In this document: positions 1-56,820 of the stretch, in pieces
Layout: each line of letters opens with the position of its first letter
How positions within the stretch are numbered: the stretch's first letter is position 1
Assembly: GCA_017516465.1 (NCBI GenBank)
Contig: JAFXCR010000006.1
Span: 1 to 56,820, forward strand
Source of the DNA: Ruminococcus sp.
GTDB lineage: Bacteria; Bacillota; Clostridia; Oscillospirales; Ruminococcaceae
DNA length: 56,820 nucleotides
Direction: 5' to 3'
Notes under the pieces: model-generated
What the model was told of the DNA's origin: nothing
The model's database searches: none
The model's input: only the letters and a program-made list of their open reading frames with translations
Position numbers and translations under genes: made by a program

Positions 1-44
1 CAGGCGGAAATTTAATACTGAAAGTTTTAGGAAAGGAGTTTGAG

Positions 45-135
45 GATTACTCCCCACTAAGTGGGGAGATGGCAGCTATGCTGCCAGAGGGGACAGGCTC
101 CCGTTGGGAGAACCCTTTTTCAAAAGGGTTTTCCT
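45..135. repeat. Palindromic intergenic repeat unit
   Basis: Three inverted repeats lie in series: 51-67 (stem TCCCCAC/GTGGGGA), 71-85 (stem GGCAGC/GCTGCC) and about 110-134 (stem AACCCTTTT/AAAAGGGTT). Nothing here codes for a protein. The chained small palindromes look like a dispersed intergenic palindromic element, and the last hairpin may also terminate the slipin gene that ends at 199. From general familiarity similar units occur in gut Firmicutes, but no second copy was found in this window. Confidence 0.55.
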
Positions 136-198
136 CAATAATACTCATAAAACTCCTATCAACATACTGCTATAACTAAACAATGTTATTTCATGTTA

Positions 199-1173
199 TT
201 ACTGTTCGGGAGTATCGTTTCCGATAACGCCTTTAAGTCCGGCTGCAAGACCAGCAAGTCCCTGAATTTCGCTGGGAATGATAATCTTTGTAGCCTTTCC
301 GTCAGCTGCCTTAGCGAAGGATTCAAGAGACTTGAGCTGAATAACTCTCTCATTAGGATTAGCACTGTTCAGCTTAACGATACTGTCTGCAAGAGCCTGC
401 TGTACCATTTCAATAGCCTTTGCTTCACCGGTAGCTTCAAGGATTTTCTGCTCTCTTACAGCGTCAGCTCTGAGGATCATTGCCTGTTTCTGAGCTTCAG
501 CTTCAAGAATCTGTGCTTCCTTCTTAGCCTGAGCACGAAGAATCTGTGATTCCTTTTCACCTTCTGCAACGAGGATCTGTGACTTCTTGTCACCCTCTGC
601 CTGAAGAATCTTCTCACGACGCTCACGTTCAGCCTTCATCTGCTTTTCCATGGCATCCTGAATCTCACGAGGAGGAAGAATATTTTTAAGCTCCACACGA
701 TTTACCTTGATACCCCAGCGGTCAGTAGCCTGATCGAGGATCGAAGTAATCTTTGTATTGATGATATCTCTTGATGTTAGAGTTGCGTCGAGTTCCATTT
801 CACCGATGATATTACGGAGTGTTGTAGCAGAAAGATTCTCGATAGCTGCGAGAGGTCTTTCAACACCGTAGATATACTGTTTTGCATCTGTAACCTGATA
901 GAATACAACTGTATCTATCTGCATTGTAACGTTATCCTTTGTGATAACAGGCTGCGGCTTGAAGTCAACAACCTTTTCTTTAAGTGAAACCTTGCCGGCA
1001 ATTCTGTCGATGAACGGTACAAGTACATGAATACCTGTTTCCCATTCAGCGTGGAATGAACCAAGTCTTTCAATTACGAATACATGAGCCTGAGGAACAA
1101 TCCTGAAGCTTCTGATGATAACAATGAGAAGAAAAATTATTACTGATGCAACTATAATTCCGATAATGTCCAT
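199..1173 (-). CDS. SPFH/band-7 protein, slipin (paraslipin/QmcA-like)
   Basis: A 324-residue membrane-anchored stomatin-like protein. Residues 2-22 form one N-terminal transmembrane helix. An SPFH domain follows at about 24-180, then a long charged coiled coil at about 170-250 rich in AEGEK/AEAQK-type heptads, and a Gly/Ala-rich tail. This is the standard slipin layout and length. Family members oligomerise on the membrane and organise microdomains or hold membrane proteases; no enzymatic activity is expected. It lies 12 bases downstream of the nfeD-family gene, the classic NfeD-slipin pair, and is almost certainly co-transcribed with it. The family call is firm; the specific role is unknown. 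Confidence 0.9.
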   Translation of the reverse strand: MDIIGIIVASVIIFLLIVIIRSFRIVPQAHVFVIERLGSFHAEWETGIHVLVPFIDRIAGKVSLKEKVVDFKPQPVITKDNVTMQIDTVVFYQVTDAKQYIYGVERPLAAIENLSATTLRNIIGEMELDATLTSRDIINTKITSILDQATDRWGIKVNRVELKNILPPREIQDAMEKQMKAERERREKILQAEGDKKSQILVAEGEKESQILRAQAKKEAQILEAEAQKQAMILRADAVREQKILEATGEAKAIEMVQQALADSIVKLNSANPNERVIQLKSLESFAKAADGKATKIIIPSEIQGLAGLAAGLKGVIGNDTPEQ

Positions 1174-1185
1174 ATTTACCTCCGA

Positions 1186-1638
1186 TTATACATTTGTTTT
1201 ATTTTTTAATGATACTGACAGTCTTGTACCTGTCACCTTTTTGATGACTACTATACTGTCCACAGGAATAATCTGTCCTTCGTTATGCGGAACTGCATTC
1301 CAGTCCACATCGCCGAGTCTGACACGTCCTGTACCCTTGTCACGGTCTATCTCCTCGATAACCGTAGCAGTCATGCCGACGTAAAGCTCCTGATTTGTAG
1401 AAACATGACCTTTATTACGTCTCTTTTTGAGCCACGGAAATGTAACAAGCAGAAAAATTCCGGATACAATTATGAATACACCAAGCTGTGAAAGCAGCGT
1501 AGTTCCCTCAAATATCACGGTAAAGAGCATCGTAACGAGAGCGCCGAGTGCAAACCACACAGATATAAGCTGTACAGTTGCAAGCTCTGCCACAACAAAA
1601 GCCACAAATACTGCTGCCCAGAACAATACTTCAAACAT
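1186..1638 (-). CDS. NfeD family membrane protein
   Basis: A 150-residue short-form NfeD protein. The first ~70 residues hold hydrophobic helices (about 2-23, 28-45 and 48-68), then a basic KKRRNK patch, then a C-terminal OB-fold-like domain at about 85-148 containing GKGRVRLGDVDW-type strands. The short form lacks the ClpP-like protease domain of long NfeD. Its partner slipin is directly downstream. Together they are thought to form membrane microdomain or quality-control assemblies. A strong promoter lies upstream at 1703-1731 and the ATG has a good purine-rich ribosome site. Confidence 0.88.
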   Translation of the reverse strand: MFEVLFWAAVFVAFVVAELATVQLISVWFALGALVTMLFTVIFEGTTLLSQLGVFIIVSGIFLLVTFPWLKKRRNKGHVSTNQELYVGMTATVIEEIDRDKGTGRVRLGDVDWNAVPHNEGQIIPVDSIVVIKKVTGTRLSVSLKNKTNV

Positions 1639-1702
1639 GAGATTTCCCCCTTTCTTTAGTTTTAATCCCTTATATCAGCAGCAGAAATAACTCTGCATTT
1701 TT

Positions 1703-1731
1703 ATTATATATCATTTTATTTATTTTTTCAA
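1703..1731 (-). promoter_or_regulatory. Promoter for the nfeD-slipin operon
   Basis: Reading the minus strand, TTGAAA (1726-1731) is followed by a 17-base spacer and a perfect TATAAT (1703-1708), about 65 bases before the NfeD start codon. It matches a housekeeping sigma promoter at 11 of 12 positions. Confidence 0.75.
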
Positions 1732-1820
1732 GAGGAAATTACATAATTTAATTATTCTGTAATAAAAATGACACTCCGTATGTACATTGAGCTATGGAAT
1801 ATACGTTTTTATAAGCAAAA

Positions 1821-1842
1821 ACGCCGCAAAAAATGCGGCGTT
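1821..1842 (-). terminator. Intrinsic terminator of the dockerin pseudogene
   Basis: An 8-bp stem (ACGCCGC/GCGGCGT) with an A-rich loop is followed, on the minus strand, by a run of T. It sits 17 bases past the stop of the dockerin reading frame. Confidence 0.75.
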
Positions 1843-1858
1843 TCGGTTTATTCTGATA

Positions 1859-2330
1859 TCATTCAAGTTTGAGAAGCTTTTTCTGGATTTCAAGAGCATC
1901 CATATTTGTAACGCCGTCACCATTTCCGGAAAAATCAGCATTGAACTTCTGCTGTACGCTAAGAACGTATTCGTCAGGATTTCCCACAGACTGCATAATA
2001 GCTACCGCATCAGCCAGAGTCAAATCCTTCATTACAACCGACAAAGAGAATATCCGGCTGATTTATCAGACCTATCATTGCGTATCTTCCGGAGTCTGTG
2101 CGTCCGAAATAAAGGCTGTCATGGTGATAATCCCTGAAAGTACCTTCCGTCAGACTGCATCTGAACATAGAAAAATCTACTTCCATGTAATTTTCTTTTA
2201 AATTTTCAAAAAATACTGTACTTGAATTGTCTGCATAATCATATTTGGCATCAGAAGAAAAGGCTGAAAACGAAAGAGAAGCCGCTGCAACTGCCATTGA
2301 AAGAGCAGCTGTAATTAATCTTTTTTTCAT
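1859..2330 (-). pseudogene. Frameshifted secreted dockerin protein
   Basis: Two overlapping minus frames look like one broken gene. The first (2330 down to 2010) starts with a clear signal peptide (MKKRLITAALSMAVAAASLS), continues as a short secreted domain and stops after residue 106. The second frame (to 1859) carries most of a dockerin: LADAVAIMQSVGNPDEY, a second calcium loop (DFSGNGDGVTNMDAL) and the closing IQKKLLKLE. The first dockerin calcium loop falls exactly at the junction (GCNEG in one frame, DLTLADAV in the other), so a small indel there would restore a normal loop. The dockerin resembles those of the two GH5 enzymes at 39172-43008. A promoter, a ribosome site and a terminator are still present, so decay looks recent, or there is a sequencing error. 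Confidence 0.72.
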
Positions 2331-2386
2331 AAAAATTCTCCTTCCTGTTAATCAAGACGTGTATGGATATCCACCTTTACATTTAT

Positions 2387-2415
2387 ATCATACCACAGCA
2401 GACCATATACGTCAA
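2387..2415 (-). promoter_or_regulatory. Promoter of the dockerin pseudogene
   Basis: On the minus strand TTGACG (2410-2415), a 17-base spacer and TATGAT (2387-2392) lie about 55 bases before the start codon. This is a close match to a housekeeping promoter. Confidence 0.65.
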
Positions 2416-2530
2416 TATATCCAATATAAATATAATTTATATAACACAATATTGTATGATTGCACAAAAAAACAAACAATACCTTTTTACTTTTTTCAAA
2501 AAGAATCCTTACATCTGAGACAAACATAAA

Positions 2531-2556
2531 AGACTGTACGCAAAAATGTACAGTCT
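2531..2556 (-). terminator. Terminator of the LCP-like/tatD/PP2C operon
   Basis: A 9-bp stem (AGACTGTAC/GTACAGTCT) around an A-rich loop lies 11 bases after the phosphatase stop codon. Only a short, weak T-tract follows on the minus strand. Confidence 0.65.
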
Positions 2557-2567
2557 TTCTCTTTATA

Positions 2568-3320
2568 TCAGCATTTTACAATTCCTATTGCAGTAATATT
2601 ATCCTTGCCGCCTCTTGCAAGAGCTTCATCCCTGAGCATTTCAAGACGTTTGGGCAGAGGCTTCGGCAGTTCCATAATTTCCTCTATATCCAGCGTAGAG
2701 AGATAATCGGATATTCCGTCGGTGCAGAGCAGAAGAACATCGCCGTGTTCCATTCCGCCTTCAACCGAAACAATGTCTATCTTAGGAACTGTATTTACAT
2801 TTCCGAACGCCGGAAAGATAATATTTCTGTGAACGTGAGTACGTCTCTGCTTAGTTGTGATAGCTCCCTCCTCGTAAAGAAGCTGCACCAGCGACTGATC
2901 TCTCGAAATCTGTGTGATTCTTCCCTGACGGACACGGTATAATCTTGAATCTCCCACGTTGAAGGAAAGTATTCCTCCTGCCTCGTCTACGGCAATTCCG
3001 CAAAGAGTAGCCTGCATATTATGGCTCTCCGGATTCTGGCGGCTGTATTCCGCAAGCTGTCGGTGAATCTCATGGAGACGTATATCAAGACGTATTATTC
3101 CGCTGTAATGCATATCGCGGATAAGTTCAAGACTCATTTTTGAAGCAAGCTCGCCGCCAAGCTCACCAGATACGCCGTCAGAAACGGCTGCAATAAAAGG
3201 CTCGTGAATATCCTGACTTAAACTCCCTTCAGTAAGAACATTATCTCCTATGAGCATTGCATCTTCGTTATGAGGCATTATTCCCTTGTCAGTTATTCCG
3301 CAGCAATAGTACATTTGCAT
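2568..3320 (-). CDS. PP2C-family Ser/Thr protein phosphatase
   Basis: A 250-residue single-domain metal-dependent phosphatase. All the usual metal and phosphate motifs can be read in order: NEDAMLIGD near residue 18, VSDGVSGELGGE near 48, NVGDSRLYR near 120, LLCTDGISDYL near 198 and a closing GKDNITAIG. Length and motif order match bacterial PrpC/Stp enzymes. These usually reverse a PASTA Ser/Thr kinase encoded next door, but no kinase is present here. Instead it is the last gene of a minus-strand operon after an LCP-like protein and TatD, 11 bases from tatD. Its substrates cannot be inferred. Confidence 0.9.
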   Translation of the reverse strand: MQMYYCCGITDKGIMPHNEDAMLIGDNVLTEGSLSQDIHEPFIAAVSDGVSGELGGELASKMSLELIRDMHYSGIIRLDIRLHEIHRQLAEYSRQNPESHNMQATLCGIAVDEAGGILSFNVGDSRLYRVRQGRITQISRDQSLVQLLYEEGAITTKQRRTHVHRNIIFPAFGNVNTVPKIDIVSVEGGMEHGDVLLLCTDGISDYLSTLDIEEIMELPKPLPKRLEMLRDEALARGGKDNITAIGIVKC

Positions 3321-3331
3321 TCCACCTTTTA

Positions 3332-4096
3332 TCAGATATCAAATAATTTTTTTCCGTTAGCACAGGCGATATCTATCATCTCCTGTGTGCTTACACCCTT
3401 TATTTCAGCCATTTTCTCAGCTGTAAAGGGAATCATCGAGCTGTCACAGCGTTTTCCTCTGAACGGAACAGGAGCCATATACGGACAGTCAGTTTCCAGA
3501 AGAAGTCTGTCCGTAGGAATCACTTCAACCGCCCTAATTGCTTTCTTTGCGTTCTTGAATGTCAGAACACCAGTAAATCCGATATACATTCCAAGTTTAT
3601 TTATCTCTGCGGCAATTTCTGCCGAACCGCTGAAGCAGTGCACAACGCCTCTGGGACGATATTTTTTCAGGATATCCATAGTATCTTCCCATGCGTCTCG
3701 GCTGTGAACAATCACCGGCAGAAACAGTTCCCGTGCGAGTTCAAGCTGCTGTGTAAAAAGCATTATCTGACGGTCACGGTCATAGCCATCGTAGTGATAG
3801 TCAAGACCTATCTCACCGACTGCCTTTATTTTCTGATTGTTCTTTATTGTATCACGGACGATATCAATATAATTTTCCGGAAAATCATCAGCACTTTCCG
3901 GATGAATTCCTGCCGCAGCATATATGTATCCATACTGTGCCGCAAGCTCTGAATTCATTCGTGTATCATCAATTCCCGATGAAGCAAGCATCACAAGCTC
4001 TATCCCCTGAGACGGAAGCTTTTCAAGAATCATCCTTCTGTCGTCATCAAAAGCACTGTCAGCATAGTGAGCGTGTGTATCAAAAATTCCGTTCAT
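3332..4096 (-). CDS. tatD: TatD family metal-dependent deoxyribonuclease
   Basis: A 254-residue TIM-barrel hydrolase of the TatD/YcfH family. Metal ligands are visible in DTHAHYAD (residues 6-13), GEIGLDYHY, HSRDAW, VVHCFSG and LLLETDCPYMAP near the C-terminus. Members are cytosolic Mg-dependent 3'-5' DNases linked to DNA repair. The start codon sits three bases after the stop of the LCP-like gene, implying tight coupling. A radical SAM protein of the TatD-linked type lies about 2.3 kb away at 6390, which supports the family call. Confidence 0.92.
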   Translation of the reverse strand: MNGIFDTHAHYADSAFDDDRRMILEKLPSQGIELVMLASSGIDDTRMNSELAAQYGYIYAAAGIHPESADDFPENYIDIVRDTIKNNQKIKAVGEIGLDYHYDGYDRDRQIMLFTQQLELARELFLPVIVHSRDAWEDTMDILKKYRPRGVVHCFSGSAEIAAEINKLGMYIGFTGVLTFKNAKKAIRAVEVIPTDRLLLETDCPYMAPVPFRGKRCDSSMIPFTAEKMAEIKGVSTQEMIDIACANGKKLFDI

Positions 4097-4099
4097 AAC

Positions 4100-4993
4100 T
4101 TACTCCGCATCTGTAAAGTAATCTTTTTTCAGTTCTTCTATCTGAACGTTGCTCATAATAAAATCGCTTCCGGCATCTTTTCCGCTATTAAGCTTATATG
4201 CCATAGCCGGCTGGATTCTGTATTCTGCCGCACACTCAAACATATACTTTATAGAGTACTTGAGTTTAGTATAATCAGCTCTTGTGATATTTGTGAAAAT
4301 TCCGCTGTGATTTATTATCTGATCAAAATTGGCATCCAGACGATCCGCAACTGCCTGAGCGTCTGCACCATTTACCATATACTGCATGAGAGCCGCCGCC
4401 TTGAAGGCACGGTCGCTTTCTCCGTTAGTGAACATTGAATATGTAACATATGTTTCCATCTGCTCGCTGTTGAGATTCTCTCTGGAGCCGTCACCACTGA
4501 ATCCGCCGAACTGGATATCTACCGGATACTGTTTGACGCAGCCTGTCATATCACAGACACGTCTGAACGAATCGGAATCAAATGTCATGTAGCGTTCAAC
4601 CGGAATCCCCATGACTGCTTCAACAAATTCTGCCGCTTTTGCTCCCTTTCCGTCCACTTTGAAGGCTCCTTCCATACTCTGCTGTTTTCCGTCGATAACA
4701 GCTATGGTATTGGACGGAATTCCGACAAACAGGATCTTCTTATCCACCGGCATTGATCTCATAAGAAGGAATGTGGATTTGCAGTCCTTATCCGGTGTGG
4801 AAAGTATCAGAAGAACGGTATGATTATCCTCCTCAGTTACGATCTGCACATCCTTTGCAGGAGCTTCTTTCAATGGTTCTTCTTTATTCAGATATTTTAT
4901 CAGCAGCATTGCAGCTCCGCCGATAATAATGAGTCCTATAAATAGGGTTGCGAGAAAAGGTATTGCTATGTGTCCGCTTTTTTTCTTTGACAT
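4100..4993 (-). CDS. LCP-like (LytR-CpsA-Psr) membrane protein, degenerate
   Basis: A 297-residue protein with a short basic N-terminus, one transmembrane helix at about 9-33, and an extracytoplasmic domain that reads like an LCP fold: DNHTVLLIL, a conserved ILFVGIP strand, a segment like the A/VxGIPVERY motif, and the FRRVCDMTGC helix. Typical LCP enzymes attach anionic glycopolymers to peptidoglycan using Arg residues, including one in a SIPRDT-type motif. Here that motif reads GIPSNT, so the Arg is missing and activity may be lost or changed. It is the first gene of an operon with tatD and PP2C. The fold assignment is by inspection and moderately sure. Confidence 0.62.
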   Translation of the reverse strand: MSKKKSGHIAIPFLATLFIGLIIIGGAAMLLIKYLNKEEPLKEAPAKDVQIVTEEDNHTVLLILSTPDKDCKSTFLLMRSMPVDKKILFVGIPSNTIAVIDGKQQSMEGAFKVDGKGAKAAEFVEAVMGIPVERYMTFDSDSFRRVCDMTGCVKQYPVDIQFGGFSGDGSRENLNSEQMETYVTYSMFTNGESDRAFKAAALMQYMVNGADAQAVADRLDANFDQIINHSGIFTNITRADYTKLKYSIKYMFECAAEYRIQPAMAYKLNSGKDAGSDFIMSNVQIEELKKDYFTDAE

Positions 4994-5027
4994 GGCTGTT
5001 ATCTCCTAATAATAAATTATTTCTTAT

Positions 5028-5073
5028 AGCAATACCGCACAATAATATGAGTTGTTATTTGTAAGGTATTGCT
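5028..5073. repeat. Short element with AGCAATACC terminal inverted repeats
   Basis: A 46-base stretch is bounded by perfect 9-base inverted ends, AGCAATACC (5028-5036) and GGTATTGCT (5065-5073). The left end continues as GCACAA, matching the starts of two longer elements at 38983 and 45748. It is probably an internally deleted copy of a small non-autonomous element. Confidence 0.5.
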
Positions 5074-5104
5074 TAATTTTTTTCATCAACAGTCTCCTAT
5101 GCTA

Positions 5105-5132
5105 TTGCAATTTTCTGCATTTGTGATATAAT
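5105..5132 (+). promoter_or_regulatory. Promoter of alr
   Basis: TTGCAA (5105-5110), a 16-base spacer and a perfect TATAAT (5127-5132) lie about 100 bases upstream of the alr start codon. Confidence 0.6.
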
Positions 5133-5235
5133 AGTATTTACAGAATTGTTTCTATAAAGAAACTGCTGAAAATAATTATACCATACAAATATATATATTT
5201 CAAGAGTTTTTTCAGAATAAAGAAAGGATCTGGCA

Positions 5236-6378
5236 ATGTCACAACCAAGACATCTTCACAGAGCATGGGCGGATATATCGCTGAGTGCTCTGAAAAATAA
5301 TATCAGCGTAATAAAGAAGCTTAACTCCCCTGATACAGAAATTATGGCTGTTGTCAAAGCTGACGCATACGGTCATGGTTACGAAAGAGTGGTAAATTGT
5401 CTTGAAAAGGAATGCGGAATAAAATATTTCGCAGTTTCAAATATCGACGAAGCTGTGGAGGTACGCCTGTGCTGTCCCGATGCTGAGATACTAATTCTCG
5501 GCTATACTCCTCCCGAATATGCAGATGATCTTCTGCACTACAACATCATTCAGGGAATCGTTTCCGCTGAGTACGCAAAAGAGCTTTGCTCCTGCATATC
5601 GGGCGAACTACGCTGTCACATCAAGATAGATACCGGTATGGGAAGAATCGGTCTGCGTCACGAAACACCGGAGAAGTGTGCTGAGGAAATCGCTGAAATC
5701 TGCCGTCTTGAAAAGCTTTCAGCCGAAGGAATCTACACTCATTTTGCCGTTGCTGACAGCGATGATCCTGACAATATCGACTACACCGACAAGCAGGAGA
5801 AATTCATTACAGATACATACGACTGCCTTGTAAAATCGGGAATAAAGCTTCCGCACGTCCATTTCATGAACAGTGCCGCTACCTGTTACAGAAATAGTTC
5901 AAAGAGTACTCTTTCCCGTGCCGGAATTATAATTTACGGACTTCATCCGGATATCAGCCTTGATATTCCGGATGGGCTTATACCTGTTATGTCCCTTAAA
6001 GCCGTTATTTCTCATGTCAAGACCATAGACGCCGGAACCTGTGTGAGCTACGGACGGACTTTCAGGGCAGACGGCGAAATGCGTGTTGCTACTGTGACTA
6101 TCGGCTATGCGGACGGTTATTCACGGCAGCTTTCCTCAAAGGGCGAAATTCTCGTTCACGGCAGACGATGCAGAATTGTCGGCAGAGTCTGCATGGATCA
6201 GCTTATGATCGATGTAACCGATATACCGGATGTACGTCCCGGTGATATCGCTACACTTATAGGTACCGATGGAAATGAAACTATTACTGCAGACGAGCTT
6301 GCTTCAATCTACGGAACTATCGGATATGAGGTAGTATGCGGAATTTCCAAGCGTGTGCCAAGAATTTATACAGATTAA
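5236..6378 (+). CDS. alr: Alanine racemase
   Basis: A 380-residue PLP-dependent racemase that makes D-alanine for peptidoglycan. The PLP lysine is K41 in VVKADAYGHG, the hallmark of the family. The second catalytic base, a Tyr, lies in CVSYGRTF near residue 276, and the C-terminal beta domain contains GRVCMDQLMID. Length is normal. The ATG at 5236 follows AAAGGA with good spacing. A single-domain fold-type III enzyme with no extra regions. It is followed after 11 bases by the TatD-linked radical SAM gene, so the two are probably co-transcribed. Confidence 0.97.
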   Translation: MSQPRHLHRAWADISLSALKNNISVIKKLNSPDTEIMAVVKADAYGHGYERVVNCLEKECGIKYFAVSNIDEAVEVRLCCPDAEILILGYTPPEYADDLLHYNIIQGIVSAEYAKELCSCISGELRCHIKIDTGMGRIGLRHETPEKCAEEIAEICRLEKLSAEGIYTHFAVADSDDPDNIDYTDKQEKFITDTYDCLVKSGIKLPHVHFMNSAATCYRNSSKSTLSRAGIIIYGLHPDISLDIPDGLIPVMSLKAVISHVKTIDAGTCVSYGRTFRADGEMRVATVTIGYADGYSRQLSSKGEILVHGRRCRIVGRVCMDQLMIDVTDIPDVRPGDIATLIGTDGNETITADELASIYGTIGYEVVCGISKRVPRIYTD

Positions 6379-6389
6379 GGAGAATAAAC

Positions 6390-7004
6390 ATGAAAGCAAT
6401 GACAATTTCCTATGAGGTAGGAAGCAATCTTTATCTGAATATAACAAATCAGTGTCCATGTGCTTGTACATTCTGCATAAGAAATCACGCAGACGGTGCT
6501 TACGGCTCTGATCCTCTCTGGCTGGAACACGACCCGTCAATGGAGGAAATCATTTCTGATCTCAGTACCCGTAATCTTTCTTCTTACAGTGAAATTGTTT
6601 TCTGCGGCTACGGAGAGCCTACCTGCCGCCTTGACGTGCTTCTCGAAACAGCACAGTGGCTCCGCATGAAGCTCGGCGACAGTACACGTCTCAGAATCAA
6701 TACAAACGGTCTCGGTGATCTTATCAACAGCCGCTCTATCGCAGATGATCTCTGTGCCGTTATTGATGTGATATCAGTCAGTCTCAATGCCGGAACTAAA
6801 GACGAATACATGAAGGTTACACGTCCGAAGTATGACAATGCCTTTGAAGCTATGCAGAAATTTACCGCTGACTGCGTGAAAAACGGCAGTTCTGAGGTAG
6901 TTATGTCGGTGGTTGATGTTATCCCCGAAGAACAGATCACGGCTTCAAGAGAAATCGCTGAAAAGCTTGGTGCAAAGCTCAGAGTAAGAGTTTTTGACGC
7001 ATAA
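6390..7004 (+). CDS. TatD-linked radical SAM protein
   Basis: A 204-residue compact radical SAM enzyme. The cluster motif CxxxCxxC is C22-C26-C29 in QCPCACTFC, followed by SAM-contact segments (VFCGYGEPT, RINTNGLG, VSLNAG). The ATG at 6390 is chosen because it has AAGGAG just upstream; longer starts would overlap alr. The short length and sequence match the family of radical SAM proteins found beside or fused to TatD nucleases; its reaction is unknown. tatD lies nearby at 3332-4096 on the opposite strand, separated by the LCP-like gene and alr. Confidence 0.85.
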   Translation: MKAMTISYEVGSNLYLNITNQCPCACTFCIRNHADGAYGSDPLWLEHDPSMEEIISDLSTRNLSSYSEIVFCGYGEPTCRLDVLLETAQWLRMKLGDSTRLRINTNGLGDLINSRSIADDLCAVIDVISVSLNAGTKDEYMKVTRPKYDNAFEAMQKFTADCVKNGSSEVVMSVVDVIPEEQITASREIAEKLGAKLRVRVFDA

Positions 7005-7064
7005 TTATCTGTATTCAACAAAATAAAACCATCAATTTCGTTGAATATCACAATAAATTTTTTA

Positions 7065-7093
7065 TAGAAATTTATCCATAAATATGTTATAAT
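7065..7093 (+). promoter_or_regulatory. Putative promoter of the small ORF and ilvE
   Basis: A perfect TATAAT (7088-7093) has a weak -35 (TAGAAA, 7065-7070) with 17-base spacing, 30 bases before the small ORF. Confidence 0.45.
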
Positions 7094-7122
7094 AAAATAT
7101 AGTTTATGTAAAGGAGTTTCTT

Positions 7123-7248
7123 ATGAAAAAAGGAAAAATCCTCATAGCTGTATCAGCCGCTGTAATATGCACTGCCGGTCTGACAACAGCAGCAGCAATC
7201 GTCTGCAAAAGACTGTATGAGAAGCGATACTTCTCAGTAAACGACTGA
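7123..7248 (+). CDS. Small single-span membrane protein (41 aa)
   Basis: A 41-codon ORF beginning MKKGKILIAVSAA has an AAAGGAG ribosome site 8 bases upstream and a TATAAT box before that. A basic N-terminus and a hydrophobic helix (about 6-28, Ala/Val/Thr-rich with two Cys) are followed by a basic KRLYEKRY tail. It ends 31 bases before ilvE. No family was recognised. Strong translation signals and membrane-protein composition argue that it is real. Confidence 0.6.
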   Translation: MKKGKILIAVSAAVICTAGLTTAAAIVCKRLYEKRYFSVND

Positions 7249-7279
7249 TTCATATTTTAATTAAAGAAGGTTGAATAAA

Positions 7280-8347
7280 ATGGAAATCAAATTCACAAAA
7301 GCAGAAACTTTAAAAAACAAACCCCAGCCCGGCGATAAGCTCGGCTTCGGACACATCTTCACTGACTATATGCTCGTAATGCCCTACGATGAAGGTCAGG
7401 GCTGGCATGATCCTGAGATCAGACCTTACGGCAATTTTGAGATCTCCCCTGCCGCTATGTGTCTCCACTACGGTCAGACTGTTTTTGAAGGTCTCAAGGC
7501 TTACAGAACTGCTGACAACAAAATCCAGCTTTTCCGTCCTGAAGAAAACTTCAAGAGACTCAACAGTTCAAACGACAGACTTGTTATTCCTGAGCTTCCT
7601 GTTGAACTCGGCATGGAATGCCTTATGGAACTTCTTAAAATCGAAAAGGACTGGGTTCCAGCAAATGACGGCGAATCCCTCTATATCAGACCTTTCATCT
7701 TCGCTTGCGATCCCTTCCTCGGCGTAAAGCCCGGTGATCACTATCTCTTTATGATCATTCTTTCTCCTTCCGGTGCTTACTACGAAAGCGGTCTCAACCC
7801 CGTTGATATCTACGTTGAAAACAAGTATGTCCGTGCAGTAAGAGGCGGTATGGGCTTCGCTAAGACAGGCGGAAACTACGCTGCATCTCTTATCGGTCAG
7901 GATGAGGCTCACAAGCAGAACTACGCTCAGGTTCTCTGGCTCGACGGCGTTGAGCAGAAGTACATTGAAGAAGTTGGTGCTATGAACATCTTCTTCGTTA
8001 TCGACGGCGAAGTTGTAACTCCGGCACTTCAGGGAAGTATTCTCCCCGGAATTACAAGAAAATCTGCTCTTGATGTCTGCAAGTCTAAGGGAATTCCTGT
8101 TTCTGAAAGAAGAATCTCTATTCAGGAAATCTCCGACGCTTACGATGCAGGCAAGCTTAATGAGGTATTCGGTACAGGAACTGCTGCTGTAATCTCCCCT
8201 GTTGGCCACCTTAAATGGGGCGATAAGGTAATGGAAATCAACGGCAATAAAATCGGCAATATCTCACAGATGCTCTATGATACAATGACTGGTATCCAGT
8301 GGGGTAAGATTGAAGATACCTTCGGCTGGACTGTTGAAGTAAAATAA
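7280..8347 (+). CDS. ilvE: Branched-chain amino acid aminotransferase
   Basis: A 355-residue class IV PLP aminotransferase of the long (BCAT group II) type. The PLP lysine is K195 in [12 protein letters not shown]. The substrate and cofactor segments [20 protein letters not shown] and the late [12 protein letters not shown] are present. It interconverts Leu, Ile and Val with their 2-oxo acids. In rumen organisms this can also aminate keto acids made from branched volatile fatty acids. The ATG at 7280 follows AAAGAAGG; an upstream in-frame TTG has no advantage. A stem-loop terminator follows. Confidence 0.96.
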
Positions 8348-8363
8348 AAGCTTTCGTACTTAT

Positions 8364-8392
8364 CAGGGAAGACCTCTCCGAGGTTTTCCCTG
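8364..8392 (+). terminator. Terminator of ilvE
   Basis: A hairpin of CAGGGAA..ACCT against AGGT..TTCCCTG with a small loop is followed by a T-rich run (TATTTTTATTATTTT). Confidence 0.75.
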
Positions 8393-8415
8393 TATTTTTA
8401 TTATTTTCAGAATCC

Positions 8416-8444
8416 TGTTACCTGCTGGTGATATTCTGCGTCTA
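8416..8444 (+). promoter_or_regulatory. Putative ECF-type promoter upstream of the sigma factor
   Basis: TGTTAC (8416-8421), 17 bases, then CGTCTA (8439-8444). The pattern resembles TGAAAC-N16/17-CGTC promoters used by ECF sigma factors, and no good sigma-A promoter is visible here. It could mark autoregulation by the downstream gene. Confidence 0.4.
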
Positions 8445-8467
8445 TAAGAGTGAAAGGAGTTGATGAC

Positions 8468-9025
8468 ATGGACGACGCCGCTATAATTTCGCTATATTTC
8501 GAGCGTTCGCAGTCAGCGATAAAAGAATCCCGCAGCAAATACGGTTTCTATTGCCGCACTATTTCCATGAACATCCTGCACTGTCGTGAGGACGCAGATG
8601 AATGTCTCAATGACACATGGATGAAAGCCTGGGACATCATACCGCCGCAGAAGCCTTGTTGTCTTTCGGCATTTTTCGGAAAAATTGTCAGAAATATCTC
8701 CCTCAGTATGTGGCGGAAAAAACATTCTCAGAAAAGAAAAAACAACGAAACTTCGCTCTGTCTCGATGAACTTTCTGAGTGCATTCCGGAACAGAATTCA
8801 GGCTCTGTTGCTGAGGATTTGGAACTTAAAGACGCTCTTGACCGCTTTCTTGAAGCTCTTGAACAAAACGCAAGAATCATTTTCATGAAGCGGTATTGGT
8901 ACATCATACCTGTGAAAAAAATCGCAGAGGAGCTTTCAATGAACGAGGGTGCAGTCAAAATGTCACTGCTCCGGACACGAAAGAAGCTCCGGCAGTTTCT
9001 TGATGAGGAGGGCATCTATCTATGA
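8468..9025 (+). CDS. ECF-type RNA polymerase sigma factor
   Basis: A 185-residue sigma-70 family protein with only regions 2 and 4. Region 2 is about residues 22-88 (DADECLNDTWMKAWD). Region 4 is about 115-180, with the helix-turn-helix PVKKIAEELSMNEGAVKMSLLRTRKKL. The ATG at 8468 is preferred because AAAGGAG lies 9 bases before it; the in-frame GTG at 8450 would swallow that site. The downstream membrane protein overlaps by four bases (ATGA), the usual arrangement for a sigma and its anti-sigma factor. Confidence 0.9.
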   Translation: MDDAAIISLYFERSQSAIKESRSKYGFYCRTISMNILHCREDADECLNDTWMKAWDIIPPQKPCCLSAFFGKIVRNISLSMWRKKHSQKRKNNETSLCLDELSECIPEQNSGSVAEDLELKDALDRFLEALEQNARIIFMKRYWYIIPVKKIAEELSMNEGAVKMSLLRTRKKLRQFLDEEGIYL

Positions 9026-10242
9026 AAAAGAACGAAAGACTTTTGCAGCAGCTCGGCGATGTGAATGACAAATTCATTGCCGAAGCAAATCCAAAGCCCC
9101 CAAAAAACCGCATTAAATGGGCACTTATCGGAGCTATGGGTACTGCCGCAGCCGGCATTATCATATGGCAGGGAGTAAAAAATATCCCCGACAAAAAGTC
9201 GGAAAAATCAGTCTCTGAAACTAAAAAATACGGCGAAATTATTGAGTTTCCTGAAAATACCGGAGAGCTTGAAATTATCCGCACGACTGATCCAGGAGGC
9301 GGCGGAATGGGCTTTGAAGGTTTTATGGCTTATGATGTTTCCACGCTTCTTGACGGAAATCCAAGCCGTGAAAACTGCGAATTTACGGAGCTTCCGGTCT
9401 TTATAGAACCCAGCAATGAAATTTATAGCCATGGAAATCTTCCCGTTTATACCATGGATGAAATGGAAGAAAGACTGAAAGATGTTGCCGGTCTGCTTAC
9501 TGACGAGGAATTTACGCCTGTCGACAGGCATCCCAACGGCGACTATTATAAGGCAAAAGCAGGAAATATCAAGCTTTCAATGTACTCGTATTCAAGCAGA
9601 ATATATATTGAATTTGAAAATTCTGTCGATCTTCCTCCGGAATATGACATTTGTAATACGACGGACAAAGATCATGCGGAAAGATCGCTGGAATATCTGG
9701 GCGAAAAATACAGGGATGTCATACGGATGGATAACCCCACGCCCACAGTTTTTACTGATTTTGATATCTACAATGAACCGCTTACAACGTTTGCTCTTTA
9801 TGACAATTCAGAAGATCCGCTGACGGCGCTAATTAACTACAATTTGCGCAAGGTTTACTTCTATGGCGGCAGAAAGCTTAGCACAATTTCTATATACAAC
9901 AATTATGATTACAAGGAATTCGCAGGAATGTACCCTGTTATCAGCTATGACGAGGCATATGAAAAACTTATCAGCGGAGATTACTACACTACTGTATGGG
10001 ACGAGCATTATCTCCCCGACGGAATAAATACAGATGAGATATTCTTTACCGGAATCAGCTACAACCGCACTAATGACTATAAATATACACTGCCGTATTA
10101 TCGTTTTCTTATTGAGCTTCATCCCGAAAGAACAGGCGATATGAAACTTGCTGACGGTATGAGGGAATTCGGTGCATATTATGTTCCGGCGGTTTCTCCG
10201 GATTATCTTGTAATTGAAAACATGGATGTTGCTTTCAACTGA
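9022..10242 (+). CDS. Putative anti-sigma factor / membrane sensor
   Basis: A 406-residue protein with a cytosolic N-terminus of about 31 residues, one transmembrane helix at about 32-52 (IKWALIGAMGTAAAGIIIW), and a ~350-residue extracellular domain rich in Tyr, Asp and Pro. No zinc-binding HxxxCxxC motif is seen. Translational coupling to the ECF sigma gene suggests it holds the sigma factor inactive and senses an external signal. No family was recognised for the outer domain; the role comes from context only. Confidence 0.65.
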   Translation: MKKNERLLQQLGDVNDKFIAEANPKPPKNRIKWALIGAMGTAAAGIIIWQGVKNIPDKKSEKSVSETKKYGEIIEFPENTGELEIIRTTDPGGGGMGFEGFMAYDVSTLLDGNPSRENCEFTELPVFIEPSNEIYSHGNLPVYTMDEMEERLKDVAGLLTDEEFTPVDRHPNGDYYKAKAGNIKLSMYSYSSRIYIEFENSVDLPPEYDICNTTDKDHAERSLEYLGEKYRDVIRMDNPTPTVFTDFDIYNEPLTTFALYDNSEDPLTALINYNLRKVYFYGGRKLSTISIYNNYDYKEFAGMYPVISYDEAYEKLISGDYYTTVWDEHYLPDGINTDEIFFTGISYNRTNDYKYTLPYYRFLIELHPERTGDMKLADGMREFGAYYVPAVSPDYLVIENMDVAFN

Positions 10243-10286
10243 GCACTCCTCCGGAATTTCAGACGACTTCTATTCAATACAATATT

Positions 10287-10313
10287 AAAAGGGACGTATG
10301 AAACGTCCCTTTT
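10287..10313. terminator. Bidirectional terminator
   Basis: AAAAGGGACGT (10287-10297) pairs with ACGTCCCTTTT (10303-10313) around a 5-base loop, serving the membrane-sensor gene on the plus strand and the XRE gene on the minus strand. Confidence 0.85.
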
Positions 10314-10315
10314 TC

Positions 10316-10522
10316 TTATCGGTAAAATACCGGATTATCCGTGCGTTCAAGCAGATAGTCAATTGACACATTAAAATAGTCTGCCAGAGCAATAAGAGTC
10401 TGATAATCGGCTTCACGCTCACCGCTTTCATATCGGCTGATAGAATTCTGATTTAGATTTAATTCAATAGCAAGCCTTTGCTGAGTAATATTTCTTGATT
10501 TTCGTAATTCCTTCAATCTCAT
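10316..10522 (-). CDS. XRE-family transcriptional regulator (68 aa)
   Basis: A 68-residue protein that is essentially one Cro/C1-type helix-turn-helix: LRKSRNITQQRLAIELNLNQNSISRYESG, followed by the typical ADYFNVSIDYLLERTD helix. This family binds inverted repeats and commonly represses its own promoter. It is divergent from the small membrane protein at 10618, and the space between holds a perfect 9-bp inverted repeat inside a consensus promoter, so autoregulation and control of the neighbour are likely. Confidence 0.92.
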   Translation of the reverse strand: MRLKELRKSRNITQQRLAIELNLNQNSISRYESGEREADYQTLIALADYFNVSIDYLLERTDNPVFYR

Positions 10523-10543
10523 AAAAAAACCTTTTAATTGTTC

Positions 10544-10572
10544 TTGACATTATTATACCATTATGGTATAAT
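10544..10572 (+). promoter_or_regulatory. Consensus promoter of the 129-aa membrane protein
   Basis: TTGACA (10544-10549), 17 bases, TATAAT (10567-10572): a perfect 12/12 housekeeping promoter. The spacer and -10 are covered by the inverted repeat at 10551-10573, so repression by steric block is expected. Confidence 0.85.
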
Positions 10573-10573
10573 A
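10551..10573. promoter_or_regulatory. Operator-like inverted repeat
   Basis: TATTATACC (10551-10559) and GGTATAATA (10565-10573) are perfect inverted copies with a 5-base spacer. A further half-site, GGTATA, lies at 10589-10594 near the expected transcription start. The location between two divergent genes, one encoding an XRE protein, makes this the likely binding site. Confidence 0.75.
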
Positions 10574-10617
10574 AAATTATCCCGAATCGGTATATTTTAT
10601 GCAAAAGGAGGTGGATT

Positions 10618-11007
10618 ATGAAAACAACAAAATTAGTGCTTGGTATTCTTACAATAATTATATCTTGTTTCGTTCTTTTTCAATCTTGTGCAGCCGGAGT
10701 TGCTAATACATTAGAAGAAAACGGCGAATCAAGCGGTTCAGGCGGTGCATTCGTTGCTTTTCTCATGCTCGCCGGCGCCATAACTATGATATCCGGTCGC
10801 AAAAACACTGGAAAAGGACCATCAATCGCCGGAGTAGTTATTTTTTTAATAGCCGCATTGATTGCCTTTACCTCTGCCGGTTCTGTATTCAAAGACCTGA
10901 TCGTTTGGGGCGTATTATGTCTGATTCTTGCAGCTATCAACCTCATTGCTGCTAAGCGTTCAAAGAAAAGCGACAACGATACCAACGAAAAAAATGACGA
11001 GAAATAA
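10618..11007 (+). CDS. Small four-helix membrane protein
   Basis: A 129-residue protein with four hydrophobic segments (about 5-27, 44-61, 69-88 and 93-112) and a charged, Lys/Asp/Glu-rich tail (KRSKKSDNDTNEK). The ATG follows an ideal AAGGAGGTGG. It has a perfect sigma-A promoter overlapped by a probable XRE operator, so it should be strongly expressed when derepressed. No family was recognised. Confidence 0.8.
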   Translation: MKTTKLVLGILTIIISCFVLFQSCAAGVANTLEENGESSGSGGAFVAFLMLAGAITMISGRKNTGKGPSIAGVVIFLIAALIAFTSAGSVFKDLIVWGVLCLILAAINLIAAKRSKKSDNDTNEKNDEK

Positions 11008-11010
11008 AGA

Positions 11011-11045
11011 AATCCCATATCTCACACAATGCGAGATATGGGATT
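11011..11045. terminator. Bidirectional terminator
   Basis: A perfect 13-bp stem (AATCCCATATCTC / GAGATATGGGATT) with a 9-base loop, followed by TTTTCTT on the plus strand. It separates the membrane protein from the convergent TIR-SPFH operon. Confidence 0.9.
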
Positions 11046-11059
11046 TTCTTGGTTTACTA

Positions 11060-11758
11060 TTACTTTGAAGCCTTACAAGCTGTATTTCTGTCATCGAGTG
11101 CAATATTCACTGACTTGCAAAGTTCCTTTACTCCGGAATACTGTGCGGAGCAAACAGCTGATTCAAGCTGTCCGAACAGTGTTGAGAGCTTATACTCTGC
11201 ATCAGCAATTGCCGGACTGCTTACAGGATCACTGTATGTAATCTTTTCTGCAAGCTTTTTAAGCTCTGACTGAAGTGCAGGATCAGTTGTCTTGTTTGTA
11301 AGATTATTTGCTCTGAGTGCAAGCGACTTCATAAGTCCTGTATTCATAGCAGTTGTTGTTTCAAGGTTTGTGATAGCAGTTCTTGCCATGTTTGCAGACA
11401 TTCCGAAAAGCATTGCGATTCCGAAAACTGCTATGCAGATGAGACATGCAAGCCATACAGGAACATTTCCGCCGTCACCGAGAATAATGAGAACTGCACT
11501 GATTATCGTCTGCACTACAAGGTAGGAAATACCTATCTTGAACAGAGGATATCCGAGAACCTTGCTTTTAAGGTCAGTTCCGACAGGATATGCAAGTTTG
11601 AATACTGGAATCTGAACTGCAATTGCTAAAAGCTCTGCGATATAGCCAATCCAGAATGTGGGTTCGGATTTATCAAAGGGTGCCAGAAAAACTACAGCCG
11701 AGAAAATCGCAGCCACTATAAGCAGAACGACTACAACTTGTGATCTAATATTTTTCAT
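11060..11758 (-). CDS. Four-helix membrane protein, last gene of the TIR-SPFH operon
   Basis: A 232-residue protein with four predicted transmembrane helices (about 7-26, 35-57, 70-92 and 100-120) and a cytosolic C-terminal helical domain of about 110 residues (RAMTAI-like amphipathic start, then SELKKLAEKITYSDP and GVKELCKSVNIAL). No family was recognised. It lies 17 bases after the SPFH-zinc-ribbon gene in the same orientation. The likely job is to act as the membrane platform for that SPFH scaffold, an inference from position alone. Confidence 0.7.
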   Translation of the reverse strand: MKNIRSQVVVVLLIVAAIFSAVVFLAPFDKSEPTFWIGYIAELLAIAVQIPVFKLAYPVGTDLKSKVLGYPLFKIGISYLVVQTIISAVLIILGDGGNVPVWLACLICIAVFGIAMLFGMSANMARTAITNLETTTAMNTGLMKSLALRANNLTNKTTDPALQSELKKLAEKITYSDPVSSPAIADAEYKLSTLFGQLESAVCSAQYSGVKELCKSVNIALDDRNTACKASK

Positions 11759-11775
11759 AATTATTCTCCCTTCCC

Positions 11776-13170
11776 TTACTTACCGGATTCCGGTTTTGCC
11801 TTTCCACAGCCACCGCAGAACTTAGTTGTGTTTTCAGTTCCGCATTCAGTGCATTTCCATGATTCACTGTCTGCCGGCTTAGGCTTTCCGCAGTTTCCGC
11901 AGAATTTTGTTGTATTGCTTGTTCCGCAGCCGCATACCCATGAATCAGGGCTTACGGCCTGTGGCTTGGGCTTTCCGCAGCCGCCGCAGAATTTTGTTGT
12001 GTTGGTTGTTCCGCATGAGCACATCCATGAATCTGCCTGTGCCGGATTTATAGATTCTGAAATTGCTCCTGTCATCGGATTCATAACGTTCTTTGTCATG
12101 TCAACAACGCCGCTCATTGCGCCGAGTGCAATTCCAAGACCAGCGATATCGCCTACTGCGCTTCCGCCGGCACTTCCGCCCATATTCTTGGCAGCTTCAA
12201 CACCGATCTCACGAGCTGTCTGTTCACGGTATGTGAAGCCCTTCATTCTCATTTCTTCAGCCTCAGCAGCAGCCTTCAGACGAAGTGCCTGTGCCTCACC
12301 CTGAGCAGAAATAACCTTGAGCTGAGCTTCTGTTTCAGCCTCAACAGCCATACGCTCTCTTGCCTTTTCAGCCTCAGCCTTGAGGATTTCCTCCTGACGG
12401 ATCTTCAGGAACATATCAGCGTGCTGCTGTTTAAGACGTCTGTAATTCGGATCATCATCAGGAGTCATAACTGTCTCAACGTAGAATTCCGGCATTATAA
12501 GACCGTAATCATCGAGCGTATCGTTGATGTTTACACGGAGACTGTCTGAGATTTCCTCAAGATGCTCGTCAATTTCAAGGATATTGATATCGCAGCTCTT
12601 GATGATCTTGGCAAGACTGCTCTTAACCTTTGTGATTATCATTGCCTTGAACTTTGATACTGCGGGACCATATTCACTTGTATTGGACGACATATCTCTG
12701 TAAGACATTCCGTCAGCAGTACCAACAAGCTTAATGAGAAGCTTTCTGGCATCATTTACAAGCAAACTGAACTGACCGCAAGCTCCGATTTCGATGGGAA
12801 GTCCTGATTCCGGCTCAATGAAGCGTACCTTTGAGTCTGTACCCCATTTTATTCCCATCTGGACTGCCTTGTTTACAAAATAAACTTCAGCGTGGAATAT
12901 AGTTTCAGCATTTGTAGGAAGCTGGAACGCTTTGTTAAAGAACGGAAGATTCTGTGTTTCAAGTGTATGTCTTCCGGCACCGAAAAGGTCAAGAGCCATA
13001 CCGTCACGGAAGAATACAGCCTCCTGTGCTTCGTGAACGATAAGCTGAGTTCCGAGATTGAAGTTCTCGATTTTATGCTTGTGAACAAGATCCTGAGATG
13101 TACCGTCATACATTATGACGCTTGCAACACCATTATCAGGGAGCTTGGGTTCGTCTTTTTTACCAAACAT
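11776..13170 (-). CDS. SPFH (YdjI/virion-core-like) protein with three zinc ribbons
   Basis: A 464-residue protein. The SPFH domain spans about 20-280 and includes AVFFRDGMALDLFGAGRHTLET, typical of the YdjI/'virion core protein' branch rather than slipins. A coiled coil follows at about 255-320 (EKARERMAVEAETEAQ), then a Gly/Ala-rich hydrophobic stretch, and finally three near-identical zinc ribbons starting near 391, 419 and 443, each CxC(x)G...KFCGxCGKPKP. There is no transmembrane helix, so it probably sits on the inner membrane face. In Bacillus subtilis the SPFH protein YdjI works with zinc-ribbon membrane partners in PspA membrane-stress recruitment. Here it is preceded by two zinc-ribbon/TIR membrane proteins and followed by a four-helix protein. 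Confidence 0.88.
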   Translation of the reverse strand: MFGKKDEPKLPDNGVASVIMYDGTSQDLVHKHKIENFNLGTQLIVHEAQEAVFFRDGMALDLFGAGRHTLETQNLPFFNKAFQLPTNAETIFHAEVYFVNKAVQMGIKWGTDSKVRFIEPESGLPIEIGACGQFSLLVNDARKLLIKLVGTADGMSYRDMSSNTSEYGPAVSKFKAMIITKVKSSLAKIIKSCDINILEIDEHLEEISDSLRVNINDTLDDYGLIMPEFYVETVMTPDDDPNYRRLKQQHADMFLKIRQEEILKAEAEKARERMAVEAETEAQLKVISAQGEAQALRLKAAAEAEEMRMKGFTYREQTAREIGVEAAKNMGGSAGGSAVGDIAGLGIALGAMSGVVDMTKNVMNPMTGAISESINPAQADSWMCSCGTTNTTKFCGGCGKPKPQAVSPDSWVCGCGTSNTTKFCGNCGKPKPADSESWKCTECGTENTTKFCGGCGKAKPESGK

Positions 13171-13194
13171 TATTATTTTCCTCCTTTAATGTAA

Positions 13195-15312
13195 TTACTT
13201 TTTTATTTTGCGATAGTAAAGCTTTCCGGAAACAACTGCAAGAAATACCGCTGCACAATGAAGTGCAAGTACAACAGCTGCATATATTATCGATTCTGTG
13301 GTATTATATACCAGATACGTTGTCATGATCGTTACAACGGCAATTGCAAGTTTCTGCATCTGCCATCTGCTTATTTTTACCGTTCCTTTTGCCGCCCACT
13401 CTATCATTATAAGCGACGCCACGAGTATACAGGAAAATATCACTATCATCGGTCGTTCAGAACCAAAAAGTACAAAATTATACTTTATTGCGCTGTCTGC
13501 GTTCTTGAATGTCAATGCCGCCGAAACTGCCGCTATCAGTGAGAAGAAAATCACCATGCTGGTTTTCTTCTTTTCACGCATCTGATTTTCAGCTGCTCTT
13601 ACAAGAAGTTCCTTTTCCATGAGTACAGCTTCATTTCTGCGCCGTTCTTCTTCAAGATGTTCCTGTTCGTATTCCGATGTTTCATCGAACTTCATAGCAC
13701 ATGTGAATGCATGACGTCCGGAATCCTTATAGCCGTTTATTTCCTCAAAAAGCTTCTGAACGTATGAGAAATCATCCGCACTGTGTGCGTGCCTCAGCAG
13801 TTCGTATGCTTTCTGGTATTTTTCCTCCAGCTTTTCATTGCATATGGCTATCAGATCTGCACTTCTCGGGTCAGCTCCGGCTTCTTCAAGAATCTTTTTG
13901 GCTTTGATATAATCTCTGCCGTCAGTAGAATTCTCAACCAGTGCCTTTGCTTCAAGATAATCATTCTCGCCTATCTCACGAAGCTGTCTTTCAGCCCGAT
14001 TTTTTCCTTCTGCCGCACCACTGTACGCACCAAGCGTTTCAAAGATGCTTATCGCTTTGACAAGATTGCTTTGTGAAGCATTTCCTTCCGTAAGAGATAC
14101 GGCATAGAGATAGCGTGAATTCATTTCGTATGTACAAAGACGTTTTTTCAGAGCGTCGTCAGCAAATCTGTATGCCTTTTCGTAATTATCATTTCTGCCT
14201 ATTGGTCTGCGGACATTCATAAGCTGATTCTCATCAGTAAGTTTCAGCTCTGCAAGAAGCTTTCCAAGATATGCTTCTGCGTTTTTCGGATCGGCATCAA
14301 GTGCCTTTTCGCAGTATTTCTCTGCCTGATCGAAAATTCCATCCTCCAGAAAGATCTTTGCTCTTTCGACGAGTGACTCTGCACTGAAAACAGTTCCTCC
14401 GGCAGCAGCCATCATATCACTTCCGAGAATTTTCTCAATTCCCCTGATAAGATCCTGTATATATCCGACTTTTGACACATCCTGTGACTGGAGTGCCTGA
14501 AGTTCCTGTGGAAGATCATATGGACTCATATCACGGTAGCACGGTATGATATCCTTATCATCGCTCTTTTCCGCAAGAGCAAGATATCTTCCCCATTCAT
14601 TTTTCACCCATACTGAATTGAAGTTCTCTGGCTTTGTGCCGACTACAAGCATTATCTTTGCACTGTTGAGTGCTGAGAATATATATGGTTCGTATTCCTT
14701 TCCGAGCTTATCCTCAAGAGTTATTCTCGAAAAGAATACCCTGTAACCCTTATCAGCAAGAGCTTCGTAAATATCCTGTGCGATAACACTGTCCGTAGTA
14801 CGGTTTCCAACGCTGTCAGTTTCCTTGTAACAGATGAAGATATCAAATGGTTCTTCTTTTCTCGATATATCAAGAAGTTTCTGCTGAACTGCATTTATAT
14901 ATGCCGCTTCTTCACGATAGACTGATTCCGCCGCACCATCGGCATAGCGTACAGCCATTGCAAAATCCGGATCCTCCAGAATTGAACGATACTGCGTTCT
15001 GTGACAGGTCGCAATTCTTTTTCCGGTTCTCGGATCCTTTACATATTCTATACCATAACGGCATAGACAAATTCCCCAATGTGCTTCGGCTTCTTCCGGA
15101 TATTCGGTAATGATATTTTCATATACCATCGCCGCACTGTCGAAATCATTTTTCAGCCGAAAGCTGTTTGCTCTGTCAAAGAGCTGTCTCAGCTTTTCGT
15201 TGTCAGTCTGCGGAAGCGTCTGTACTGTTCCGCAGTAACCGCACCGGCAGACTGTTTCCGACTGTGCCGGTTCAAGCGAGCCGCCGCACATTTTACATTT
15301 ATATACTGCCAT
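13195..15312 (-). CDS. Zinc ribbon-TIR-TPR membrane protein
   Basis: A 705-residue protein. Residues 1-30 are a zinc ribbon (CKMCGG...CRCGYCG). A helical TPR-like part covers about 45-150. A TIR domain covers about 155-290, starting FDIFICYKETD. The candidate catalytic Glu of NAD-cleaving TIR domains is E239 in SVWVKNEWGRYL. TPR-like repeats follow (DGIFDQAEKYCEKALDADPKNAEAYLG near 325), then more helices and four transmembrane segments in the last ~115 residues. The ATG at 15312 (MAVYKCKMCGG) is preferred over the upstream GTG because AGGGGG sits 5 bases before it and the paralogue starts the same way. The stop of the paralogue lies only 9 bases upstream. Confidence 0.88.
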   Translation of the reverse strand: MAVYKCKMCGGSLEPAQSETVCRCGYCGTVQTLPQTDNEKLRQLFDRANSFRLKNDFDSAAMVYENIITEYPEEAEAHWGICLCRYGIEYVKDPRTGKRIATCHRTQYRSILEDPDFAMAVRYADGAAESVYREEAAYINAVQQKLLDISRKEEPFDIFICYKETDSVGNRTTDSVIAQDIYEALADKGYRVFFSRITLEDKLGKEYEPYIFSALNSAKIMLVVGTKPENFNSVWVKNEWGRYLALAEKSDDKDIIPCYRDMSPYDLPQELQALQSQDVSKVGYIQDLIRGIEKILGSDMMAAAGGTVFSAESLVERAKIFLEDGIFDQAEKYCEKALDADPKNAEAYLGKLLAELKLTDENQLMNVRRPIGRNDNYEKAYRFADDALKKRLCTYEMNSRYLYAVSLTEGNASQSNLVKAISIFETLGAYSGAAEGKNRAERQLREIGENDYLEAKALVENSTDGRDYIKAKKILEEAGADPRSADLIAICNEKLEEKYQKAYELLRHAHSADDFSYVQKLFEEINGYKDSGRHAFTCAMKFDETSEYEQEHLEEERRRNEAVLMEKELLVRAAENQMREKKKTSMVIFFSLIAAVSAALTFKNADSAIKYNFVLFGSERPMIVIFSCILVASLIMIEWAAKGTVKISRWQMQKLAIAVVTIMTTYLVYNTTESIIYAAVVLALHCAAVFLAVVSGKLYYRKIKK

Positions 15313-15321
15313 ATGCACCCC

Positions 15322-16896
15322 CTATTTTTTTATCCCCATAATAATAATAATAGCTACAACAAAAACAATAAAGAACACAGGTAAAATTCCGGAAACATTT
15401 CCGAAAACGGATAAAACGCCTATAAAGAAAGGCAAAAAGAAGAATAACATGAAGAATATAAAAAATATAAGCATAACCTTCTTCTTCGCATTACTATGTT
15501 TCTCTATACTCTCATCGAAATGAAACCTTATAATTCTTTCGCTTGCCATTCTGACTGATTCTTTTTCTTTTACTGCATTCCTTATCAAAGAAACTATCCC
15601 TTCATACGCATGAACGTATTCCTCATGCTCTGCTCCTCTTGAAAATGCCATCGCATTTTTTATAGAATGCTTAAGAACATACTGTACTCTTTTCCGGTAT
15701 AACTGATCATCGCTGACATCATATCCATAACCCTTTATGTAGTAATCAGCAAGTACACTGACCTTCTGCGGAGAATAAAGCTCCTGAAGATCATGACAGT
15801 AATGCTCTGCAAGGAATTTATAATAATATGCCTTGGGATAATCGGGATCCCTGTCAAGAAGTCTGTCGCAATATTCCTCAACGCCTTCAAAGTCGCTGGC
15901 ATTGAAAAGAATAGATATTCTCTGGAGCATTTTACGCTCATCTATCGTTGAATCATTGCTGTCATGAGATTTTGAAGCCTGTGCGTATGAAGCCTCTGCA
16001 CTATTTCCGACAACCTTTCTCACGCCACGGATAACATCATTGATAAAGCCTATTTTCGACATATCCTGTGCCTGAAAGTGAGCAAACTCCTCAGGAAGAT
16101 CGTAAGGATCCATATCCTTGTAGCATGGAATTAGCAGTCTGTTTTTATCATTCTGTGCGAATTTAAGAAAACGGCTCCACTCATTTTTAAGCCATACAGA
16201 CTGAAAATATTCAGGCTTTGTACCAACAACAAGCATTACCCGTGCACTTGAAAGAGCAGAGTATATATAGGGTTCGTACTCCTGTCCAAGCTTATCCTCA
16301 AGTGTTATAGCTGCAAAAAACGCCTTTATTCCTGCCTGTTCAAGCTGATGATAAATATCGTTTGCTATAACACTGTCAGGAGTTCTTCTTCCATTTTCAT
16401 CGGTCTGCTTATAGCAGATAAAAACATCAAAGCCTTTTTCATTGCGTACAATATCAAGGATTTTCCGCTGTATCCGGTCTATCTCCTCTGCCTCACTGAT
16501 GTACAGATTCCTTCTTGCCTGTTCAGCATAGCTTATAGCCGATTTATAGTCGATATCAGCAAGTACTGATTCCATCTGTGTCCGATGACAGGTAGGAAGC
16601 TTCTTTCCCGTTGCCGGATCTGTAACATATTCTATACCATATTTACAGAGAACGAGTCCCCAGTATGCCTCGGAATCATCAGGATTGTCCTGAACGATTC
16701 TTTCATATATTTCCTGTGCCTTATCGAAGTCGCGATTAATTCTCAGATTATTTGCACGGTTGAAAAGATTAGTATTTATTTCATCGCGGGTTTTGGTTAT
16801 TGTCTGTGCAGTACCGCAGTACTCGCATATACAGACGTTCACGTTATCGGAAGCGTTAAGAGTTCCACCGCACATTTTACATTTTAATACTGCCAT
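15322..16896 (-). CDS. Zinc ribbon-TIR-TPR membrane protein (paralogue, operon leader)
   Basis: A 524-residue paralogue of the next gene. It has the same order: zinc ribbon at 6-28 (CKMCGG...CEYCG), helical TPR-like region, TIR domain at about 155-290 (GFDVFICYKQTD), with E239 in SVWLKNEWSRFL at the identical position. One TPR-like unit near 345 follows, then two C-terminal transmembrane helices (about 475-520). The first ~300 residues are closely similar to the paralogue; the C-terminal parts differ in length and in number of membrane spans. The ATG at 16896 has GAGGG before it; an in-frame ATG 18 bases upstream has no ribosome site. A good promoter lies upstream at 16936-16964. Confidence 0.88.
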   Translation of the reverse strand: MAVLKCKMCGGTLNASDNVNVCICEYCGTAQTITKTRDEINTNLFNRANNLRINRDFDKAQEIYERIVQDNPDDSEAYWGLVLCKYGIEYVTDPATGKKLPTCHRTQMESVLADIDYKSAISYAEQARRNLYISEAEEIDRIQRKILDIVRNEKGFDVFICYKQTDENGRRTPDSVIANDIYHQLEQAGIKAFFAAITLEDKLGQEYEPYIYSALSSARVMLVVGTKPEYFQSVWLKNEWSRFLKFAQNDKNRLLIPCYKDMDPYDLPEEFAHFQAQDMSKIGFINDVIRGVRKVVGNSAEASYAQASKSHDSNDSTIDERKMLQRISILFNASDFEGVEEYCDRLLDRDPDYPKAYYYKFLAEHYCHDLQELYSPQKVSVLADYYIKGYGYDVSDDQLYRKRVQYVLKHSIKNAMAFSRGAEHEEYVHAYEGIVSLIRNAVKEKESVRMASERIIRFHFDESIEKHSNAKKKVMLIFFIFFMLFFFLPFFIGVLSVFGNVSGILPVFFIVFVVAIIIIMGIKK

Positions 16897-16935
16897 TTCA
16901 GCCCTCTTTTCCATACAAATTGTACATTTTCAACT

Positions 16936-16964
16936 ATTATACCACAACATTTTACAAATTACAA
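16936..16964 (-). promoter_or_regulatory. Promoter of the TIR-SPFH operon
   Basis: On the minus strand TTGTAA (16959-16964), 17 bases, TATAAT (16936-16941), about 40 bases before the first TIR gene. No other strong promoter was seen inside the operon, whose gene gaps are 9, 24 and 17 bases. Confidence 0.7.
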
Positions 16965-17004
16965 CCTTTTTTAATAATATTATTTAAATTGTCATCGTTT
17001 TGTC

Positions 17005-17033
17005 TTTACTTCGACACTGATTCATGTTATAAT
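17005..17033 (+). promoter_or_regulatory. Promoter of the GH25 lysozyme gene
   Basis: TTTACT (17005-17010), 17 bases, TATAAT (17028-17033), about 30 bases before the start codon. Confidence 0.6.
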
Positions 17034-17064
17034 AAATGAGTACCATAATTATAAAGGAGATTCT

Positions 17065-18378
17065 ATGAAATATAAATTATCTGCCACAATTCTTGCATTT
17101 TTATGTATATCATCCGTATCGTGCGGCAAGAACAGTTCTTCTGAAAAAAATACCGTAAAAGAAATCAGTACCGCTTCTGAGAACATTACCGAACCCACTT
17201 CTGAAGTATCAACGACAATCACCACGACAACAACATCCACATCAACAAAAACTACTACAACTGTCACTACTGCCCCGAAGCCCACAGAACCTGTAATTCT
17301 CAGCGGACTGGAATCTTTATCCGTATACGAAGAAATAAGCATAAACAGCTTTCTCACCGAGGCAAATGTAATCATCCTCAATGGAAACGAGCTTATTGAC
17401 ACTTCTGAAACCGGAGAAAAAACAGTAACTGTAAAATATTCGCAGAATGATACCGAGGGCGAGAAGAAGCTCACTTATAAAGTAGAGGATACCGAAGCTC
17501 CGATAATACTGAATTCTGGCTGGAACCCATACCACTGCATCGGAACAGCTTTTGATCTTAACAATTATGTCGGATTCGGCGACAATTATGACAGTAATCC
17601 CATCCTTACATACGACGGTTACATTGACGCAAACACTATCGGAGACTATCCGCTGACAGCTCACGTTACTGACAGCTCCGGCAATTCAACCAGCTTTGAC
17701 GTTACTATTTCTGTTGTGAACTCAATCCCTACGCCTCCGGATGAAAGACAGCGTGTGGATTTCAGCGAATTCGTAAGTATCTACGGCGGTGAAGGAAAAC
17801 GCGTCGGAATTGATGTTTCCACATGGCAGGGAGCAATAGACTGGAACGCTGTCCGTGACGCAGGATGCCAGTTTGCTGTCATCCGAATCGGCTACTGTTA
17901 CAGCGATATCACTATGGATGACCGTTTTTACGCTAACATTGAAGGAGCAAGAGCTGCCGGCATTGATCTCAGCGTTTATTTCTATACAACCGCAAATACT
18001 GAAGATGAAATAAAAGAACAGGCACGATGGATAGCCGAAACTCTCAACGGTGCGGAAATGAATCTTCCGATCGGCTTCGACTGGGAAGAATTCGGCGGAT
18101 TCCAGAAATACGGCATGAGTCTGAAGGAAATCAATGATCTGTATGCTCTTTTCCACGATGAAATGGCAGCTTACGGCTACGATACAATGCTTTACAGCAG
18201 CAAGAATTTCCTCAACAACGTCTGGAATGAAAACAGCAAGACTATCTCTCCGGTATGGCTTGCACATTATGTTGAAGATACCGACTACAATGGAGATTAC
18301 ACCTTCTGGCAGCAAAGCAGCTGCGGAAGAATTGCAGGAATCTACGGGGATGTAGATATGAATATCATGTATGAATAA
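17065..18378 (+). CDS. GH25 family lysozyme, lipoprotein with Thr-rich linker
   Basis: A 437-residue secreted enzyme. A lipoprotein signal ends in SSVSC at residue ~20, then a Thr-rich linker (about 45-75), a bacterial Ig/HYR-like pair of beta domains (about 75-225, containing GEKTVTVKYSQND and DTEAPIILNSGW), and a C-terminal GH25 catalytic domain from about 245. GIDVSTWQGAIDW and FDWEEFGG supply the catalytic acidic residues. GH25 enzymes cut the muramic acid-GlcNAc bond in peptidoglycan. Being lipid-anchored it probably remodels the cell's own wall or attacks nearby bacteria. It is a single gene with its own promoter and terminator. Confidence 0.92.
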   Translation: MKYKLSATILAFLCISSVSCGKNSSSEKNTVKEISTASENITEPTSEVSTTITTTTTSTSTKTTTTVTTAPKPTEPVILSGLESLSVYEEISINSFLTEANVIILNGNELIDTSETGEKTVTVKYSQNDTEGEKKLTYKVEDTEAPIILNSGWNPYHCIGTAFDLNNYVGFGDNYDSNPILTYDGYIDANTIGDYPLTAHVTDSSGNSTSFDVTISVVNSIPTPPDERQRVDFSEFVSIYGGEGKRVGIDVSTWQGAIDWNAVRDAGCQFAVIRIGYCYSDITMDDRFYANIEGARAAGIDLSVYFYTTANTEDEIKEQARWIAETLNGAEMNLPIGFDWEEFGGFQKYGMSLKEINDLYALFHDEMAAYGYDTMLYSSKNFLNNVWNENSKTISPVWLAHYVEDTDYNGDYTFWQQSSCGRIAGIYGDVDMNIMYE

Positions 18379-18379
18379 C

Positions 18380-18408
18380 AAAACGGCGATCACCATGATC
18401 GCCGTTTT
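18380..18408. terminator. Bidirectional terminator
   Basis: A perfect 13-bp stem (AAAACGGCGATCA / TGATCGCCGTTTT) with a 3-base loop lies between the convergent GH25 and pyk genes. Confidence 0.9.
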
Positions 18409-18424
18409 ATTTGCATTATATAAG

Positions 18425-19849
18425 TTATTTTCCGATTTTTTCAACCTTCATGAGATTAGTAGTTCCGGAAACTCCAAGCGGAACTCCGGCAGTAATTGCA
18501 ACAAGATCGCCATCCTCAACAAGCCTGCCTGATTCAGCCGCTTTCACCGCAGCTTCAAAAAGCTCATCGGTACTGTTCTTTTCATCAATGATATAAGGAA
18601 TAACACCCCAGCTCATATTCATCTGGCGACATACAACCTCGCTCATTGTGCAGCTGATAATAGGACAGTCCGGACGATATTTAGAAATAAGACGTGCAGT
18701 CTGACCGCCCAGTGATACAGTAATTATAGCTTTTGCATTAAGATCATGTGCCGTGGTAACAGTAGCATGAGCAATAGCTTCTGCGATATTTCCGTTAGGC
18801 TCAGAGCGTCTTACTGCAAATCTACCTCTATAATCAATATTTTTCTCGGTAGTTTCGGCAATAAGTGCCATTGTCTTGACAGTTTCAACCGGATATGCAC
18901 CTGCTGCTGTCTCGCCGGAAAGCATTATTGCACTTGTACCGTCGTATATTGCATTGGCAACGTCAGTGATCTCTGCTCTTGTAGGACGAGGATTTGTGAT
19001 CATTGATTCAAGCATCTGCGTAGCTGTAATCACCTGTTTTCCAGCATTATAGCCCTTCTTGATGATCTGCTTCTGGATAGCCGGAATCTGCTCAAACGGA
19101 ATCTCAACGCCCATATCGCCTCTTGCAACCATAATTCCATCGGCGGCTTCAAGGATTTCATCAATATTCTCAACACCATCGACATTTTCTATCTTAGCAA
19201 TGATGCGGACATCAAACCATCCGAGGCTCTGTGTGAATTTTCTCAGGTAGTTGATATCTGCGGCTGTACGGACAAAGCTTGCGGCAATGAAGTCAAAGCC
19301 GATTTTTGCACCGAATTCAAGATCATCCATATCTCTTTCACTAAGATACGGCATTGAAAGATGTACACCAGGAACATTGATTCCCTTGTTATTGGAAAGA
19401 ATTCCGCCATGAACAACTCTGCACACGATATCAGTACTGCTTATCTTTTCAGCGACAAGCTCGATAACACCGTCATTTATTAAGATTCTTGTACCAATGC
19501 TTACATCTCTCGGAAGCTTTTTGAAACTTACGCTTCCAATTTCATTTGTACAGGGAACATCCTCAGTAGTAAGGGTATAGGTAGCTCCGTCAAATATCTC
19601 AACGGGCTTGTCATCGACAAATCTTCCGAGTCTGATCTCAGGTCCTTTTGTATCAAGAAGTGTAGCAATCGGTAGATCAAGCTCTTTTCTGAGCTTTTCA
19701 ACTTCTCTGAATCTTTTTTCATGAGTTTCATAATCACCATGAGAAAAATTAAATCTTGCAACGTTCATTCCGGCAAGCATAAGCTCACGCATGATATTCT
19801 CATTGTCAGTAGCCGGTCCTATTGTACATACTATTTTTGTTTTTCTCAT
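18425..19849 (-). CDS. pyk: Pyruvate kinase
   Basis: A 474-residue glycolytic enzyme converting phosphoenolpyruvate and ADP to pyruvate and ATP. The start chosen gives MRKTKIVCTIGPATDN, the normal N-terminus; the longer frame runs back into the helicase gene. Visible motifs include RFNFSHGDYE, LDTKGPEIR, the Mg/active-site helix IENVDGVENIDEI, GDMGVEIP and MLESMI. The C-terminal domain is the standard one and lacks the extra PEP-utiliser-like domain of Bacillus enzymes. It lies 16 bases after pcrA, with GGAG before the start. Confidence 0.97.
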   Translation of the reverse strand: MRKTKIVCTIGPATDNENIMRELMLAGMNVARFNFSHGDYETHEKRFREVEKLRKELDLPIATLLDTKGPEIRLGRFVDDKPVEIFDGATYTLTTEDVPCTNEIGSVSFKKLPRDVSIGTRILINDGVIELVAEKISSTDIVCRVVHGGILSNNKGINVPGVHLSMPYLSERDMDDLEFGAKIGFDFIAASFVRTAADINYLRKFTQSLGWFDVRIIAKIENVDGVENIDEILEAADGIMVARGDMGVEIPFEQIPAIQKQIIKKGYNAGKQVITATQMLESMITNPRPTRAEITDVANAIYDGTSAIMLSGETAAGAYPVETVKTMALIAETTEKNIDYRGRFAVRRSEPNGNIAEAIAHATVTTAHDLNAKAIITVSLGGQTARLISKYRPDCPIISCTMSEVVCRQMNMSWGVIPYIIDEKNSTDELFEAAVKAAESGRLVEDGDLVAITAGVPLGVSGTTNLMKVEKIGK

Positions 19850-19865
19850 AATTAAAACTCCATGA

Positions 19866-22220
19866 TTATAATTTTTTAAGCTTGGCATAATTTGCCATAA
19901 TCTTCTTTGTGCCGACCTTTTCAAAGGCTATTTCCAACATTGTATCATTAGCCATAGGCTTTGCGGAGAGAATAGTTCCTTCACCGAAGATATTATGCTG
20001 AACACGTTCTCCTGACGTATATGTAACCGTTGTCTTTGTACCTGTCTTGGATAGAATCTTATTTCGTGCAAGCTGCTGCTGAAGTGATGTTGACTGGACT
20101 TCAACGACAGTATTCTCATTCAGACTATGCTTTGCAGCGGCTCCGTTATCGTGCTTTTCAATTAGCTCGCCGCCAATTTCTCTCATAAAGCGGGAAGTAA
20201 CATTCGTCTGCGTCTGACCAAACAGCATACGCTTTCTGGCATTTGTTAGATAGAGCTTTTTCTTTGCTCGTGTTATTGCAACATACGCAAGACGGCGTTC
20301 CTCCTCCATATCCTCCTGATTGTCAAATGAACGGGAGCTTGGGAAGATACCATCATCCATTCCGACTACAAAGACATTTTCGTATTCAAGCCCTTTTGCA
20401 GAGTGTACCGTCATAAGAGTTACTCGGTCGTCAGTAGAGTCGTCCCTGTCAGCTTCGCTGTACAGTGCTACTTCTTCAAGGAAGCCGCTGAGCGATGGTT
20501 CATCCGATTCCTGCATATACTTCACCATTGAGGAACGAAGCTCCTGAACGTTTTCAATCTTTGAGTCTGCATTGTCAAGCGTTCCGAGATAAGCCAGATA
20601 TCCTGTCTTATCAAGAAGAACATCAAGAAATTCATCAAGAGGAAGCTCCTCTGATTTTTCCGTAAGATACTCAAACATATTATACGCATTTTTCAGTACA
20701 TTAGATTTTTTTACAAGAGGAGCATACTCGCCTGATGTTTTAAGCACTTCATAAGGAGTAAGCTTCAGGTCACGGCTGATTTCCTCTATAAGCGTGAGGG
20801 TAGAATCACCGATACCTCTTTTAGGTTCATTTATAATCCTGCGGAAACGCAGTACATCGCTGTGATTGTTAATAAATGCAAGATATGCGGTAACATCCTT
20901 GATTTCCTTGCGATCGTAGAATCTCATACCGCCGTACACTTTATACGGAATACCGCACTTTACAAAGGCACGTTCAACAGCGTTTGACTGGGCATTCATA
21001 CGGTAGAGTACAGCACAATCGCTGTATCTGCCGTTGTTCTTGTAGTATTCCTGAATCGTATCAGTAACGAACTGAGCTTCATCAGATTCATCAATCGCTT
21101 TATACCAGTATATCTTGTCGCCCTTTTCGCCGGATGTCCACAGAGATTTTTCCTTTCGTCCGCTGTTGTTGGAAATAACAGAATTGGCAGCGTCAAGGAT
21201 AGTCTGGGTGGATCGGTAGTTCTGCTCAAGGCGGATCACCTTTGCTCCTTTGAAACATGATTCAAATCCAAGGATATTCTCTATATTCGCACCTCTGAAT
21301 TTATATATGCTCTGATCATCATCACCAACGACGCAGAGATTTCCGTGACCGGACGAAAGCAGTGAAACAAGTCTGAACTGAACGTGGTTTGTATCCTGAT
21401 ATTCATCAACCATTATATACTTGTAACGTTTCTGATACTTCTCCAGAACATCAGGGAACTGCTCGAAGAGTTCAACGGTACGGCAGAGAAGATCGTCAAA
21501 ATCAAGTGCATTTGCCTCTTTCATACGCTCCTGATAGAGGCTGTATATACGGGAGATAATTTTTTTGCGGTAATCCTGACCGGCATCCTTGTGCATCTCG
21601 GCAGGAGTTATCATCTTATCCTTGGCAAAGCTTATTTCGCTGAGAATAGCTCTCGGAGCAAGCTGTTTTTCAGAAACATCAATATCAGCCATGATGTTCT
21701 TGATAAGACGCTGGCTGTCATCCGAATCATAAATTGTAAAATCACGTCCATATCCCATAGCTTCTATTTCACTTCTGAGTATTCTCACGCAAGCAGAATG
21801 GAAGGTAGAAGCATTGATATTCATGCCATCCTCGCCAAGCATAGCCGAAAGACGCTCACGAAGCTCGCCGGCCGCTTTATTTGTAAAGGTTATAGCAAGA
21901 ATATTCCATGGCTTCACAGGTGAAACAGCAATGATATCACGGAGTGTATCAAAATCATCTGTTTTCCCCTCAGCGTAATCATTCAAAAAAGCTATATCAC
22001 CTTCACTAACGGATGTAGTTTCATCCATATAAGCATTACCAAAATTTATCATATTAGCAATGCGGTTGACAATAACAGTAGTCTTTCCGCTTCCTGCACC
22101 TGCCAGAACGAGAACCGGACCTTCAACGGTAAAAACAGCCTCCTGCTGCATTTCGTTCATACGGCTGAAATATCTTTTCAAAGCTTTTCTTTTTGCTGCC
22201 ATGAAAGAATTAATTTCCAT
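19866..22220 (-). CDS. pcrA: UvrD/PcrA-type ATP-dependent DNA helicase
   Basis: A 784-residue superfamily 1A helicase. The motifs appear in order: Q-motif (MNEMQQEAV), Walker A LAGAGSGKT, TFTNKAA, DEYQDTN (Walker B), GDDDQSIY, LEQNYRST, the late VTLMTVHSAKGLEYENVF, and EERRLAYVAITRAKK. The C-terminal ~60 residues form the Tudor-like fold of PcrA (GERVQHNIFGEGTI). It unwinds DNA in repair and plasmid or fork processing. An extended -10 (TGATATAAT) lies upstream. pyk follows closely downstream. Confidence 0.95.
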   Translation of the reverse strand: MEINSFMAAKRKALKRYFSRMNEMQQEAVFTVEGPVLVLAGAGSGKTTVIVNRIANMINFGNAYMDETTSVSEGDIAFLNDYAEGKTDDFDTLRDIIAVSPVKPWNILAITFTNKAAGELRERLSAMLGEDGMNINASTFHSACVRILRSEIEAMGYGRDFTIYDSDDSQRLIKNIMADIDVSEKQLAPRAILSEISFAKDKMITPAEMHKDAGQDYRKKIISRIYSLYQERMKEANALDFDDLLCRTVELFEQFPDVLEKYQKRYKYIMVDEYQDTNHVQFRLVSLLSSGHGNLCVVGDDDQSIYKFRGANIENILGFESCFKGAKVIRLEQNYRSTQTILDAANSVISNNSGRKEKSLWTSGEKGDKIYWYKAIDESDEAQFVTDTIQEYYKNNGRYSDCAVLYRMNAQSNAVERAFVKCGIPYKVYGGMRFYDRKEIKDVTAYLAFINNHSDVLRFRRIINEPKRGIGDSTLTLIEEISRDLKLTPYEVLKTSGEYAPLVKKSNVLKNAYNMFEYLTEKSEELPLDEFLDVLLDKTGYLAYLGTLDNADSKIENVQELRSSMVKYMQESDEPSLSGFLEEVALYSEADRDDSTDDRVTLMTVHSAKGLEYENVFVVGMDDGIFPSSRSFDNQEDMEEERRLAYVAITRAKKKLYLTNARKRMLFGQTQTNVTSRFMREIGGELIEKHDNGAAAKHSLNENTVVEVQSTSLQQQLARNKILSKTGTKTTVTYTSGERVQHNIFGEGTILSAKPMANDTMLEIAFEKVGTKKIMANYAKLKKL

Positions 22221-22252
22221 AAATCAATCTCCCGAATAGTATTTTTAATAAT

Positions 22253-22281
22253 ATTATATCATACTTGTCAAGATTTGAAAA
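22253..22281 (-). promoter_or_regulatory. Extended -10 promoter of pcrA
   Basis: On the minus strand TGATATAAT: the -10 hexamer is 22253-22258 with TG one base upstream. The -35 is weak (TTTTCA at 17 bases). It lies about 33 bases before the start codon. Confidence 0.55.
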
Positions 22282-22403
22282 GACCTTCACAAATAATTTT
22301 TAAAAGCTTATGTATTTTGATACAAAATACAGCTGTTCTTTCTTCAAAATATGGAAAAAACAGAGTTTTACCTGAATCAATTGTAAACTTTTTTCGTTTT
22401 CAC

Positions 22404-22432
22404 TTTACATTATATAAAAAAAGTATTAAATT
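22404..22432 (+). promoter_or_regulatory. Possible promoter of the GH9 cellulase
   Basis: TTTACA (22404-22409), 17 bases, TAAATT (22427-22432). The -10 matches only moderately, and several other AT-rich hexamers are nearby. It leaves an ~80-base leader. The rest of the 298-base gap (22221-22518) shows no other clear feature. Confidence 0.35.
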
Positions 22433-22518
22433 AGTATTATCTGATGTCATGCCATTCAGAGCTATACAGCCAGAATCAGGCAGAAAATCACCAAAGAATC
22501 CCATGCGGAGGTAATTAA

Positions 22519-25242
22519 ATGAAGAATTTCAGACAGCTCAGAAATAAAACTGTTTCCCTGTCAGCGGCAGCTCTTATAACTTTTTCGGCAGCGGCTCCTG
22601 TTTTTTTACACAAGCCTTTATCTGACGCTTACGCTGGTCAGCAGCTTGGTCAGACTGATTTCGATGACGGAATCGGACTTCCGTGGCATATCGTTGAATC
22701 AGGTCCCTCAAAGATGCAGTTTGCTGTTGAGGACGGCGTATATAAAATTACAATAGAAAATCCCGGTGGTGCGTCCAGAGGCGGTGAAGATCGCTGGGAC
22801 TGCCAGTTCCGTCACCGCGAATTAAAAATCGTTTCCGGTCACCAGTATAAGGTGGAATACGAAATCACTCCTTCAAACAGCGGAAAATATTATACCAAAA
22901 TAGGAAATCTTGATGGTGACATTGAAATCTGGCACAACACAATGGCTGACAATGGTCCGGACTTCAACTCATCATGGGATCTTATTCATATAGGTGCCAA
23001 TGAAACAAAAACTGTCAGTCTCACATTCACAGCCGGACAGTCCCTTGATGTAGCCGAATGGGCATTTCACTTTGGCGGCGATGGTCAGTACACCTCCGGC
23101 GACTGCTTCCCCGAAGGAACCGTTATCACTTTTGATAATATGTCGCTCATTGACCTTACCAGCGACGAAAACGATTACATAACAGCTGAAGAAGAAACAC
23201 GCAGTCCCATTATGACAAATCAGGTCGGATATTTCTCCGGACGTGCCAAGCGTGCAACTCTCCTCAGTGACAGCAAAAGTGCTCTCGACTTTGAGATCCT
23301 TGATGATTCCGGAAAATCCGTATACTCCGGCAGTACAACTCCCTTCGGAGAGGATAAAGATTCCGGCGATGATGTACATATCATTGACTTTACAGATTTT
23401 GACGATGCCGGAACATATACAATTGAAACCGAAGACGGCGATACAAGCCGTGAATTTACTATCGGTAATGCAGAAACTTATTCCAGCCTGCTTTACGATG
23501 CCCTCAACTACTTCTATCAGAACAGAAGCGGTATTGAAATCGAAAGTCAGTATATTTCTTCCGGCGACAAGGATAAACTCGCAAGAGCTGCCGGACATTC
23601 CACAGATAAAGCTGAAATTATGGCTGACTGGGAAACCGATTCAACCGGAAAAACAATTGACGTCACCGGTGGCTGGTACGATGCCGGTGATCACGGAAAA
23701 TACGTTGTAAACGGCGGCATTTCCCTCTGGCTGATGCAGAATCAGTACGAAACTGCTCTCAGCAGCGGCTATGAAAAGGTCTACGGCGACGGAACTATGC
23801 TGATTCCTGAAAATTCCAACGGCAATCCTGATATCCTTGACGAAGCAAGATGGGAAATGGAATGGATGCTTAAGATGATCGTTCAGGACGGTGAGTACAA
23901 AAACATGGCTTATCACAAAGCTCACGATAAAAAGTGGACCGGTCTCGGAATCGCACCTGCCGACGATGAAATGGATCGTATAGTAACCCCTCCGTCAACT
24001 GCGGCTACTCTCAACCTTGCCGCCTGCGGAGCTCAGTCTGCACGTCTCTGGAAGGATCTTGATCCGGATTTCGCACAGGAATGTCTTAAAGCCGCTGAAA
24101 ACGCATACGAAGCTGCAAAGGAAAATCCCGATGTTCTTGCTCCGCTTGAAAGCTCCACAGGAGGCGGTGCATACGGTGACGACTTCGTAGAAGACGAATT
24201 CTACTGGGCTGCCTGCGAGCTTTATCTCGCAACCGGAAACAACTCTTACTACAAGGATATGAAAAAATCCGATTTCTTCCTTGAAGTTCCTGAAACAATG
24301 GACGGCGGCGAAAGCGTCGGAAGCATCGGAAGTTTCGACTGGGGACACACTGCTGCTCTCGGAACTATGAGTCTTGCTCTCAACGATCAGATTATGTCTT
24401 CTGACGATATGGAAGAACTTACCGAAAATATACTGGATACTGCCTCTGGATTCATAGAGCTTGAAGAAAATCAGGGATATGGTCTCCCATACGGACAGAG
24501 TACAATCAGCTATACCGACAGCGACGAAGGCTATATATGGGGATCAAACTCGGTTGTTGCAGACAACTCCATTATTATCGCCTATGCCTATATGCTTACC
24601 GGAAATGACAAGTATCTGGACGGTGTTATCGGTGGTATGGACTATCTCCTCGGCAGAAATGCAATGGACAATTCATACGTTACCGGCTATGGTGCCAATG
24701 CTATAAAGAATCCTCACCACCGCTTCTGGGCAAATCAGATCGACAAGGCATTTCCAAGTGCTCCAAGCGGCGTACTCTCCGGCGGTCCGAACTCAGGAAT
24801 GCAGGATCCGTGGGTACAGGGTATAGGCTGGAAAAAGGGTGCTATAAAGCCACAGAAATGCTACACCGATCACATAGAAGCATGGTCTGTGAACGAATGT
24901 ACAATCAACTGGAATGCTGCCCTTGCATGGCTCGCCGGATTTACTGCTCAGGAAAACGGCGGAATCATTGTCGGTGAGACAAATGCTCCCGTATTTGAAA
25001 AGGACGAACCGACAACCGAAGCAACTACCACAACAACCACTAAGAAAAACATCTCCAGCAAGGATAGTTCCAAAACTACAACCACCACCACATTTGCCGA
25101 TGATAAAGACGACGATAAGTCTGATAAAAAAGAAGATAAAGGCAATATCGGAATGATAGCTCTTATTTCAGGTGCAGTTGTCATTGGACTTGTTTCAATC
25201 GAGCTTTTTGTATACAAGCTTGTAAAGCTTAAGAAAAAATAA
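22519..25242 (+). CDS. GH9 endoglucanase with CBM and C-terminal membrane anchor
   Basis: A 907-residue cell-surface cellulase. Signal peptide (about 1-38), a CBM4/9-like domain (about 40-215), an Ig-like CelD-type domain (about 225-315, starting IMTNQVGYFSGRAKRA), then the GH9 catalytic module (about 320-820). Catalytic motifs: WYDAGDHGKY near 385 (the Asp pair), NPHHRFW near 730 and WSVNECTINWNA near 791 (catalytic Glu). A Thr/Lys/Asp-rich linker (833-870) leads to a transmembrane helix (about 876-900) and a KLKKK tail. It cuts internal or processive beta-1,4-glucan bonds. Unlike the other cellulases here it has no dockerin; it is fixed to the cell by its own anchor. Confidence 0.95.
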   Translation: MKNFRQLRNKTVSLSAAALITFSAAAPVFLHKPLSDAYAGQQLGQTDFDDGIGLPWHIVESGPSKMQFAVEDGVYKITIENPGGASRGGEDRWDCQFRHRELKIVSGHQYKVEYEITPSNSGKYYTKIGNLDGDIEIWHNTMADNGPDFNSSWDLIHIGANETKTVSLTFTAGQSLDVAEWAFHFGGDGQYTSGDCFPEGTVITFDNMSLIDLTSDENDYITAEEETRSPIMTNQVGYFSGRAKRATLLSDSKSALDFEILDDSGKSVYSGSTTPFGEDKDSGDDVHIIDFTDFDDAGTYTIETEDGDTSREFTIGNAETYSSLLYDALNYFYQNRSGIEIESQYISSGDKDKLARAAGHSTDKAEIMADWETDSTGKTIDVTGGWYDAGDHGKYVVNGGISLWLMQNQYETALSSGYEKVYGDGTMLIPENSNGNPDILDEARWEMEWMLKMIVQDGEYKNMAYHKAHDKKWTGLGIAPADDEMDRIVTPPSTAATLNLAACGAQSARLWKDLDPDFAQECLKAAENAYEAAKENPDVLAPLESSTGGGAYGDDFVEDEFYWAACELYLATGNNSYYKDMKKSDFFLEVPETMDGGESVGSIGSFDWGHTAALGTMSLALNDQIMSSDDMEELTENILDTASGFIELEENQGYGLPYGQSTISYTDSDEGYIWGSNSVVADNSIIIAYAYMLTGNDKYLDGVIGGMDYLLGRNAMDNSYVTGYGANAIKNPHHRFWANQIDKAFPSAPSGVLSGGPNSGMQDPWVQGIGWKKGAIKPQKCYTDHIEAWSVNECTINWNAALAWLAGFTAQENGGIIVGETNAPVFEKDEPTTEATTTTTTKKNISSKDSSKTTTTTTFADDKDDDKSDKKEDKGNIGMIALISGAVVIGLVSIELFVYKLVKLKKK

Positions 25243-25250
25243 TTCATTCA

Positions 25251-25277
25251 GGGGTGCTTTATACACAAAGGCACCCC
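25251..25277 (+). terminator. Terminator of the GH9 gene
   Basis: GGGGTGC..TTT pairs with AAAG..GCACCCC with a one-base bulge, followed by an AT-rich tail. Confidence 0.7.
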
Positions 25278-25300
25278 GATATTTTAATTATAAAAAAATA

Positions 25301-25329
25301 TTGACTTTACATTGGTTAAGTGTTAAAAT
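25301..25329 (+). promoter_or_regulatory. Promoter of the 599-aa anchored protein
   Basis: TTGACT (25301-25306), 17 bases, TAAAAT (25324-25329), 44 bases before the start codon. Confidence 0.75.
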
Positions 25330-25373
25330 TAAAGAGGATAAGAAACTCATCTTATCAGAAAGGAGCAATTCTT

Positions 25374-27173
25374 ATGTCTGAAAATGAAAGCAACATTATT
25401 CCGAATAACTCTCAGGAAACTATCACTCAGACACCTGAAGAAGCCAACATCCCCCCTGCTGATGAAAATCTATTTGATCAGGATAATAATGTTCCTGCAA
25501 AGAAAAAAGGAAAGAAAATCGCAATCATAAGCGGAATTACCGCAGCTGTACTCATCGGAGGCGGTATAGCTGCCTATAACCTTTCTGACTTCGTAAAGAA
25601 TCAGGTCAATCTCCTTCTGATGAAGCCGGAAAAATACTATACATGGGTAACTGAAAAGAATTCCTCTGGTTTCGCTGAAAAAGCAGCCCAATCCTATGAA
25701 GAAAAACTCGATAAATTCAACAACGGATCAACTGCGTCAATTGAACTGAAATACAATGCTTCCGATGAAGCAAAGGATATCCTTATTGAAAAAATACTTG
25801 AAGATTCCGATGATACCCCCGAAAATAACGAAATTCTGACAGATATAATCAACAACACTGATGATCTCAGCATTTCGCTCACCAGTCAGTCAAAGAAATC
25901 AGATTCCATGCTCTCTCTCGGAACAAATCATAACGGAGACAGCATTATAAGCCTTGATCTATTCCTTGATCTGGTAAACCCGAAATTATTCATGCGATAT
26001 CCGGAAATTAAAGAACAATGGATCTGCATGGATTTTCAGAACAAAATAGATTCCTCAATTGAATCAAGCGAGGATGAAACCACACTCAAAAAGGTATTTG
26101 AATACTATCAGGAAATAATTCAGGATCCTACTGTATTTATCTCCCCGAAGGAACTCGAAAACGCTATAAACAACTATTCCAATGTATGGATCAAGTCCGT
26201 TGCGGATGTGGAACGTGAACGCAGAGAAAAAATATCTATCGGCGATATTACAGTAAAATATACTTCCCTTGAAGTTGATATCGACGGAGATCTTGCAGCA
26301 AGACTTCTCAGAAACCTTATAAGAGAACTTTCTGACGATAAAGTTATCAGACGTGCTGTTATTGACAAGCTTGACCTCGTTTCTAATGACGATTACGAGG
26401 ACGCATTCGACACACTCCTTACTTCCTCAAAGCTTCTGAAGTCAGATGAAGATGAAATGTTTTCCGTAAAAACATATATTGATCCTACCGGTAAAATCAG
26501 AGGCTTCTTGGTCTGCGGAAATGATATTGAGTTCTTTTATGCAATGGGCAAGAACAAGGATGATTTTTCAATTGAGTTTTCTGTAACTGTGGAAGATACT
26601 GAAATGATTAGTCTTGTTCTCAACGCAGAGGAAACAGACAAGGAAAACTATGAAGGTTCAGTCAGTCTGGAGCTGGACAAAGAATTTACAGCCATTTTTG
26701 TAGATTCAGAAGAAGCATCCGAAGACTTTACAATCACCCTTGACTTTGAAGATATGACTATCGGCAGTCTTGAAAATATCAGGCTTAACGGCAAAGCTGT
26801 GCTTCACAACTCTGATATTGATGATCTCAGGCTGAAATTCAGCAGCAAGGACAATATGCAAAGTATCACATACAGCATTGAGAAGGATGGCATAGAATAC
26901 GGTGATATCTCACTCATATTCACAACAAAGGATAAGGCTTCGTTTGAAATTCCCGATGCAAACGACTCATATATGCTTGATACAACAGATTCAGCTTCAT
27001 TCAACTTCTTCGACTATGTCGAATACGACGAGGTTGTTGATTACTTTACTGATCTGTATATCAGGCTTGGTGTTGACGAAGATACTGCCGCTGAAATAGT
27101 CGAAGAAAGTCTGGATGATTCCGCATTCAACAATGACTACGTTTATAAGACTGAGCCCGACCATGTCATATAA
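25374..27173 (+). CDS. Large membrane-anchored protein of unknown function
   Basis: A 599-residue protein. A ~42-residue acidic/Gln-rich cytosolic tail and a KKKGKK patch precede one transmembrane helix (about 48-68), followed by a ~530-residue extracellular domain that is acidic and rich in Ser, Asp and Glu, with repeated beta-strand-like segments (IELKYNASD, EGSVSLELDKEF, ENIRLNGKAVL). The ATG at 25374 has AAGGAG; an upstream in-frame start lacks one. No catalytic motif was recognised. Own promoter and terminator. Similar 'cytosolic tail-TM-big acidic domain' proteins are common in ruminococci but have no assigned role. Confidence 0.8.
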   Translation: MSENESNIIPNNSQETITQTPEEANIPPADENLFDQDNNVPAKKKGKKIAIISGITAAVLIGGGIAAYNLSDFVKNQVNLLLMKPEKYYTWVTEKNSSGFAEKAAQSYEEKLDKFNNGSTASIELKYNASDEAKDILIEKILEDSDDTPENNEILTDIINNTDDLSISLTSQSKKSDSMLSLGTNHNGDSIISLDLFLDLVNPKLFMRYPEIKEQWICMDFQNKIDSSIESSEDETTLKKVFEYYQEIIQDPTVFISPKELENAINNYSNVWIKSVADVERERREKISIGDITVKYTSLEVDIDGDLAARLLRNLIRELSDDKVIRRAVIDKLDLVSNDDYEDAFDTLLTSSKLLKSDEDEMFSVKTYIDPTGKIRGFLVCGNDIEFFYAMGKNKDDFSIEFSVTVEDTEMISLVLNAEETDKENYEGSVSLELDKEFTAIFVDSEEASEDFTITLDFEDMTIGSLENIRLNGKAVLHNSDIDDLRLKFSSKDNMQSITYSIEKDGIEYGDISLIFTTKDKASFEIPDANDSYMLDTTDSASFNFFDYVEYDEVVDYFTDLYIRLGVDEDTAAEIVEESLDDSAFNNDYVYKTEPDHVI

Positions 27174-27196
27174 CCTCAGCTTTTGCAAACAAAAAT

Positions 27197-27230
27197 CCCC
27201 GATACCACGTCAATTTGCGTGATATCGGGG
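27197..27230. terminator. Bidirectional terminator
   Basis: CCCCGATA..CACG pairs with CGTG..TATCGGGG and is followed by TATTTTTTAT on the plus strand. It lies between the convergent 599-aa gene and malQ. Confidence 0.85.
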
Positions 27231-27236
27231 TATTTT

Positions 27237-28709
27237 TTATCTGTTGTATAATTTGTTGAGCTTTCTAATTTTTTTGGCAAGCTCAGGTGTGAAATCGCTT
27301 TCCTTCGTTCTGAACTGCCAGTTGCAGCCAAGAGTAGAAGGCGTATTCATCCTGTCATCCGGAGGACTGTCCAGAAAATCCTGTATCTGAGCCGCTGCAA
27401 CCATTGCTACGCTCGACCATGCGGCACGGATTACCGCCGGAGCTATTTCCCTCTTTTTCGTAACGTTGAGATACTTCTTCGCAAATTTCAGTGATTTTGC
27501 GTCCATTTTGGCAATCCAGCCACTGAGAGTCTCATTATCGTGAGTACCTGTATATACAAAGCAATTAGTATTTGCGAAATTATGCGGAAGATGTTCGTTT
27601 TCGCCTCCGCTGAATCCGAACTGTAACACTTTCATTCCGGGATATCCACAGTTATCAAGCATTTCCCGTACTTCGGGAGTAATAAATCCAAGATCCTCAG
27701 CGATGATGTTTAGCTTACCAAGTTTTTCCTCTGCAAGACGGAAAAGCTCGTAATTCGGACCTTTTTTCCATTCGCCCACAGTTGCGTCCTCATTACCGAA
27801 AGGTATAGTATAATAACTCTCAAATCCACGGAAATGGTCAATACGCACGATATCATAAAGCTCTGACGCTGTTCTGATACGGTCAATCCACCACTGATAT
27901 TCTGTTTTCTTGTGGTATTCCCAATCGTAAAGAGGATTTCCCCAGAGCTGTCCGGTAGGAGAAAAATCATCAGGCGGACATCCGGCAACAGCAACGGGAG
28001 AATGCTTTCTGTCAAACCAGAAAAGCTTGTGATTTCCCCATGCCTCAACGCTGTCAAGAGCACAGTATATCGGGATATCACCGATGATCTCAATGCCGTT
28101 GTCGTTGGCATATTTTTTCAGTTCCTGCCACTGACGGCTGAACTCAAACTGCACAAACTTATAGAAGCCGATGTCCTTTTTGAGTTCCTTTTTCGCAGCG
28201 GAAACTGCCTTCGGCTTGTGCATAGAAATATCGCTTTCCCACTCATACCATGCCTTTCCGTCATATTTGAATTTCAGTGCCATAAAGAGTGCGTACTCAT
28301 CAAGCCACTTCTTGTTATCCTCGCAGAATTTCTTATACTGCGGAAATTTCGACGCTCTGAACCTTGAATACGCTATTCTCAGCACGTCATAGCAGTGTTC
28401 CCAGATCATGCTGTAATCCACCTTATCCGGCGATGTTTCCCATACTATCGAAGCAAATTCGTCACGCTCAAGAAGTCCGTCACCTTCAAGTATCTCAAAG
28501 TCGATGAAGTAGGGATTTCCGGCATTTACTGAAAACGACTGATAGGGCGAATCACCATAGCTTGTGGGAGAAAGCGGCAGTATCTGCCAGCATTTTACTC
28601 CGGCTTTTTTCAGAAAATCAACAAATTCAAAAGCATGCCGCCCCATTTTGCCGATACCGTACTCAGACGGCAGACTTGAAATATGCATTAGTATGCAGTT
28701 TTTTCGCAT
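27237..28709 (-). CDS. malQ: 4-alpha-glucanotransferase (amylomaltase)
   Basis: A 490-residue GH77 enzyme that transfers maltooligosaccharides between alpha-1,4-glucans. Motifs: SLPSEYGIGKMG and WQILPLSPTSYGDSPYQSFS at the N-terminus, the nucleophile Asp in IVRIDHFRGFE, the acid/base Glu in NIIAEDLGFIT, and GTHDNETL. The start giving MRKNCILMHIS is preferred, with AGAGGTG upstream; the longer form adds seven residues with no support. Bacterial short form without extra domains. It serves glycogen or maltodextrin turnover. Confidence 0.95.
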   Translation of the reverse strand: MRKNCILMHISSLPSEYGIGKMGRHAFEFVDFLKKAGVKCWQILPLSPTSYGDSPYQSFSVNAGNPYFIDFEILEGDGLLERDEFASIVWETSPDKVDYSMIWEHCYDVLRIAYSRFRASKFPQYKKFCEDNKKWLDEYALFMALKFKYDGKAWYEWESDISMHKPKAVSAAKKELKKDIGFYKFVQFEFSRQWQELKKYANDNGIEIIGDIPIYCALDSVEAWGNHKLFWFDRKHSPVAVAGCPPDDFSPTGQLWGNPLYDWEYHKKTEYQWWIDRIRTASELYDIVRIDHFRGFESYYTIPFGNEDATVGEWKKGPNYELFRLAEEKLGKLNIIAEDLGFITPEVREMLDNCGYPGMKVLQFGFSGGENEHLPHNFANTNCFVYTGTHDNETLSGWIAKMDAKSLKFAKKYLNVTKKREIAPAVIRAAWSSVAMVAAAQIQDFLDSPPDDRMNTPSTLGCNWQFRTKESDFTPELAKKIRKLNKLYNR

Positions 28710-28736
28710 TGTATATACACCTCTTATCAACTTATC

Positions 28737-29816
28737 TCAATAACATTGCAATACTATCTCAGTACTGCCGAACTTTCTGTTTCTGAGATCTTCCTTTTTA
28801 ATATAAAAGTAGAGATTTCCTCCGTCACCAAACATAAATCCGCATTGATCGCTCTCAAAAGTAGTAAGCTGGCACAGTTGTACAAAGCTGTCATCGAATA
28901 CCTCCGAAAGACCACACTGTATGCTATTCGAATATCCACCCAGCTTGAAGTATTTTTCGCTGTATTCAAACGGATCATATCCAAGAAGTCGATATCTTGC
29001 CCCCTCATACTCCTCGTAGCTGTAATCTTCCGCAGCTTCATAATTATCGTCATATTCCGGAAGATCGTCCGCTGCAAAGAATTCCACTGCTTTTTCGTCG
29101 ATAACGCAGTTTTCCTCCGCATAGCGGCAGCTGTTTTCTGCTGGTTCATCGGGAAATTCACATGGTCTCAGTTCTGAGATCACGCCGTCATAATAGCATA
29201 CGTAATGTCCGTTTTCAACGGTTTCCCACGGCTCAGAATCAAAATCATAGAAGAAATAAAGCATCCCCTTTTCCGGAAAAATATTTTCCCTGTCAAAAGG
29301 ATGAATCTCCTCACAGTTTATCTGCATGAGGAACGTCAGAGGATTGCCTTCGGAATTTCTCACCCATTCAAAGCCCTCATAAACGTCGGGAATCCCGCCT
29401 GTCTTGGAGCATCCAATATATACCTCTGCTTCCGACTGTTCGATATATATGGAATTACGGCGATATTTTTTCAGTTTTTCCAGCATTTCTTCCGGAACCT
29501 CAATACTTTCGAGCATTGCCTTATACTCCTCACGTTCTGCCGCAGAATCATTATCTTCCGGAAAATCAGCCGTATCAATTCCTGTCATTTCGCAAAGCTT
29601 TTCATTAAGCTCTCTGAAAATACGGCTCTGTTCCGAAACGGGCATATTCATTATTTCTGAAATATCGCCTGCTCCTGTAAATTCCGTCATCAGCCTGTCT
29701 GCATTCATCATGATTTCCTGCTGAGCATCGATAATCTTTTTCATAAAAGCTTCATCATCCATGCCCTGACTTCTCATAACATTTTCAAGCTGCGATCTGT
29801 AATCATTATTATCCAT
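28737..29816 (-). CDS. DUF1963 (YwqG-like) protein
   Basis: A 359-residue acidic cytosolic protein. The N-terminal ~95 residues are helical and Met-rich. The rest matches the DUF1963/YwqG pattern: SKTGGIPDVYEGFEWVRNSEGNPLTFLMQINCEEI, then MLYFFYDFDSEPW, and a C-terminal GGYSNSIQCG...DQCGFMFGDGGNLYFYI. The function of the family is unknown. It lies upstream of malQ on the same strand, with 27 bases between them, so co-transcription is possible. Confidence 0.88.
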   Translation of the reverse strand: MDNNDYRSQLENVMRSQGMDDEAFMKKIIDAQQEIMMNADRLMTEFTGAGDISEIMNMPVSEQSRIFRELNEKLCEMTGIDTADFPEDNDSAAEREEYKAMLESIEVPEEMLEKLKKYRRNSIYIEQSEAEVYIGCSKTGGIPDVYEGFEWVRNSEGNPLTFLMQINCEEIHPFDRENIFPEKGMLYFFYDFDSEPWETVENGHYVCYYDGVISELRPCEFPDEPAENSCRYAEENCVIDEKAVEFFAADDLPEYDDNYEAAEDYSYEEYEGARYRLLGYDPFEYSEKYFKLGGYSNSIQCGLSEVFDDSFVQLCQLTTFESDQCGFMFGDGGNLYFYIKKEDLRNRKFGSTEIVLQCY

Positions 29817-29918
29817 ATAATGCTCTCCTTAGAGTATATTTTTACGTTCCTATGTCAATAATACCCTTGATGAAATATTAAGCAGCAAATTTTTGCTGCA
29901 TCGGAACGAGGTAATATC

Positions 29919-30308
29919 ATGAAGCTTTCACAGTATACATTTGCCTTTCTTATGGGATATTTTATGTATAGCCTTATCGAAATAATCAGCCGTGGCTACA
30001 CTCACTGGACCATGTCTCTTACAGGCGGTGCAATTCTTGCCATTCTTTATGGTATAAACAATCATCAAGCCATGACGCTTATCCGCAGCTGCTTTATCGG
30101 TGCAGTAATAATTACTGCCGTCGAATTCACTGTCGGAGTTTTTGATAACATCATCATGGGCTGGCACGTCTGGGATTATTCAGATATGCCGCTTAATGTT
30201 CTTGGACAGATATGTCCGCATTTCACTGTATACTGGTTTCTTCTCTGCATCCCGGCATACTATCTTTGTATGTTCATACGAAAGAAATTCACACAGGATC
30301 CTCTATAA
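29919..30308 (+). CDS. Four-helix membrane protein, CmpB-type putative ABC-transporter family
   Basis: A 129-residue integral membrane protein with four hydrophobic helices. The stretch GWHVWDYSDMPLNVLGQICPHFTVYW matches the WDYS..P.N..G.IC pattern of the ABC_trans_CmpB family (annotated 'putative ABC-transporter type IV'; real function uncertain). A CGAGGT ribosome site precedes the ATG. A small palindrome (GCAGCAA/TTGCTGC, 29882-29899) lies in the leader. No ATPase gene is adjacent. Confidence 0.72.
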   Translation: MKLSQYTFAFLMGYFMYSLIEIISRGYTHWTMSLTGGAILAILYGINNHQAMTLIRSCFIGAVIITAVEFTVGVFDNIIMGWHVWDYSDMPLNVLGQICPHFTVYWFLLCIPAYYLCMFIRKKFTQDPL

Positions 30309-30313
30309 AAAAC

Positions 30314-30342
30314 AAGGCTGTTCGGTTTAACGGAACAGCCTT
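30314..30342. terminator. Bidirectional terminator
   Basis: AAGGCTGTTC (30314-30323) pairs with GAACAGCCTT (30333-30342) around a 9-base loop, between convergent genes. Confidence 0.8.
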
Positions 30343-30353
30343 CATCTTTGAGA

Positions 30354-30788
30354 TTAATAATTCTTGTTTGAATCTGCGTTGAAGAAATTATTACTGCTTT
30401 CTGTGTAGTAATCATTTGGTTCAAGAGATAAGAAATCCTCATCTTCAATATCAGGAAGTCTTGCACCACAGCGTCCGCAGAACTGGAAACGATCGTTAAC
30501 CTCAGCGTCACACTTAGGACAGATCTTGTAACCTCTGATCTGATTCAGCTCATATCTCATCCTCTTGATTCTTCTGCGTCTCTGATCAATATCATCACAG
30601 AGAAGCTTGAGCTGTGCAGGATCATCATTAGGGTTCTTGTAGTACTTTTTACCGATATCAGTAAAGATTTCAACGATTCTTTCTTCCTCGTAAAGTATCT
30701 TTCTCTTCAGATTATTACCCTCTGAAATATTTTTAGCCTTTTCGGAAACTCCTCTGCTCGCATCATTGAATTTGTCGAGAATTCCCAT
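30354..30788 (-). CDS. Zinc-ribbon protein with helical N-terminus
   Basis: A 144-residue cytosolic protein. Residues 1-85 are charged and helical (DASRGVSEKAKNISEGNNL; DIDQRRRRIKRMRYELNQIRG). A zinc ribbon follows at about 89-107 (CPKCDAEVNDRFQFCGRCG), then an acidic, Asn-rich tail. Proteins of this kind often sit beside membrane-stress or secretion genes in Firmicutes, but no specific role can be given. It has its own ribosome site (GGAGTGATG context). Confidence 0.78.
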   Translation of the reverse strand: MGILDKFNDASRGVSEKAKNISEGNNLKRKILYEEERIVEIFTDIGKKYYKNPNDDPAQLKLLCDDIDQRRRRIKRMRYELNQIRGYKICPKCDAEVNDRFQFCGRCGARLPDIEDEDFLSLEPNDYYTESSNNFFNADSNKNY

Positions 30789-30907
30789 TGTACATCACTC
30801 CTGTCGGAAAACTATAAATATTATATAATCATTATACAACATCCGGTAGATTATTGTCAAGCGTTTTCAAAATAAATTTAAAACCGCATGGACAATTTGT
30901 GAATTAT

Positions 30908-31342
30908 TTACATTTCTGCAATATCATTTTCGGTAAGCTGAATAATACCGCCTCTTGTAAGAGCGTCTGCTGCATGATTGTTATCGTCAACTCTGATAAC
31001 AAATGATACTGATTTGTCAGATGTTCCGGTAAAGGCATAAAGATATTCAAGGTTTACGTTCTCAGCACCGAGAATATCAAGAACACGGCTCAGCTGACCG
31101 GGAGAATCCGGAATAGAGATCGCAAGGATCTCGGTTACGGTTACGGCGTATGAGTTTTCCTTGAGCGTCTTTACTGCCTTATCTGTATCGTTTGCAATTA
31201 TGCGGACAAGTCCGAAATCCCTTGTATCAGCAAGGCTGAGTGCCCTGAGATTGATACCGGTATCCTTGAGAAGCTTCATTACCTCTGCCAGTCGGTTAGG
31301 TTTGTTGTCTACAAAAACTGAAATCTGTCTTACATTTGCCAT
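30908..31342 (-). CDS. Tandem ACT-domain protein
   Basis: A 144-residue protein made of two ACT domains: residues 1-67 (RQISVFVDNKPNRLAEVMKLLKDTGINLRAL) and 68-144 (ILAISIPDSPGQLSRVLDILGAENVNLEYLYAF). ACT domains bind amino acids. Double-ACT proteins of this type lie next to phenylacetate-CoA ligase and indolepyruvate oxidoreductase genes in many anaerobes. It follows the lipoprotein copies and paaK in the same orientation, so it may sense aromatic amino acids for this pathway. Confidence 0.88.
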   Translation of the reverse strand: MANVRQISVFVDNKPNRLAEVMKLLKDTGINLRALSLADTRDFGLVRIIANDTDKAVKTLKENSYAVTVTEILAISIPDSPGQLSRVLDILGAENVNLEYLYAFTGTSDKSVSFVIRVDDNNHAADALTRGGIIQLTENDIAEM

Positions 31343-31365
31343 AAAAAATCCTCCTTTTTATTAAA

Positions 31366-32496
31366 TTAATCCATTTTTACATATCCGGGATAGTAGATTT
31401 CTCCGTCATCTGTGATATAGAACCACAGTGGACTGGTTATTGCATAATCCGGACAATTCTTTGAATCCTCATCAAGAGACATCATGATAAGTCCGGGATA
31501 ATCCTTGCTTTCGTCATATTTACCGTTATTGATAAGTCCGCCGTCAGCGTTGAACCATTCCCACTCGCCGTCAGAAAACTCGATTGTTGTTTCAACATCA
31601 TCACAGTCATAGTCACGCTCGGCACGTTCAAGTGCTTTATCAATAAGTTCCTCTGCATCATCTGTGTCCTTATAAGGCGACTGTTCATCATTTTCAATTG
31701 TATCTTCAAGGTCATGTTTCAGAGTGAAGTCCTTACCCTTTTTATACTTTCCGTCCAGTTCGATTCCATATGTTTCCGTGCAGAGGAAATCATCCACGGC
31801 ATAAAGCGTGTTGGGGTAATCGGTATTAATACCTCCATAAGGAACTATACGACGGATAAAGGGAAGAACTGAAAAGTCTGCCCACTTATCATTATAATTC
31901 ATAGCCGGAGCAACATAGTCATAGTATGAACCTGTTTCATTCAGTTGCTGCATTGTTTCAACAGTATTTTGAATAACCTGCTTATCCTGTTCTTCTTTTA
32001 TTAATTCCTTTTTTTCTTCACTTGATAAGCCTTCCAACTTTTCGGAAGTTCTGCTTAATATTTCATTATCAATTTCTACTTCATCATTGATGTTTGCTTT
32101 AAAATCCAATTTCGGGTTCAAATAATTCTCATAAGAAAACTTTATTTTTCCGTTTTTGACAGAAAATGTTCCGTCATAGTATAAATGATAAATACTATTA
32201 GCATTCCATATAGGAATAAGAAATTCATCACCAGAGAACTTAAACAGATGAGGATTATACTCATCGTCATTTTCTTTCTCATACTCCTCGGCAAGATCCA
32301 TGCTGTATTCTATTCCTTCGTCAATGCTATCTTCAAATACTTCTCTGTTTCCATCAAATGGTCTTATAGAAACATACTCGCCATTGCATTTAGTGGATAA
32401 TCCGCCGCTTTTTTTATCGTCCTTCTTATCACCGCAGGCTGTAAACGCACCCGCACACATTGCTCCGGCAAGAATCGCAGATATAACTTTTTTCAT
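31366..32496 (-). CDS. Lipoprotein of unknown function (tandem copy B)
   Basis: A 376-residue lipoprotein: signal MKKVISAILAGAMCAGAFTAC with the lipobox Cys at residue 21, then a Lys/Asp-rich spacer and an acidic domain with two similar-looking segments that contain SVKNGKIKFSYENYLNP and TIEFSDGEWEWFNADGG. No known family was recognised. It is a tandem paralogue of the gene at 32576-33688: signal peptide, middle and the last ~80 residues match closely, the centre is more diverged. Between the copies lies a remnant of the 3' end of paaK, which shows how the duplication arose. Confidence 0.82.
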   Translation of the reverse strand: MKKVISAILAGAMCAGAFTACGDKKDDKKSGGLSTKCNGEYVSIRPFDGNREVFEDSIDEGIEYSMDLAEEYEKENDDEYNPHLFKFSGDEFLIPIWNANSIYHLYYDGTFSVKNGKIKFSYENYLNPKLDFKANINDEVEIDNEILSRTSEKLEGLSSEEKKELIKEEQDKQVIQNTVETMQQLNETGSYYDYVAPAMNYNDKWADFSVLPFIRRIVPYGGINTDYPNTLYAVDDFLCTETYGIELDGKYKKGKDFTLKHDLEDTIENDEQSPYKDTDDAEELIDKALERAERDYDCDDVETTIEFSDGEWEWFNADGGLINNGKYDESKDYPGLIMMSLDEDSKNCPDYAITSPLWFYITDDGEIYYPGYVKMD

Positions 32497-32511
32497 TTAA
32501 ATCAGCTCCTA

Positions 32512-32563
32512 TCAGCCGTGAAGCTTACGCTTGCCGATTACACGGACAGCTTTGCCTTCACTT
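32512..32563 (-). pseudogene. Duplicated remnant of the paaK 3' end
   Basis: This stretch reads SEGKAVRVIGKRKLHG and stop on the minus strand, almost the same as the last residues of PaaK at 33701 (SEGKAVRVIDKRKLHDR). The flanking TTAAATCAG..CCTATC is also repeated. Homology stops at about 32563. It has no start and is too short to function. Confidence 0.85.
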
Positions 32564-32575
32564 ATTTTAAGTAGT

Positions 32576-33688
32576 TCAATCCATTTTTACATATCCGGGA
32601 TAGTAGATTTCTCCGTCATCTGCTATATAAAACCAGAGCGGATAAGTATAGAGTGCATAATCCGGATAATTCTTTGAATCTTCATCAACATACATCATGA
32701 TAAGTCCGGGATAATCCTTGCTTTCGTCATATCTGCCGTTATTGATAAGTCCGCCGTCAGCGTTGAACCATTCCCACTCGCCGTCAGAAAATTCAATTGT
32801 TGTTTCAACGTCATCACAGTTATATTGTGAATTGGCAATTTGAATCAAACGATTTAAGTAAGTTTCTTTTTCTTCATTACCACCTAAAAGACGTGATTGT
32901 TCATCATTTTCTATTGTATCTTCAAGGTCGTGTTTCAGGGTGAAAGCCTTACCTCTTTTATACTTTCCGTCCAGTTCGATACCATAAGTATCCGAGCAGA
33001 GAAAATCATCAACAGTGTAAAGCGGATTCGGATTCTCATAATTAAAATATCCGGCGGAATTTACATAACGAATAAATGGGAAAATAGAAAAATCAGACCA
33101 CTTATCACTATAATTCATACTCGGAAGAACATATTTGAAGAACGAACCTGTTTCATTTAGTATCTTCATAGATTCAGTTGCCGCATGTATCATATTATCT
33201 TCCAATTTCTTTTTTTCCTGCTCTGATAAATTGTCTATATCTTCGTATATCCCAAGTGATTTACCATCTTCGGTTTCGCCATTGATATTTATTTTAAACC
33301 CATATTTCAGGTTTATAAAATTTTCATAAGAAAGCTTTATTTTCCCATCTTTAACAGAAAATTTTCCGTCGTAATATGTGATACCATTACTTCCTATGCT
33401 ATCGGGCATAAGAAATTCACCGTCTGAGAACTTTATCAGATGAGGATTGTACTCATCGTCATTTTCTTTCTCATACTCCTCGGCAAGATATATGCTGTAC
33501 TTTATTCCCTCGTCAATGCTTTCGATGAATGGCTGTTTTTGTCCATCAAGAGGCATTATCGAAGCATATTTGCCATCGCCTTTTGTGGATAATCCGCTGC
33601 TTTTTTTATCGTCCTTCTTGTGACTGCAGGCTGTAAACGCACCCACACACATTGTGCCGGCAAGAATCGCAGATACAACTTTCTTCAT
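32576..33688 (-). CDS. Lipoprotein of unknown function (tandem copy A)
   Basis: A 370-residue paralogue of the gene at 31366: lipoprotein signal MKKVVSAILAGTMCVGAFTAC, SVKDGKIKLSYENFINL in the middle, and the same C-terminus (GEWEWFNADGG ... DDGEIYYPGYVKMD). It starts 12 bases after paaK, which is the original gene order, so this is probably the parental copy. It may be co-transcribed with paaK. Function unknown. Confidence 0.82.
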   Translation of the reverse strand: MKKVVSAILAGTMCVGAFTACSHKKDDKKSSGLSTKGDGKYASIMPLDGQKQPFIESIDEGIKYSIYLAEEYEKENDDEYNPHLIKFSDGEFLMPDSIGSNGITYYDGKFSVKDGKIKLSYENFINLKYGFKININGETEDGKSLGIYEDIDNLSEQEKKKLEDNMIHAATESMKILNETGSFFKYVLPSMNYSDKWSDFSIFPFIRYVNSAGYFNYENPNPLYTVDDFLCSDTYGIELDGKYKRGKAFTLKHDLEDTIENDEQSRLLGGNEEKETYLNRLIQIANSQYNCDDVETTIEFSDGEWEWFNADGGLINNGRYDESKDYPGLIMMYVDEDSKNYPDYALYTYPLWFYIADDGEIYYPGYVKMD

Positions 33689-33700
33689 TTAAATCAGTTC

Positions 33701-35011
33701 CTATCTGTCGTGAAGCTTACGCTTGTCGATTACACGGACAGCTTTGCCTTCACTTCTTGTAATGGACTTAGGTGCTACAAGATGAACCTTAGGATTGATT
33801 CCAAGCATTGTCTTCATTGCTTCCGCAAGAGCTCTCTCCTTCTGCTGCATATCGCTTACCTTATCAGAAACCTGATCGGGATTCATTTCAACGTTTACGT
33901 CAAGTGTATCTGTATTGTTTACACGGTCAACCTCGATAAGATAATTCGGTGAATAGCCGTTTTCGATGAGAACTGTCTCGATCTGTGACGGGAATACATT
34001 TACTCCTCTGATGATAAGCATATCATCGCTTCTGCCCATAGGCTTAGCCATCTTGATGAGTGTACGTCCGCATGAACACTTCTTTCTGCTGAGTACACAG
34101 AGATCTCTTGTTCTGTATCTGAGAAGAGGGAATGCTTCCTTTGTAAGGCTTGTAAATACAAGTTCTCCTACCTCGCCCTCAGGAAGAACTTCGCCTGTAT
34201 CGGGATTGATGATCTCAGGGTAGAAGTTATCTTCATTGATGTGCATACCTGTCTGCTCTGAGCACTCGAAAGCAACGCCAGGGCCGCTTGTTTCTGTCAG
34301 ACCATAGATATCGTATGCCTTGATTCCGAGAGATTTCTCGATAGACTGACGCATTTCCTCTGTCCACGGTTCAGCACCGAAAATACCTGCCTTGAGGCTG
34401 ATATCGTCGGGAGTAAGTCCCATATCATTGAGAGTTTCGCCGATATATGCAGCGTATGAAGGTGTACAGCAGAGAATTGTTGAACCAAGGTCACGCATGA
34501 ATGTGATCTGACGCTCTGTATTTCCGCTTGACATGGGAAGTGTAAGACATCCCACCTTATGAGAACCGCCGTTGAGTCCGGGACCGCCTGTGAAAAGTCC
34601 GTAGCCGTAGCTTATATGGCATACATCCTCGTTTGTACCGCCGACAGCAGTAATAGCACGGGCACAGCAGTCCTCCCAGAGGTCGATATCATGCTGTGTA
34701 TAGAAAGCAACTACACGCTTGCCTGTTGTTCCGCTTGTAGACTGGATTCTTACGCACTCGCTGAGCGGCTTTGCAAGAAGTCCGTATGGATAAGCATCAC
34801 GGAGATCAGACTTTGTAAGGAAAGGAAGCTTGTGAAGATCATCAGTTGACTTAATATCCTCCGGCTTTACGCCCTTTTCGTCCATAAGATCACGGTAATA
34901 CTTCACGTTTTCGTAAACGTGCTTCACCTGTGCCACAAGACGTTCATCCTGAAGCTTCTTCATCTCTTCTCTTGACATCGTTTCAATTTCTTGATTCCAA
35001 TATTTTTCCAT
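33701..35011 (-). CDS. paaK: Phenylacetate-CoA ligase
   Basis: A 436-residue AMP-forming ligase of the PaaK family. Motifs: IQSTSGTTGKRVV (P-loop), YGLTETSGPGVAFE (adenine site), LLRYRTRDL and GRSDDMLIIRGVNVFPSQIE (hinge and C-domain). It activates phenylacetate or another arylacetate to the CoA thioester. It is clustered with iorA/iorB and an ACT protein. In anaerobes this set links arylacetates, arylacetyl-CoA and arylpyruvates in either direction. Reductive carboxylation of phenylacetate to make phenylalanine is established physiology in rumen ruminococci; that this operon does it is inference. A plausible own promoter (TTACAT-17-TAGAAT) lies upstream. Confidence 0.93.
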   Translation of the reverse strand: MEKYWNQEIETMSREEMKKLQDERLVAQVKHVYENVKYYRDLMDEKGVKPEDIKSTDDLHKLPFLTKSDLRDAYPYGLLAKPLSECVRIQSTSGTTGKRVVAFYTQHDIDLWEDCCARAITAVGGTNEDVCHISYGYGLFTGGPGLNGGSHKVGCLTLPMSSGNTERQITFMRDLGSTILCCTPSYAAYIGETLNDMGLTPDDISLKAGIFGAEPWTEEMRQSIEKSLGIKAYDIYGLTETSGPGVAFECSEQTGMHINEDNFYPEIINPDTGEVLPEGEVGELVFTSLTKEAFPLLRYRTRDLCVLSRKKCSCGRTLIKMAKPMGRSDDMLIIRGVNVFPSQIETVLIENGYSPNYLIEVDRVNNTDTLDVNVEMNPDQVSDKVSDMQQKERALAEAMKTMLGINPKVHLVAPKSITRSEGKAVRVIDKRKLHDR

Positions 35012-35121
35012 TGGTATTTTTCCTCCTCGGGTAATTATATAGTATATTCTATAACGTTACTCACTCTTATGTAAGTTCCGTTTATTTAGATGTCAAATGA
35101 TATTATTATTCATTCCGTATC

Positions 35122-35694
35122 TCAGGCATTCTTTCCGAGTTCAAACGCCTTTTTGTTGAGTTCAAGGAATTTCGCCGGAACACACTGTTCAAGCGCATTC
35201 TGCCAGAGTTCCTCAGGGAAGTCAAGCTTTGACGCAAGCACACCCATGAGAACTACGTTTGCAGCCTTTGAAGTTCCAGCCTGCTCTGCAAGAGAAAGAG
35301 CGTCAACAGCAACAAGCTGTACACCAGCCGCTGCGAGCTTTTCTGTGAGATTTTCAGGATACTGTGCTGCCCCTGTGATAACGGGCATGGGATCTATCTG
35401 CTGTGTGGATGTGATGAGATGTCCGCCCTTTTTCAGAAAAGGAAGGCATCTTGCAGCTTCAAGAAGCTCAAAGGAGATAACAGCATCTGCCTCGCCATTT
35501 TCGATAACAGGTGAATACACCTTATCGCCGTATTTTACATATGTAACAACAGAACCGCCTCTCTGAGACATTCCGTGAACCTCGCTCACCTTTACATCGT
35601 ATCCCTGAGCAAGCAGGACATTTCCAAGAAGTCTTGATGCAAGCAGAGAACCCTGTCCGCCTACACCGACTATCATAATTGATTTAGTTTCCAT
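35122..35694 (-). CDS. iorB: Indolepyruvate ferredoxin oxidoreductase, beta subunit
   Basis: A 190-residue gamma-domain subunit: MIVGVGGQGSLLASRLLGNVLLAQGYDVKVSEVHGMSQRGG-type start (read here as GVGGQGSLLASRLL and SEVHGMSQRGG). It pairs with IorA to oxidise aryl-2-oxo acids to arylacyl-CoA with ferredoxin, or run the reverse carboxylation. It overlaps the small membrane ORF upstream by 11 bases, so translation is coupled. Unusually, two small genes separate it from iorA. Confidence 0.93.
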   Translation of the reverse strand: METKSIMIVGVGGQGSLLASRLLGNVLLAQGYDVKVSEVHGMSQRGGSVVTYVKYGDKVYSPVIENGEADAVISFELLEAARCLPFLKKGGHLITSTQQIDPMPVITGAAQYPENLTEKLAAAGVQLVAVDALSLAEQAGTSKAANVVLMGVLASKLDFPEELWQNALEQCVPAKFLELNKKAFELGKNA

Positions 35695-35932
35695 CTGAAT
35701 ACTCCTTTACGTTATTTGAATCATATTTTTCATGAAGTGCTCTTTTCACTGTTTTTCTCAGCTTTCGTCTGTCAAAAGATTTCACAGTCAGATTCATAAC
35801 ACAAATGATTATCAGGCTGACAAGTGGATGAAGCCAGAATACCAGTCCCAACGCATCACTTATTACCGAACCCAAAAACAAGCCAACAAATGCAATGCCA
35901 AGGTCAATAAGCTCTTCTTTTTTTAATTTCAT
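35684..35932 (-). CDS. Small two-helix membrane protein
   Basis: An 82-residue protein with two hydrophobic helices (about 9-32 and 33-52) and a basic tail (KSFDRRKLRKTVKRALHEKYD). No family was recognised. It lies between the 135-residue ORF (two-base gap) and iorB (11-base overlap), so it is part of the ior operon, perhaps as a membrane tether. That role is inferred from position only. Confidence 0.7.
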   Translation of the reverse strand: MKLKKEELIDLGIAFVGLFLGSVISDALGLVFWLHPLVSLIIICVMNLTVKSFDRRKLRKTVKRALHEKYDSNNVKEYSDGN

Positions 35933-35934
35933 TT

Positions 35935-36342
35935 TTATTTTCCCTTTATAATTACCAGATCGCCGTCAACAAATCCTATTCCTATTGGCTTTGCTTTAAG
36001 TATGCCGGCATATTTTCCGCTTTCAAGATATTCCCTGATAATTTCAATGTATATCTCCTGAGCGTGTTCGCCGCTTTGATCCTCTTCATCGGAAAGATCA
36101 ATATAGAAGATATCCTCCTCAGATGACCATATCTCATAACAAGCCCACTCTCCCTCTTCATCATCGGGATCGAATTTCTCTGCGGCTATCGGCTGGATAC
36201 CAAATACTCTTTCTTCTGAATCAGCAGAAGAATCATCATAAAGATTGAAATTGAAAGCCTTTGTATTTTCAGGCATATCATTATTTTCAAGCAGATTGTC
36301 AAGCCATGACTCAAACTGCTCATAAACCTCTGTGTTAAGCAT
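35935..36342 (-). CDS. Acidic 135-aa protein of unknown function within the ior operon
   Basis: A very acidic cytosolic protein starting MLNTEVYEQFESWLDNLLEN. It includes GEWACYEIWSSEEDIFYIDLSDEED, then a helix (IYIEIIREYLESGKYAGIL) and a short C-terminal beta strand (DGDLVIIKGK). The ATG at 36342 has GAGGTG before it; a longer start would overlap iorA. No family was recognised. It starts 10 bases after iorA, splitting the normal iorA-iorB pair. Confidence 0.75.
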   Translation of the reverse strand: MLNTEVYEQFESWLDNLLENNDMPENTKAFNFNLYDDSSADSEERVFGIQPIAAEKFDPDDEEGEWACYEIWSSEEDIFYIDLSDEEDQSGEHAQEIYIEIIREYLESGKYAGILKAKPIGIGFVDGDLVIIKGK

Positions 36343-36352
36343 TTTATTCACC

Positions 36353-38083
36353 TCAGCCAATTGCACCGATCTTGCAGAGCTCCTGACAGATTCCGCAGCC
36401 TACGCACTGTGTATGGTCGATAACCGCCTTGCCGTCTCTCATGGAAATTGCAGGACATCCGAGCTTCATGCACATCTTGCAGCCTACGCACTTATCGCTG
36501 TTGACTTTAAGAGGAGCATTATGCTTCACATACTTGAGAAGCGCACAGGGGCGTCTTGAAATAATAACTGAAGGTTCATCAGCAGCGAGTTCTTCCTTGA
36601 GTGCAGCTTCACATTCAGCGAGGTTGTAGGGATCAACCACAACAACTCTCTTGATTCCTACTGCACGGCAGAGTTCCTCAAGATTTACAGCAGCAGCCGG
36701 ATCGCCCTTGAGATTCTTGCCTGTGGTAGGATTCTGCTGGTGACCTGTCATACCTGTGATTGAGTTATCAAGGATGATAACAGTTGAATTTGAAGCATTA
36801 TATGCGATATTAACAAGACCTGTGATACCGCTGTGCATAAATGTTGAATCGCCGATTACAGCAACACTCTTGTGTTCAGCCTCTGCACCTCTTGCCTTGT
36901 TGAAGCCGTGAAGTCCGGAGATTGATGCACCCATACAGATAGTTGTATCAAGTGCGTCAAGCGGTGCGCAGGCTCCGAGAGTATAGCATCCTATATCGCC
37001 GGAAACTGTTATGCCAAGCTTTTTGAGAGCGTAGTACATACCTCTGTGAGGACATCCTGCACACATTACAGGAGGACGTACAGGGATATTGTCTTCAAGA
37101 GCAACGAATTCCTTCTTCTCGCCGAGAAGCTTCTCTGCGATCACAGACTGCTGAATCTCGCCTATGCAGCCGAAGATTTCCTTGCCCTGAACATTTGTAA
37201 CACCGATATTGCGGCAGTGCTGTTCGATAATTCCGTCAAGCTCCTCAATGATGTAAATTTTCTCGTATTTTGCAGCAAAATTGCGGATAAGCTCAACAGG
37301 CATGGGATTTACCATTCCGAGTTTGAGGTATGAAGCCTTATCGCCAAGAGCTTCCTTTGCGAACTGGAATGCAGCTCCGTTGGTGATAACACCAAACTCT
37401 GCTGTTTCAGATATTTCTGTTCTGTTGAGGCTGCTGCTTTCTGCATACTCAACAAGCTTATTTGTACGTTCCTCAACGAAAACATGCTTTCCACGGGCAT
37501 AAGCCGGCATCATAACGTATTTCTGGGGATTCTTCACATATTCTTTAAGACCGTCGTTTGCTCTGTCTTCAAGATCAACAATGCTCTGTGAATGAGCTAC
37601 ACGAGTAGACATTCTTACGATAACAGGAGTATCAAAATTCTCGGAAATATCAAATGCGATTTTCACAAACTCCTTAACTTCAGCAGAATCAGAGGGTTCC
37701 AGCATGGGTACCTTTGAAGCGATAGCGTGATGACGGCTGTCCTGTTCGTTCTGTGAGGAGTGCATTCCCTGATCGTCAGCAACAGCAATAACAAGTCCGC
37801 CGTTTACTCCTGTATAAGAAGCTGTATACAGCGGATCGGCAGCAACGTTAAGACCAACGTGCTTCATACCGCAAAAACTTCTTGCACCTGCAATGGAAGC
37901 ACCAAGAGCTGTTTCCATTGCAACCTTCTCATTGGGAGCCCATTCAGCGTACATTTCATCGTATTTTGCAGCCTCCTCAGTAATTTCTGTCGAAGGTGTT
38001 CCGGGATAGCTGGATACCACACGGCAGCCGGCTTCGTATAAGCCTCTTGCGAAGGCTTCATTTCCAAGCATAAGTTTTTTCAT
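36353..38083 (-). CDS. iorA: Indolepyruvate ferredoxin oxidoreductase, alpha subunit
   Basis: A 576-residue TPP and iron-sulfur enzyme. N-terminal pyruvate-ferredoxin-oxidoreductase-like domain (RGLYEAGCRVVSSYPGTPSTEI). TPP-binding part GDIGCYTLGACAPLDALDT and VIGDSTFMHSGITGL. Two 4Fe-4S motifs at the C-terminus: CVGCKMCMKLGCP and CVGCGICQELC. With IorB it interconverts aryl-pyruvates and arylacetyl-CoA using ferredoxin. It is downstream of the HAD phosphatase (47-base gap). Confidence 0.96.
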   Translation of the reverse strand: MKKLMLGNEAFARGLYEAGCRVVSSYPGTPSTEITEEAAKYDEMYAEWAPNEKVAMETALGASIAGARSFCGMKHVGLNVAADPLYTASYTGVNGGLVIAVADDQGMHSSQNEQDSRHHAIASKVPMLEPSDSAEVKEFVKIAFDISENFDTPVIVRMSTRVAHSQSIVDLEDRANDGLKEYVKNPQKYVMMPAYARGKHVFVEERTNKLVEYAESSSLNRTEISETAEFGVITNGAAFQFAKEALGDKASYLKLGMVNPMPVELIRNFAAKYEKIYIIEELDGIIEQHCRNIGVTNVQGKEIFGCIGEIQQSVIAEKLLGEKKEFVALEDNIPVRPPVMCAGCPHRGMYYALKKLGITVSGDIGCYTLGACAPLDALDTTICMGASISGLHGFNKARGAEAEHKSVAVIGDSTFMHSGITGLVNIAYNASNSTVIILDNSITGMTGHQQNPTTGKNLKGDPAAAVNLEELCRAVGIKRVVVVDPYNLAECEAALKEELAADEPSVIISRRPCALLKYVKHNAPLKVNSDKCVGCKMCMKLGCPAISMRDGKAVIDHTQCVGCGICQELCKIGAIG

Positions 38084-38130
38084 TTTAATTTATCCTTTCA
38101 ATAATTATTTCTTTTATATCAATAAGTTCA

Positions 38131-38961
38131 TCAGAACTTAAAGGTTTCTTTAAGATATTCCGCAACGCCGTTATTATCGTTTGAAGATATTATTATATCA
38201 GCGGCAGATTTCACTTCGTCACGGGCATTTTCAACAGCGATCTTCACATCTGACTGCTCAAACATCGCCAGATCATTAAGATTATCTCCGAAGCAGACAA
38301 CTTTTTCATAGCCATAAAGCTTCCGGAGCTTTTTTATACCATTTGCCTTTGAGGCTTCTGAGGAAAACACCTCAAGATACCATTTTCCTGTATATGTATC
38401 CTCGTAGAAAGCACAGTCAAGACCATCCACTTCCTTGACGGCATTCCTTACCGGCAGCAGACTCTCATAGCTGCTCGTCGATGTGAAATACACAGCGTCA
38501 CCCTCGGTAACTTCACGGAAATCACTGCACTGTACAAAAGGTTTGCCGTATTTTTTCTGCCTGTCCTCGGCAAAACTCGCCATAACACGCTCAGTAAGCT
38601 CAGTATAGTATGTCGTAAGCTTCTGACCTGATATCCGGAACATAAAACATTCAACTCCGTGTTCCTTGTAGAAAGACGCTATCTTGTCAGACAATTCACG
38701 TGGAATTGCCTCAACACTGATATACTCACGCTTTTTCAGATCGTATATGCACACTCCGTTCATGAGTATACATGGCGTATCAATATTCAGAGCAGCTGTG
38801 ATAGCTCCAGCGGAGTAAATTGTTCTTGCGGTCGCAAAGGTAAAGTGAAGTCCTCTGTCAATCAGGAAATTCAGCTCTGCAGCTGTTTTTTCCGGAAGTT
38901 CTGCGATGGAATCAAGCAATGTTCCGTCCAGATCCGAAATATAAAGTGTACTGATAAACAA
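38131..38961 (-). CDS. HAD-superfamily Cof-type phosphatase
   Basis: A 276-residue Cof/YidA-type phosphatase. The nucleophile motif is ISDLDGTLLDS (residues ~8-18), a C2-type cap lies in the middle, and the distal metal motif is GDNLNDLAMFE. Such enzymes dephosphorylate sugar phosphates, nucleotides or cofactors; the substrate cannot be told. A good promoter lies upstream (39035-39063), with a small repeat element in the leader. It may be co-transcribed with iorA. Confidence 0.92.
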   Translation of the reverse strand: MFISTLYISDLDGTLLDSIAELPEKTAAELNFLIDRGLHFTFATARTIYSAGAITAALNIDTPCILMNGVCIYDLKKREYISVEAIPRELSDKIASFYKEHGVECFMFRISGQKLTTYYTELTERVMASFAEDRQKKYGKPFVQCSDFREVTEGDAVYFTSTSSYESLLPVRNAVKEVDGLDCAFYEDTYTGKWYLEVFSSEASKANGIKKLRKLYGYEKVVCFGDNLNDLAMFEQSDVKIAVENARDEVKSAADIIISSNDNNGVAEYLKETFKF

Positions 38962-38982
38962 TCACCTCGATACGAAAATTAA

Positions 38983-39032
38983 GGCAATACCGCACAAAGC
39001 TCGTGCGAAAGATGCGAAGTCAGTTTTACATC
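38983..39032. repeat. GGCAATACC-type repeat element (partial MITE-like)
   Basis: GGCAATACCGCACAAA followed by a small hairpin (GCAC/GTGC) and GATGC..AGTCAG.TTTTAC. Roughly two-thirds of bases match the element at 45748, and the first 15 bases resemble the element at 5028. No matching right end is visible, so it is likely truncated. It lies in the leader of the HAD gene. Confidence 0.55.
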
Positions 39033-39034
39033 TT

Positions 39035-39063
39035 ATTATAACATAAAACTTTAAAAAAGTGAA
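39035..39063 (-). promoter_or_regulatory. Promoter of the HAD phosphatase gene
   Basis: On the minus strand TTCACT (39058-39063), 17 bases, perfect TATAAT (39035-39040). Transcription would pass through the GGCAATACC repeat. Confidence 0.6.
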
Positions 39064-39133
39064 CTGTATCATTGAATTTTATTTAATGTAACAAAAAGAA
39101 ATGTTTCATATTGTAGATTATGTACAAATAAAA

Positions 39134-39160
39134 CTGCTGCATCATGAACTGACGCAGCAG
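39134..39160 (-). terminator. Terminator of the distal GH5 gene
   Basis: CTGCTGC (39134-39140) pairs with GCAGCAG (39154-39160). On the minus strand it is followed by TTTTATTTG. Confidence 0.75.
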
Positions 39161-39171
39161 CGATTGATTGA

Positions 39172-41019
39172 TTATTCGGGAAGCTTGCTTATAAGTTTAA
39201 GCAGATACTTCTGGATTGTAAGTGAATCTGAATTTGTAAGACCAGATCCAGGGTCATTTACATCTCCGTTGATTTCACCCTGCTTTGTGATGCGGCTCTT
39301 GTCTGTTCCGTTCACACCGTAAGCATCGGGATTTCCGATAGCCTGCATTACAAGGATAGCATCAGAAAGATTTACTGATCCGTCGCAATTTGCATCGCCG
39401 TAATCTGCTTCAGCTTCAGGCTTGGTAGGTGTTGTGGTTGTGGTAGTAGTTGTGGTTGTTTTAGTTGTTGTTGTCTTTGCTGTGGTAGTTGTTACCGGTG
39501 GCTTCGGCTGAGGATCCTTTGTACCGCCATTGATGTTGCTCCCCTCTGATGAAGCATAGTTTGCATAGTAATCGCTGAGTGAGATACCATTCTTACCGAG
39601 GGCAACATTGTGGTCAAGACCGATATACTTTCCTGATGATGAAGTCTGCCAGAGTGAAAGTTCAAAAAGACCATATTTTTCATCATCCCATGTCTTGAAA
39701 TCATTTCCAAGGAGTCCGCCTGTATCGCCGGAGTTCGGGTTAAGACACCAGAAAGTATGGTTAATGTGGTTATCGATCATGTAGTCACGGAGAAGCTCCA
39801 TCCACTTCTGATTTTCAGCACCGTCCATGTGACCGCCCCACTCACCGATAAGAAGCGGTGCGATATCCTGATCATTGATATAAGCCCATGTATCATACCA
39901 GTAATCGTCAAGAAGAGTCTGTGTTGTGAAGTCCTTTTCAAACCATGTCTGCGCATAAACTGATTTACCGTAGTCATGAGGTGAGTAAACAATCTGACTT
40001 GTACCGGACTCAGGCACAACAGGATGATCCTTTACACCACGGAGGTTTCCGCCCCACCATGCACCGTGCCACGGTGATTTTTCGCCTGCATTCCAGACAT
40101 CCGGTGTGTCGTATGTATAACCGAGTTCAGTCTTTGGATACTGCTCAACCCCCTCGATAATGATGAGTGCATTAGGATTTACTTCAAGGATAGCATTTGC
40201 GCAGGTTTCTGCGGCATGCTTCCAGTTGTTTTCATCAGTTGAATCATCCCATTTTGCAATGGTATCCGGACAAGTTGCGTCATATTCACGCTTTCCGTGC
40301 GGCTCGTTTTTAAGGTCGTAGCCGATAAGTGTATCATCATTCTTATACTTGTCTGCAAGCCATACAAGAGTTTCTATCCAGAGTTCAGTAGTAATTCCAG
40401 CCTTGCCGTACCACAGTTCATAGTTATGACCTGAGTTGTTTGCATCAGGGCTGTGAATGTCAATAAATGCCTTGATACCGTACTTTTTGCACTTCTGGAT
40501 AATGACATCGAAAATCTCCATTGAGTTCTTCAGCGTCTTTCCGTCCGCTTCAACAAAATCCCTGTTGATGTCGCCGTATTTTCCGGCAGGAGTGATGGTT
40601 CCGTCCTCGCCTACAACATCCTGCGGAGGATTGTAGGAAGCCTGAACAGAGCTTACGGGATTAGGATCGCCGTTCATCCATGAAAGAAGAAGCTCTGATG
40701 AAATAGGAAAACGGATAACGTTAATTCCGTGATCAGCTACAGCTTCAAGGAAATCGTCAACGTCTGTTGCATAGAGTCCATGTGCACAGTTCTCGGAGCA
40801 GTTAAAGCCGAACCAGTTTGCACCAGTTAGCCATACCTGATTGCCGTTCATGTCGTAAAGACGGCTTCCCTCTGCATGGATCCAGTCATCGTTGCAGTCG
40901 TCAACAGCTGCATTTGTAATGATTTTAGTTTCTGGTTTCTCCTGAGCAATAGGAGCGGCAAAAGTCAATGCCATTGCAGCAGCCGATACAGCCGCCGCTG
41001 CTCTCAGTAATTTCTTCAT
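39172..41019 (-). CDS. GH5 cellulase with C-terminal dockerin (copy 2)
   Basis: A 615-residue secreted enzyme. Signal peptide (1-~38), GH5 TIM barrel (about 42-480), with the acid/base E239 in DLKNEPHG and the nucleophile E393 in LIGEWGGHMDG, and the His motif IDIHSPDANNSG. A Thr-rich linker (about 510-535) and a dockerin (540-615) follow: GDANCDGSVNLSDAILVMQAIGNPDAY is the first calcium-loop repeat (motif DGSVNLSDAILVMQ), and the second has an irregular loop (GDVNDPGSGLTNSDS). It hydrolyses beta-1,4-glucan and should plug into a cellulosome cohesin. It has its own promoter and terminator. The dockerin is nearly identical to that of the tandem copy. Confidence 0.95.
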   Translation of the reverse strand: MKKLLRAAAAVSAAAMALTFAAPIAQEKPETKIITNAAVDDCNDDWIHAEGSRLYDMNGNQVWLTGANWFGFNCSENCAHGLYATDVDDFLEAVADHGINVIRFPISSELLLSWMNGDPNPVSSVQASYNPPQDVVGEDGTITPAGKYGDINRDFVEADGKTLKNSMEIFDVIIQKCKKYGIKAFIDIHSPDANNSGHNYELWYGKAGITTELWIETLVWLADKYKNDDTLIGYDLKNEPHGKREYDATCPDTIAKWDDSTDENNWKHAAETCANAILEVNPNALIIIEGVEQYPKTELGYTYDTPDVWNAGEKSPWHGAWWGGNLRGVKDHPVVPESGTSQIVYSPHDYGKSVYAQTWFEKDFTTQTLLDDYWYDTWAYINDQDIAPLLIGEWGGHMDGAENQKWMELLRDYMIDNHINHTFWCLNPNSGDTGGLLGNDFKTWDDEKYGLFELSLWQTSSSGKYIGLDHNVALGKNGISLSDYYANYASSEGSNINGGTKDPQPKPPVTTTTAKTTTTKTTTTTTTTTTPTKPEAEADYGDANCDGSVNLSDAILVMQAIGNPDAYGVNGTDKSRITKQGEINGDVNDPGSGLTNSDSLTIQKYLLKLISKLPE

Positions 41020-41065
41020 AATAATATTTCCCCTCTCAATTAACGCATTACTGCGTATTAATTAC

Positions 41066-41094
41066 ATTTTAACAGCATAATCACTAAATGTCAA
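41066..41094 (-). promoter_or_regulatory. Promoter of the distal GH5 gene
   Basis: On the minus strand TTGACA (41089-41094), 17 bases, TAAAAT (41066-41071), about 47 bases before the start codon. A dyad (CGCATTACTGCG) lies just downstream at 41044-41055. Confidence 0.75.
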
Positions 41095-41140
41095 TAGCTT
41101 GCCGAAAATTCAGCATATTTTCTGACTCCAGACAAAAAAA

Positions 41141-41163
41141 TGCCGGATCGTGATGATCCGGCA
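41141..41163 (-). terminator. Terminator of the proximal GH5 gene
   Basis: TGCCGGATC pairs with GATCCGGCA around a 5-base loop and is followed on the minus strand by a run of seven T. Confidence 0.9.
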
Positions 41164-41172
41164 CCGTGTTGA

Positions 41173-43008
41173 TTATTCAGGAAGCTTGCTTATAAGCTTA
41201 AGAAGATATTTCTGGATTGAAAGTGAATCTGAATTTGTAAGACCAGATCCAGGGTCATTTACATCTCCGTTGATTTCGCCCTGCTTTGTAATGCGGCTCT
41301 TATCTGTTCCGTTCACACCGTAGGCATCAGGATTTCCGATAGCCTGCATTACGAGGATTGCGTCAGAAAGATTTACTGATCCGTCGCAGTTTGCATCGCC
41401 ATAGTCTGCTTCAACATTCGGCTCAGTAGGTGTTGTAGTTGTGGTAGTAGTTGTTATTGGCTTTGAAGTAGTAGTAGTTGTTGTTGTTATCGGCTTTGTA
41501 GTAACAGTTGATACCGGAGGCTTCGGCTGGGGATTCTTTGTACCGCCGTCGATATTGCTTCCTTCTGTCTTTGCATAATTTGTATAGTAATCATTCAATG
41601 AAATACCATTCTTTCCGAGAGCTACCTGATGGTCAAGACCAATGTACTTGCCTGAACTTAATGTCTGCCAGAGAGATTTCTCGAACATCTCGTACTTTTC
41701 TTCATTCCAGTCAATAGTTGTGCCTGAGCTCTGTGTAAATCCGAGACTGTCCCAGAGTCCTCCTGTATCGCCTGAGTTTGTATTCAGACACCAGAATGTA
41801 TGGTTAATATGATTTTTAATCATATAGTCACGGAGAAGAAGCATCCATTTGAGGTTGTCTCCCTCCATATGTCCGCCCCATTCGCCGATAAGCTGAGGAG
41901 CAACATCCTCTGCGTTAATCCAAGCCCATGTTTCATACCAGTAGTCGTCAAGGAGAGTCTGCTCTGTGAAGTCCTTGTCGAACCATGTCTGTGCGTAAAC
42001 TGACGGACCGTAGTCGTGAGGTGAATATACGATCTGGCTTGTACCCTGCTTGGGAACAATGGGATATTCTCTTGCACCACGGAAGTTTCCGCCCCACCAG
42101 GCACCGATGTAAGGTGAATTGTCACGTCTGTCGGGCATACCCCAATAGTCGCCCTCCATAGCACCACTCATAGACTGCTCAACGCCCTCTATAAAGATAA
42201 GTGCATTAGGATTTACATCGAGGATAGCTTCTGCACATTTTGTAGCGGCATAAGCCCAGTTGTTCTCATCGGTTGAGCCGTCCCATTTTGCAGCCAGAAC
42301 GCCCTCCTGACCTTTACCGTGAGGCTCGTTTTTAAGGTCGTAACCGATAAGAGTATCGTCATTCTTGTACTTCTCAGCGATCCATACAAGCGACTCTATC
42401 CACAGTTCGGTAGTAACCATAGTTCCGTCAGCAGTTTCCTTGCCGTACCAGAGGTTATAGTTATGACCCGAGTTATCAGTGTGCGGACTGTGAATATCAA
42501 TAAATGCCTTAATACCACGCTCCTTGCACTTTCTCATCATGATGTCGAATACCTGCATACTGTCAACGGGAGTTTTTCCGTCAGCCTCACAGAAGTCTGC
42601 GTTTATCTTGTATGCGGGATCTGCATTTGCGGAAAAGCTGCTTACCTTGTTCGGAGTACCGTTCATCCATGACAGTATCAGCTCAGTAGAAATAGGAAAA
42701 CGGATGACATTGATACCACGGTCTGCTATCTCGTCGAGACAGTCGTCTGCATCAGCACTCCACAAATAGTGCGGACAGTTTTCGGAGCAGTTAAAACCGA
42801 ACCAGTTAGCACCCGTGAGCCATACTTCGTTTCCATTCATGTCGTAAAGACGGCTTCCTTCTGCGTGAAGCCAGTCGTCGTTGCAGTCGTCAACGGCTGC
42901 ATTTGCTTTCAGCTGTGTATCCGGATTTTCCGTTACAACGGGAACTGAAAAACTCAGTGCCATTGCAGCAGCCGAAATAGCCGCCGCTGTTCTCAGTAAT
43001 TTCTTCAT
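41173..43008 (-). CDS. GH5 cellulase with C-terminal dockerin (copy 1)
   Basis: A 611-residue tandem paralogue of the gene at 39172. Same layout: signal peptide, GH5 barrel with E228 in DLKNEPHG and E376 in LIGEWGGHMEG, a longer Thr-rich linker with PITTTTTTT repeats, and a dockerin that differs by only one residue over the last 76. The catalytic domains differ more, including loop insertions (about 190-200 and 275-300), so specificity may differ. It has a consensus promoter of its own at 43057-43085. Confidence 0.95.
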   Translation of the reverse strand: MKKLLRTAAAISAAAMALSFSVPVVTENPDTQLKANAAVDDCNDDWLHAEGSRLYDMNGNEVWLTGANWFGFNCSENCPHYLWSADADDCLDEIADRGINVIRFPISTELILSWMNGTPNKVSSFSANADPAYKINADFCEADGKTPVDSMQVFDIMMRKCKERGIKAFIDIHSPHTDNSGHNYNLWYGKETADGTMVTTELWIESLVWIAEKYKNDDTLIGYDLKNEPHGKGQEGVLAAKWDGSTDENNWAYAATKCAEAILDVNPNALIFIEGVEQSMSGAMEGDYWGMPDRRDNSPYIGAWWGGNFRGAREYPIVPKQGTSQIVYSPHDYGPSVYAQTWFDKDFTEQTLLDDYWYETWAWINAEDVAPQLIGEWGGHMEGDNLKWMLLLRDYMIKNHINHTFWCLNTNSGDTGGLWDSLGFTQSSGTTIDWNEEKYEMFEKSLWQTLSSGKYIGLDHQVALGKNGISLNDYYTNYAKTEGSNIDGGTKNPQPKPPVSTVTTKPITTTTTTTSKPITTTTTTTTPTEPNVEADYGDANCDGSVNLSDAILVMQAIGNPDAYGVNGTDKSRITKQGEINGDVNDPGSGLTNSDSLSIQKYLLKLISKLPE

Positions 43009-43056
43009 GATAATTTCCCTCTCTCTTTACCGCTGTTATGCGATTTTTATATTTTT

Positions 43057-43085
43057 ATTGTATCATTTATCACAGAAAATGTCAA
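43057..43085 (-). promoter_or_regulatory. Promoter of the proximal GH5 gene
   Basis: On the minus strand TTGACA (43080-43085), 17 bases, TACAAT (43057-43062): 11 of 12 matches, with the same layout as the other GH5 promoter. Confidence 0.8.
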
Positions 43086-43209
43086 TAGCGACGCAGCATT
43101 TTTAACCCTCTGATACAACAAAAGATGATCGTACATAGCTTTTTACAAAACAATGCACAAAAGCAATATTATCCTGCGTATAATCCATATATTTTTATAC
43201 AAATGATAA

Positions 43210-43245
43210 AAGGCTTCTGTACCCGACAAAGAATACAGAAGCCTT
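43210..43245. terminator. Terminator after the RING-like membrane protein
   Basis: A perfect 12-bp stem (AAGGCTTCTGTA / TACAGAAGCCTT) with a 12-base loop. Confidence 0.75.
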
Positions 43246-43251
43246 CAGGCA

Positions 43252-44268
43252 TTATATAATGAAAATTTCCAGAAGAGAAGGATATGCTGCAAACAAAGCT
43301 ATTGCCGCACTGCTTATAATTCCTGTAACAGCAAGAACAAGTATCATATTTGCCGGCTTTGTGCCGCCTTTGGCAAGGATAACTCCCGGAGCAACTACCC
43401 TGTCAGGTGATTGTTCCCTCAGCTTTTTCAGCGAACTCAGCGTGAATCGGTAATACAGCCAGTTTCCGAAAAGACAGCAGACTATCTTGACCACCCAGAA
43501 TGCCATACTGAATACTTCATTGAAAAAGAAAAGATCGTTTTCGTGATTGCTTACAAATTCCGCAAGAACATCTGCCCCCGGTATTGCAAACGCACCATTT
43601 GACGACATATCCGCCATAACAACTATCAGAGACGGAAGTGAGCAGATAACCTCAAGTATTGTTGCTATTATCGCCCAGAGCCACATTTTTCTGTTGGCAA
43701 AATAAAGGTTCGGGAAAATAAGACAAGTAAGATTAAAGGAAATCTTTGTGCCGAGATCCTTCATTCTCTTGAAAATCGGAAGGTAATAAAGGATGTTTGT
43801 TTTTACGAAGCCTGAAACCTCAGTAAGAGTAGCTCCGCCCATATCTTCATTGGGATCAAAGCCGAGGAAGGAAAACATTGTTTCCTGACCATTTGCTGTT
43901 TCCGCACCTCTGAACACATCCTGATATGCTCCCTGACTACTTCTCTGCTCCTGCTGCGAATGAAATTCGCCGTGAGCATCAGTATGAAGTCTGCTGCCGC
44001 ATCTGGTGCATATTTCATCGGTTTCTCTGTTCAGAGTACCACATTCCGGACAGCTTGATGTAACTTCAACCTGACTGATTTTTTCTTCTGCTGCGGCAGA
44101 ACGTTCCCATTTGTATCCTGTACTATGATATTCATTATAAGCACATTTATTTTCGATTTTATAGCATTCCCTGTGATGAGGAGCCCCGCATTCCGGACAG
44201 ACTACAACATCATCATCCGCGGTAAATCTGTTATTGCATACCGGACATCTTTCGCCGATAAAGTTCAT
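43252..44268 (-). CDS. Prokaryotic RING/zinc-ribbon multi-pass membrane protein
   Basis: A 338-residue protein. A prokaryotic RING-like zinc module at 8-45 (CPVCNNRF...CPECGAPHHRECY...C) is followed by a zinc ribbon at about 72-92 (CPECGTLNRETDEICTRCG), a Gln/Ser-rich linker, and a membrane domain with helices around 190-225, 255-280 and 308-332; the NRKMWLWAII segment resembles DUF2628-type membrane domains. The ATG at 44268 has AGGAG 7 bases upstream; the longer reading has none. Such proteins are common in Firmicutes and may act in membrane quality control, but this is not established. Confidence 0.85.
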   Translation of the reverse strand: MNFIGERCPVCNNRFTADDDVVVCPECGAPHHRECYKIENKCAYNEYHSTGYKWERSAAAEEKISQVEVTSSCPECGTLNRETDEICTRCGSRLHTDAHGEFHSQQEQRSSQGAYQDVFRGAETANGQETMFSFLGFDPNEDMGGATLTEVSGFVKTNILYYLPIFKRMKDLGTKISFNLTCLIFPNLYFANRKMWLWAIIATILEVICSLPSLIVVMADMSSNGAFAIPGADVLAEFVSNHENDLFFFNEVFSMAFWVVKIVCCLFGNWLYYRFTLSSLKKLREQSPDRVVAPGVILAKGGTKPANMILVLAVTGIISSAAIALFAAYPSLLEIFII

Positions 44269-44297
44269 AATCATTCTCCTTAACTGCAATTGATTTA

Positions 44298-44454
44298 GGG
44301 CATCTCTAAAAAACCGTTTGATTAAAGGAAAAGCAGATAGGTATGGCAGCTACAAGGAAAACTTCCGAAGGCGTGCTGCCGCACTCCAAGGGAGGTTGAC
44401 GCAGTAGTTGCCGTGCATAGCTGCTTTTTCTCAAAAAGTTTTTTAGAGACGTCC
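44298..44454. mobile_element. MITE-like element, 157 bp, with TTTA target duplication
   Basis: The left end GGGCATCTCTAAAAAAC and the right end GTTTTTTAGAGACGTCC are inverted copies with two mismatches. TTTA flanks both ends (44294-44297 and 44455-44458), a likely 4-base target duplication. The inside has no ORF but holds palindromic pieces (GGCAGC..GCTGCC). This fits a non-autonomous transposon moved by an unlinked transposase. It fills most of the gap 44269-44576. Confidence 0.75.
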
Positions 44455-44544
44455 TTTAGTTATTATTTTATTATAACACCAATCCGCACAGAAAATCAAG
44501 TCTTTTTTGCATATTTCATGTTTTTATCATAATTCAAAAAGCAG

Positions 44545-44569
44545 AAAGGACGGTGCAGAACCGTCCTTT
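44545..44569 (-). terminator. Terminator of the HMGL-like gene
   Basis: AAAGGACGG pairs with CCGTCCTTT around a 7-base loop, right after the stop at 44577. Confidence 0.8.
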
Positions 44570-44576
44570 GATATCC

Positions 44577-45551
44577 TTATTCCTGTGAAATAACTTCCTT
44601 GTAGAATTCAGCGTAATCTCCTCTGCCTTCCTTTGTGAACTGGATTGCCATTCTGGGATGCTGATTGAGAAGTCCCGTCATGAAGTACTGAAGATCATAG
44701 CCCCATACTGCACCGCTTTCTTTAAGACCATTGATGTGCTTTTCAATGAACTGGAGTACGGGGTATACATTGTACTTCGGATTCTTGAGGAAACCGAGAA
44801 GAAGCTCCATAGCACAGTTTCCGGCACCGCGTCCCATTGCGGAATATGTTGCGTCAAGCCAGTCTACACCGTCGCCGACAGCTTCAATTGTATTCGCAAA
44901 TGCAAGATGCTGGTTATCATGAGCGTGAATACCAAGCTTCTTATTGTATTTTACCGCAAATTCGCCGTAAAGATCAGCCATTCTTGCGATCTGCTCAGGA
45001 TAGAGAGAGCCAAAGCTGTCAACGATATAGAAAACGTCAACAGGGGACTTTCCGAGGATATCAAGAGCCGCCTTGATATCCGACTCACGGGCAGTTGAGA
45101 TCGCCATGATATTGCAGCTTACCTCGTAGCCCTTCTTCTTTGCATCCTCGATCATATCAACGGCTGTGGGAATCTGGTGGAGATATGTTGCAACACGAAT
45201 AAGATCAACAGGACTTTCACTTCTGTCGTGGATGTCAGCCTTGTAACGGCATCTTCCAACGTCAGCCATGATAGCGATTTTAAGGTCAGTATTGTTCTCA
45301 CCTACGATTGAGTAGAGGTATTCATCATCGCAGAATTTACACGGACCAAAATCATCTACATTGAACATTTCCTTGTCTGCTCTGTATCCGAATTCCATAT
45401 AGTCAACGCCGGAGCGAAGATTTGCATTATAAAGATCCTTTACGAAGGAGTCTGTAAATCTGAAATCGTTTACAAGACCTCCGTCACGAAGGGTTGCGTC
45501 TATGACCTTGATATCAGGTCTGAAATCGAGTAATTTTGAAACCTCTTTCAT
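44577..45551 (-). CDS. HMGL-like aldolase / DRE-TIM metallolyase
   Basis: A 324-residue TIM-barrel protein. The DRE-TIM signature is near the start (VIDATLRDGGLVNDF), the metal ligands are in LGIHAHDNQHLAF, and EFGYRADKEMF and VDSFGSLYPEQ lie between. It resembles the aldolase domain of 4-hydroxy-2-oxovalerate aldolases and isopropylmalate synthase relatives, but lacks the C-terminal communication domain, so substrate and reaction remain open. A single gene with its own promoter (45633-45661), next to a MITE. Confidence 0.85.
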   Translation of the reverse strand: MKEVSKLLDFRPDIKVIDATLRDGGLVNDFRFTDSFVKDLYNANLRSGVDYMEFGYRADKEMFNVDDFGPCKFCDDEYLYSIVGENNTDLKIAIMADVGRCRYKADIHDRSESPVDLIRVATYLHQIPTAVDMIEDAKKKGYEVSCNIMAISTARESDIKAALDILGKSPVDVFYIVDSFGSLYPEQIARMADLYGEFAVKYNKKLGIHAHDNQHLAFANTIEAVGDGVDWLDATYSAMGRGAGNCAMELLLGFLKNPKYNVYPVLQFIEKHINGLKESGAVWGYDLQYFMTGLLNQHPRMAIQFTKEGRGDYAEFYKEVISQE

Positions 45552-45632
45552 GATAATTCTCCTTTTGGTGTATGATTTATTACAGCGTTTACTGTATCGC
45601 TTTAAACTGTACTACTTTAAAGTGTTGTATTC

Positions 45633-45661
45633 ATTTTATCACTCTTTACAGCTGTTGTCAA
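45633..45661 (-). promoter_or_regulatory. Promoter of the HMGL-like gene
   Basis: On the minus strand TTGACA (45656-45661), 17 bases, TAAAAT (45633-45638), with an ~80-base leader that includes small dyads (TACAG/CTGTA at 45582-45597). Confidence 0.7.
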
Positions 45662-45747
45662 GTGGTTTCTGATATTTTTAATTTTTTTATTTAATTCTGC
45701 CGCAAACATCATATTTATATACATTATATTCAGTAATAAAATCTTCA

Positions 45748-45796
45748 GGCAATACCATACAAACTATGTGAGGAATATGCACAGTCAGATTGTACA
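45748..45796. repeat. GGCAATACC-type repeat element (partial MITE-like)
   Basis: GGCAATACCATACAAA, a small hairpin (CATA/TATG), then GAATATGC.CAGTCAGATTGTAC. It aligns with the element at 38983, including the hairpin, which differs in sequence but keeps pairing. No right end was found. The rest of the 452-base gap (45552-46003) holds promoters of the two flanking genes and AT-rich sequence with no other feature. Confidence 0.5.
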
Positions 45797-45917
45797 GAAA
45801 CATCGCAGAAATGACGTCTTTCCGTCCTTTATACTATGTGATATTTCCGTGTTTCCAAAAGAATGATAAAATAATATCAATATTTTGTTTAATATTAACG
45901 AATATCAATACCTCTTA

Positions 45918-45946
45918 TTGACTTATTTTACCTAAAGGAGTATAAT
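45918..45946 (+). promoter_or_regulatory. Promoter of serC-serA
   Basis: TTGACT (45918-45923), 17 bases, TATAAT (45941-45946): 11 of 12 matches, about 50 bases before serC. Confidence 0.85.
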
Positions 45947-46003
45947 TAATCGTATATAGAACATACTATAAATTTTATATTATATAAAGTGGAGGTTTTT
46001 ATA

Positions 46004-47086
46004 ATGAGCAGAGTTTACAACTTCAGTGCAGGTCCTGCCGTTCTCCCCGAAGAAGTCCTTCAGGAAGCAGCAGACGAAATGATGGATTACAAGGGATGCG
46101 GTATGTCCGTAATGGAAATGTCCCACCGTTCAAAAGTATATGATAACATCATCAAGGAAGCAGAGCAGGATCTCCGTGACCTTATGAATATCCCTGACAA
46201 CTACAAGGTTCTTTTCCTTCAGGGCGGTGCTTCACAGCAGTTCGCAGCAGTTCCTATGAATCTCATGAAGAACAAGAAGGCTGCTTACATCATCACTGGT
46301 CAGTGGGCTAAGAAGGCTTATCAGGAAGCTCAGATGTACGGTGAAGCTGTTGCAGTTGCTTCATCTGCCGATAAGACCTTCTCATATATCCCTGATTGTT
46401 CTGACCTCGCTATCCCTGAGGATGCAGATTACGTTTACATCTGCGAGAACAACACTATCTACGGTACAAAGTTCTGGGAACTCCCCAACACAAAGGGCAA
46501 GGATCTCGTTTCTGACGTTTCCTCATGCTTCCTTTCTGAGCCTGTTGACGTTTCAAAGTACGCTGTAATCTACGGCGGTGTTCAGAAGAATGTAGGACCT
46601 GCCGGTGTTGTTATCGCTATCATCCGTGAAGACCTCATCACTGACGATGTTCTCGCTGGAACTCCCACAATGCTTAAGTGGAAGACTCAGGCTGACAACG
46701 ATTCTCTTTACAATACACCTCCCTGCTATGGTATCTACATCTGCGGCAAGGTATTCAAGTGGCTCAAGAAAATGGGCGGTCTTGAGGCTATGAAGGCTTA
46801 CAACGAAAAGAAGGCTGCTATCCTTTATGATTTCCTCGACAACAGCAAAATGTTCAAGGCTACTGTTGAAAAGAAGGACAGATCTCTCATGAATGTTCCT
46901 TTCATTACAGGCAACGATGAACTCGATGCTAAGTTCGTTAAGGAAGCAAAGGAAGCTGGCTTTGAAAACCTCAAGGGTCACAGATCTGTTGGTGGTATGA
47001 GAGCTTCTATCTACAACGCTATGCCTATCGAAGGCGTTGAAAAGCTCGTTGATTTCATGAAGAAGTTTGAGGAAGCAAACGCTTAA
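46004..47086 (+). CDS. serC: Phosphoserine aminotransferase
   Basis: A 360-residue class V PLP aminotransferase of serine biosynthesis: 3-phosphohydroxypyruvate plus glutamate to phosphoserine. N-terminus MSRVYNFSAGPAVLPEEVL is typical. The PLP lysine is in IYGGVQKNVGPAG, and GGMRASIYNAMP closes the C-terminal substrate site. The ATG at 46004 has GGAGG 8 bases upstream. Followed by serA 24 bases later, forming a serine operon. Codon use is strongly biased (high expression), unlike the neighbouring small genes. Confidence 0.97.
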   Translation: MSRVYNFSAGPAVLPEEVLQEAADEMMDYKGCGMSVMEMSHRSKVYDNIIKEAEQDLRDLMNIPDNYKVLFLQGGASQQFAAVPMNLMKNKKAAYIITGQWAKKAYQEAQMYGEAVAVASSADKTFSYIPDCSDLAIPEDADYVYICENNTIYGTKFWELPNTKGKDLVSDVSSCFLSEPVDVSKYAVIYGGVQKNVGPAGVVIAIIREDLITDDVLAGTPTMLKWKTQADNDSLYNTPPCYGIYICGKVFKWLKKMGGLEAMKAYNEKKAAILYDFLDNSKMFKATVEKKDRSLMNVPFITGNDELDAKFVKEAKEAGFENLKGHRSVGGMRASIYNAMPIEGVEKLVDFMKKFEEANA

Positions 47087-47110
47087 TTTTTAATTGTGAG
47101 GTAATTGAAA

Positions 47111-48271
47111 ATGTATAATATTCAGACACTTAACAAGATTTCCGAAATCGGAACAGATATTTTCGACAAGAGCAAGTACGCTATTTCCGACGCTCCTGAG
47201 AATCCCGATGCTATTATGGTACGAAGTGCAAAGATGCACGACATGACATTTGGCGACAATCTTCTTTGTATCGCTCGTGCAGGTGCTGGCGTAAACAACA
47301 TTCCCGTTGAGCGTTGTGCTCAGGAGGGTATCTGTGTATTCAATACTCCCGGTGCTAACGCAAACGCTGTTAAGGAGCTTGCAATCTGTGCTATTCTCCT
47401 TGCTTCAAGAAAGATCACTGAGGCTGCTGCATGGGCTGCTTCTCTCAAGGGAACTCCTGACGCTCCTAAGACAGTTGAAGGCGGCAAGGCTAAGTTTGCA
47501 GGTCCTGAAATCAAGGGCAAGACTCTCGGTATTATCGGTCTCGGTGCTATCGGCGGTCAGATCGCAAACGCTGCTGTTGCTCTCGGAATGAAAGTTATCG
47601 GCTACGATCCTTATCTCTCCGTAGGTGCTGCTCTCCACCTCAATCCTAAGGTAACAGTTGTTACTGATATCAACGATATCTACAAGAACAGCGACTATAT
47701 CTCAATTCATATGCCTTACACTCCTCAGACAAAGAATACCATTGACGCTGAGCAGATCGCAATGATGAAAGACGGTGTTCGTCTTATCAACCTCGCAAGA
47801 GGCGAGCTTATCAACAGTCAGGCTGTTGTTGACGCTATCGCAGCAGGTAAGGTTGCAAAGTATGTAACTGACTTCGCTGATGACATCGTTCTCGGCGTTG
47901 AGGATATCATCGTTCTCCCCCACCTCGGAGCTTCAACTCCTGAGAGCGAGGATAACTGTGCTGTCATGGCTGCTGAGGAAATCATCGACTACATCGAAAA
48001 CGGAAACATCAAGAACAGCGTAAATCTTCCCAACGCATCAATGAATGCAGTCGGCACAAAGATCTGCGTTATTCACAAGAATGTTCCTACAACTATCGCT
48101 TCAATTACAACAGCTGTCGGCAACGAGGGCATCAACATCGAAAACATGGTAAATGCAAGCAAGAAGGAATTTGCTTACACTATGCTTGATGTTGTAGGAG
48201 ATATCCCTGCTTCTGTTGAAGGCAAGATCAATGCTGTTGACGGCGTTATCAGAGTAAGAATCATCAAGTAA
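47111..48271 (+). CDS. serA: D-3-phosphoglycerate dehydrogenase
   Basis: A 386-residue NAD-dependent dehydrogenase, first step of serine synthesis. Rossmann motif GLGAIGGQIAN, catalytic Arg in NLARGELINS, His in LPHLGASTPESEDN. A C-terminal ACT domain (about 315-386, ICVIHKNVPTTIASITTAVGNEGINIENM) probably gives serine feedback control. No extra ASB domain is present, so this is the short form. Directly after serC. Confidence 0.95.
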   Translation: MYNIQTLNKISEIGTDIFDKSKYAISDAPENPDAIMVRSAKMHDMTFGDNLLCIARAGAGVNNIPVERCAQEGICVFNTPGANANAVKELAICAILLASRKITEAAAWAASLKGTPDAPKTVEGGKAKFAGPEIKGKTLGIIGLGAIGGQIANAAVALGMKVIGYDPYLSVGAALHLNPKVTVVTDINDIYKNSDYISIHMPYTPQTKNTIDAEQIAMMKDGVRLINLARGELINSQAVVDAIAAGKVAKYVTDFADDIVLGVEDIIVLPHLGASTPESEDNCAVMAAEEIIDYIENGNIKNSVNLPNASMNAVGTKICVIHKNVPTTIASITTAVGNEGINIENMVNASKKEFAYTMLDVVGDIPASVEGKINAVDGVIRVRIIK

Positions 48272-48284
48272 TCATGATATATGT

Positions 48285-48314
48285 AATCCCTGTCGGTTCC
48301 GACCGACGGGGATT
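48285..48314 (+). terminator. Terminator of serC-serA
   Basis: AATCCCTGTCGG pairs with CCGACGGGGATT, then TTTTT. Confidence 0.9.
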
Positions 48315-48327
48315 TTTTATTTCTCTA

Positions 48328-48356
48328 TTGATATAAATTACAATCTATGTTATAAT
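48328..48356 (+). promoter_or_regulatory. Promoter of the YcxB-like gene
   Basis: TTGATA (48328-48333), 17 bases, TATAAT (48351-48356), 29 bases before the start codon. Confidence 0.75.
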
Positions 48357-48384
48357 AAACGCAATCATAATGGAGGGAACCGCC

Positions 48385-49209
48385 ATGAATAACGATACCG
48401 AAAAGGAAGTAATACACGAAATTGATATGTGTCTTCCGAAATACTGCTATTTAAAAACGCTGTACGGAAAGACTTCAAAAAAATTCGTTCTGCCCATGCG
48501 TATAATTTTATTCATAATAGCAATTGAATGGCTCATACTGATATGTCTTGATAAAGAATACTTTAGAATAGGAATTCCTTTTGCTATTATTATTATCATG
48601 ATAACGATTCTTTCTTTCATTACAGTAAGAAAAAACTATAAGAAAATTCACGCTGCAAAAGAAGACTGCATTACATACACATTTTACAGTGACAGCGTAA
48701 AAGTCAAGACTCCGACAATAGAAGCAGTCTATAAGTATGATACTGCGGAATATTTCGCTGAGGACAAAAAACGTCTTTCAGTTATTTTTCCGCTCAGCCG
48801 TTCTGTTACTATTGATAAAAGTCAGTGTGATGAAGAAAAACTGGATTTCATCAGAAATATTGTTCCTGAGGAAAAACAGAAAAAAACGGAAAAGAAAACT
48901 CTTATCAGGCATATCATAGGTCTTATTTTACACAGCTTAGTTGTTATATATATGGCTGCCACAATTATTGCTTACTTCTATCTCGAAAAAAAACGCTACA
49001 ATCCGGAATATCCAAGCACAACCTATGAATCCTTTATTAGCTGTCTTGAACACGGAACTATTACTGATGTCGTGATTATTAATGACAAGTATGTGGAATA
49101 TACTTACACCGGTTACGAGGAGGATGAAAGATTCTATACCACCTGCGATGATACGGACGAACTTATCGAGAAAATGAACGAACTTGCCGTTGATTGGGAA
49201 AAAGAATAA
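48385..49209 (+). CDS. YcxB-like membrane protein with FtsH-extracellular-like C-terminus
   Basis: A 274-residue protein. Two transmembrane helices (about 37-56 and 60-80) precede a YcxB-like cytosolic beta domain (about 85-165: ITYTFYSDSVKVKT, TAEYFAEDKKRLSVIFPLSRS). A third helix (about 187-207) leads to a short outer domain with YESFISCLEHGTITDVVINDKYVEY-type sequence (key parts YESFISCLEHG and TITDVVI), which resembles the FtsH N-terminal extracytoplasmic domain. The ATG at 48385 follows GGAGGG. No protease domain is present. Role unknown. Confidence 0.72.
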   Translation: MNNDTEKEVIHEIDMCLPKYCYLKTLYGKTSKKFVLPMRIILFIIAIEWLILICLDKEYFRIGIPFAIIIIMITILSFITVRKNYKKIHAAKEDCITYTFYSDSVKVKTPTIEAVYKYDTAEYFAEDKKRLSVIFPLSRSVTIDKSQCDEEKLDFIRNIVPEEKQKKTEKKTLIRHIIGLILHSLVVIYMAATIIAYFYLEKKRYNPEYPSTTYESFISCLEHGTITDVVIINDKYVEYTYTGYEEDERFYTTCDDTDELIEKMNELAVDWEKE

Positions 49210-49219
49210 CATACTGGAA

Positions 49220-49251
49220 AAACCGGAGAAAATATCATTTTTCTCCGGTTT
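49220..49251 (+). terminator. Terminator of the YcxB-like gene
   Basis: AAACCGGAGAA pairs with TTCTCCGGTTT around a 10-base loop and is followed by TTTTT. Confidence 0.9.
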
Positions 49252-49288
49252 TTTTATTCCGGAAACTGCCTTTATTTTCGCATATCTA

Positions 49289-49317
49289 TTGACAAATGCT
49301 ATCGATCAGAGTATAAT
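49289..49317 (+). promoter_or_regulatory. Consensus promoter of trkA-trkH
   Basis: TTGACA (49289-49294), 17 bases, TATAAT (49312-49317): 12 of 12 matches. Confidence 0.85.
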
Positions 49318-49342
49318 TAACATGAGAAATTATAAATATTCC

Positions 49343-49369
49343 ACAATACAGAAGATGTTTCTGTATTGT
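49343..49369 (+). promoter_or_regulatory. Leader hairpin before trkA
   Basis: A perfect 10-bp stem (ACAATACAGA / TCTGTATTGT) with a 7-base loop lies between the promoter and the start codon. It has no strong T-run after it, so it looks more like an RNA-stabilising or regulatory hairpin than a terminator. Confidence 0.5.
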
Positions 49370-49400
49370 AAATTATATATTTGTTTTAAACGGAGGATAT

Positions 49401-50759
49401 ATGGATATTATCATAGTAGGCTGCGGAAAAGTCGGAAGTGCTCTTGCTGAAGATCTTTGCAGCGAACACAACATCACAATGGTAGACCTTAGCGAAGAAA
49501 GAATCAATACAGTAACCAACGACTACGATGTAATGGGTATCGCCGGAAATGCACTTCACACTGATATTCTCGAAGAAGCTAACGTTGAAAAGACAAACAT
49601 TTTCATTGCCGTTACAGATTCCGACGAAGTAAACATCCTATCCTGTCTCATCGCAAGAAAAATGGGGGCACGTCACTGCATTTCAAGAGTACGCAGTCCT
49701 GAATTCGGCAAGCAGATCATTTTCATGCGTGAAGAACTCGGCATAAGCATGATGGTAAATCCCGATTACAATGCAGCTAACGAAATTGCCAAGGTTCTGC
49801 GCTATCCCGAAGCTATCACCATTGAATCCTTTGCAAAAGGTCAGGTCGATCTCGCTGAGATCAGAATAACTTCCGGAAGTATCCTTGACAGAATTGCACT
49901 TAATCAGCTTTCAAAACGTCTGAAGCTTGATGTACTCATCTGTGCTGTACAGCGCGGCGATGATCTGATTATTCCGAACGGCGATTTTGTTCTCAGGGCA
50001 GATGATAAGATCCACATAACAGCTTCACATAGTGCAATGGTGAAATTCTTCAGAAGCATCAGTGCCGCATATAGGGAAAAACGTGTAAAATCTGCCGTAC
50101 TTATCGGCGGCGGTCACGTTGCCTATCACCTTGCAAAGCAGATAGCTGAAATGGGCGTGAAAGTCAAGATCATTGAGGTCAACGAAAAACGCTGCCTTGA
50201 ACTCAGCGAAACTCTCGACAAGGTAAATATATCATGTGCTGACGGTACAGATCACGATATTCTTCGTGAGGAACGTGTCTACGACGCCGACGCTGTTGTA
50301 ACTCTTACCGGCATAGACGAGGAAAACATCCTGCTCTCCCTTCTTGCCAAGAAAAACGGCGTTCAGAAGGTTGTCACAAAAGTGAACAGAATGTCCCTTA
50401 TCGAGCTTTCTGACACGCTTAATCTCGACAGTGTTGTTTCTCCGAAATCCATCACGGTAGATCAGATCCTCCAGTATGTCAGAGGAAAGCAGAACTCCCT
50501 CGGAAACAGCGTTACAACGCTTTACCGTCTTGTCAACGACCGCCTTGAAGCTATTGAATTCGTTGTCAGAGACAAAAAGGATTATGTTGATGTTCCTCTG
50601 AAAAATCTGAAACTCCGCAGCGGTATCCTTATCGCAAGCATTATAAGAGGAAATGAGCATATCATCCCCAGAGGCGACGACTGCCTGAAAGTCAATGACA
50701 GTGTTGTTGTAATCTCCACAAGCAAGGGCTTCCACGACCTGAGCAATATTTTTGATTAA
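49401..50759 (+). CDS. trkA: Trk potassium uptake regulatory subunit
   Basis: A 452-residue cytosolic protein with two RCK halves. Each has a nucleotide-binding Rossmann motif (IIVGCGKVGSALAEDL at residue ~3; VLIGGGHVAYHLAKQ at ~233) and a TrkA-C subdomain (about 135-220 and 365-450). It gates the TrkH channel in response to NAD(H)/ATP-type ligands. Full-length two-domain form, as in Trk systems rather than single-domain KtrA. Its gene ends 17 bases before trkH. Confidence 0.96.
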   Translation: MDIIIVGCGKVGSALAEDLCSEHNITMVDLSEERINTVTNDYDVMGIAGNALHTDILEEANVEKTNIFIAVTDSDEVNILSCLIARKMGARHCISRVRSPEFGKQIIFMREELGISMMVNPDYNAANEIAKVLRYPEAITIESFAKGQVDLAEIRITSGSILDRIALNQLSKRLKLDVLICAVQRGDDLIIPNGDFVLRADDKIHITASHSAMVKFFRSISAAYREKRVKSAVLIGGGHVAYHLAKQIAEMGVKVKIIEVNEKRCLELSETLDKVNISCADGTDHDILREERVYDADAVVTLTGIDEENILLSLLAKKNGVQKVVTKVNRMSLIELSDTLNLDSVVSPKSITVDQILQYVRGKQNSLGNSVTTLYRLVNDRLEAIEFVVRDKKDYVDVPLKNLKLRSGILIASIIRGNEHIIPRGDDCLKVNDSVVVISTSKGFHDLSNIFD

Positions 50760-50776
50760 AGGAGCCCTGAAATATT

Positions 50777-52213
50777 ATGAATTATCGAATGATAGTATAC
50801 ATCATGGGACAGATTTCAAAGGTTGTTGGTCTTTCCATGTTTCTGCCTCTCTTTGTGGGATTGCTTTACGGTGAACAGCACGCTGTTCTTTCCTTCGGAA
50901 TCCCTATACTGATGCTGCTTATACCAGGCTTTGCCGTAACAATAAAAAAACCAAAGGACAACTCCGTCTATTCTATGGAGGGCTTCGTCAGCGTTGCCGC
51001 TTCATGGATTGCCGCATCTGCAATAGGTGCTCTGCCGTTTGTCATCTCAGGTGATATCCCAAATTATATTGATGCTCTGTTCGAGACTGTTTCAGGCTTC
51101 ACGACAACCGGCTCCTCTATACTGAGCAATGTTGAAGCTCTTTCTAAATCTTCTCTGTTCTGGAGATCATTCACTCACTGGCTGGGCGGTATGGGAATTC
51201 TTATGTTCGTTATCGCCATAATGTCGAGCAACGACTCCAGAACCATGCACATGATGCGTGCAGAATGTGCCGGTCCGAAGGTCGGACGTCTCGTTTCCAA
51301 ATCAGGAAGCTCTGCAAGAATCCTCTACGCTATCTACATCGGTCTGACAGTACTTGAGGTTATAATGCTTCTTTTCGGCGGACTCTCCTTCTATGACGCT
51401 CTTATCCATGCATTTTCATCAGCCGGAACAGGAGGATTCTCAATATACGGCGACAGTATCGCTCATTACAACAGTGTTTATGTGGAAATGGTAATTGCGA
51501 CTTTTATACTTCTTTTCGGAGTGAACTTCAACCTTTACTATTTCCTGCTCATACGACGTTTTTCTACTGTTTTCAAAAATGAGGAGCTACGCACATATCT
51601 CTGTATAGTCGCCGGAGCAACTCTCCTCATAACTGTAAACACTATGGAAGTTTACGGAGGATTCCTTGAAGCACTGAGATACTCCTTCTTCATGACGGCT
51701 TCAACTATAACTTCAACAGGATTTGCCACTACGGATACAAATCTATGGCCTGTTTTCTCTCAGACGCTTATGCTGATGCTTATGTTCATAGGTGCCTGTG
51801 CCGGCTCAACAGGCGGTGGTATGAAGGTTTCCCGTATCCTAATCGTAGTCAAGTCAGGTATCAAGGAACTCAAATACATCATCAATCCCCGTGCAGTTAC
51901 TACTGTAAAAATGGACGGAAAACCAATAGAAAAGGATGTTGTGAGAGGTGCAACTTCTTACTGCATTATCTTTGCTCTCCTTATGTTTATCTCTGTTCTG
52001 CTAATATCGCTTGATAAATTTTCAATTGAAGAATCAGCTTCAGCGGTAATAACTACAATGAACAACATCGGATATGGCGTCGGACGCTTCGGTTCAGCCG
52101 GAAGCTTCGCTGATATGTCTGCTTTCTCAAAAATCATTCTCAGCGTTGATATGCTTCTCGGCAGACTTGAAATTTATCCGGTCATCCTTCTTTTCTCTAT
52201 AAGAAAAAGATAA
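50777..52213 (+). CDS. trkH: Trk potassium transporter membrane subunit
   Basis: A 478-residue integral membrane protein of the SKT superfamily with about ten helices. The four selectivity-filter segments are visible: TTTGSSI, SSAGTGGFSI, TSTGFATTD and the last NNIGYGVG, plus CAGSTGGGMKVSR. It carries K+ across the membrane with TrkA as gate. It sits directly after trkA; the C-terminus ends with the usual EIYPVILLFS. Confidence 0.95.
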   Translation: MNYRMIVYIMGQISKVVGLSMFLPLFVGLLYGEQHAVLSFGIPILMLLIPGFAVTIKKPKDNSVYSMEGFVSVAASWIAASAIGALPFVISGDIPNYIDALFETVSGFTTTGSSILSNVEALSKSSLFWRSFTHWLGGMGILMFVIAIMSSNDSRTMHMMRAECAGPKVGRLVSKSGSSARILYAIYIGLTVLEVIMLLFGGLSFYDALIHAFSSAGTGGFSIYGDSIAHYNSVYVEMVIATFILLFGVNFNLYYFLLIRRFSTVFKNEELRTYLCIVAGATLLITVNTMEVYGGFLEALRYSFFMTASTITSTGFATTDTNLWPVFSQTLMLMLMFIGACAGSTGGGMKVSRILIVVKSGIKELKYIINPRAVTTVKMDGKPIEKDVVRGATSYCIIFALLMFISVLLISLDKFSIEESASAVITTMNNIGYGVGRFGSAGSFADMSAFSKIILSVDMLLGRLEIYPVILLFSIRKR

Positions 52214-52262
52214 AATAAACCGCATCCTATCTACGGAAAAATATATAACGGAGGTTTTACTT

Positions 52263-54101
52263 ATGAAAACCAGACTTAACAAAATAACCGCATTCATTAC
52301 TGGAATACTCTGTGCAATAATGTGCATTATTCCCACAACAGTGGGAGCACACCGCTTTGATATATCAGACAGTATATATCCGGAGCAAAATATATCTGTC
52401 AGTGACCGCGTTAAATGGGCAGTTGTCACACAAACTGTCTCTGCCGGCTCAGATGTTCAGATTGATATTATCGTCCGCAATCCTATCAAATTAAGCCGAA
52501 TAGAAGACATAGGCATTTCTGTCGACTCCCCGATACAGATCAAGGGAATGTCCCAGACCTGTCCGGCATATGGTGCCACGATATCACCAATTATTAACGG
52601 AAATACAATTTCATTTGATATCAATTGCTCCAGCAGTGCTACTGGAGGCGAACATAAAGAGACTCTGTTTTCGTTATTCCTTCATGTTCCTGCGGGATGT
52701 GCAGACGGTGAGTATGCAATAAAATGGGTGGGAAATAACACTATTGCATACAAGCCTGACGGTCAGGCATACTTTCCTCTTTTCGGAAACGGAAGAGTAA
52801 TTGTTTCCAGCAACGCAACAACCACCACAACTACTACAACAAAAATCACACTTCCTCCACCAAAAAGAACAACAACCACAACTACTACAACAAAGATTAC
52901 ACTTCCGCCGCCCAAAACAACTACTACAACGACCAGCACAACATCTACAACCACAACTACCACAACTACTACTACAACAACTACTACTTCTTCTACAACA
53001 TCAACTACCGATACTACAACAATGCCGACAACTACTATTTGTACAACAACTTGTCAGACTGAACTTATTATGCAGTTCAGAATGAAAACTCCGCCCACCA
53101 AAACTACTTATTATGTCGGTGAGAATTTCGATATCTCCGGTGCAGTATTTGAGAACTGCATAACATTCAAAAACAAATACGGAAACAGATCTTATTTCGA
53201 TTATTTCAACCTTATGCCGAGCGAACTTACTGTTGATTCATCACAATTCAACAAATGGGTTCCCGGAACTTATACTATCTATGTAACCGACTATGTTTCC
53301 GTAACCGACGCTTACTACGAAATAGGAACCGGATCAAAAACCATTTCTTTCGATGTTCAGGTAATTGAAGAAGAAACAACAACTACAACTACGACTACTT
53401 CAACAACAACTACCACTTCATCGACTACAACCACTTCATCAACTACAACCACTTCATCAACTACAACCACTTCATCGACTACAACCACTTCGTCGACTAC
53501 AACCACTTCATCGACTACAACCACTTCATCGACAACTACTTCTTCAACAACTACCACTACTACAACGTCAGATAAGCCTTATATAATCGTAAAACAGCCT
53601 GATCCTTCCGACCTTTATGTAGGAAACACATTTACAATCGAATACGAATTCTCAGATGCTGATGAATTCACAAACAGTATGTGGTTCTCCTTTGAAAAAT
53701 GGAATATAGCACGTCTTGACGGTAACAAAATCACTATTTTTGCCGCCGGAACAGATACATTTACTGTAAACTGCATAAGCAAGAATCATGGTGTGATTTC
53801 GGCTTCAATAACTATTACTGCAACAGAAAATACTCCCGTTCCCGATTTTCTCCTCGGTGATGTAACCCTTGACGGAATCATCAATGGCTCCGACGCTACA
53901 ATCACTCTTAACGCATATACAATCATCAACTCAGGAAAAAGTTCTCCCCTTAACGAAACTCAGATGAAAGCTGCTGATGTTGACAAGGACGGAATCATTA
54001 CCGGATCAGATGCAACTCTCATACTTCGTTACTATACAATGCTCTCCTCTGTCACCGACGTAACTCCGCCTTCTCTCGAAGAATGGATGAAAAATCTATA
54101 A
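52263..54101 (+). CDS. Putative adaptor scaffoldin: cohesin-like domain, Thr-rich linkers, dockerin
   Basis: A 612-residue secreted protein. Signal peptide (1-~29), then a domain at about 47-180 whose strand pattern looks like a divergent cohesin (SAGSDVQIDIIVRNP at the start, TLFSLFLHVPAGCADGEYAIKW near the end). Two long Thr-rich linkers (about 182-260 and 372-440) frame an Ig-like domain (265-370), and a BIG2-like domain (445-530) precedes a dockerin at about 533-600 (GDVTLDGIINGSDATITLNAYT and DVDKDGIITGSDATLILRYYT). This layout resembles R. flavefaciens ScaC-type adaptors, which carry one cohesin and one dockerin. The cohesin call is by inspection. It lies 50 bases after trkH with its own ribosome site (GGAGGT). 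Confidence 0.72.
   Translation: MKTRLNKITAFITGILCAIMCIIPTTVGAHRFDISDSIYPEQNISVSDRVKWAVVTQTVSAGSDVQIDIIVRNPIKLSRIEDIGISVDSPIQIKGMSQTCPAYGATISPIINGNTISFDINCSSSATGGEHKETLFSLFLHVPAGCADGEYAIKWVGNNTIAYKPDGQAYFPLFGNGRVIVSSNATTTTTTTTKITLPPPKRTTTTTTTTKITLPPPKTTTTTTSTTSTTTTTTTTTTTTTTSSTTSTTDTTTMPTTTICTTTCQTELIMQFRMKTPPTKTTYYVGENFDISGAVFENCITFKNKYGNRSYFDYFNLMPSELTVDSSQFNKWVPGTYTIYVTDYVSVTDAYYEIGTGSKTISFDVQVIEEETTTTTTTTSTTTTTSSTTTTSSTTTTSSTTTTSSTTTTSSTTTTSSTTTTSSTTTSSTTTTTTTSDKPYIIVKQPDPSDLYVGNTFTIEYEFSDADEFTNSMWFSFEKWNIARLDGNKITIFAAGTDTFTVNCISKNHGVISASITITATENTPVPDFLLGDVTLDGIINGSDATITLNAYTIINSGKSSPLNETQMKAADVDKDGIITGSDATLILRYYTMLSSVTDVTPPSLEEWMKNL
53424..53531 (+). repeat. Six copies of an 18-base coding repeat
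   Basis: Six consecutive 18-base units (ACTACAACCACTTCATCR) encode TTTTSS repeats in the linker of the dockerin protein. The copies differ only at one or two third positions, so the array is young and prone to copy-number change. Confidence 0.9.
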
Positions 54102-54173
54102 TATGAAAAATCAGCCAAACTATCACTGATTTATCCCCCTTTTGATGGAGAAAATAACAAAATATCGTAAAAT

Positions 54174-54219
54174 TCCGGCTTTTTTAAGGATTACCCTTGA
54201 CAAGCCGGATTTTTTTGGT
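54174..54219 (+). terminator. Terminator hairpin upstream of the str operon
   Basis: TCCGGCTT (54174-54181) pairs with AAGCCGGA (54202-54209), with a 20-base loop, followed by TTTTTTT. It ends the dockerin gene transcript and overlaps the next promoter. Confidence 0.65.
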
Positions 54220-54225
54220 TATAAT
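54197..54225 (+). promoter_or_regulatory. Consensus promoter of the str operon
   Basis: TTGACA (54197-54202), 17 bases, TATAAT (54220-54225): a perfect match. The -35 lies in the loop of the preceding terminator and its right arm fills the spacer. The leader to rpsL is about 55 bases. Confidence 0.85.
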
Positions 54226-54287
54226 AATTTAGTGTGCTGATTCTGTATCTGCACGCATAGACATCTTTTAAGAAAAGGAGGAAGATT

Positions 54288-54704
54288 ATGCCTACATTTA
54301 ACCAGCTCGTTCGTAAGGGAAGAAAGGATCTTGAGACAAAGTCCACAGCTCCTGCACTTCAGAAGGGCTACAATGCTAAGAAAAAGGCTCAGATCAACCA
54401 GAGCTCTCCCCAGAAGAGAGGCGTTTGTACAGCTGTAAGAACTGCTACACCTAAGAAGCCTAACTCAGCTATGAGAAAGATCGCAAGAGTTAAGCTCACA
54501 AACGGATATGAGGTAACATCCTACATCCCTGGTATCGGTCACAACCTTCAGGAACACAGCGTTGTTCTCATCAGAGGCGGACGTGTTAAGGATCTCCCTG
54601 GTGTGCGTTACCACATCATCAGAGGTACTCTTGACGCTCAGGGCGTTGCTAATCGTGCTCAGGCTCGTTCCAAGTACGGTGCTAAGAGACCTAAGCAGAA
54701 GTAA
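54288..54704 (+). CDS. rpsL: 30S ribosomal protein S12
   Basis: A 138-residue decoding-centre protein. Conserved blocks: [15 protein letters not shown] (site of streptomycin-resistance changes), [14 protein letters not shown] and [17 protein letters not shown]. The C-terminus KRPKQK is normal. Its ribosome site is AAGGAGG. First gene of the str operon, with rpsG and fusA downstream. Confidence 0.98.
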
Positions 54705-54947
54705 GATTTACTTCGCAGTCTGATACAATTATATCAGATCTACGGTAGGCGGCATTCCGGTATCATGCCGTACATTTAAAATAGGATAACTACTATCGCA
54801 GGATAAATGCGGAGTTTTATATATATTATAGATCCTCTGCATTGGTCTTGACGGAACCATCGGGTGAAGTTATGCCCATTTCCGGCAGTAATCCGCATGG
54901 TACGAGTACCTATGAATTCATGAATCTATGTGAAGGAGGGAAGCGAA
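54705..54947 (+). other. Structured 243-base rpsL-rpsG spacer
   Basis: This stretch is long for a str-operon gap and has no ORF. Several stems can be drawn: TCTGATA/TATCAGA (54719-54738), CGGCAT/ATGCCG (54750-54770), AATGCGGAG/CTCTGCATT (54806-54843), and a more complex part at about 54854-54902 closed by ACCAT/ATGGT. No strong terminator or new promoter was seen. It may be a ribosomal-protein control region. Confidence 0.5.
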
Positions 54948-55418
54948 ATGCCAAGAAGAGGTAATATCGCAAAGCGTGATGTATTACAGGATCCTGTATA
55001 CAATTCAAAGCTCGTAACACGTCTTATCAACAACATTATGCTTGATGGTAAGAAGGGTGTTGCTCAGAAAATCGTTTACGATGCATTCGCAATCGTAGCT
55101 GAAAAGACAGGCAAGGACGCTCTTGAAGTATTCGAGCAGGCTATGGAAAATATCATGCCTGAACTCGAAGTAAAGGCTCGCCGTCTCGGAGGTGCCACAT
55201 ATCAGGTACCTATGGAGGTAAGACCTGAAAGACGTCAGACTCTCGGTCTCAGATGGATCACAAAGTACTCCAGACTGAGAAACGAAAAGACAATGAAGGA
55301 AAGACTTGCCGGTGAAATCCTCGACGCTATCAACGGAACAGGCGGTGCCTGCAAGAAGCGTGACGATACACACAAGATGGCAGAGGCTAACAAGGCTTTT
55401 GCACACTACCGCTGGTAA
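54948..55418 (+). CDS. rpsG: 30S ribosomal protein S7
   Basis: A 156-residue assembly protein of the small subunit. Start [16 protein letters not shown], then [18 protein letters not shown]-type block ([13 protein letters not shown]) and a C-terminal [13 protein letters not shown]. It binds the 3' major domain of 16S rRNA and in Escherichia coli represses the str operon. The ATG at 54948 has GGAGGG upstream. Confidence 0.98.
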
Positions 55419-55442
55419 TAACAGTATCGAAGGAGGATTATT

Positions 55443-56820
55443 ATGTCAAGAGACTGTACACTTGAAAATACAAGAAATATCGGCATAATGGCCCACATCG
55501 ACGCAGGTAAGACCACAACCACAGAACGTATCCTTTACTACACCGGTGTTAACCACAAGATCGGTGAGACTCACGAAGGATCCGCTACTATGGACTGGAT
55601 GGAGCAGGAGCAGGAAAGAGGTATCACAATCACCTCTGCTGCTACTACTTGCTACTGGGCAGGCCACAGACTCAACATCATCGATACACCCGGACACGTT
55701 GACTTCACTGTTGAAGTTGAGCGTTCACTCCGTGTACTCGATGGTTCTGTAACCGTTCTTTGTGCTAAGGGTGGTGTTGAGCCCCAGTCTGAAACCGTTT
55801 GGAGACAGGCTGATAACTACAAGGTTCCCCGTATGGCTTATGTAAATAAGATGGACATCATGGGTGCCGACTTCTATCGTGTTGTAGACATGATGAAGGA
55901 CAGACTTAAGTGTAATGCCGTTCCGATTCAGCTTCCTATCGGTGCTGAGGATCAGTTCAAGGGAATCATCGACCTCGTTGAAATGAAGGCTTACGTTTAT
56001 TACGATGACCTCGGAAAAGATATCCGTGTAGAAGATATCCCTGAGGATATGATGGACAAGGCTCAGGAATACCACGAAGCTATGGTAGAGTGTGTTGCTG
56101 AACAGGATGAAGCTCTCATGGAGAAGTACTTTGAAGAAGGCGAACTCTCCCTCGAAGAGATCAAGACTTGTATCAGAAAGGCAACTATCGCTAACGCTAT
56201 GGTTCCTGTTGTCTGCGGTACTTCATACAAGAACAAGGGCGTTCAGAAGCTCCTCGATGCTATCATCGACTACATGCCTTCTCCGCTCGACGTTCCCGCT
56301 ATCAAGGGTGTAAACCCTGATACAGACGCAGAAGAAGAAAGACCTTCTTCTGACGATGAGCCGTTCGCAGCTCTCGCATTCAAGATCGCTACTGACCCGT
56401 TTGTTGGTAAGCTTGCATTCTTCCGTGTTTATTCCGGTGTTGTAAATCAGGGCGATACAGTCCTCAACGCAACTAAGGATAACCGTGAAAGATTCGGACG
56501 TATCGTTCAGATGCACGCTAACCACAGAAAGGATCTTACAACTGTATATTCCGGTGATATCGCTGCTGCAGTAGGTCTTAAGAATACTACAACAGGTGAT
56601 ACACTCTGTGATGAAAAGCATCCTATCATTCTCGAATCCATGGAATTCCCGGAGCCTGTTATCCAGCTCGCTATCGAGCCCAAGACAAAGGCTGGTCAGG
56701 AAAAGATGGGTATCGCTCTCGCAAAGCTTGCTGAAGAGGATCCTTCCTTCAAGACATGGACAGACGAAGAAACTGGACAAACAATCATCGCTGGTATGGG
56801 TGAGCTCCACCTTGACATTA
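55443..56820 (+). CDS. fusA: Translation elongation factor G (partial, runs off the window)
   Basis: The first ~459 residues of EF-G. GTPase motifs: AHIDAGKTT (G1), RGITITSAA (G2), DTPGHVDF (G3), NKMDIMGAD (G4) and CGTSYKN (G5). Domain II begins near 310 ([13 protein letters not shown]), then LAEEDPSF and GMGELHLDI at the window end. It moves tRNAs and mRNA after peptide bond formation. The start has GGAGGA upstream and lies 24 bases after rpsG. The C-terminal domains IV and V are outside this window. Confidence 0.98.

Follow-up and report, generated by a model that had tools for sequence, protein, structure and literature searches.

The chances are about even that the four genes at 16914-11060 of the window (the whole stretch of 56,820 nucleotides analysed) form a membrane-anchored TIR receptor cassette, most likely immune, with predicted NAD cleavage on sensing. 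In the ORF list they are close-packed on the minus strand, with inter-ORF gaps, as listed, of 3, 24 and 17 bases. Together with a promoter-like site upstream, this agrees with the tightly spaced four-gene operon proposed in the first-pass annotation of this DNA. The features are as follows.

15322..16914, minus strand: TIRA, a zinc ribbon (C12, C15, C30, C33), TPR, TIR (Pfam, 164-286), a TPR/helical region and two membrane helices.
13195..15318, minus strand: TIRB, a TIRA paralogue whose helical middle is longer, with three called membrane helices.
11776..13170, minus strand: SPFH, a Band_7_1 protein with no called membrane helix and three C-terminal zinc ribbons.
11060..11758, minus strand: MEM4, four predicted membrane helices followed by a helix-free C-terminal half.
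16936..16964, minus strand: promoter-like site TTGTAA-17-tgTATAAT, a consensus match only, with TG before the second hexamer.
11010..11046, minus strand: intrinsic-terminator-like hairpin of 17 pairs with a T-rich tail, 3' of MEM4.

The promoter-like site lies 21 bases upstream of the listed TIRA ORF and 39 before ATG 16896, the probable TIRA start and the limit set for the operon in the first-pass annotation, which is preceded by the RBS-like AGAGGG. The probable TIRB start is ATG 15312. Promoter-like sites are near chance in the window (22 for a shuffled mean of 14.6, sd 4.4), while terminator-like sites number 8 for a shuffled mean of 4.7 (sd 1.7).

TIRA and TIRB both match the Pfam TIR_2 profile (E 2.9e-13, 50.8 bits and E 7.3e-12, 46.3 bits, respectively; cut-off 28) and both carry Pfam TPRs. 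TIRB is 47% identical to TIRA across TIRA residues 5-428. An N-terminal CxxC...CxxC motif can be read in both sequences, and hydropathy places two membrane helices in TIRA (480-498 and 510-528) and three in TIRB (586-604, 615-633 and 677-695). They are therefore, as first described, two paralogous TIR proteins with zinc ribbons and membrane anchors. Their termini consist of the membrane helices, with short outside loops only. The AlphaFold model of TIRA (pLDDT 89.3) is matched by Foldseek at probability 1.00 to the MyD88 TIR (TMt up to 0.73), to the SPARTA TIR-APAZ protein (rmsd 2.4) and to the NAD-consuming A. baumannii TIR, and also to a TIR-STING structure; the E values are 0.0037 and above, none being under 0.001. 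Searching PDB profiles with the TIR alignment as a whole gave 29 matches, mainly TPR proteins, with no TIR among them. The TIR glutamate motif W-x-x-N-E-W is present in 121 of 121 proteins, and phmmer aligns its glutamate (E 0.031) with one in the flax L6 TIR that we take to be catalytic. The TIR fold, already proposed from the first reading, is thus a genuine member of the TIR domain superfamily by Pfam, predicted structure and motif. Judged from the sequences, the conserved glutamate in the W..xE position fits a predicted catalytic, NAD-cleaving TIR.

Both the TIR (dN/dS 0.06-0.10) and the zinc ribbon-TPR region (0.03-0.08) are under purifying selection, and the membrane part changes faster (0.18-0.47). 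Compared with locus L076, TIRA is only 74% identical while SPFH is 99% identical. Rapid diversifying selection on TIRA, a possible reason, was rejected: dS steps up too (1.2 vs 0.13) and the same step is seen in the divergent muramidase gene, indicating segment exchange rather than selection on the TIR.

The TIR could alternatively be a pure interaction domain, the proteins being scaffolding adaptors that recruit clients by TIR-TIR contacts and perform no NAD chemistry. The top-ranked TIR structures for the TIRA model are indeed those of MyD88, i.e. adaptor domains, and a cassette may contain several TIR proteins, with and without membrane helices, like receptor-adaptor pairs. However, an invariant W-x-x-N-E-W under purifying selection suits an active site better than a contact surface, and bacterial enzyme TIRs are matched as well. 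This alternative is quite improbable.

The genes for SPFH and MEM4 are a conserved pair. SPFH belongs to Band_7_1 (Pfam, E 3.2e-33), its three C-terminal zinc ribbons are read from sequence and hydropathy indicates no membrane helix, in agreement with its initial description. A Band_7_1 protein, presumably YdjI, is likewise encoded in the B. subtilis control genome, and the genome under study encodes another one with zinc ribbons at a separate location. The "four-helix protein" of the first reading is confirmed as four predicted membrane helices plus a helix-free C-terminal half. MEM4 has no Pfam family over cut-off, and the C-terminal half of its 58 aligned relatives shows invariant D177 and R224 and the motifs SDP and RNxxCK. 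Its identification as YdjH/TPM was rejected, no TPM match being obtained (Pfam, E up to 0.5). Assignment to a solved fold was likewise rejected: the best PDB profile match (E 0.0047) covers 58 positions of a transcription regulator and is unconvincing.

The SPFH-MEM4 pair is also found without TIR genes, often adjoining another zinc-ribbon gene, e.g. ZnR-TM-DUF6591. Zinc-ribbon neighbours occur at 9 of 18 TIR-free SPFH/MEM4 loci and make up 10 of 63 neighbouring ORFs compared with 5 of 303 control ORFs. Zinc ribbons, noted at the outset on all products but MEM4 and confirmed in the sequence, are therefore also over-represented beside the pair. The scaffold may thus also serve other zinc-ribbon clients, in which case the SPFH-MEM4-zinc ribbon combination would be a general plug-in platform.

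Within the class, the TIR protein was detected in 21 of 341 sampled genomes, including that of the window, and in the phylum sample in 2 of 299. A MEM4 match lies within 3 kb in 17 of the 21 TIR-positive genomes; in three of these 17 (G157, G251 and G433) only approximately the first 140 MEM4 positions match nearby. SPFH or MEM4 is present at 61 of 79 related loci and both at 53; where full flanks are available, both are found at 26 of 31 loci. In all 59 loci with both gene kinds, the nearest scaffold and TIR genes are separated by 3 kb or less and the scaffold genes never lie on the opposite strand. At these 59 loci the TIR genes are downstream of the scaffold only (30), upstream only as in the window (16) or on both sides (12). 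More than one TIR gene is present at 35 of the 79 loci. Conservation of the gene set outside this strain, on which the first-pass annotation had staked its reading, thus extends far beyond it, although gene order varies. ZnR-TPR-TIR proteins are a frequent partner of SPFH-MEM4 in this class.

Among relatives, the C-terminal tail is swapped between DUF6273, RCC1 and BspA-type LRR modules, mostly located behind one membrane helix. The 54 tails of at least 100 aa after the last helix include 28 DUF6273, 12 RCC1_2 and 3 LRR_5, and tails differ even between proteins whose N-halves are 88-89% identical. A positive-inside charge bias placing the N-terminus inside is observed in 56 of 61 single-helix proteins. 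On the N-half tree, three tail classes (51 tips) require 16 changes, compared with 18.7 on average after shuffling. With the proteins that lack such tails added (six classes, 121 tips), 56 changes are counted for a shuffled mean of 73.0 and a lowest shuffled value of 66; being below the shuffled range, this indicates that class then follows the tree. An exclusively external location of the tails was rejected, because no membrane helix is called in 35 of the 121 TIR proteins, 14 of which carry RCC1, LRR or DUF6273 motifs. The module behind the signalling half has therefore been exchanged between relatives, and helix charge mostly puts the TIR inside.

Such adhesin-like tails (BspA LRR, RCC1, DUF6273) might belong to receptors for neighbouring cells, diet polymers or the animal host, sensing extracellular glycans or proteins and switching metabolism, without an immune role. 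Most named relatives are Clostridia records, many with animal-gut isolate names (among the matches listed, for at least 577 relatives), which is in keeping with this idea. However, some tails are cytoplasmic by prediction and, to our knowledge, TIR output is not otherwise associated with nutrient sensing. The probability of such a function appears slight.

The genomic context was compared with that of defence systems. Of 472 flanking ORFs at 76 loci (5 kb or less away), 145 were compared with PADLOC (E 1e-10); 139 of 246 ORFs, taken from 19 regions in genomes of the same family, served as a control. No enrichment of defence genes was seen: 58 PADLOC families were obtained in the 145 flanking ORFs against 80 in the 139 control ORFs, two samples that are comparable only roughly because the output lists families and not ORFs with a match. 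The defence-island association, proposed initially as a check, was therefore not recovered in this small test. ORFs lodged inside cassettes include UG26 reverse transcriptase, AbiH/SIR2-like, HEPN, DUF4365 and DUF2971 proteins; these are mostly single-locus cases, the one at L110 is on the opposite strand and the AbiH of L090 is under the Pfam cut-off. Lacking a matched control, they were not retained as enrichment. In contrast to many mobile defence systems, TIRA is matched by none of 50,697 phage and 72,556 plasmid records; one relative occurs in viral contigs. SPFH matches four phage records, over 17-31% of its length and at the zinc-ribbon end only. A mobile origin was consequently rejected.

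The operon had also been likened to the ydjFGHI system of B. subtilis. Passages of PMC8581546 and PMC11237479 describe YdjI as a soluble SPFH protein with a C-terminal zinc ribbon, placed by membrane partners of which YdjG carries zinc ribbons; according to the former, its placement needs two membrane proteins and it acts in alkali shock. The likeness to pspA-ydjGHI holds for the soluble Band_7_1 SPFH protein with its C-terminal zinc ribbon, encoded with membrane proteins and with zinc-ribbon genes beside it. It fails for PspA, which is absent from the operon (contig C39 has the genome's sole PspA match), and for TPM, which is not matched in MEM4, a protein without a Pfam family. In addition, the zinc-ribbon partners in the window carry TIR and TPR, and the genome keeps both PspA and a separate zinc-ribbon Band_7_1 gene elsewhere. 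The absence of PspA and TPM and the second zinc-ribbon Band_7_1 gene argue against the operon being ydjFGHI with TIR added.

An envelope-stress module of the ydjGHI kind, in which SPFH-MEM4 would organise membrane domains and the TIR proteins would be non-killing signalling or assembly parts reporting membrane state, should nevertheless be considered. It would be consistent with the shared Pfam family, with the requirements and alkali-shock role of YdjI, with the other zinc-ribbon proteins that adjoin TIR-free SPFH-MEM4 and with the flanks, which show no defence enrichment and in the window and L075-L077 consist of housekeeping genes in conserved synteny. The patchy presence in class and phylum, the several TIR genes at 35 of 79 loci, the swappable tails, the fully kept glutamate motif, the defence-type genes in some cassettes and the operon without PspA do not fit well with it, and we regard it as unlikely.

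Thoeris ThsB, SPARTA TIR-APAZ, TIR-STING and SpbK are bacterial TIR defence NADases. The window proteins resemble them in the TIR fold and the glutamate position, the TIRA model matching SPARTA, TIR-STING and AbTir. They differ in being membrane-anchored, with an N-terminal zinc ribbon, TPRs and SPFH/MEM4 scaffold genes, and the operon has no nucleotide-sensing effector gene. Models of known TIR systems gave no strong match: the best in PADLOC is PDC-S66 (6.3e-5, 20.5 bits), ThcB4 reaches 22.3 bits for a cut-off of 220, and the Thoeris and retron TIR models are matched weakly, far below their cut-offs. In the literature covered (few subscription journals, no bioRxiv), no account was found of a system that combines TIR with SPFH, or TIR and zinc ribbons with SPFH. 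Many relatives also recall animal Toll-like and plant TIR-LRR receptors, with an internal TIR, a single helix and a repeat tail (LRR, RCC1). However, the order is reversed (TIR N-terminal, sensor C-terminal), a zinc ribbon and TPRs are present, and TIRA and TIRB have no repeat tail. The resemblance is treated as an analogy and not as a sign that the architectures share an origin.

For a receptor cassette, the following mechanism may be envisaged. MEM4 would tether the soluble SPFH protein to the membrane in the way that YdjG and YdjH do for YdjI in B. subtilis, and the zinc ribbons on both SPFH and the TIR proteins would serve as docking tags. The SPFH assembly might keep the TIR receptors clustered but inactive until a ligand binds the variable tail or, in the tail-less clade of the window, until the membrane or a partner changes. 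Since TIRA and TIRB have only short outside loops, the sensing part in the window would be the membrane bundle or another protein. Triggered TIR domains would then stack into a composite active site, leading to NAD cleavage and to cell arrest or death. The most likely use is immunity against phage or other envelope attack.

The retention of the usual neighbours together with interchangeable sensor-like tails suggests a bacterial family of membrane immune receptors not described before. A broader proposal, to which we give slightly less than even credence, is a new class of immune receptors at the cell surface. These would be type II-like proteins with the TIR, an enzyme, on the inner side and sensors that can be exchanged freely (RCC1, BspA LRR, DUF6273) on the outer side, often in tandem and organised by SPFH-MEM4 via zinc-ribbon tags, the scaffold being a general platform and the TIR one of its outputs. 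Most known bacterial TIR immune proteins are soluble. If correct, this would represent a bacterial counterpart of receptor-type innate immunity, built from TIR, membrane, a flotillin-like scaffold and exchangeable tails, and would give an SPFH scaffold a concrete role, that of restraining predicted NAD-cleaving receptors. Through the zinc-ribbon rule, the cassette also allows client recruitment by SPFH proteins to be tested, and with 21 of 341 class genomes carrying the TIR protein it would be common enough to matter for phage-host biology in the class.

The four-gene operon proposed in the first-pass annotation is borne out by the ORF layout and by Pfam domains (TIR_2, TPRs and Band_7_1). It encodes two paralogous zinc ribbon-TPR-TIR proteins ending in predicted membrane helices (TIRA and TIRB), a flotillin-like protein with three zinc ribbons (SPFH) and a protein with four predicted membrane helices (MEM4):

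16964-16936, minus strand: promoter-like site (such sites occur near chance frequency in the window)
16914-15322, minus strand: TIRA, ORF with TIR_2 and TPRs by Pfam
15318-13195, minus strand: TIRB, ORF with TIR_2 and TPRs by Pfam
13170-11776, minus strand: SPFH, ORF with Band_7_1 by Pfam
11758-11060, minus strand: MEM4, ORF without Pfam family
11046-11010, minus strand: strong terminator-like hairpin downstream of MEM4

The intergenic gaps are, in turn, 3, 24 and 17 bases. The most likely starts are ATG 16896 for TIRA and ATG 15312 for TIRB, each preceded by an RBS-like stretch. NCBIfam and PADLOC models yielded weak matches only.

In the model that AlphaFold gives for TIRA (mean pLDDT 89.3, pTM 0.58, 50 sequences), a zinc ribbon and TPR helices are followed by a TIR alpha/beta domain, a further helical repeat and a long helix leading into the membrane part. 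A Foldseek search with this model returned nothing with E <0.001, and TPR proteins ranked top. The TIR structures matched include MyD88, Mal, SPARTA TIR-APAZ and A. baumannii TIR (all at probability 1.00) and TIR-STING (0.99), with a best E of 0.0037. Among the 121 TIR proteins >400 aa from the window and the best 79 of at least 577 related loci, a W-x-x-N-E-W motif is kept in all and the N-terminal zinc-ribbon cysteine pattern in 119. Phmmer pairs the glutamate of this motif with a glutamate in the TIR of flax L6 (E 0.031), which we take to be the catalytic residue in L6 and SARM1. Comparison with three close relatives shows that purifying selection acts on the TIR (dN/dS 0.06-0.10) and zinc ribbon-TPR (0.03-0.08) parts, while the membrane part evolves faster (0.18-0.47). 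Between window positions 7271-18378 and the related locus L076, dS is 0.11-0.18 at MEM4, SPFH and the aminotransferase gene, 0.29 at TIRB and 1.2-1.3 at TIRA and the muramidase gene, a stepwise rise that is a sign of segment exchange.

The TIR protein is present in 12 of 148 same-family genomes, own included (in one of them the match is weak and covers the zinc-ribbon part), and adjoins SPFH and MEM4 in 7 of the 12. A scan of an 84,980-species genome collection gave at least 577 relatives, of which the best 79 loci were analysed; this set is biased since it holds the closest relatives. They come mainly from records named Clostridia (Ruminococcus, Lachnospiraceae, Oscillospiraceae and others), many of animal-gut origin by isolate name, and a few bear other names. 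SPFH was found in 59, MEM4 in 55, both in 53 and either in 61 of these 79, many of which end at contig edges; for the 31 with full flanks the numbers are 27 (SPFH), 26 (MEM4) and 26 (both). Two to four TIR genes >400 aa occur in 35 of the 79. In the 59 loci carrying both TIR and scaffold genes the nearest gap between them never exceeds 3 kb, the TIR genes lying downstream only (30), upstream only (16) or on both sides (12) of the scaffold, with one unplaceable. The exact gene order of the window recurs in eight loci (L075-L082).

An even sample of 341 genomes of the same class, own included, contains the TIR protein (E 1e-30) in 21 and MEM4 (E 1e-8) in 32. A MEM4 match lies within 3 kb on the same contig in 17 of the 21, although in three of these (G157, G251 and G433) it covers roughly the first 140 positions of the MEM4 model and no more. 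Of the other four, G161 matches the TIR protein in part, the match in G252 lies at a contig edge, and G250 and G423 lack any MEM4 match. Matches in a phylum sample of 299 genomes are limited to two: the own genome and one already found in the class sample.

The C-terminal module (tail) of the 121 TIR proteins is variable. One membrane helix was called in 61, several in 25 and none in 35. The TIR-facing flank of the helix is the more positive in 56 of the 61 single-helix proteins, which therefore places the TIR domain inside and the tail outside. Among the 54 tails extending at least 100 aa past the last helix, 28 match DUF6273, 12 RCC1_2 and 3 LRR_5. Of the 35 proteins in which no helix was called, 8 match DUF6273, 4 RCC1_2 and 3 LRR_5, so these modules can lie inside too. 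When 51 proteins classed by simple motifs (DUF6273 30, RCC1 15, LRR 6) were placed on a tree built from the N-terminal halves, 16 changes were counted versus a mean of 18.7 (lowest 14) in 200 label shuffles: there is almost no inheritance of tail class among these three. Protein pairs with 88-89% identical N-halves even carry DUF6273 on one member and LRR on the other. Tail class does follow the tree once proteins without such tails are counted (six classes, 121 tips; 56 changes versus 73.0 in shuffles, lowest 66), and TIRA and TIRB of the window fall in a clade lacking all three.

In the window and in L075-L077 the operon lies in conserved synteny, with a branched-chain aminotransferase on one side and GH25, pyruvate kinase and helicase genes on the other, as far as the contigs extend. 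The GH25 muramidase-like protein (17065-18378, plus strand), which carries an Ig-like surface domain, is encoded next to TIRA in divergent orientation, and its gene lies beside the operon in those three loci too. A stomatin-like gene and a small NfeD-like membrane partner (199-1638, minus strand; both named by eye) lie about 15 kb away in the window; their homologues are directly upstream of TIRA in L078, L079, L081 and L082, as is the stomatin-like gene only in L080. A small gene directly upstream of SPFH, alike by eye in five loci (L091:13912, L093:13711, L098:13238, L102:7266 and L122:5825), matches RHH_1 (ribbon-helix-helix) in L091 and is possibly a regulator.

The association with defence islands raised by the first-pass annotation was not seen with PADLOC, the flanks being no richer than controls (58 families in 145 flanking ORFs versus 80 in 139). 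This, together with the stable chromosomal place, favours the main rival explanation, a broader envelope-sensing role. TIRA matched no phage or plasmid record; one relative, with SPFH and MEM4, was found among viral contigs beside a serine recombinase-like gene, and the matches of SPFH in four phage records are confined to its zinc-ribbon end. Between the core genes of the cassettes 39 ORFs were counted, some spurious or on the opposite strand. They include a reverse transcriptase of the defence-associated UG26 class between a TIR gene and SPFH on the same strand (L128:5786-6991, PADLOC E 6.2e-159) and AbiH/SIR2-like proteins in L090 (below the Pfam cut-off) and L110 (opposite strand). HEPN, DUF4365 and DUF2971 proteins are also among them. 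These are kinds that occur in conflict systems; they are few here and their count is uncontrolled. The TIR domain, tails that can be swapped, a patchy distribution and the defence-type genes lodged in cassettes make an immune role our best guess.

According to PMC8581546, B. subtilis YdjI is a soluble SPFH protein whose place depends on the membrane proteins YdjG and YdjH. By analogy, MEM4 would anchor SPFH at the membrane and the TIR proteins would dock through their zinc ribbons. Since TIR enzymes are activated by stacking, an SPFH array would, by spacing or clustering them, offer a natural control point. Our literature search returned no description of a TIR-SPFH-MEM4 cassette. Within the reach of this search, neither the cassette nor MEM4 as its marker nor the tail swapping has been described; most of the domains were already known.

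The scaffold also occurs apart from TIR genes. Of the 32 genomes of the class sample with MEM4, 15 yielded no TIR protein at the thresholds applied. Twenty extra neighbourhoods were fetched, 18 of which contain SPFH or MEM4 (L228 and L233 come from genomes that carry a TIR cassette at another locus). Nine of these 18 have a zinc-ribbon gene on the same strand no more than two genes away, and zinc-ribbon ORFs make up 10 of 63 neighbours versus 5 of 303 control ORFs, although L215 and L228 look like one system present in both genomes and contig edges truncate several of the 18. The partners include ZnR-TM-DUF6591 and ZnR-TPR proteins, among others; L214:2557-4074 and L217:1-1278 encode fusions of MEM4 with a further membrane helix and a tail resembling DUF6273 by eye. 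Near an SPFH gene of L230, a 1222-aa zinc ribbon-TPR protein (2770-6438, minus strand) gives no Pfam TIR match at the expected TIR position. A 426-aa zinc ribbon-TPR paralogue, also without TIR match, lies elsewhere in the window's own genome (G000:C35:55820-56263, L071:6984-8264). Because zinc-ribbon genes adjoin the scaffold where TIR is lacking, SPFH-MEM4 with a zinc-ribbon client seems to be the general rule, TIR receptors being one frequent client.
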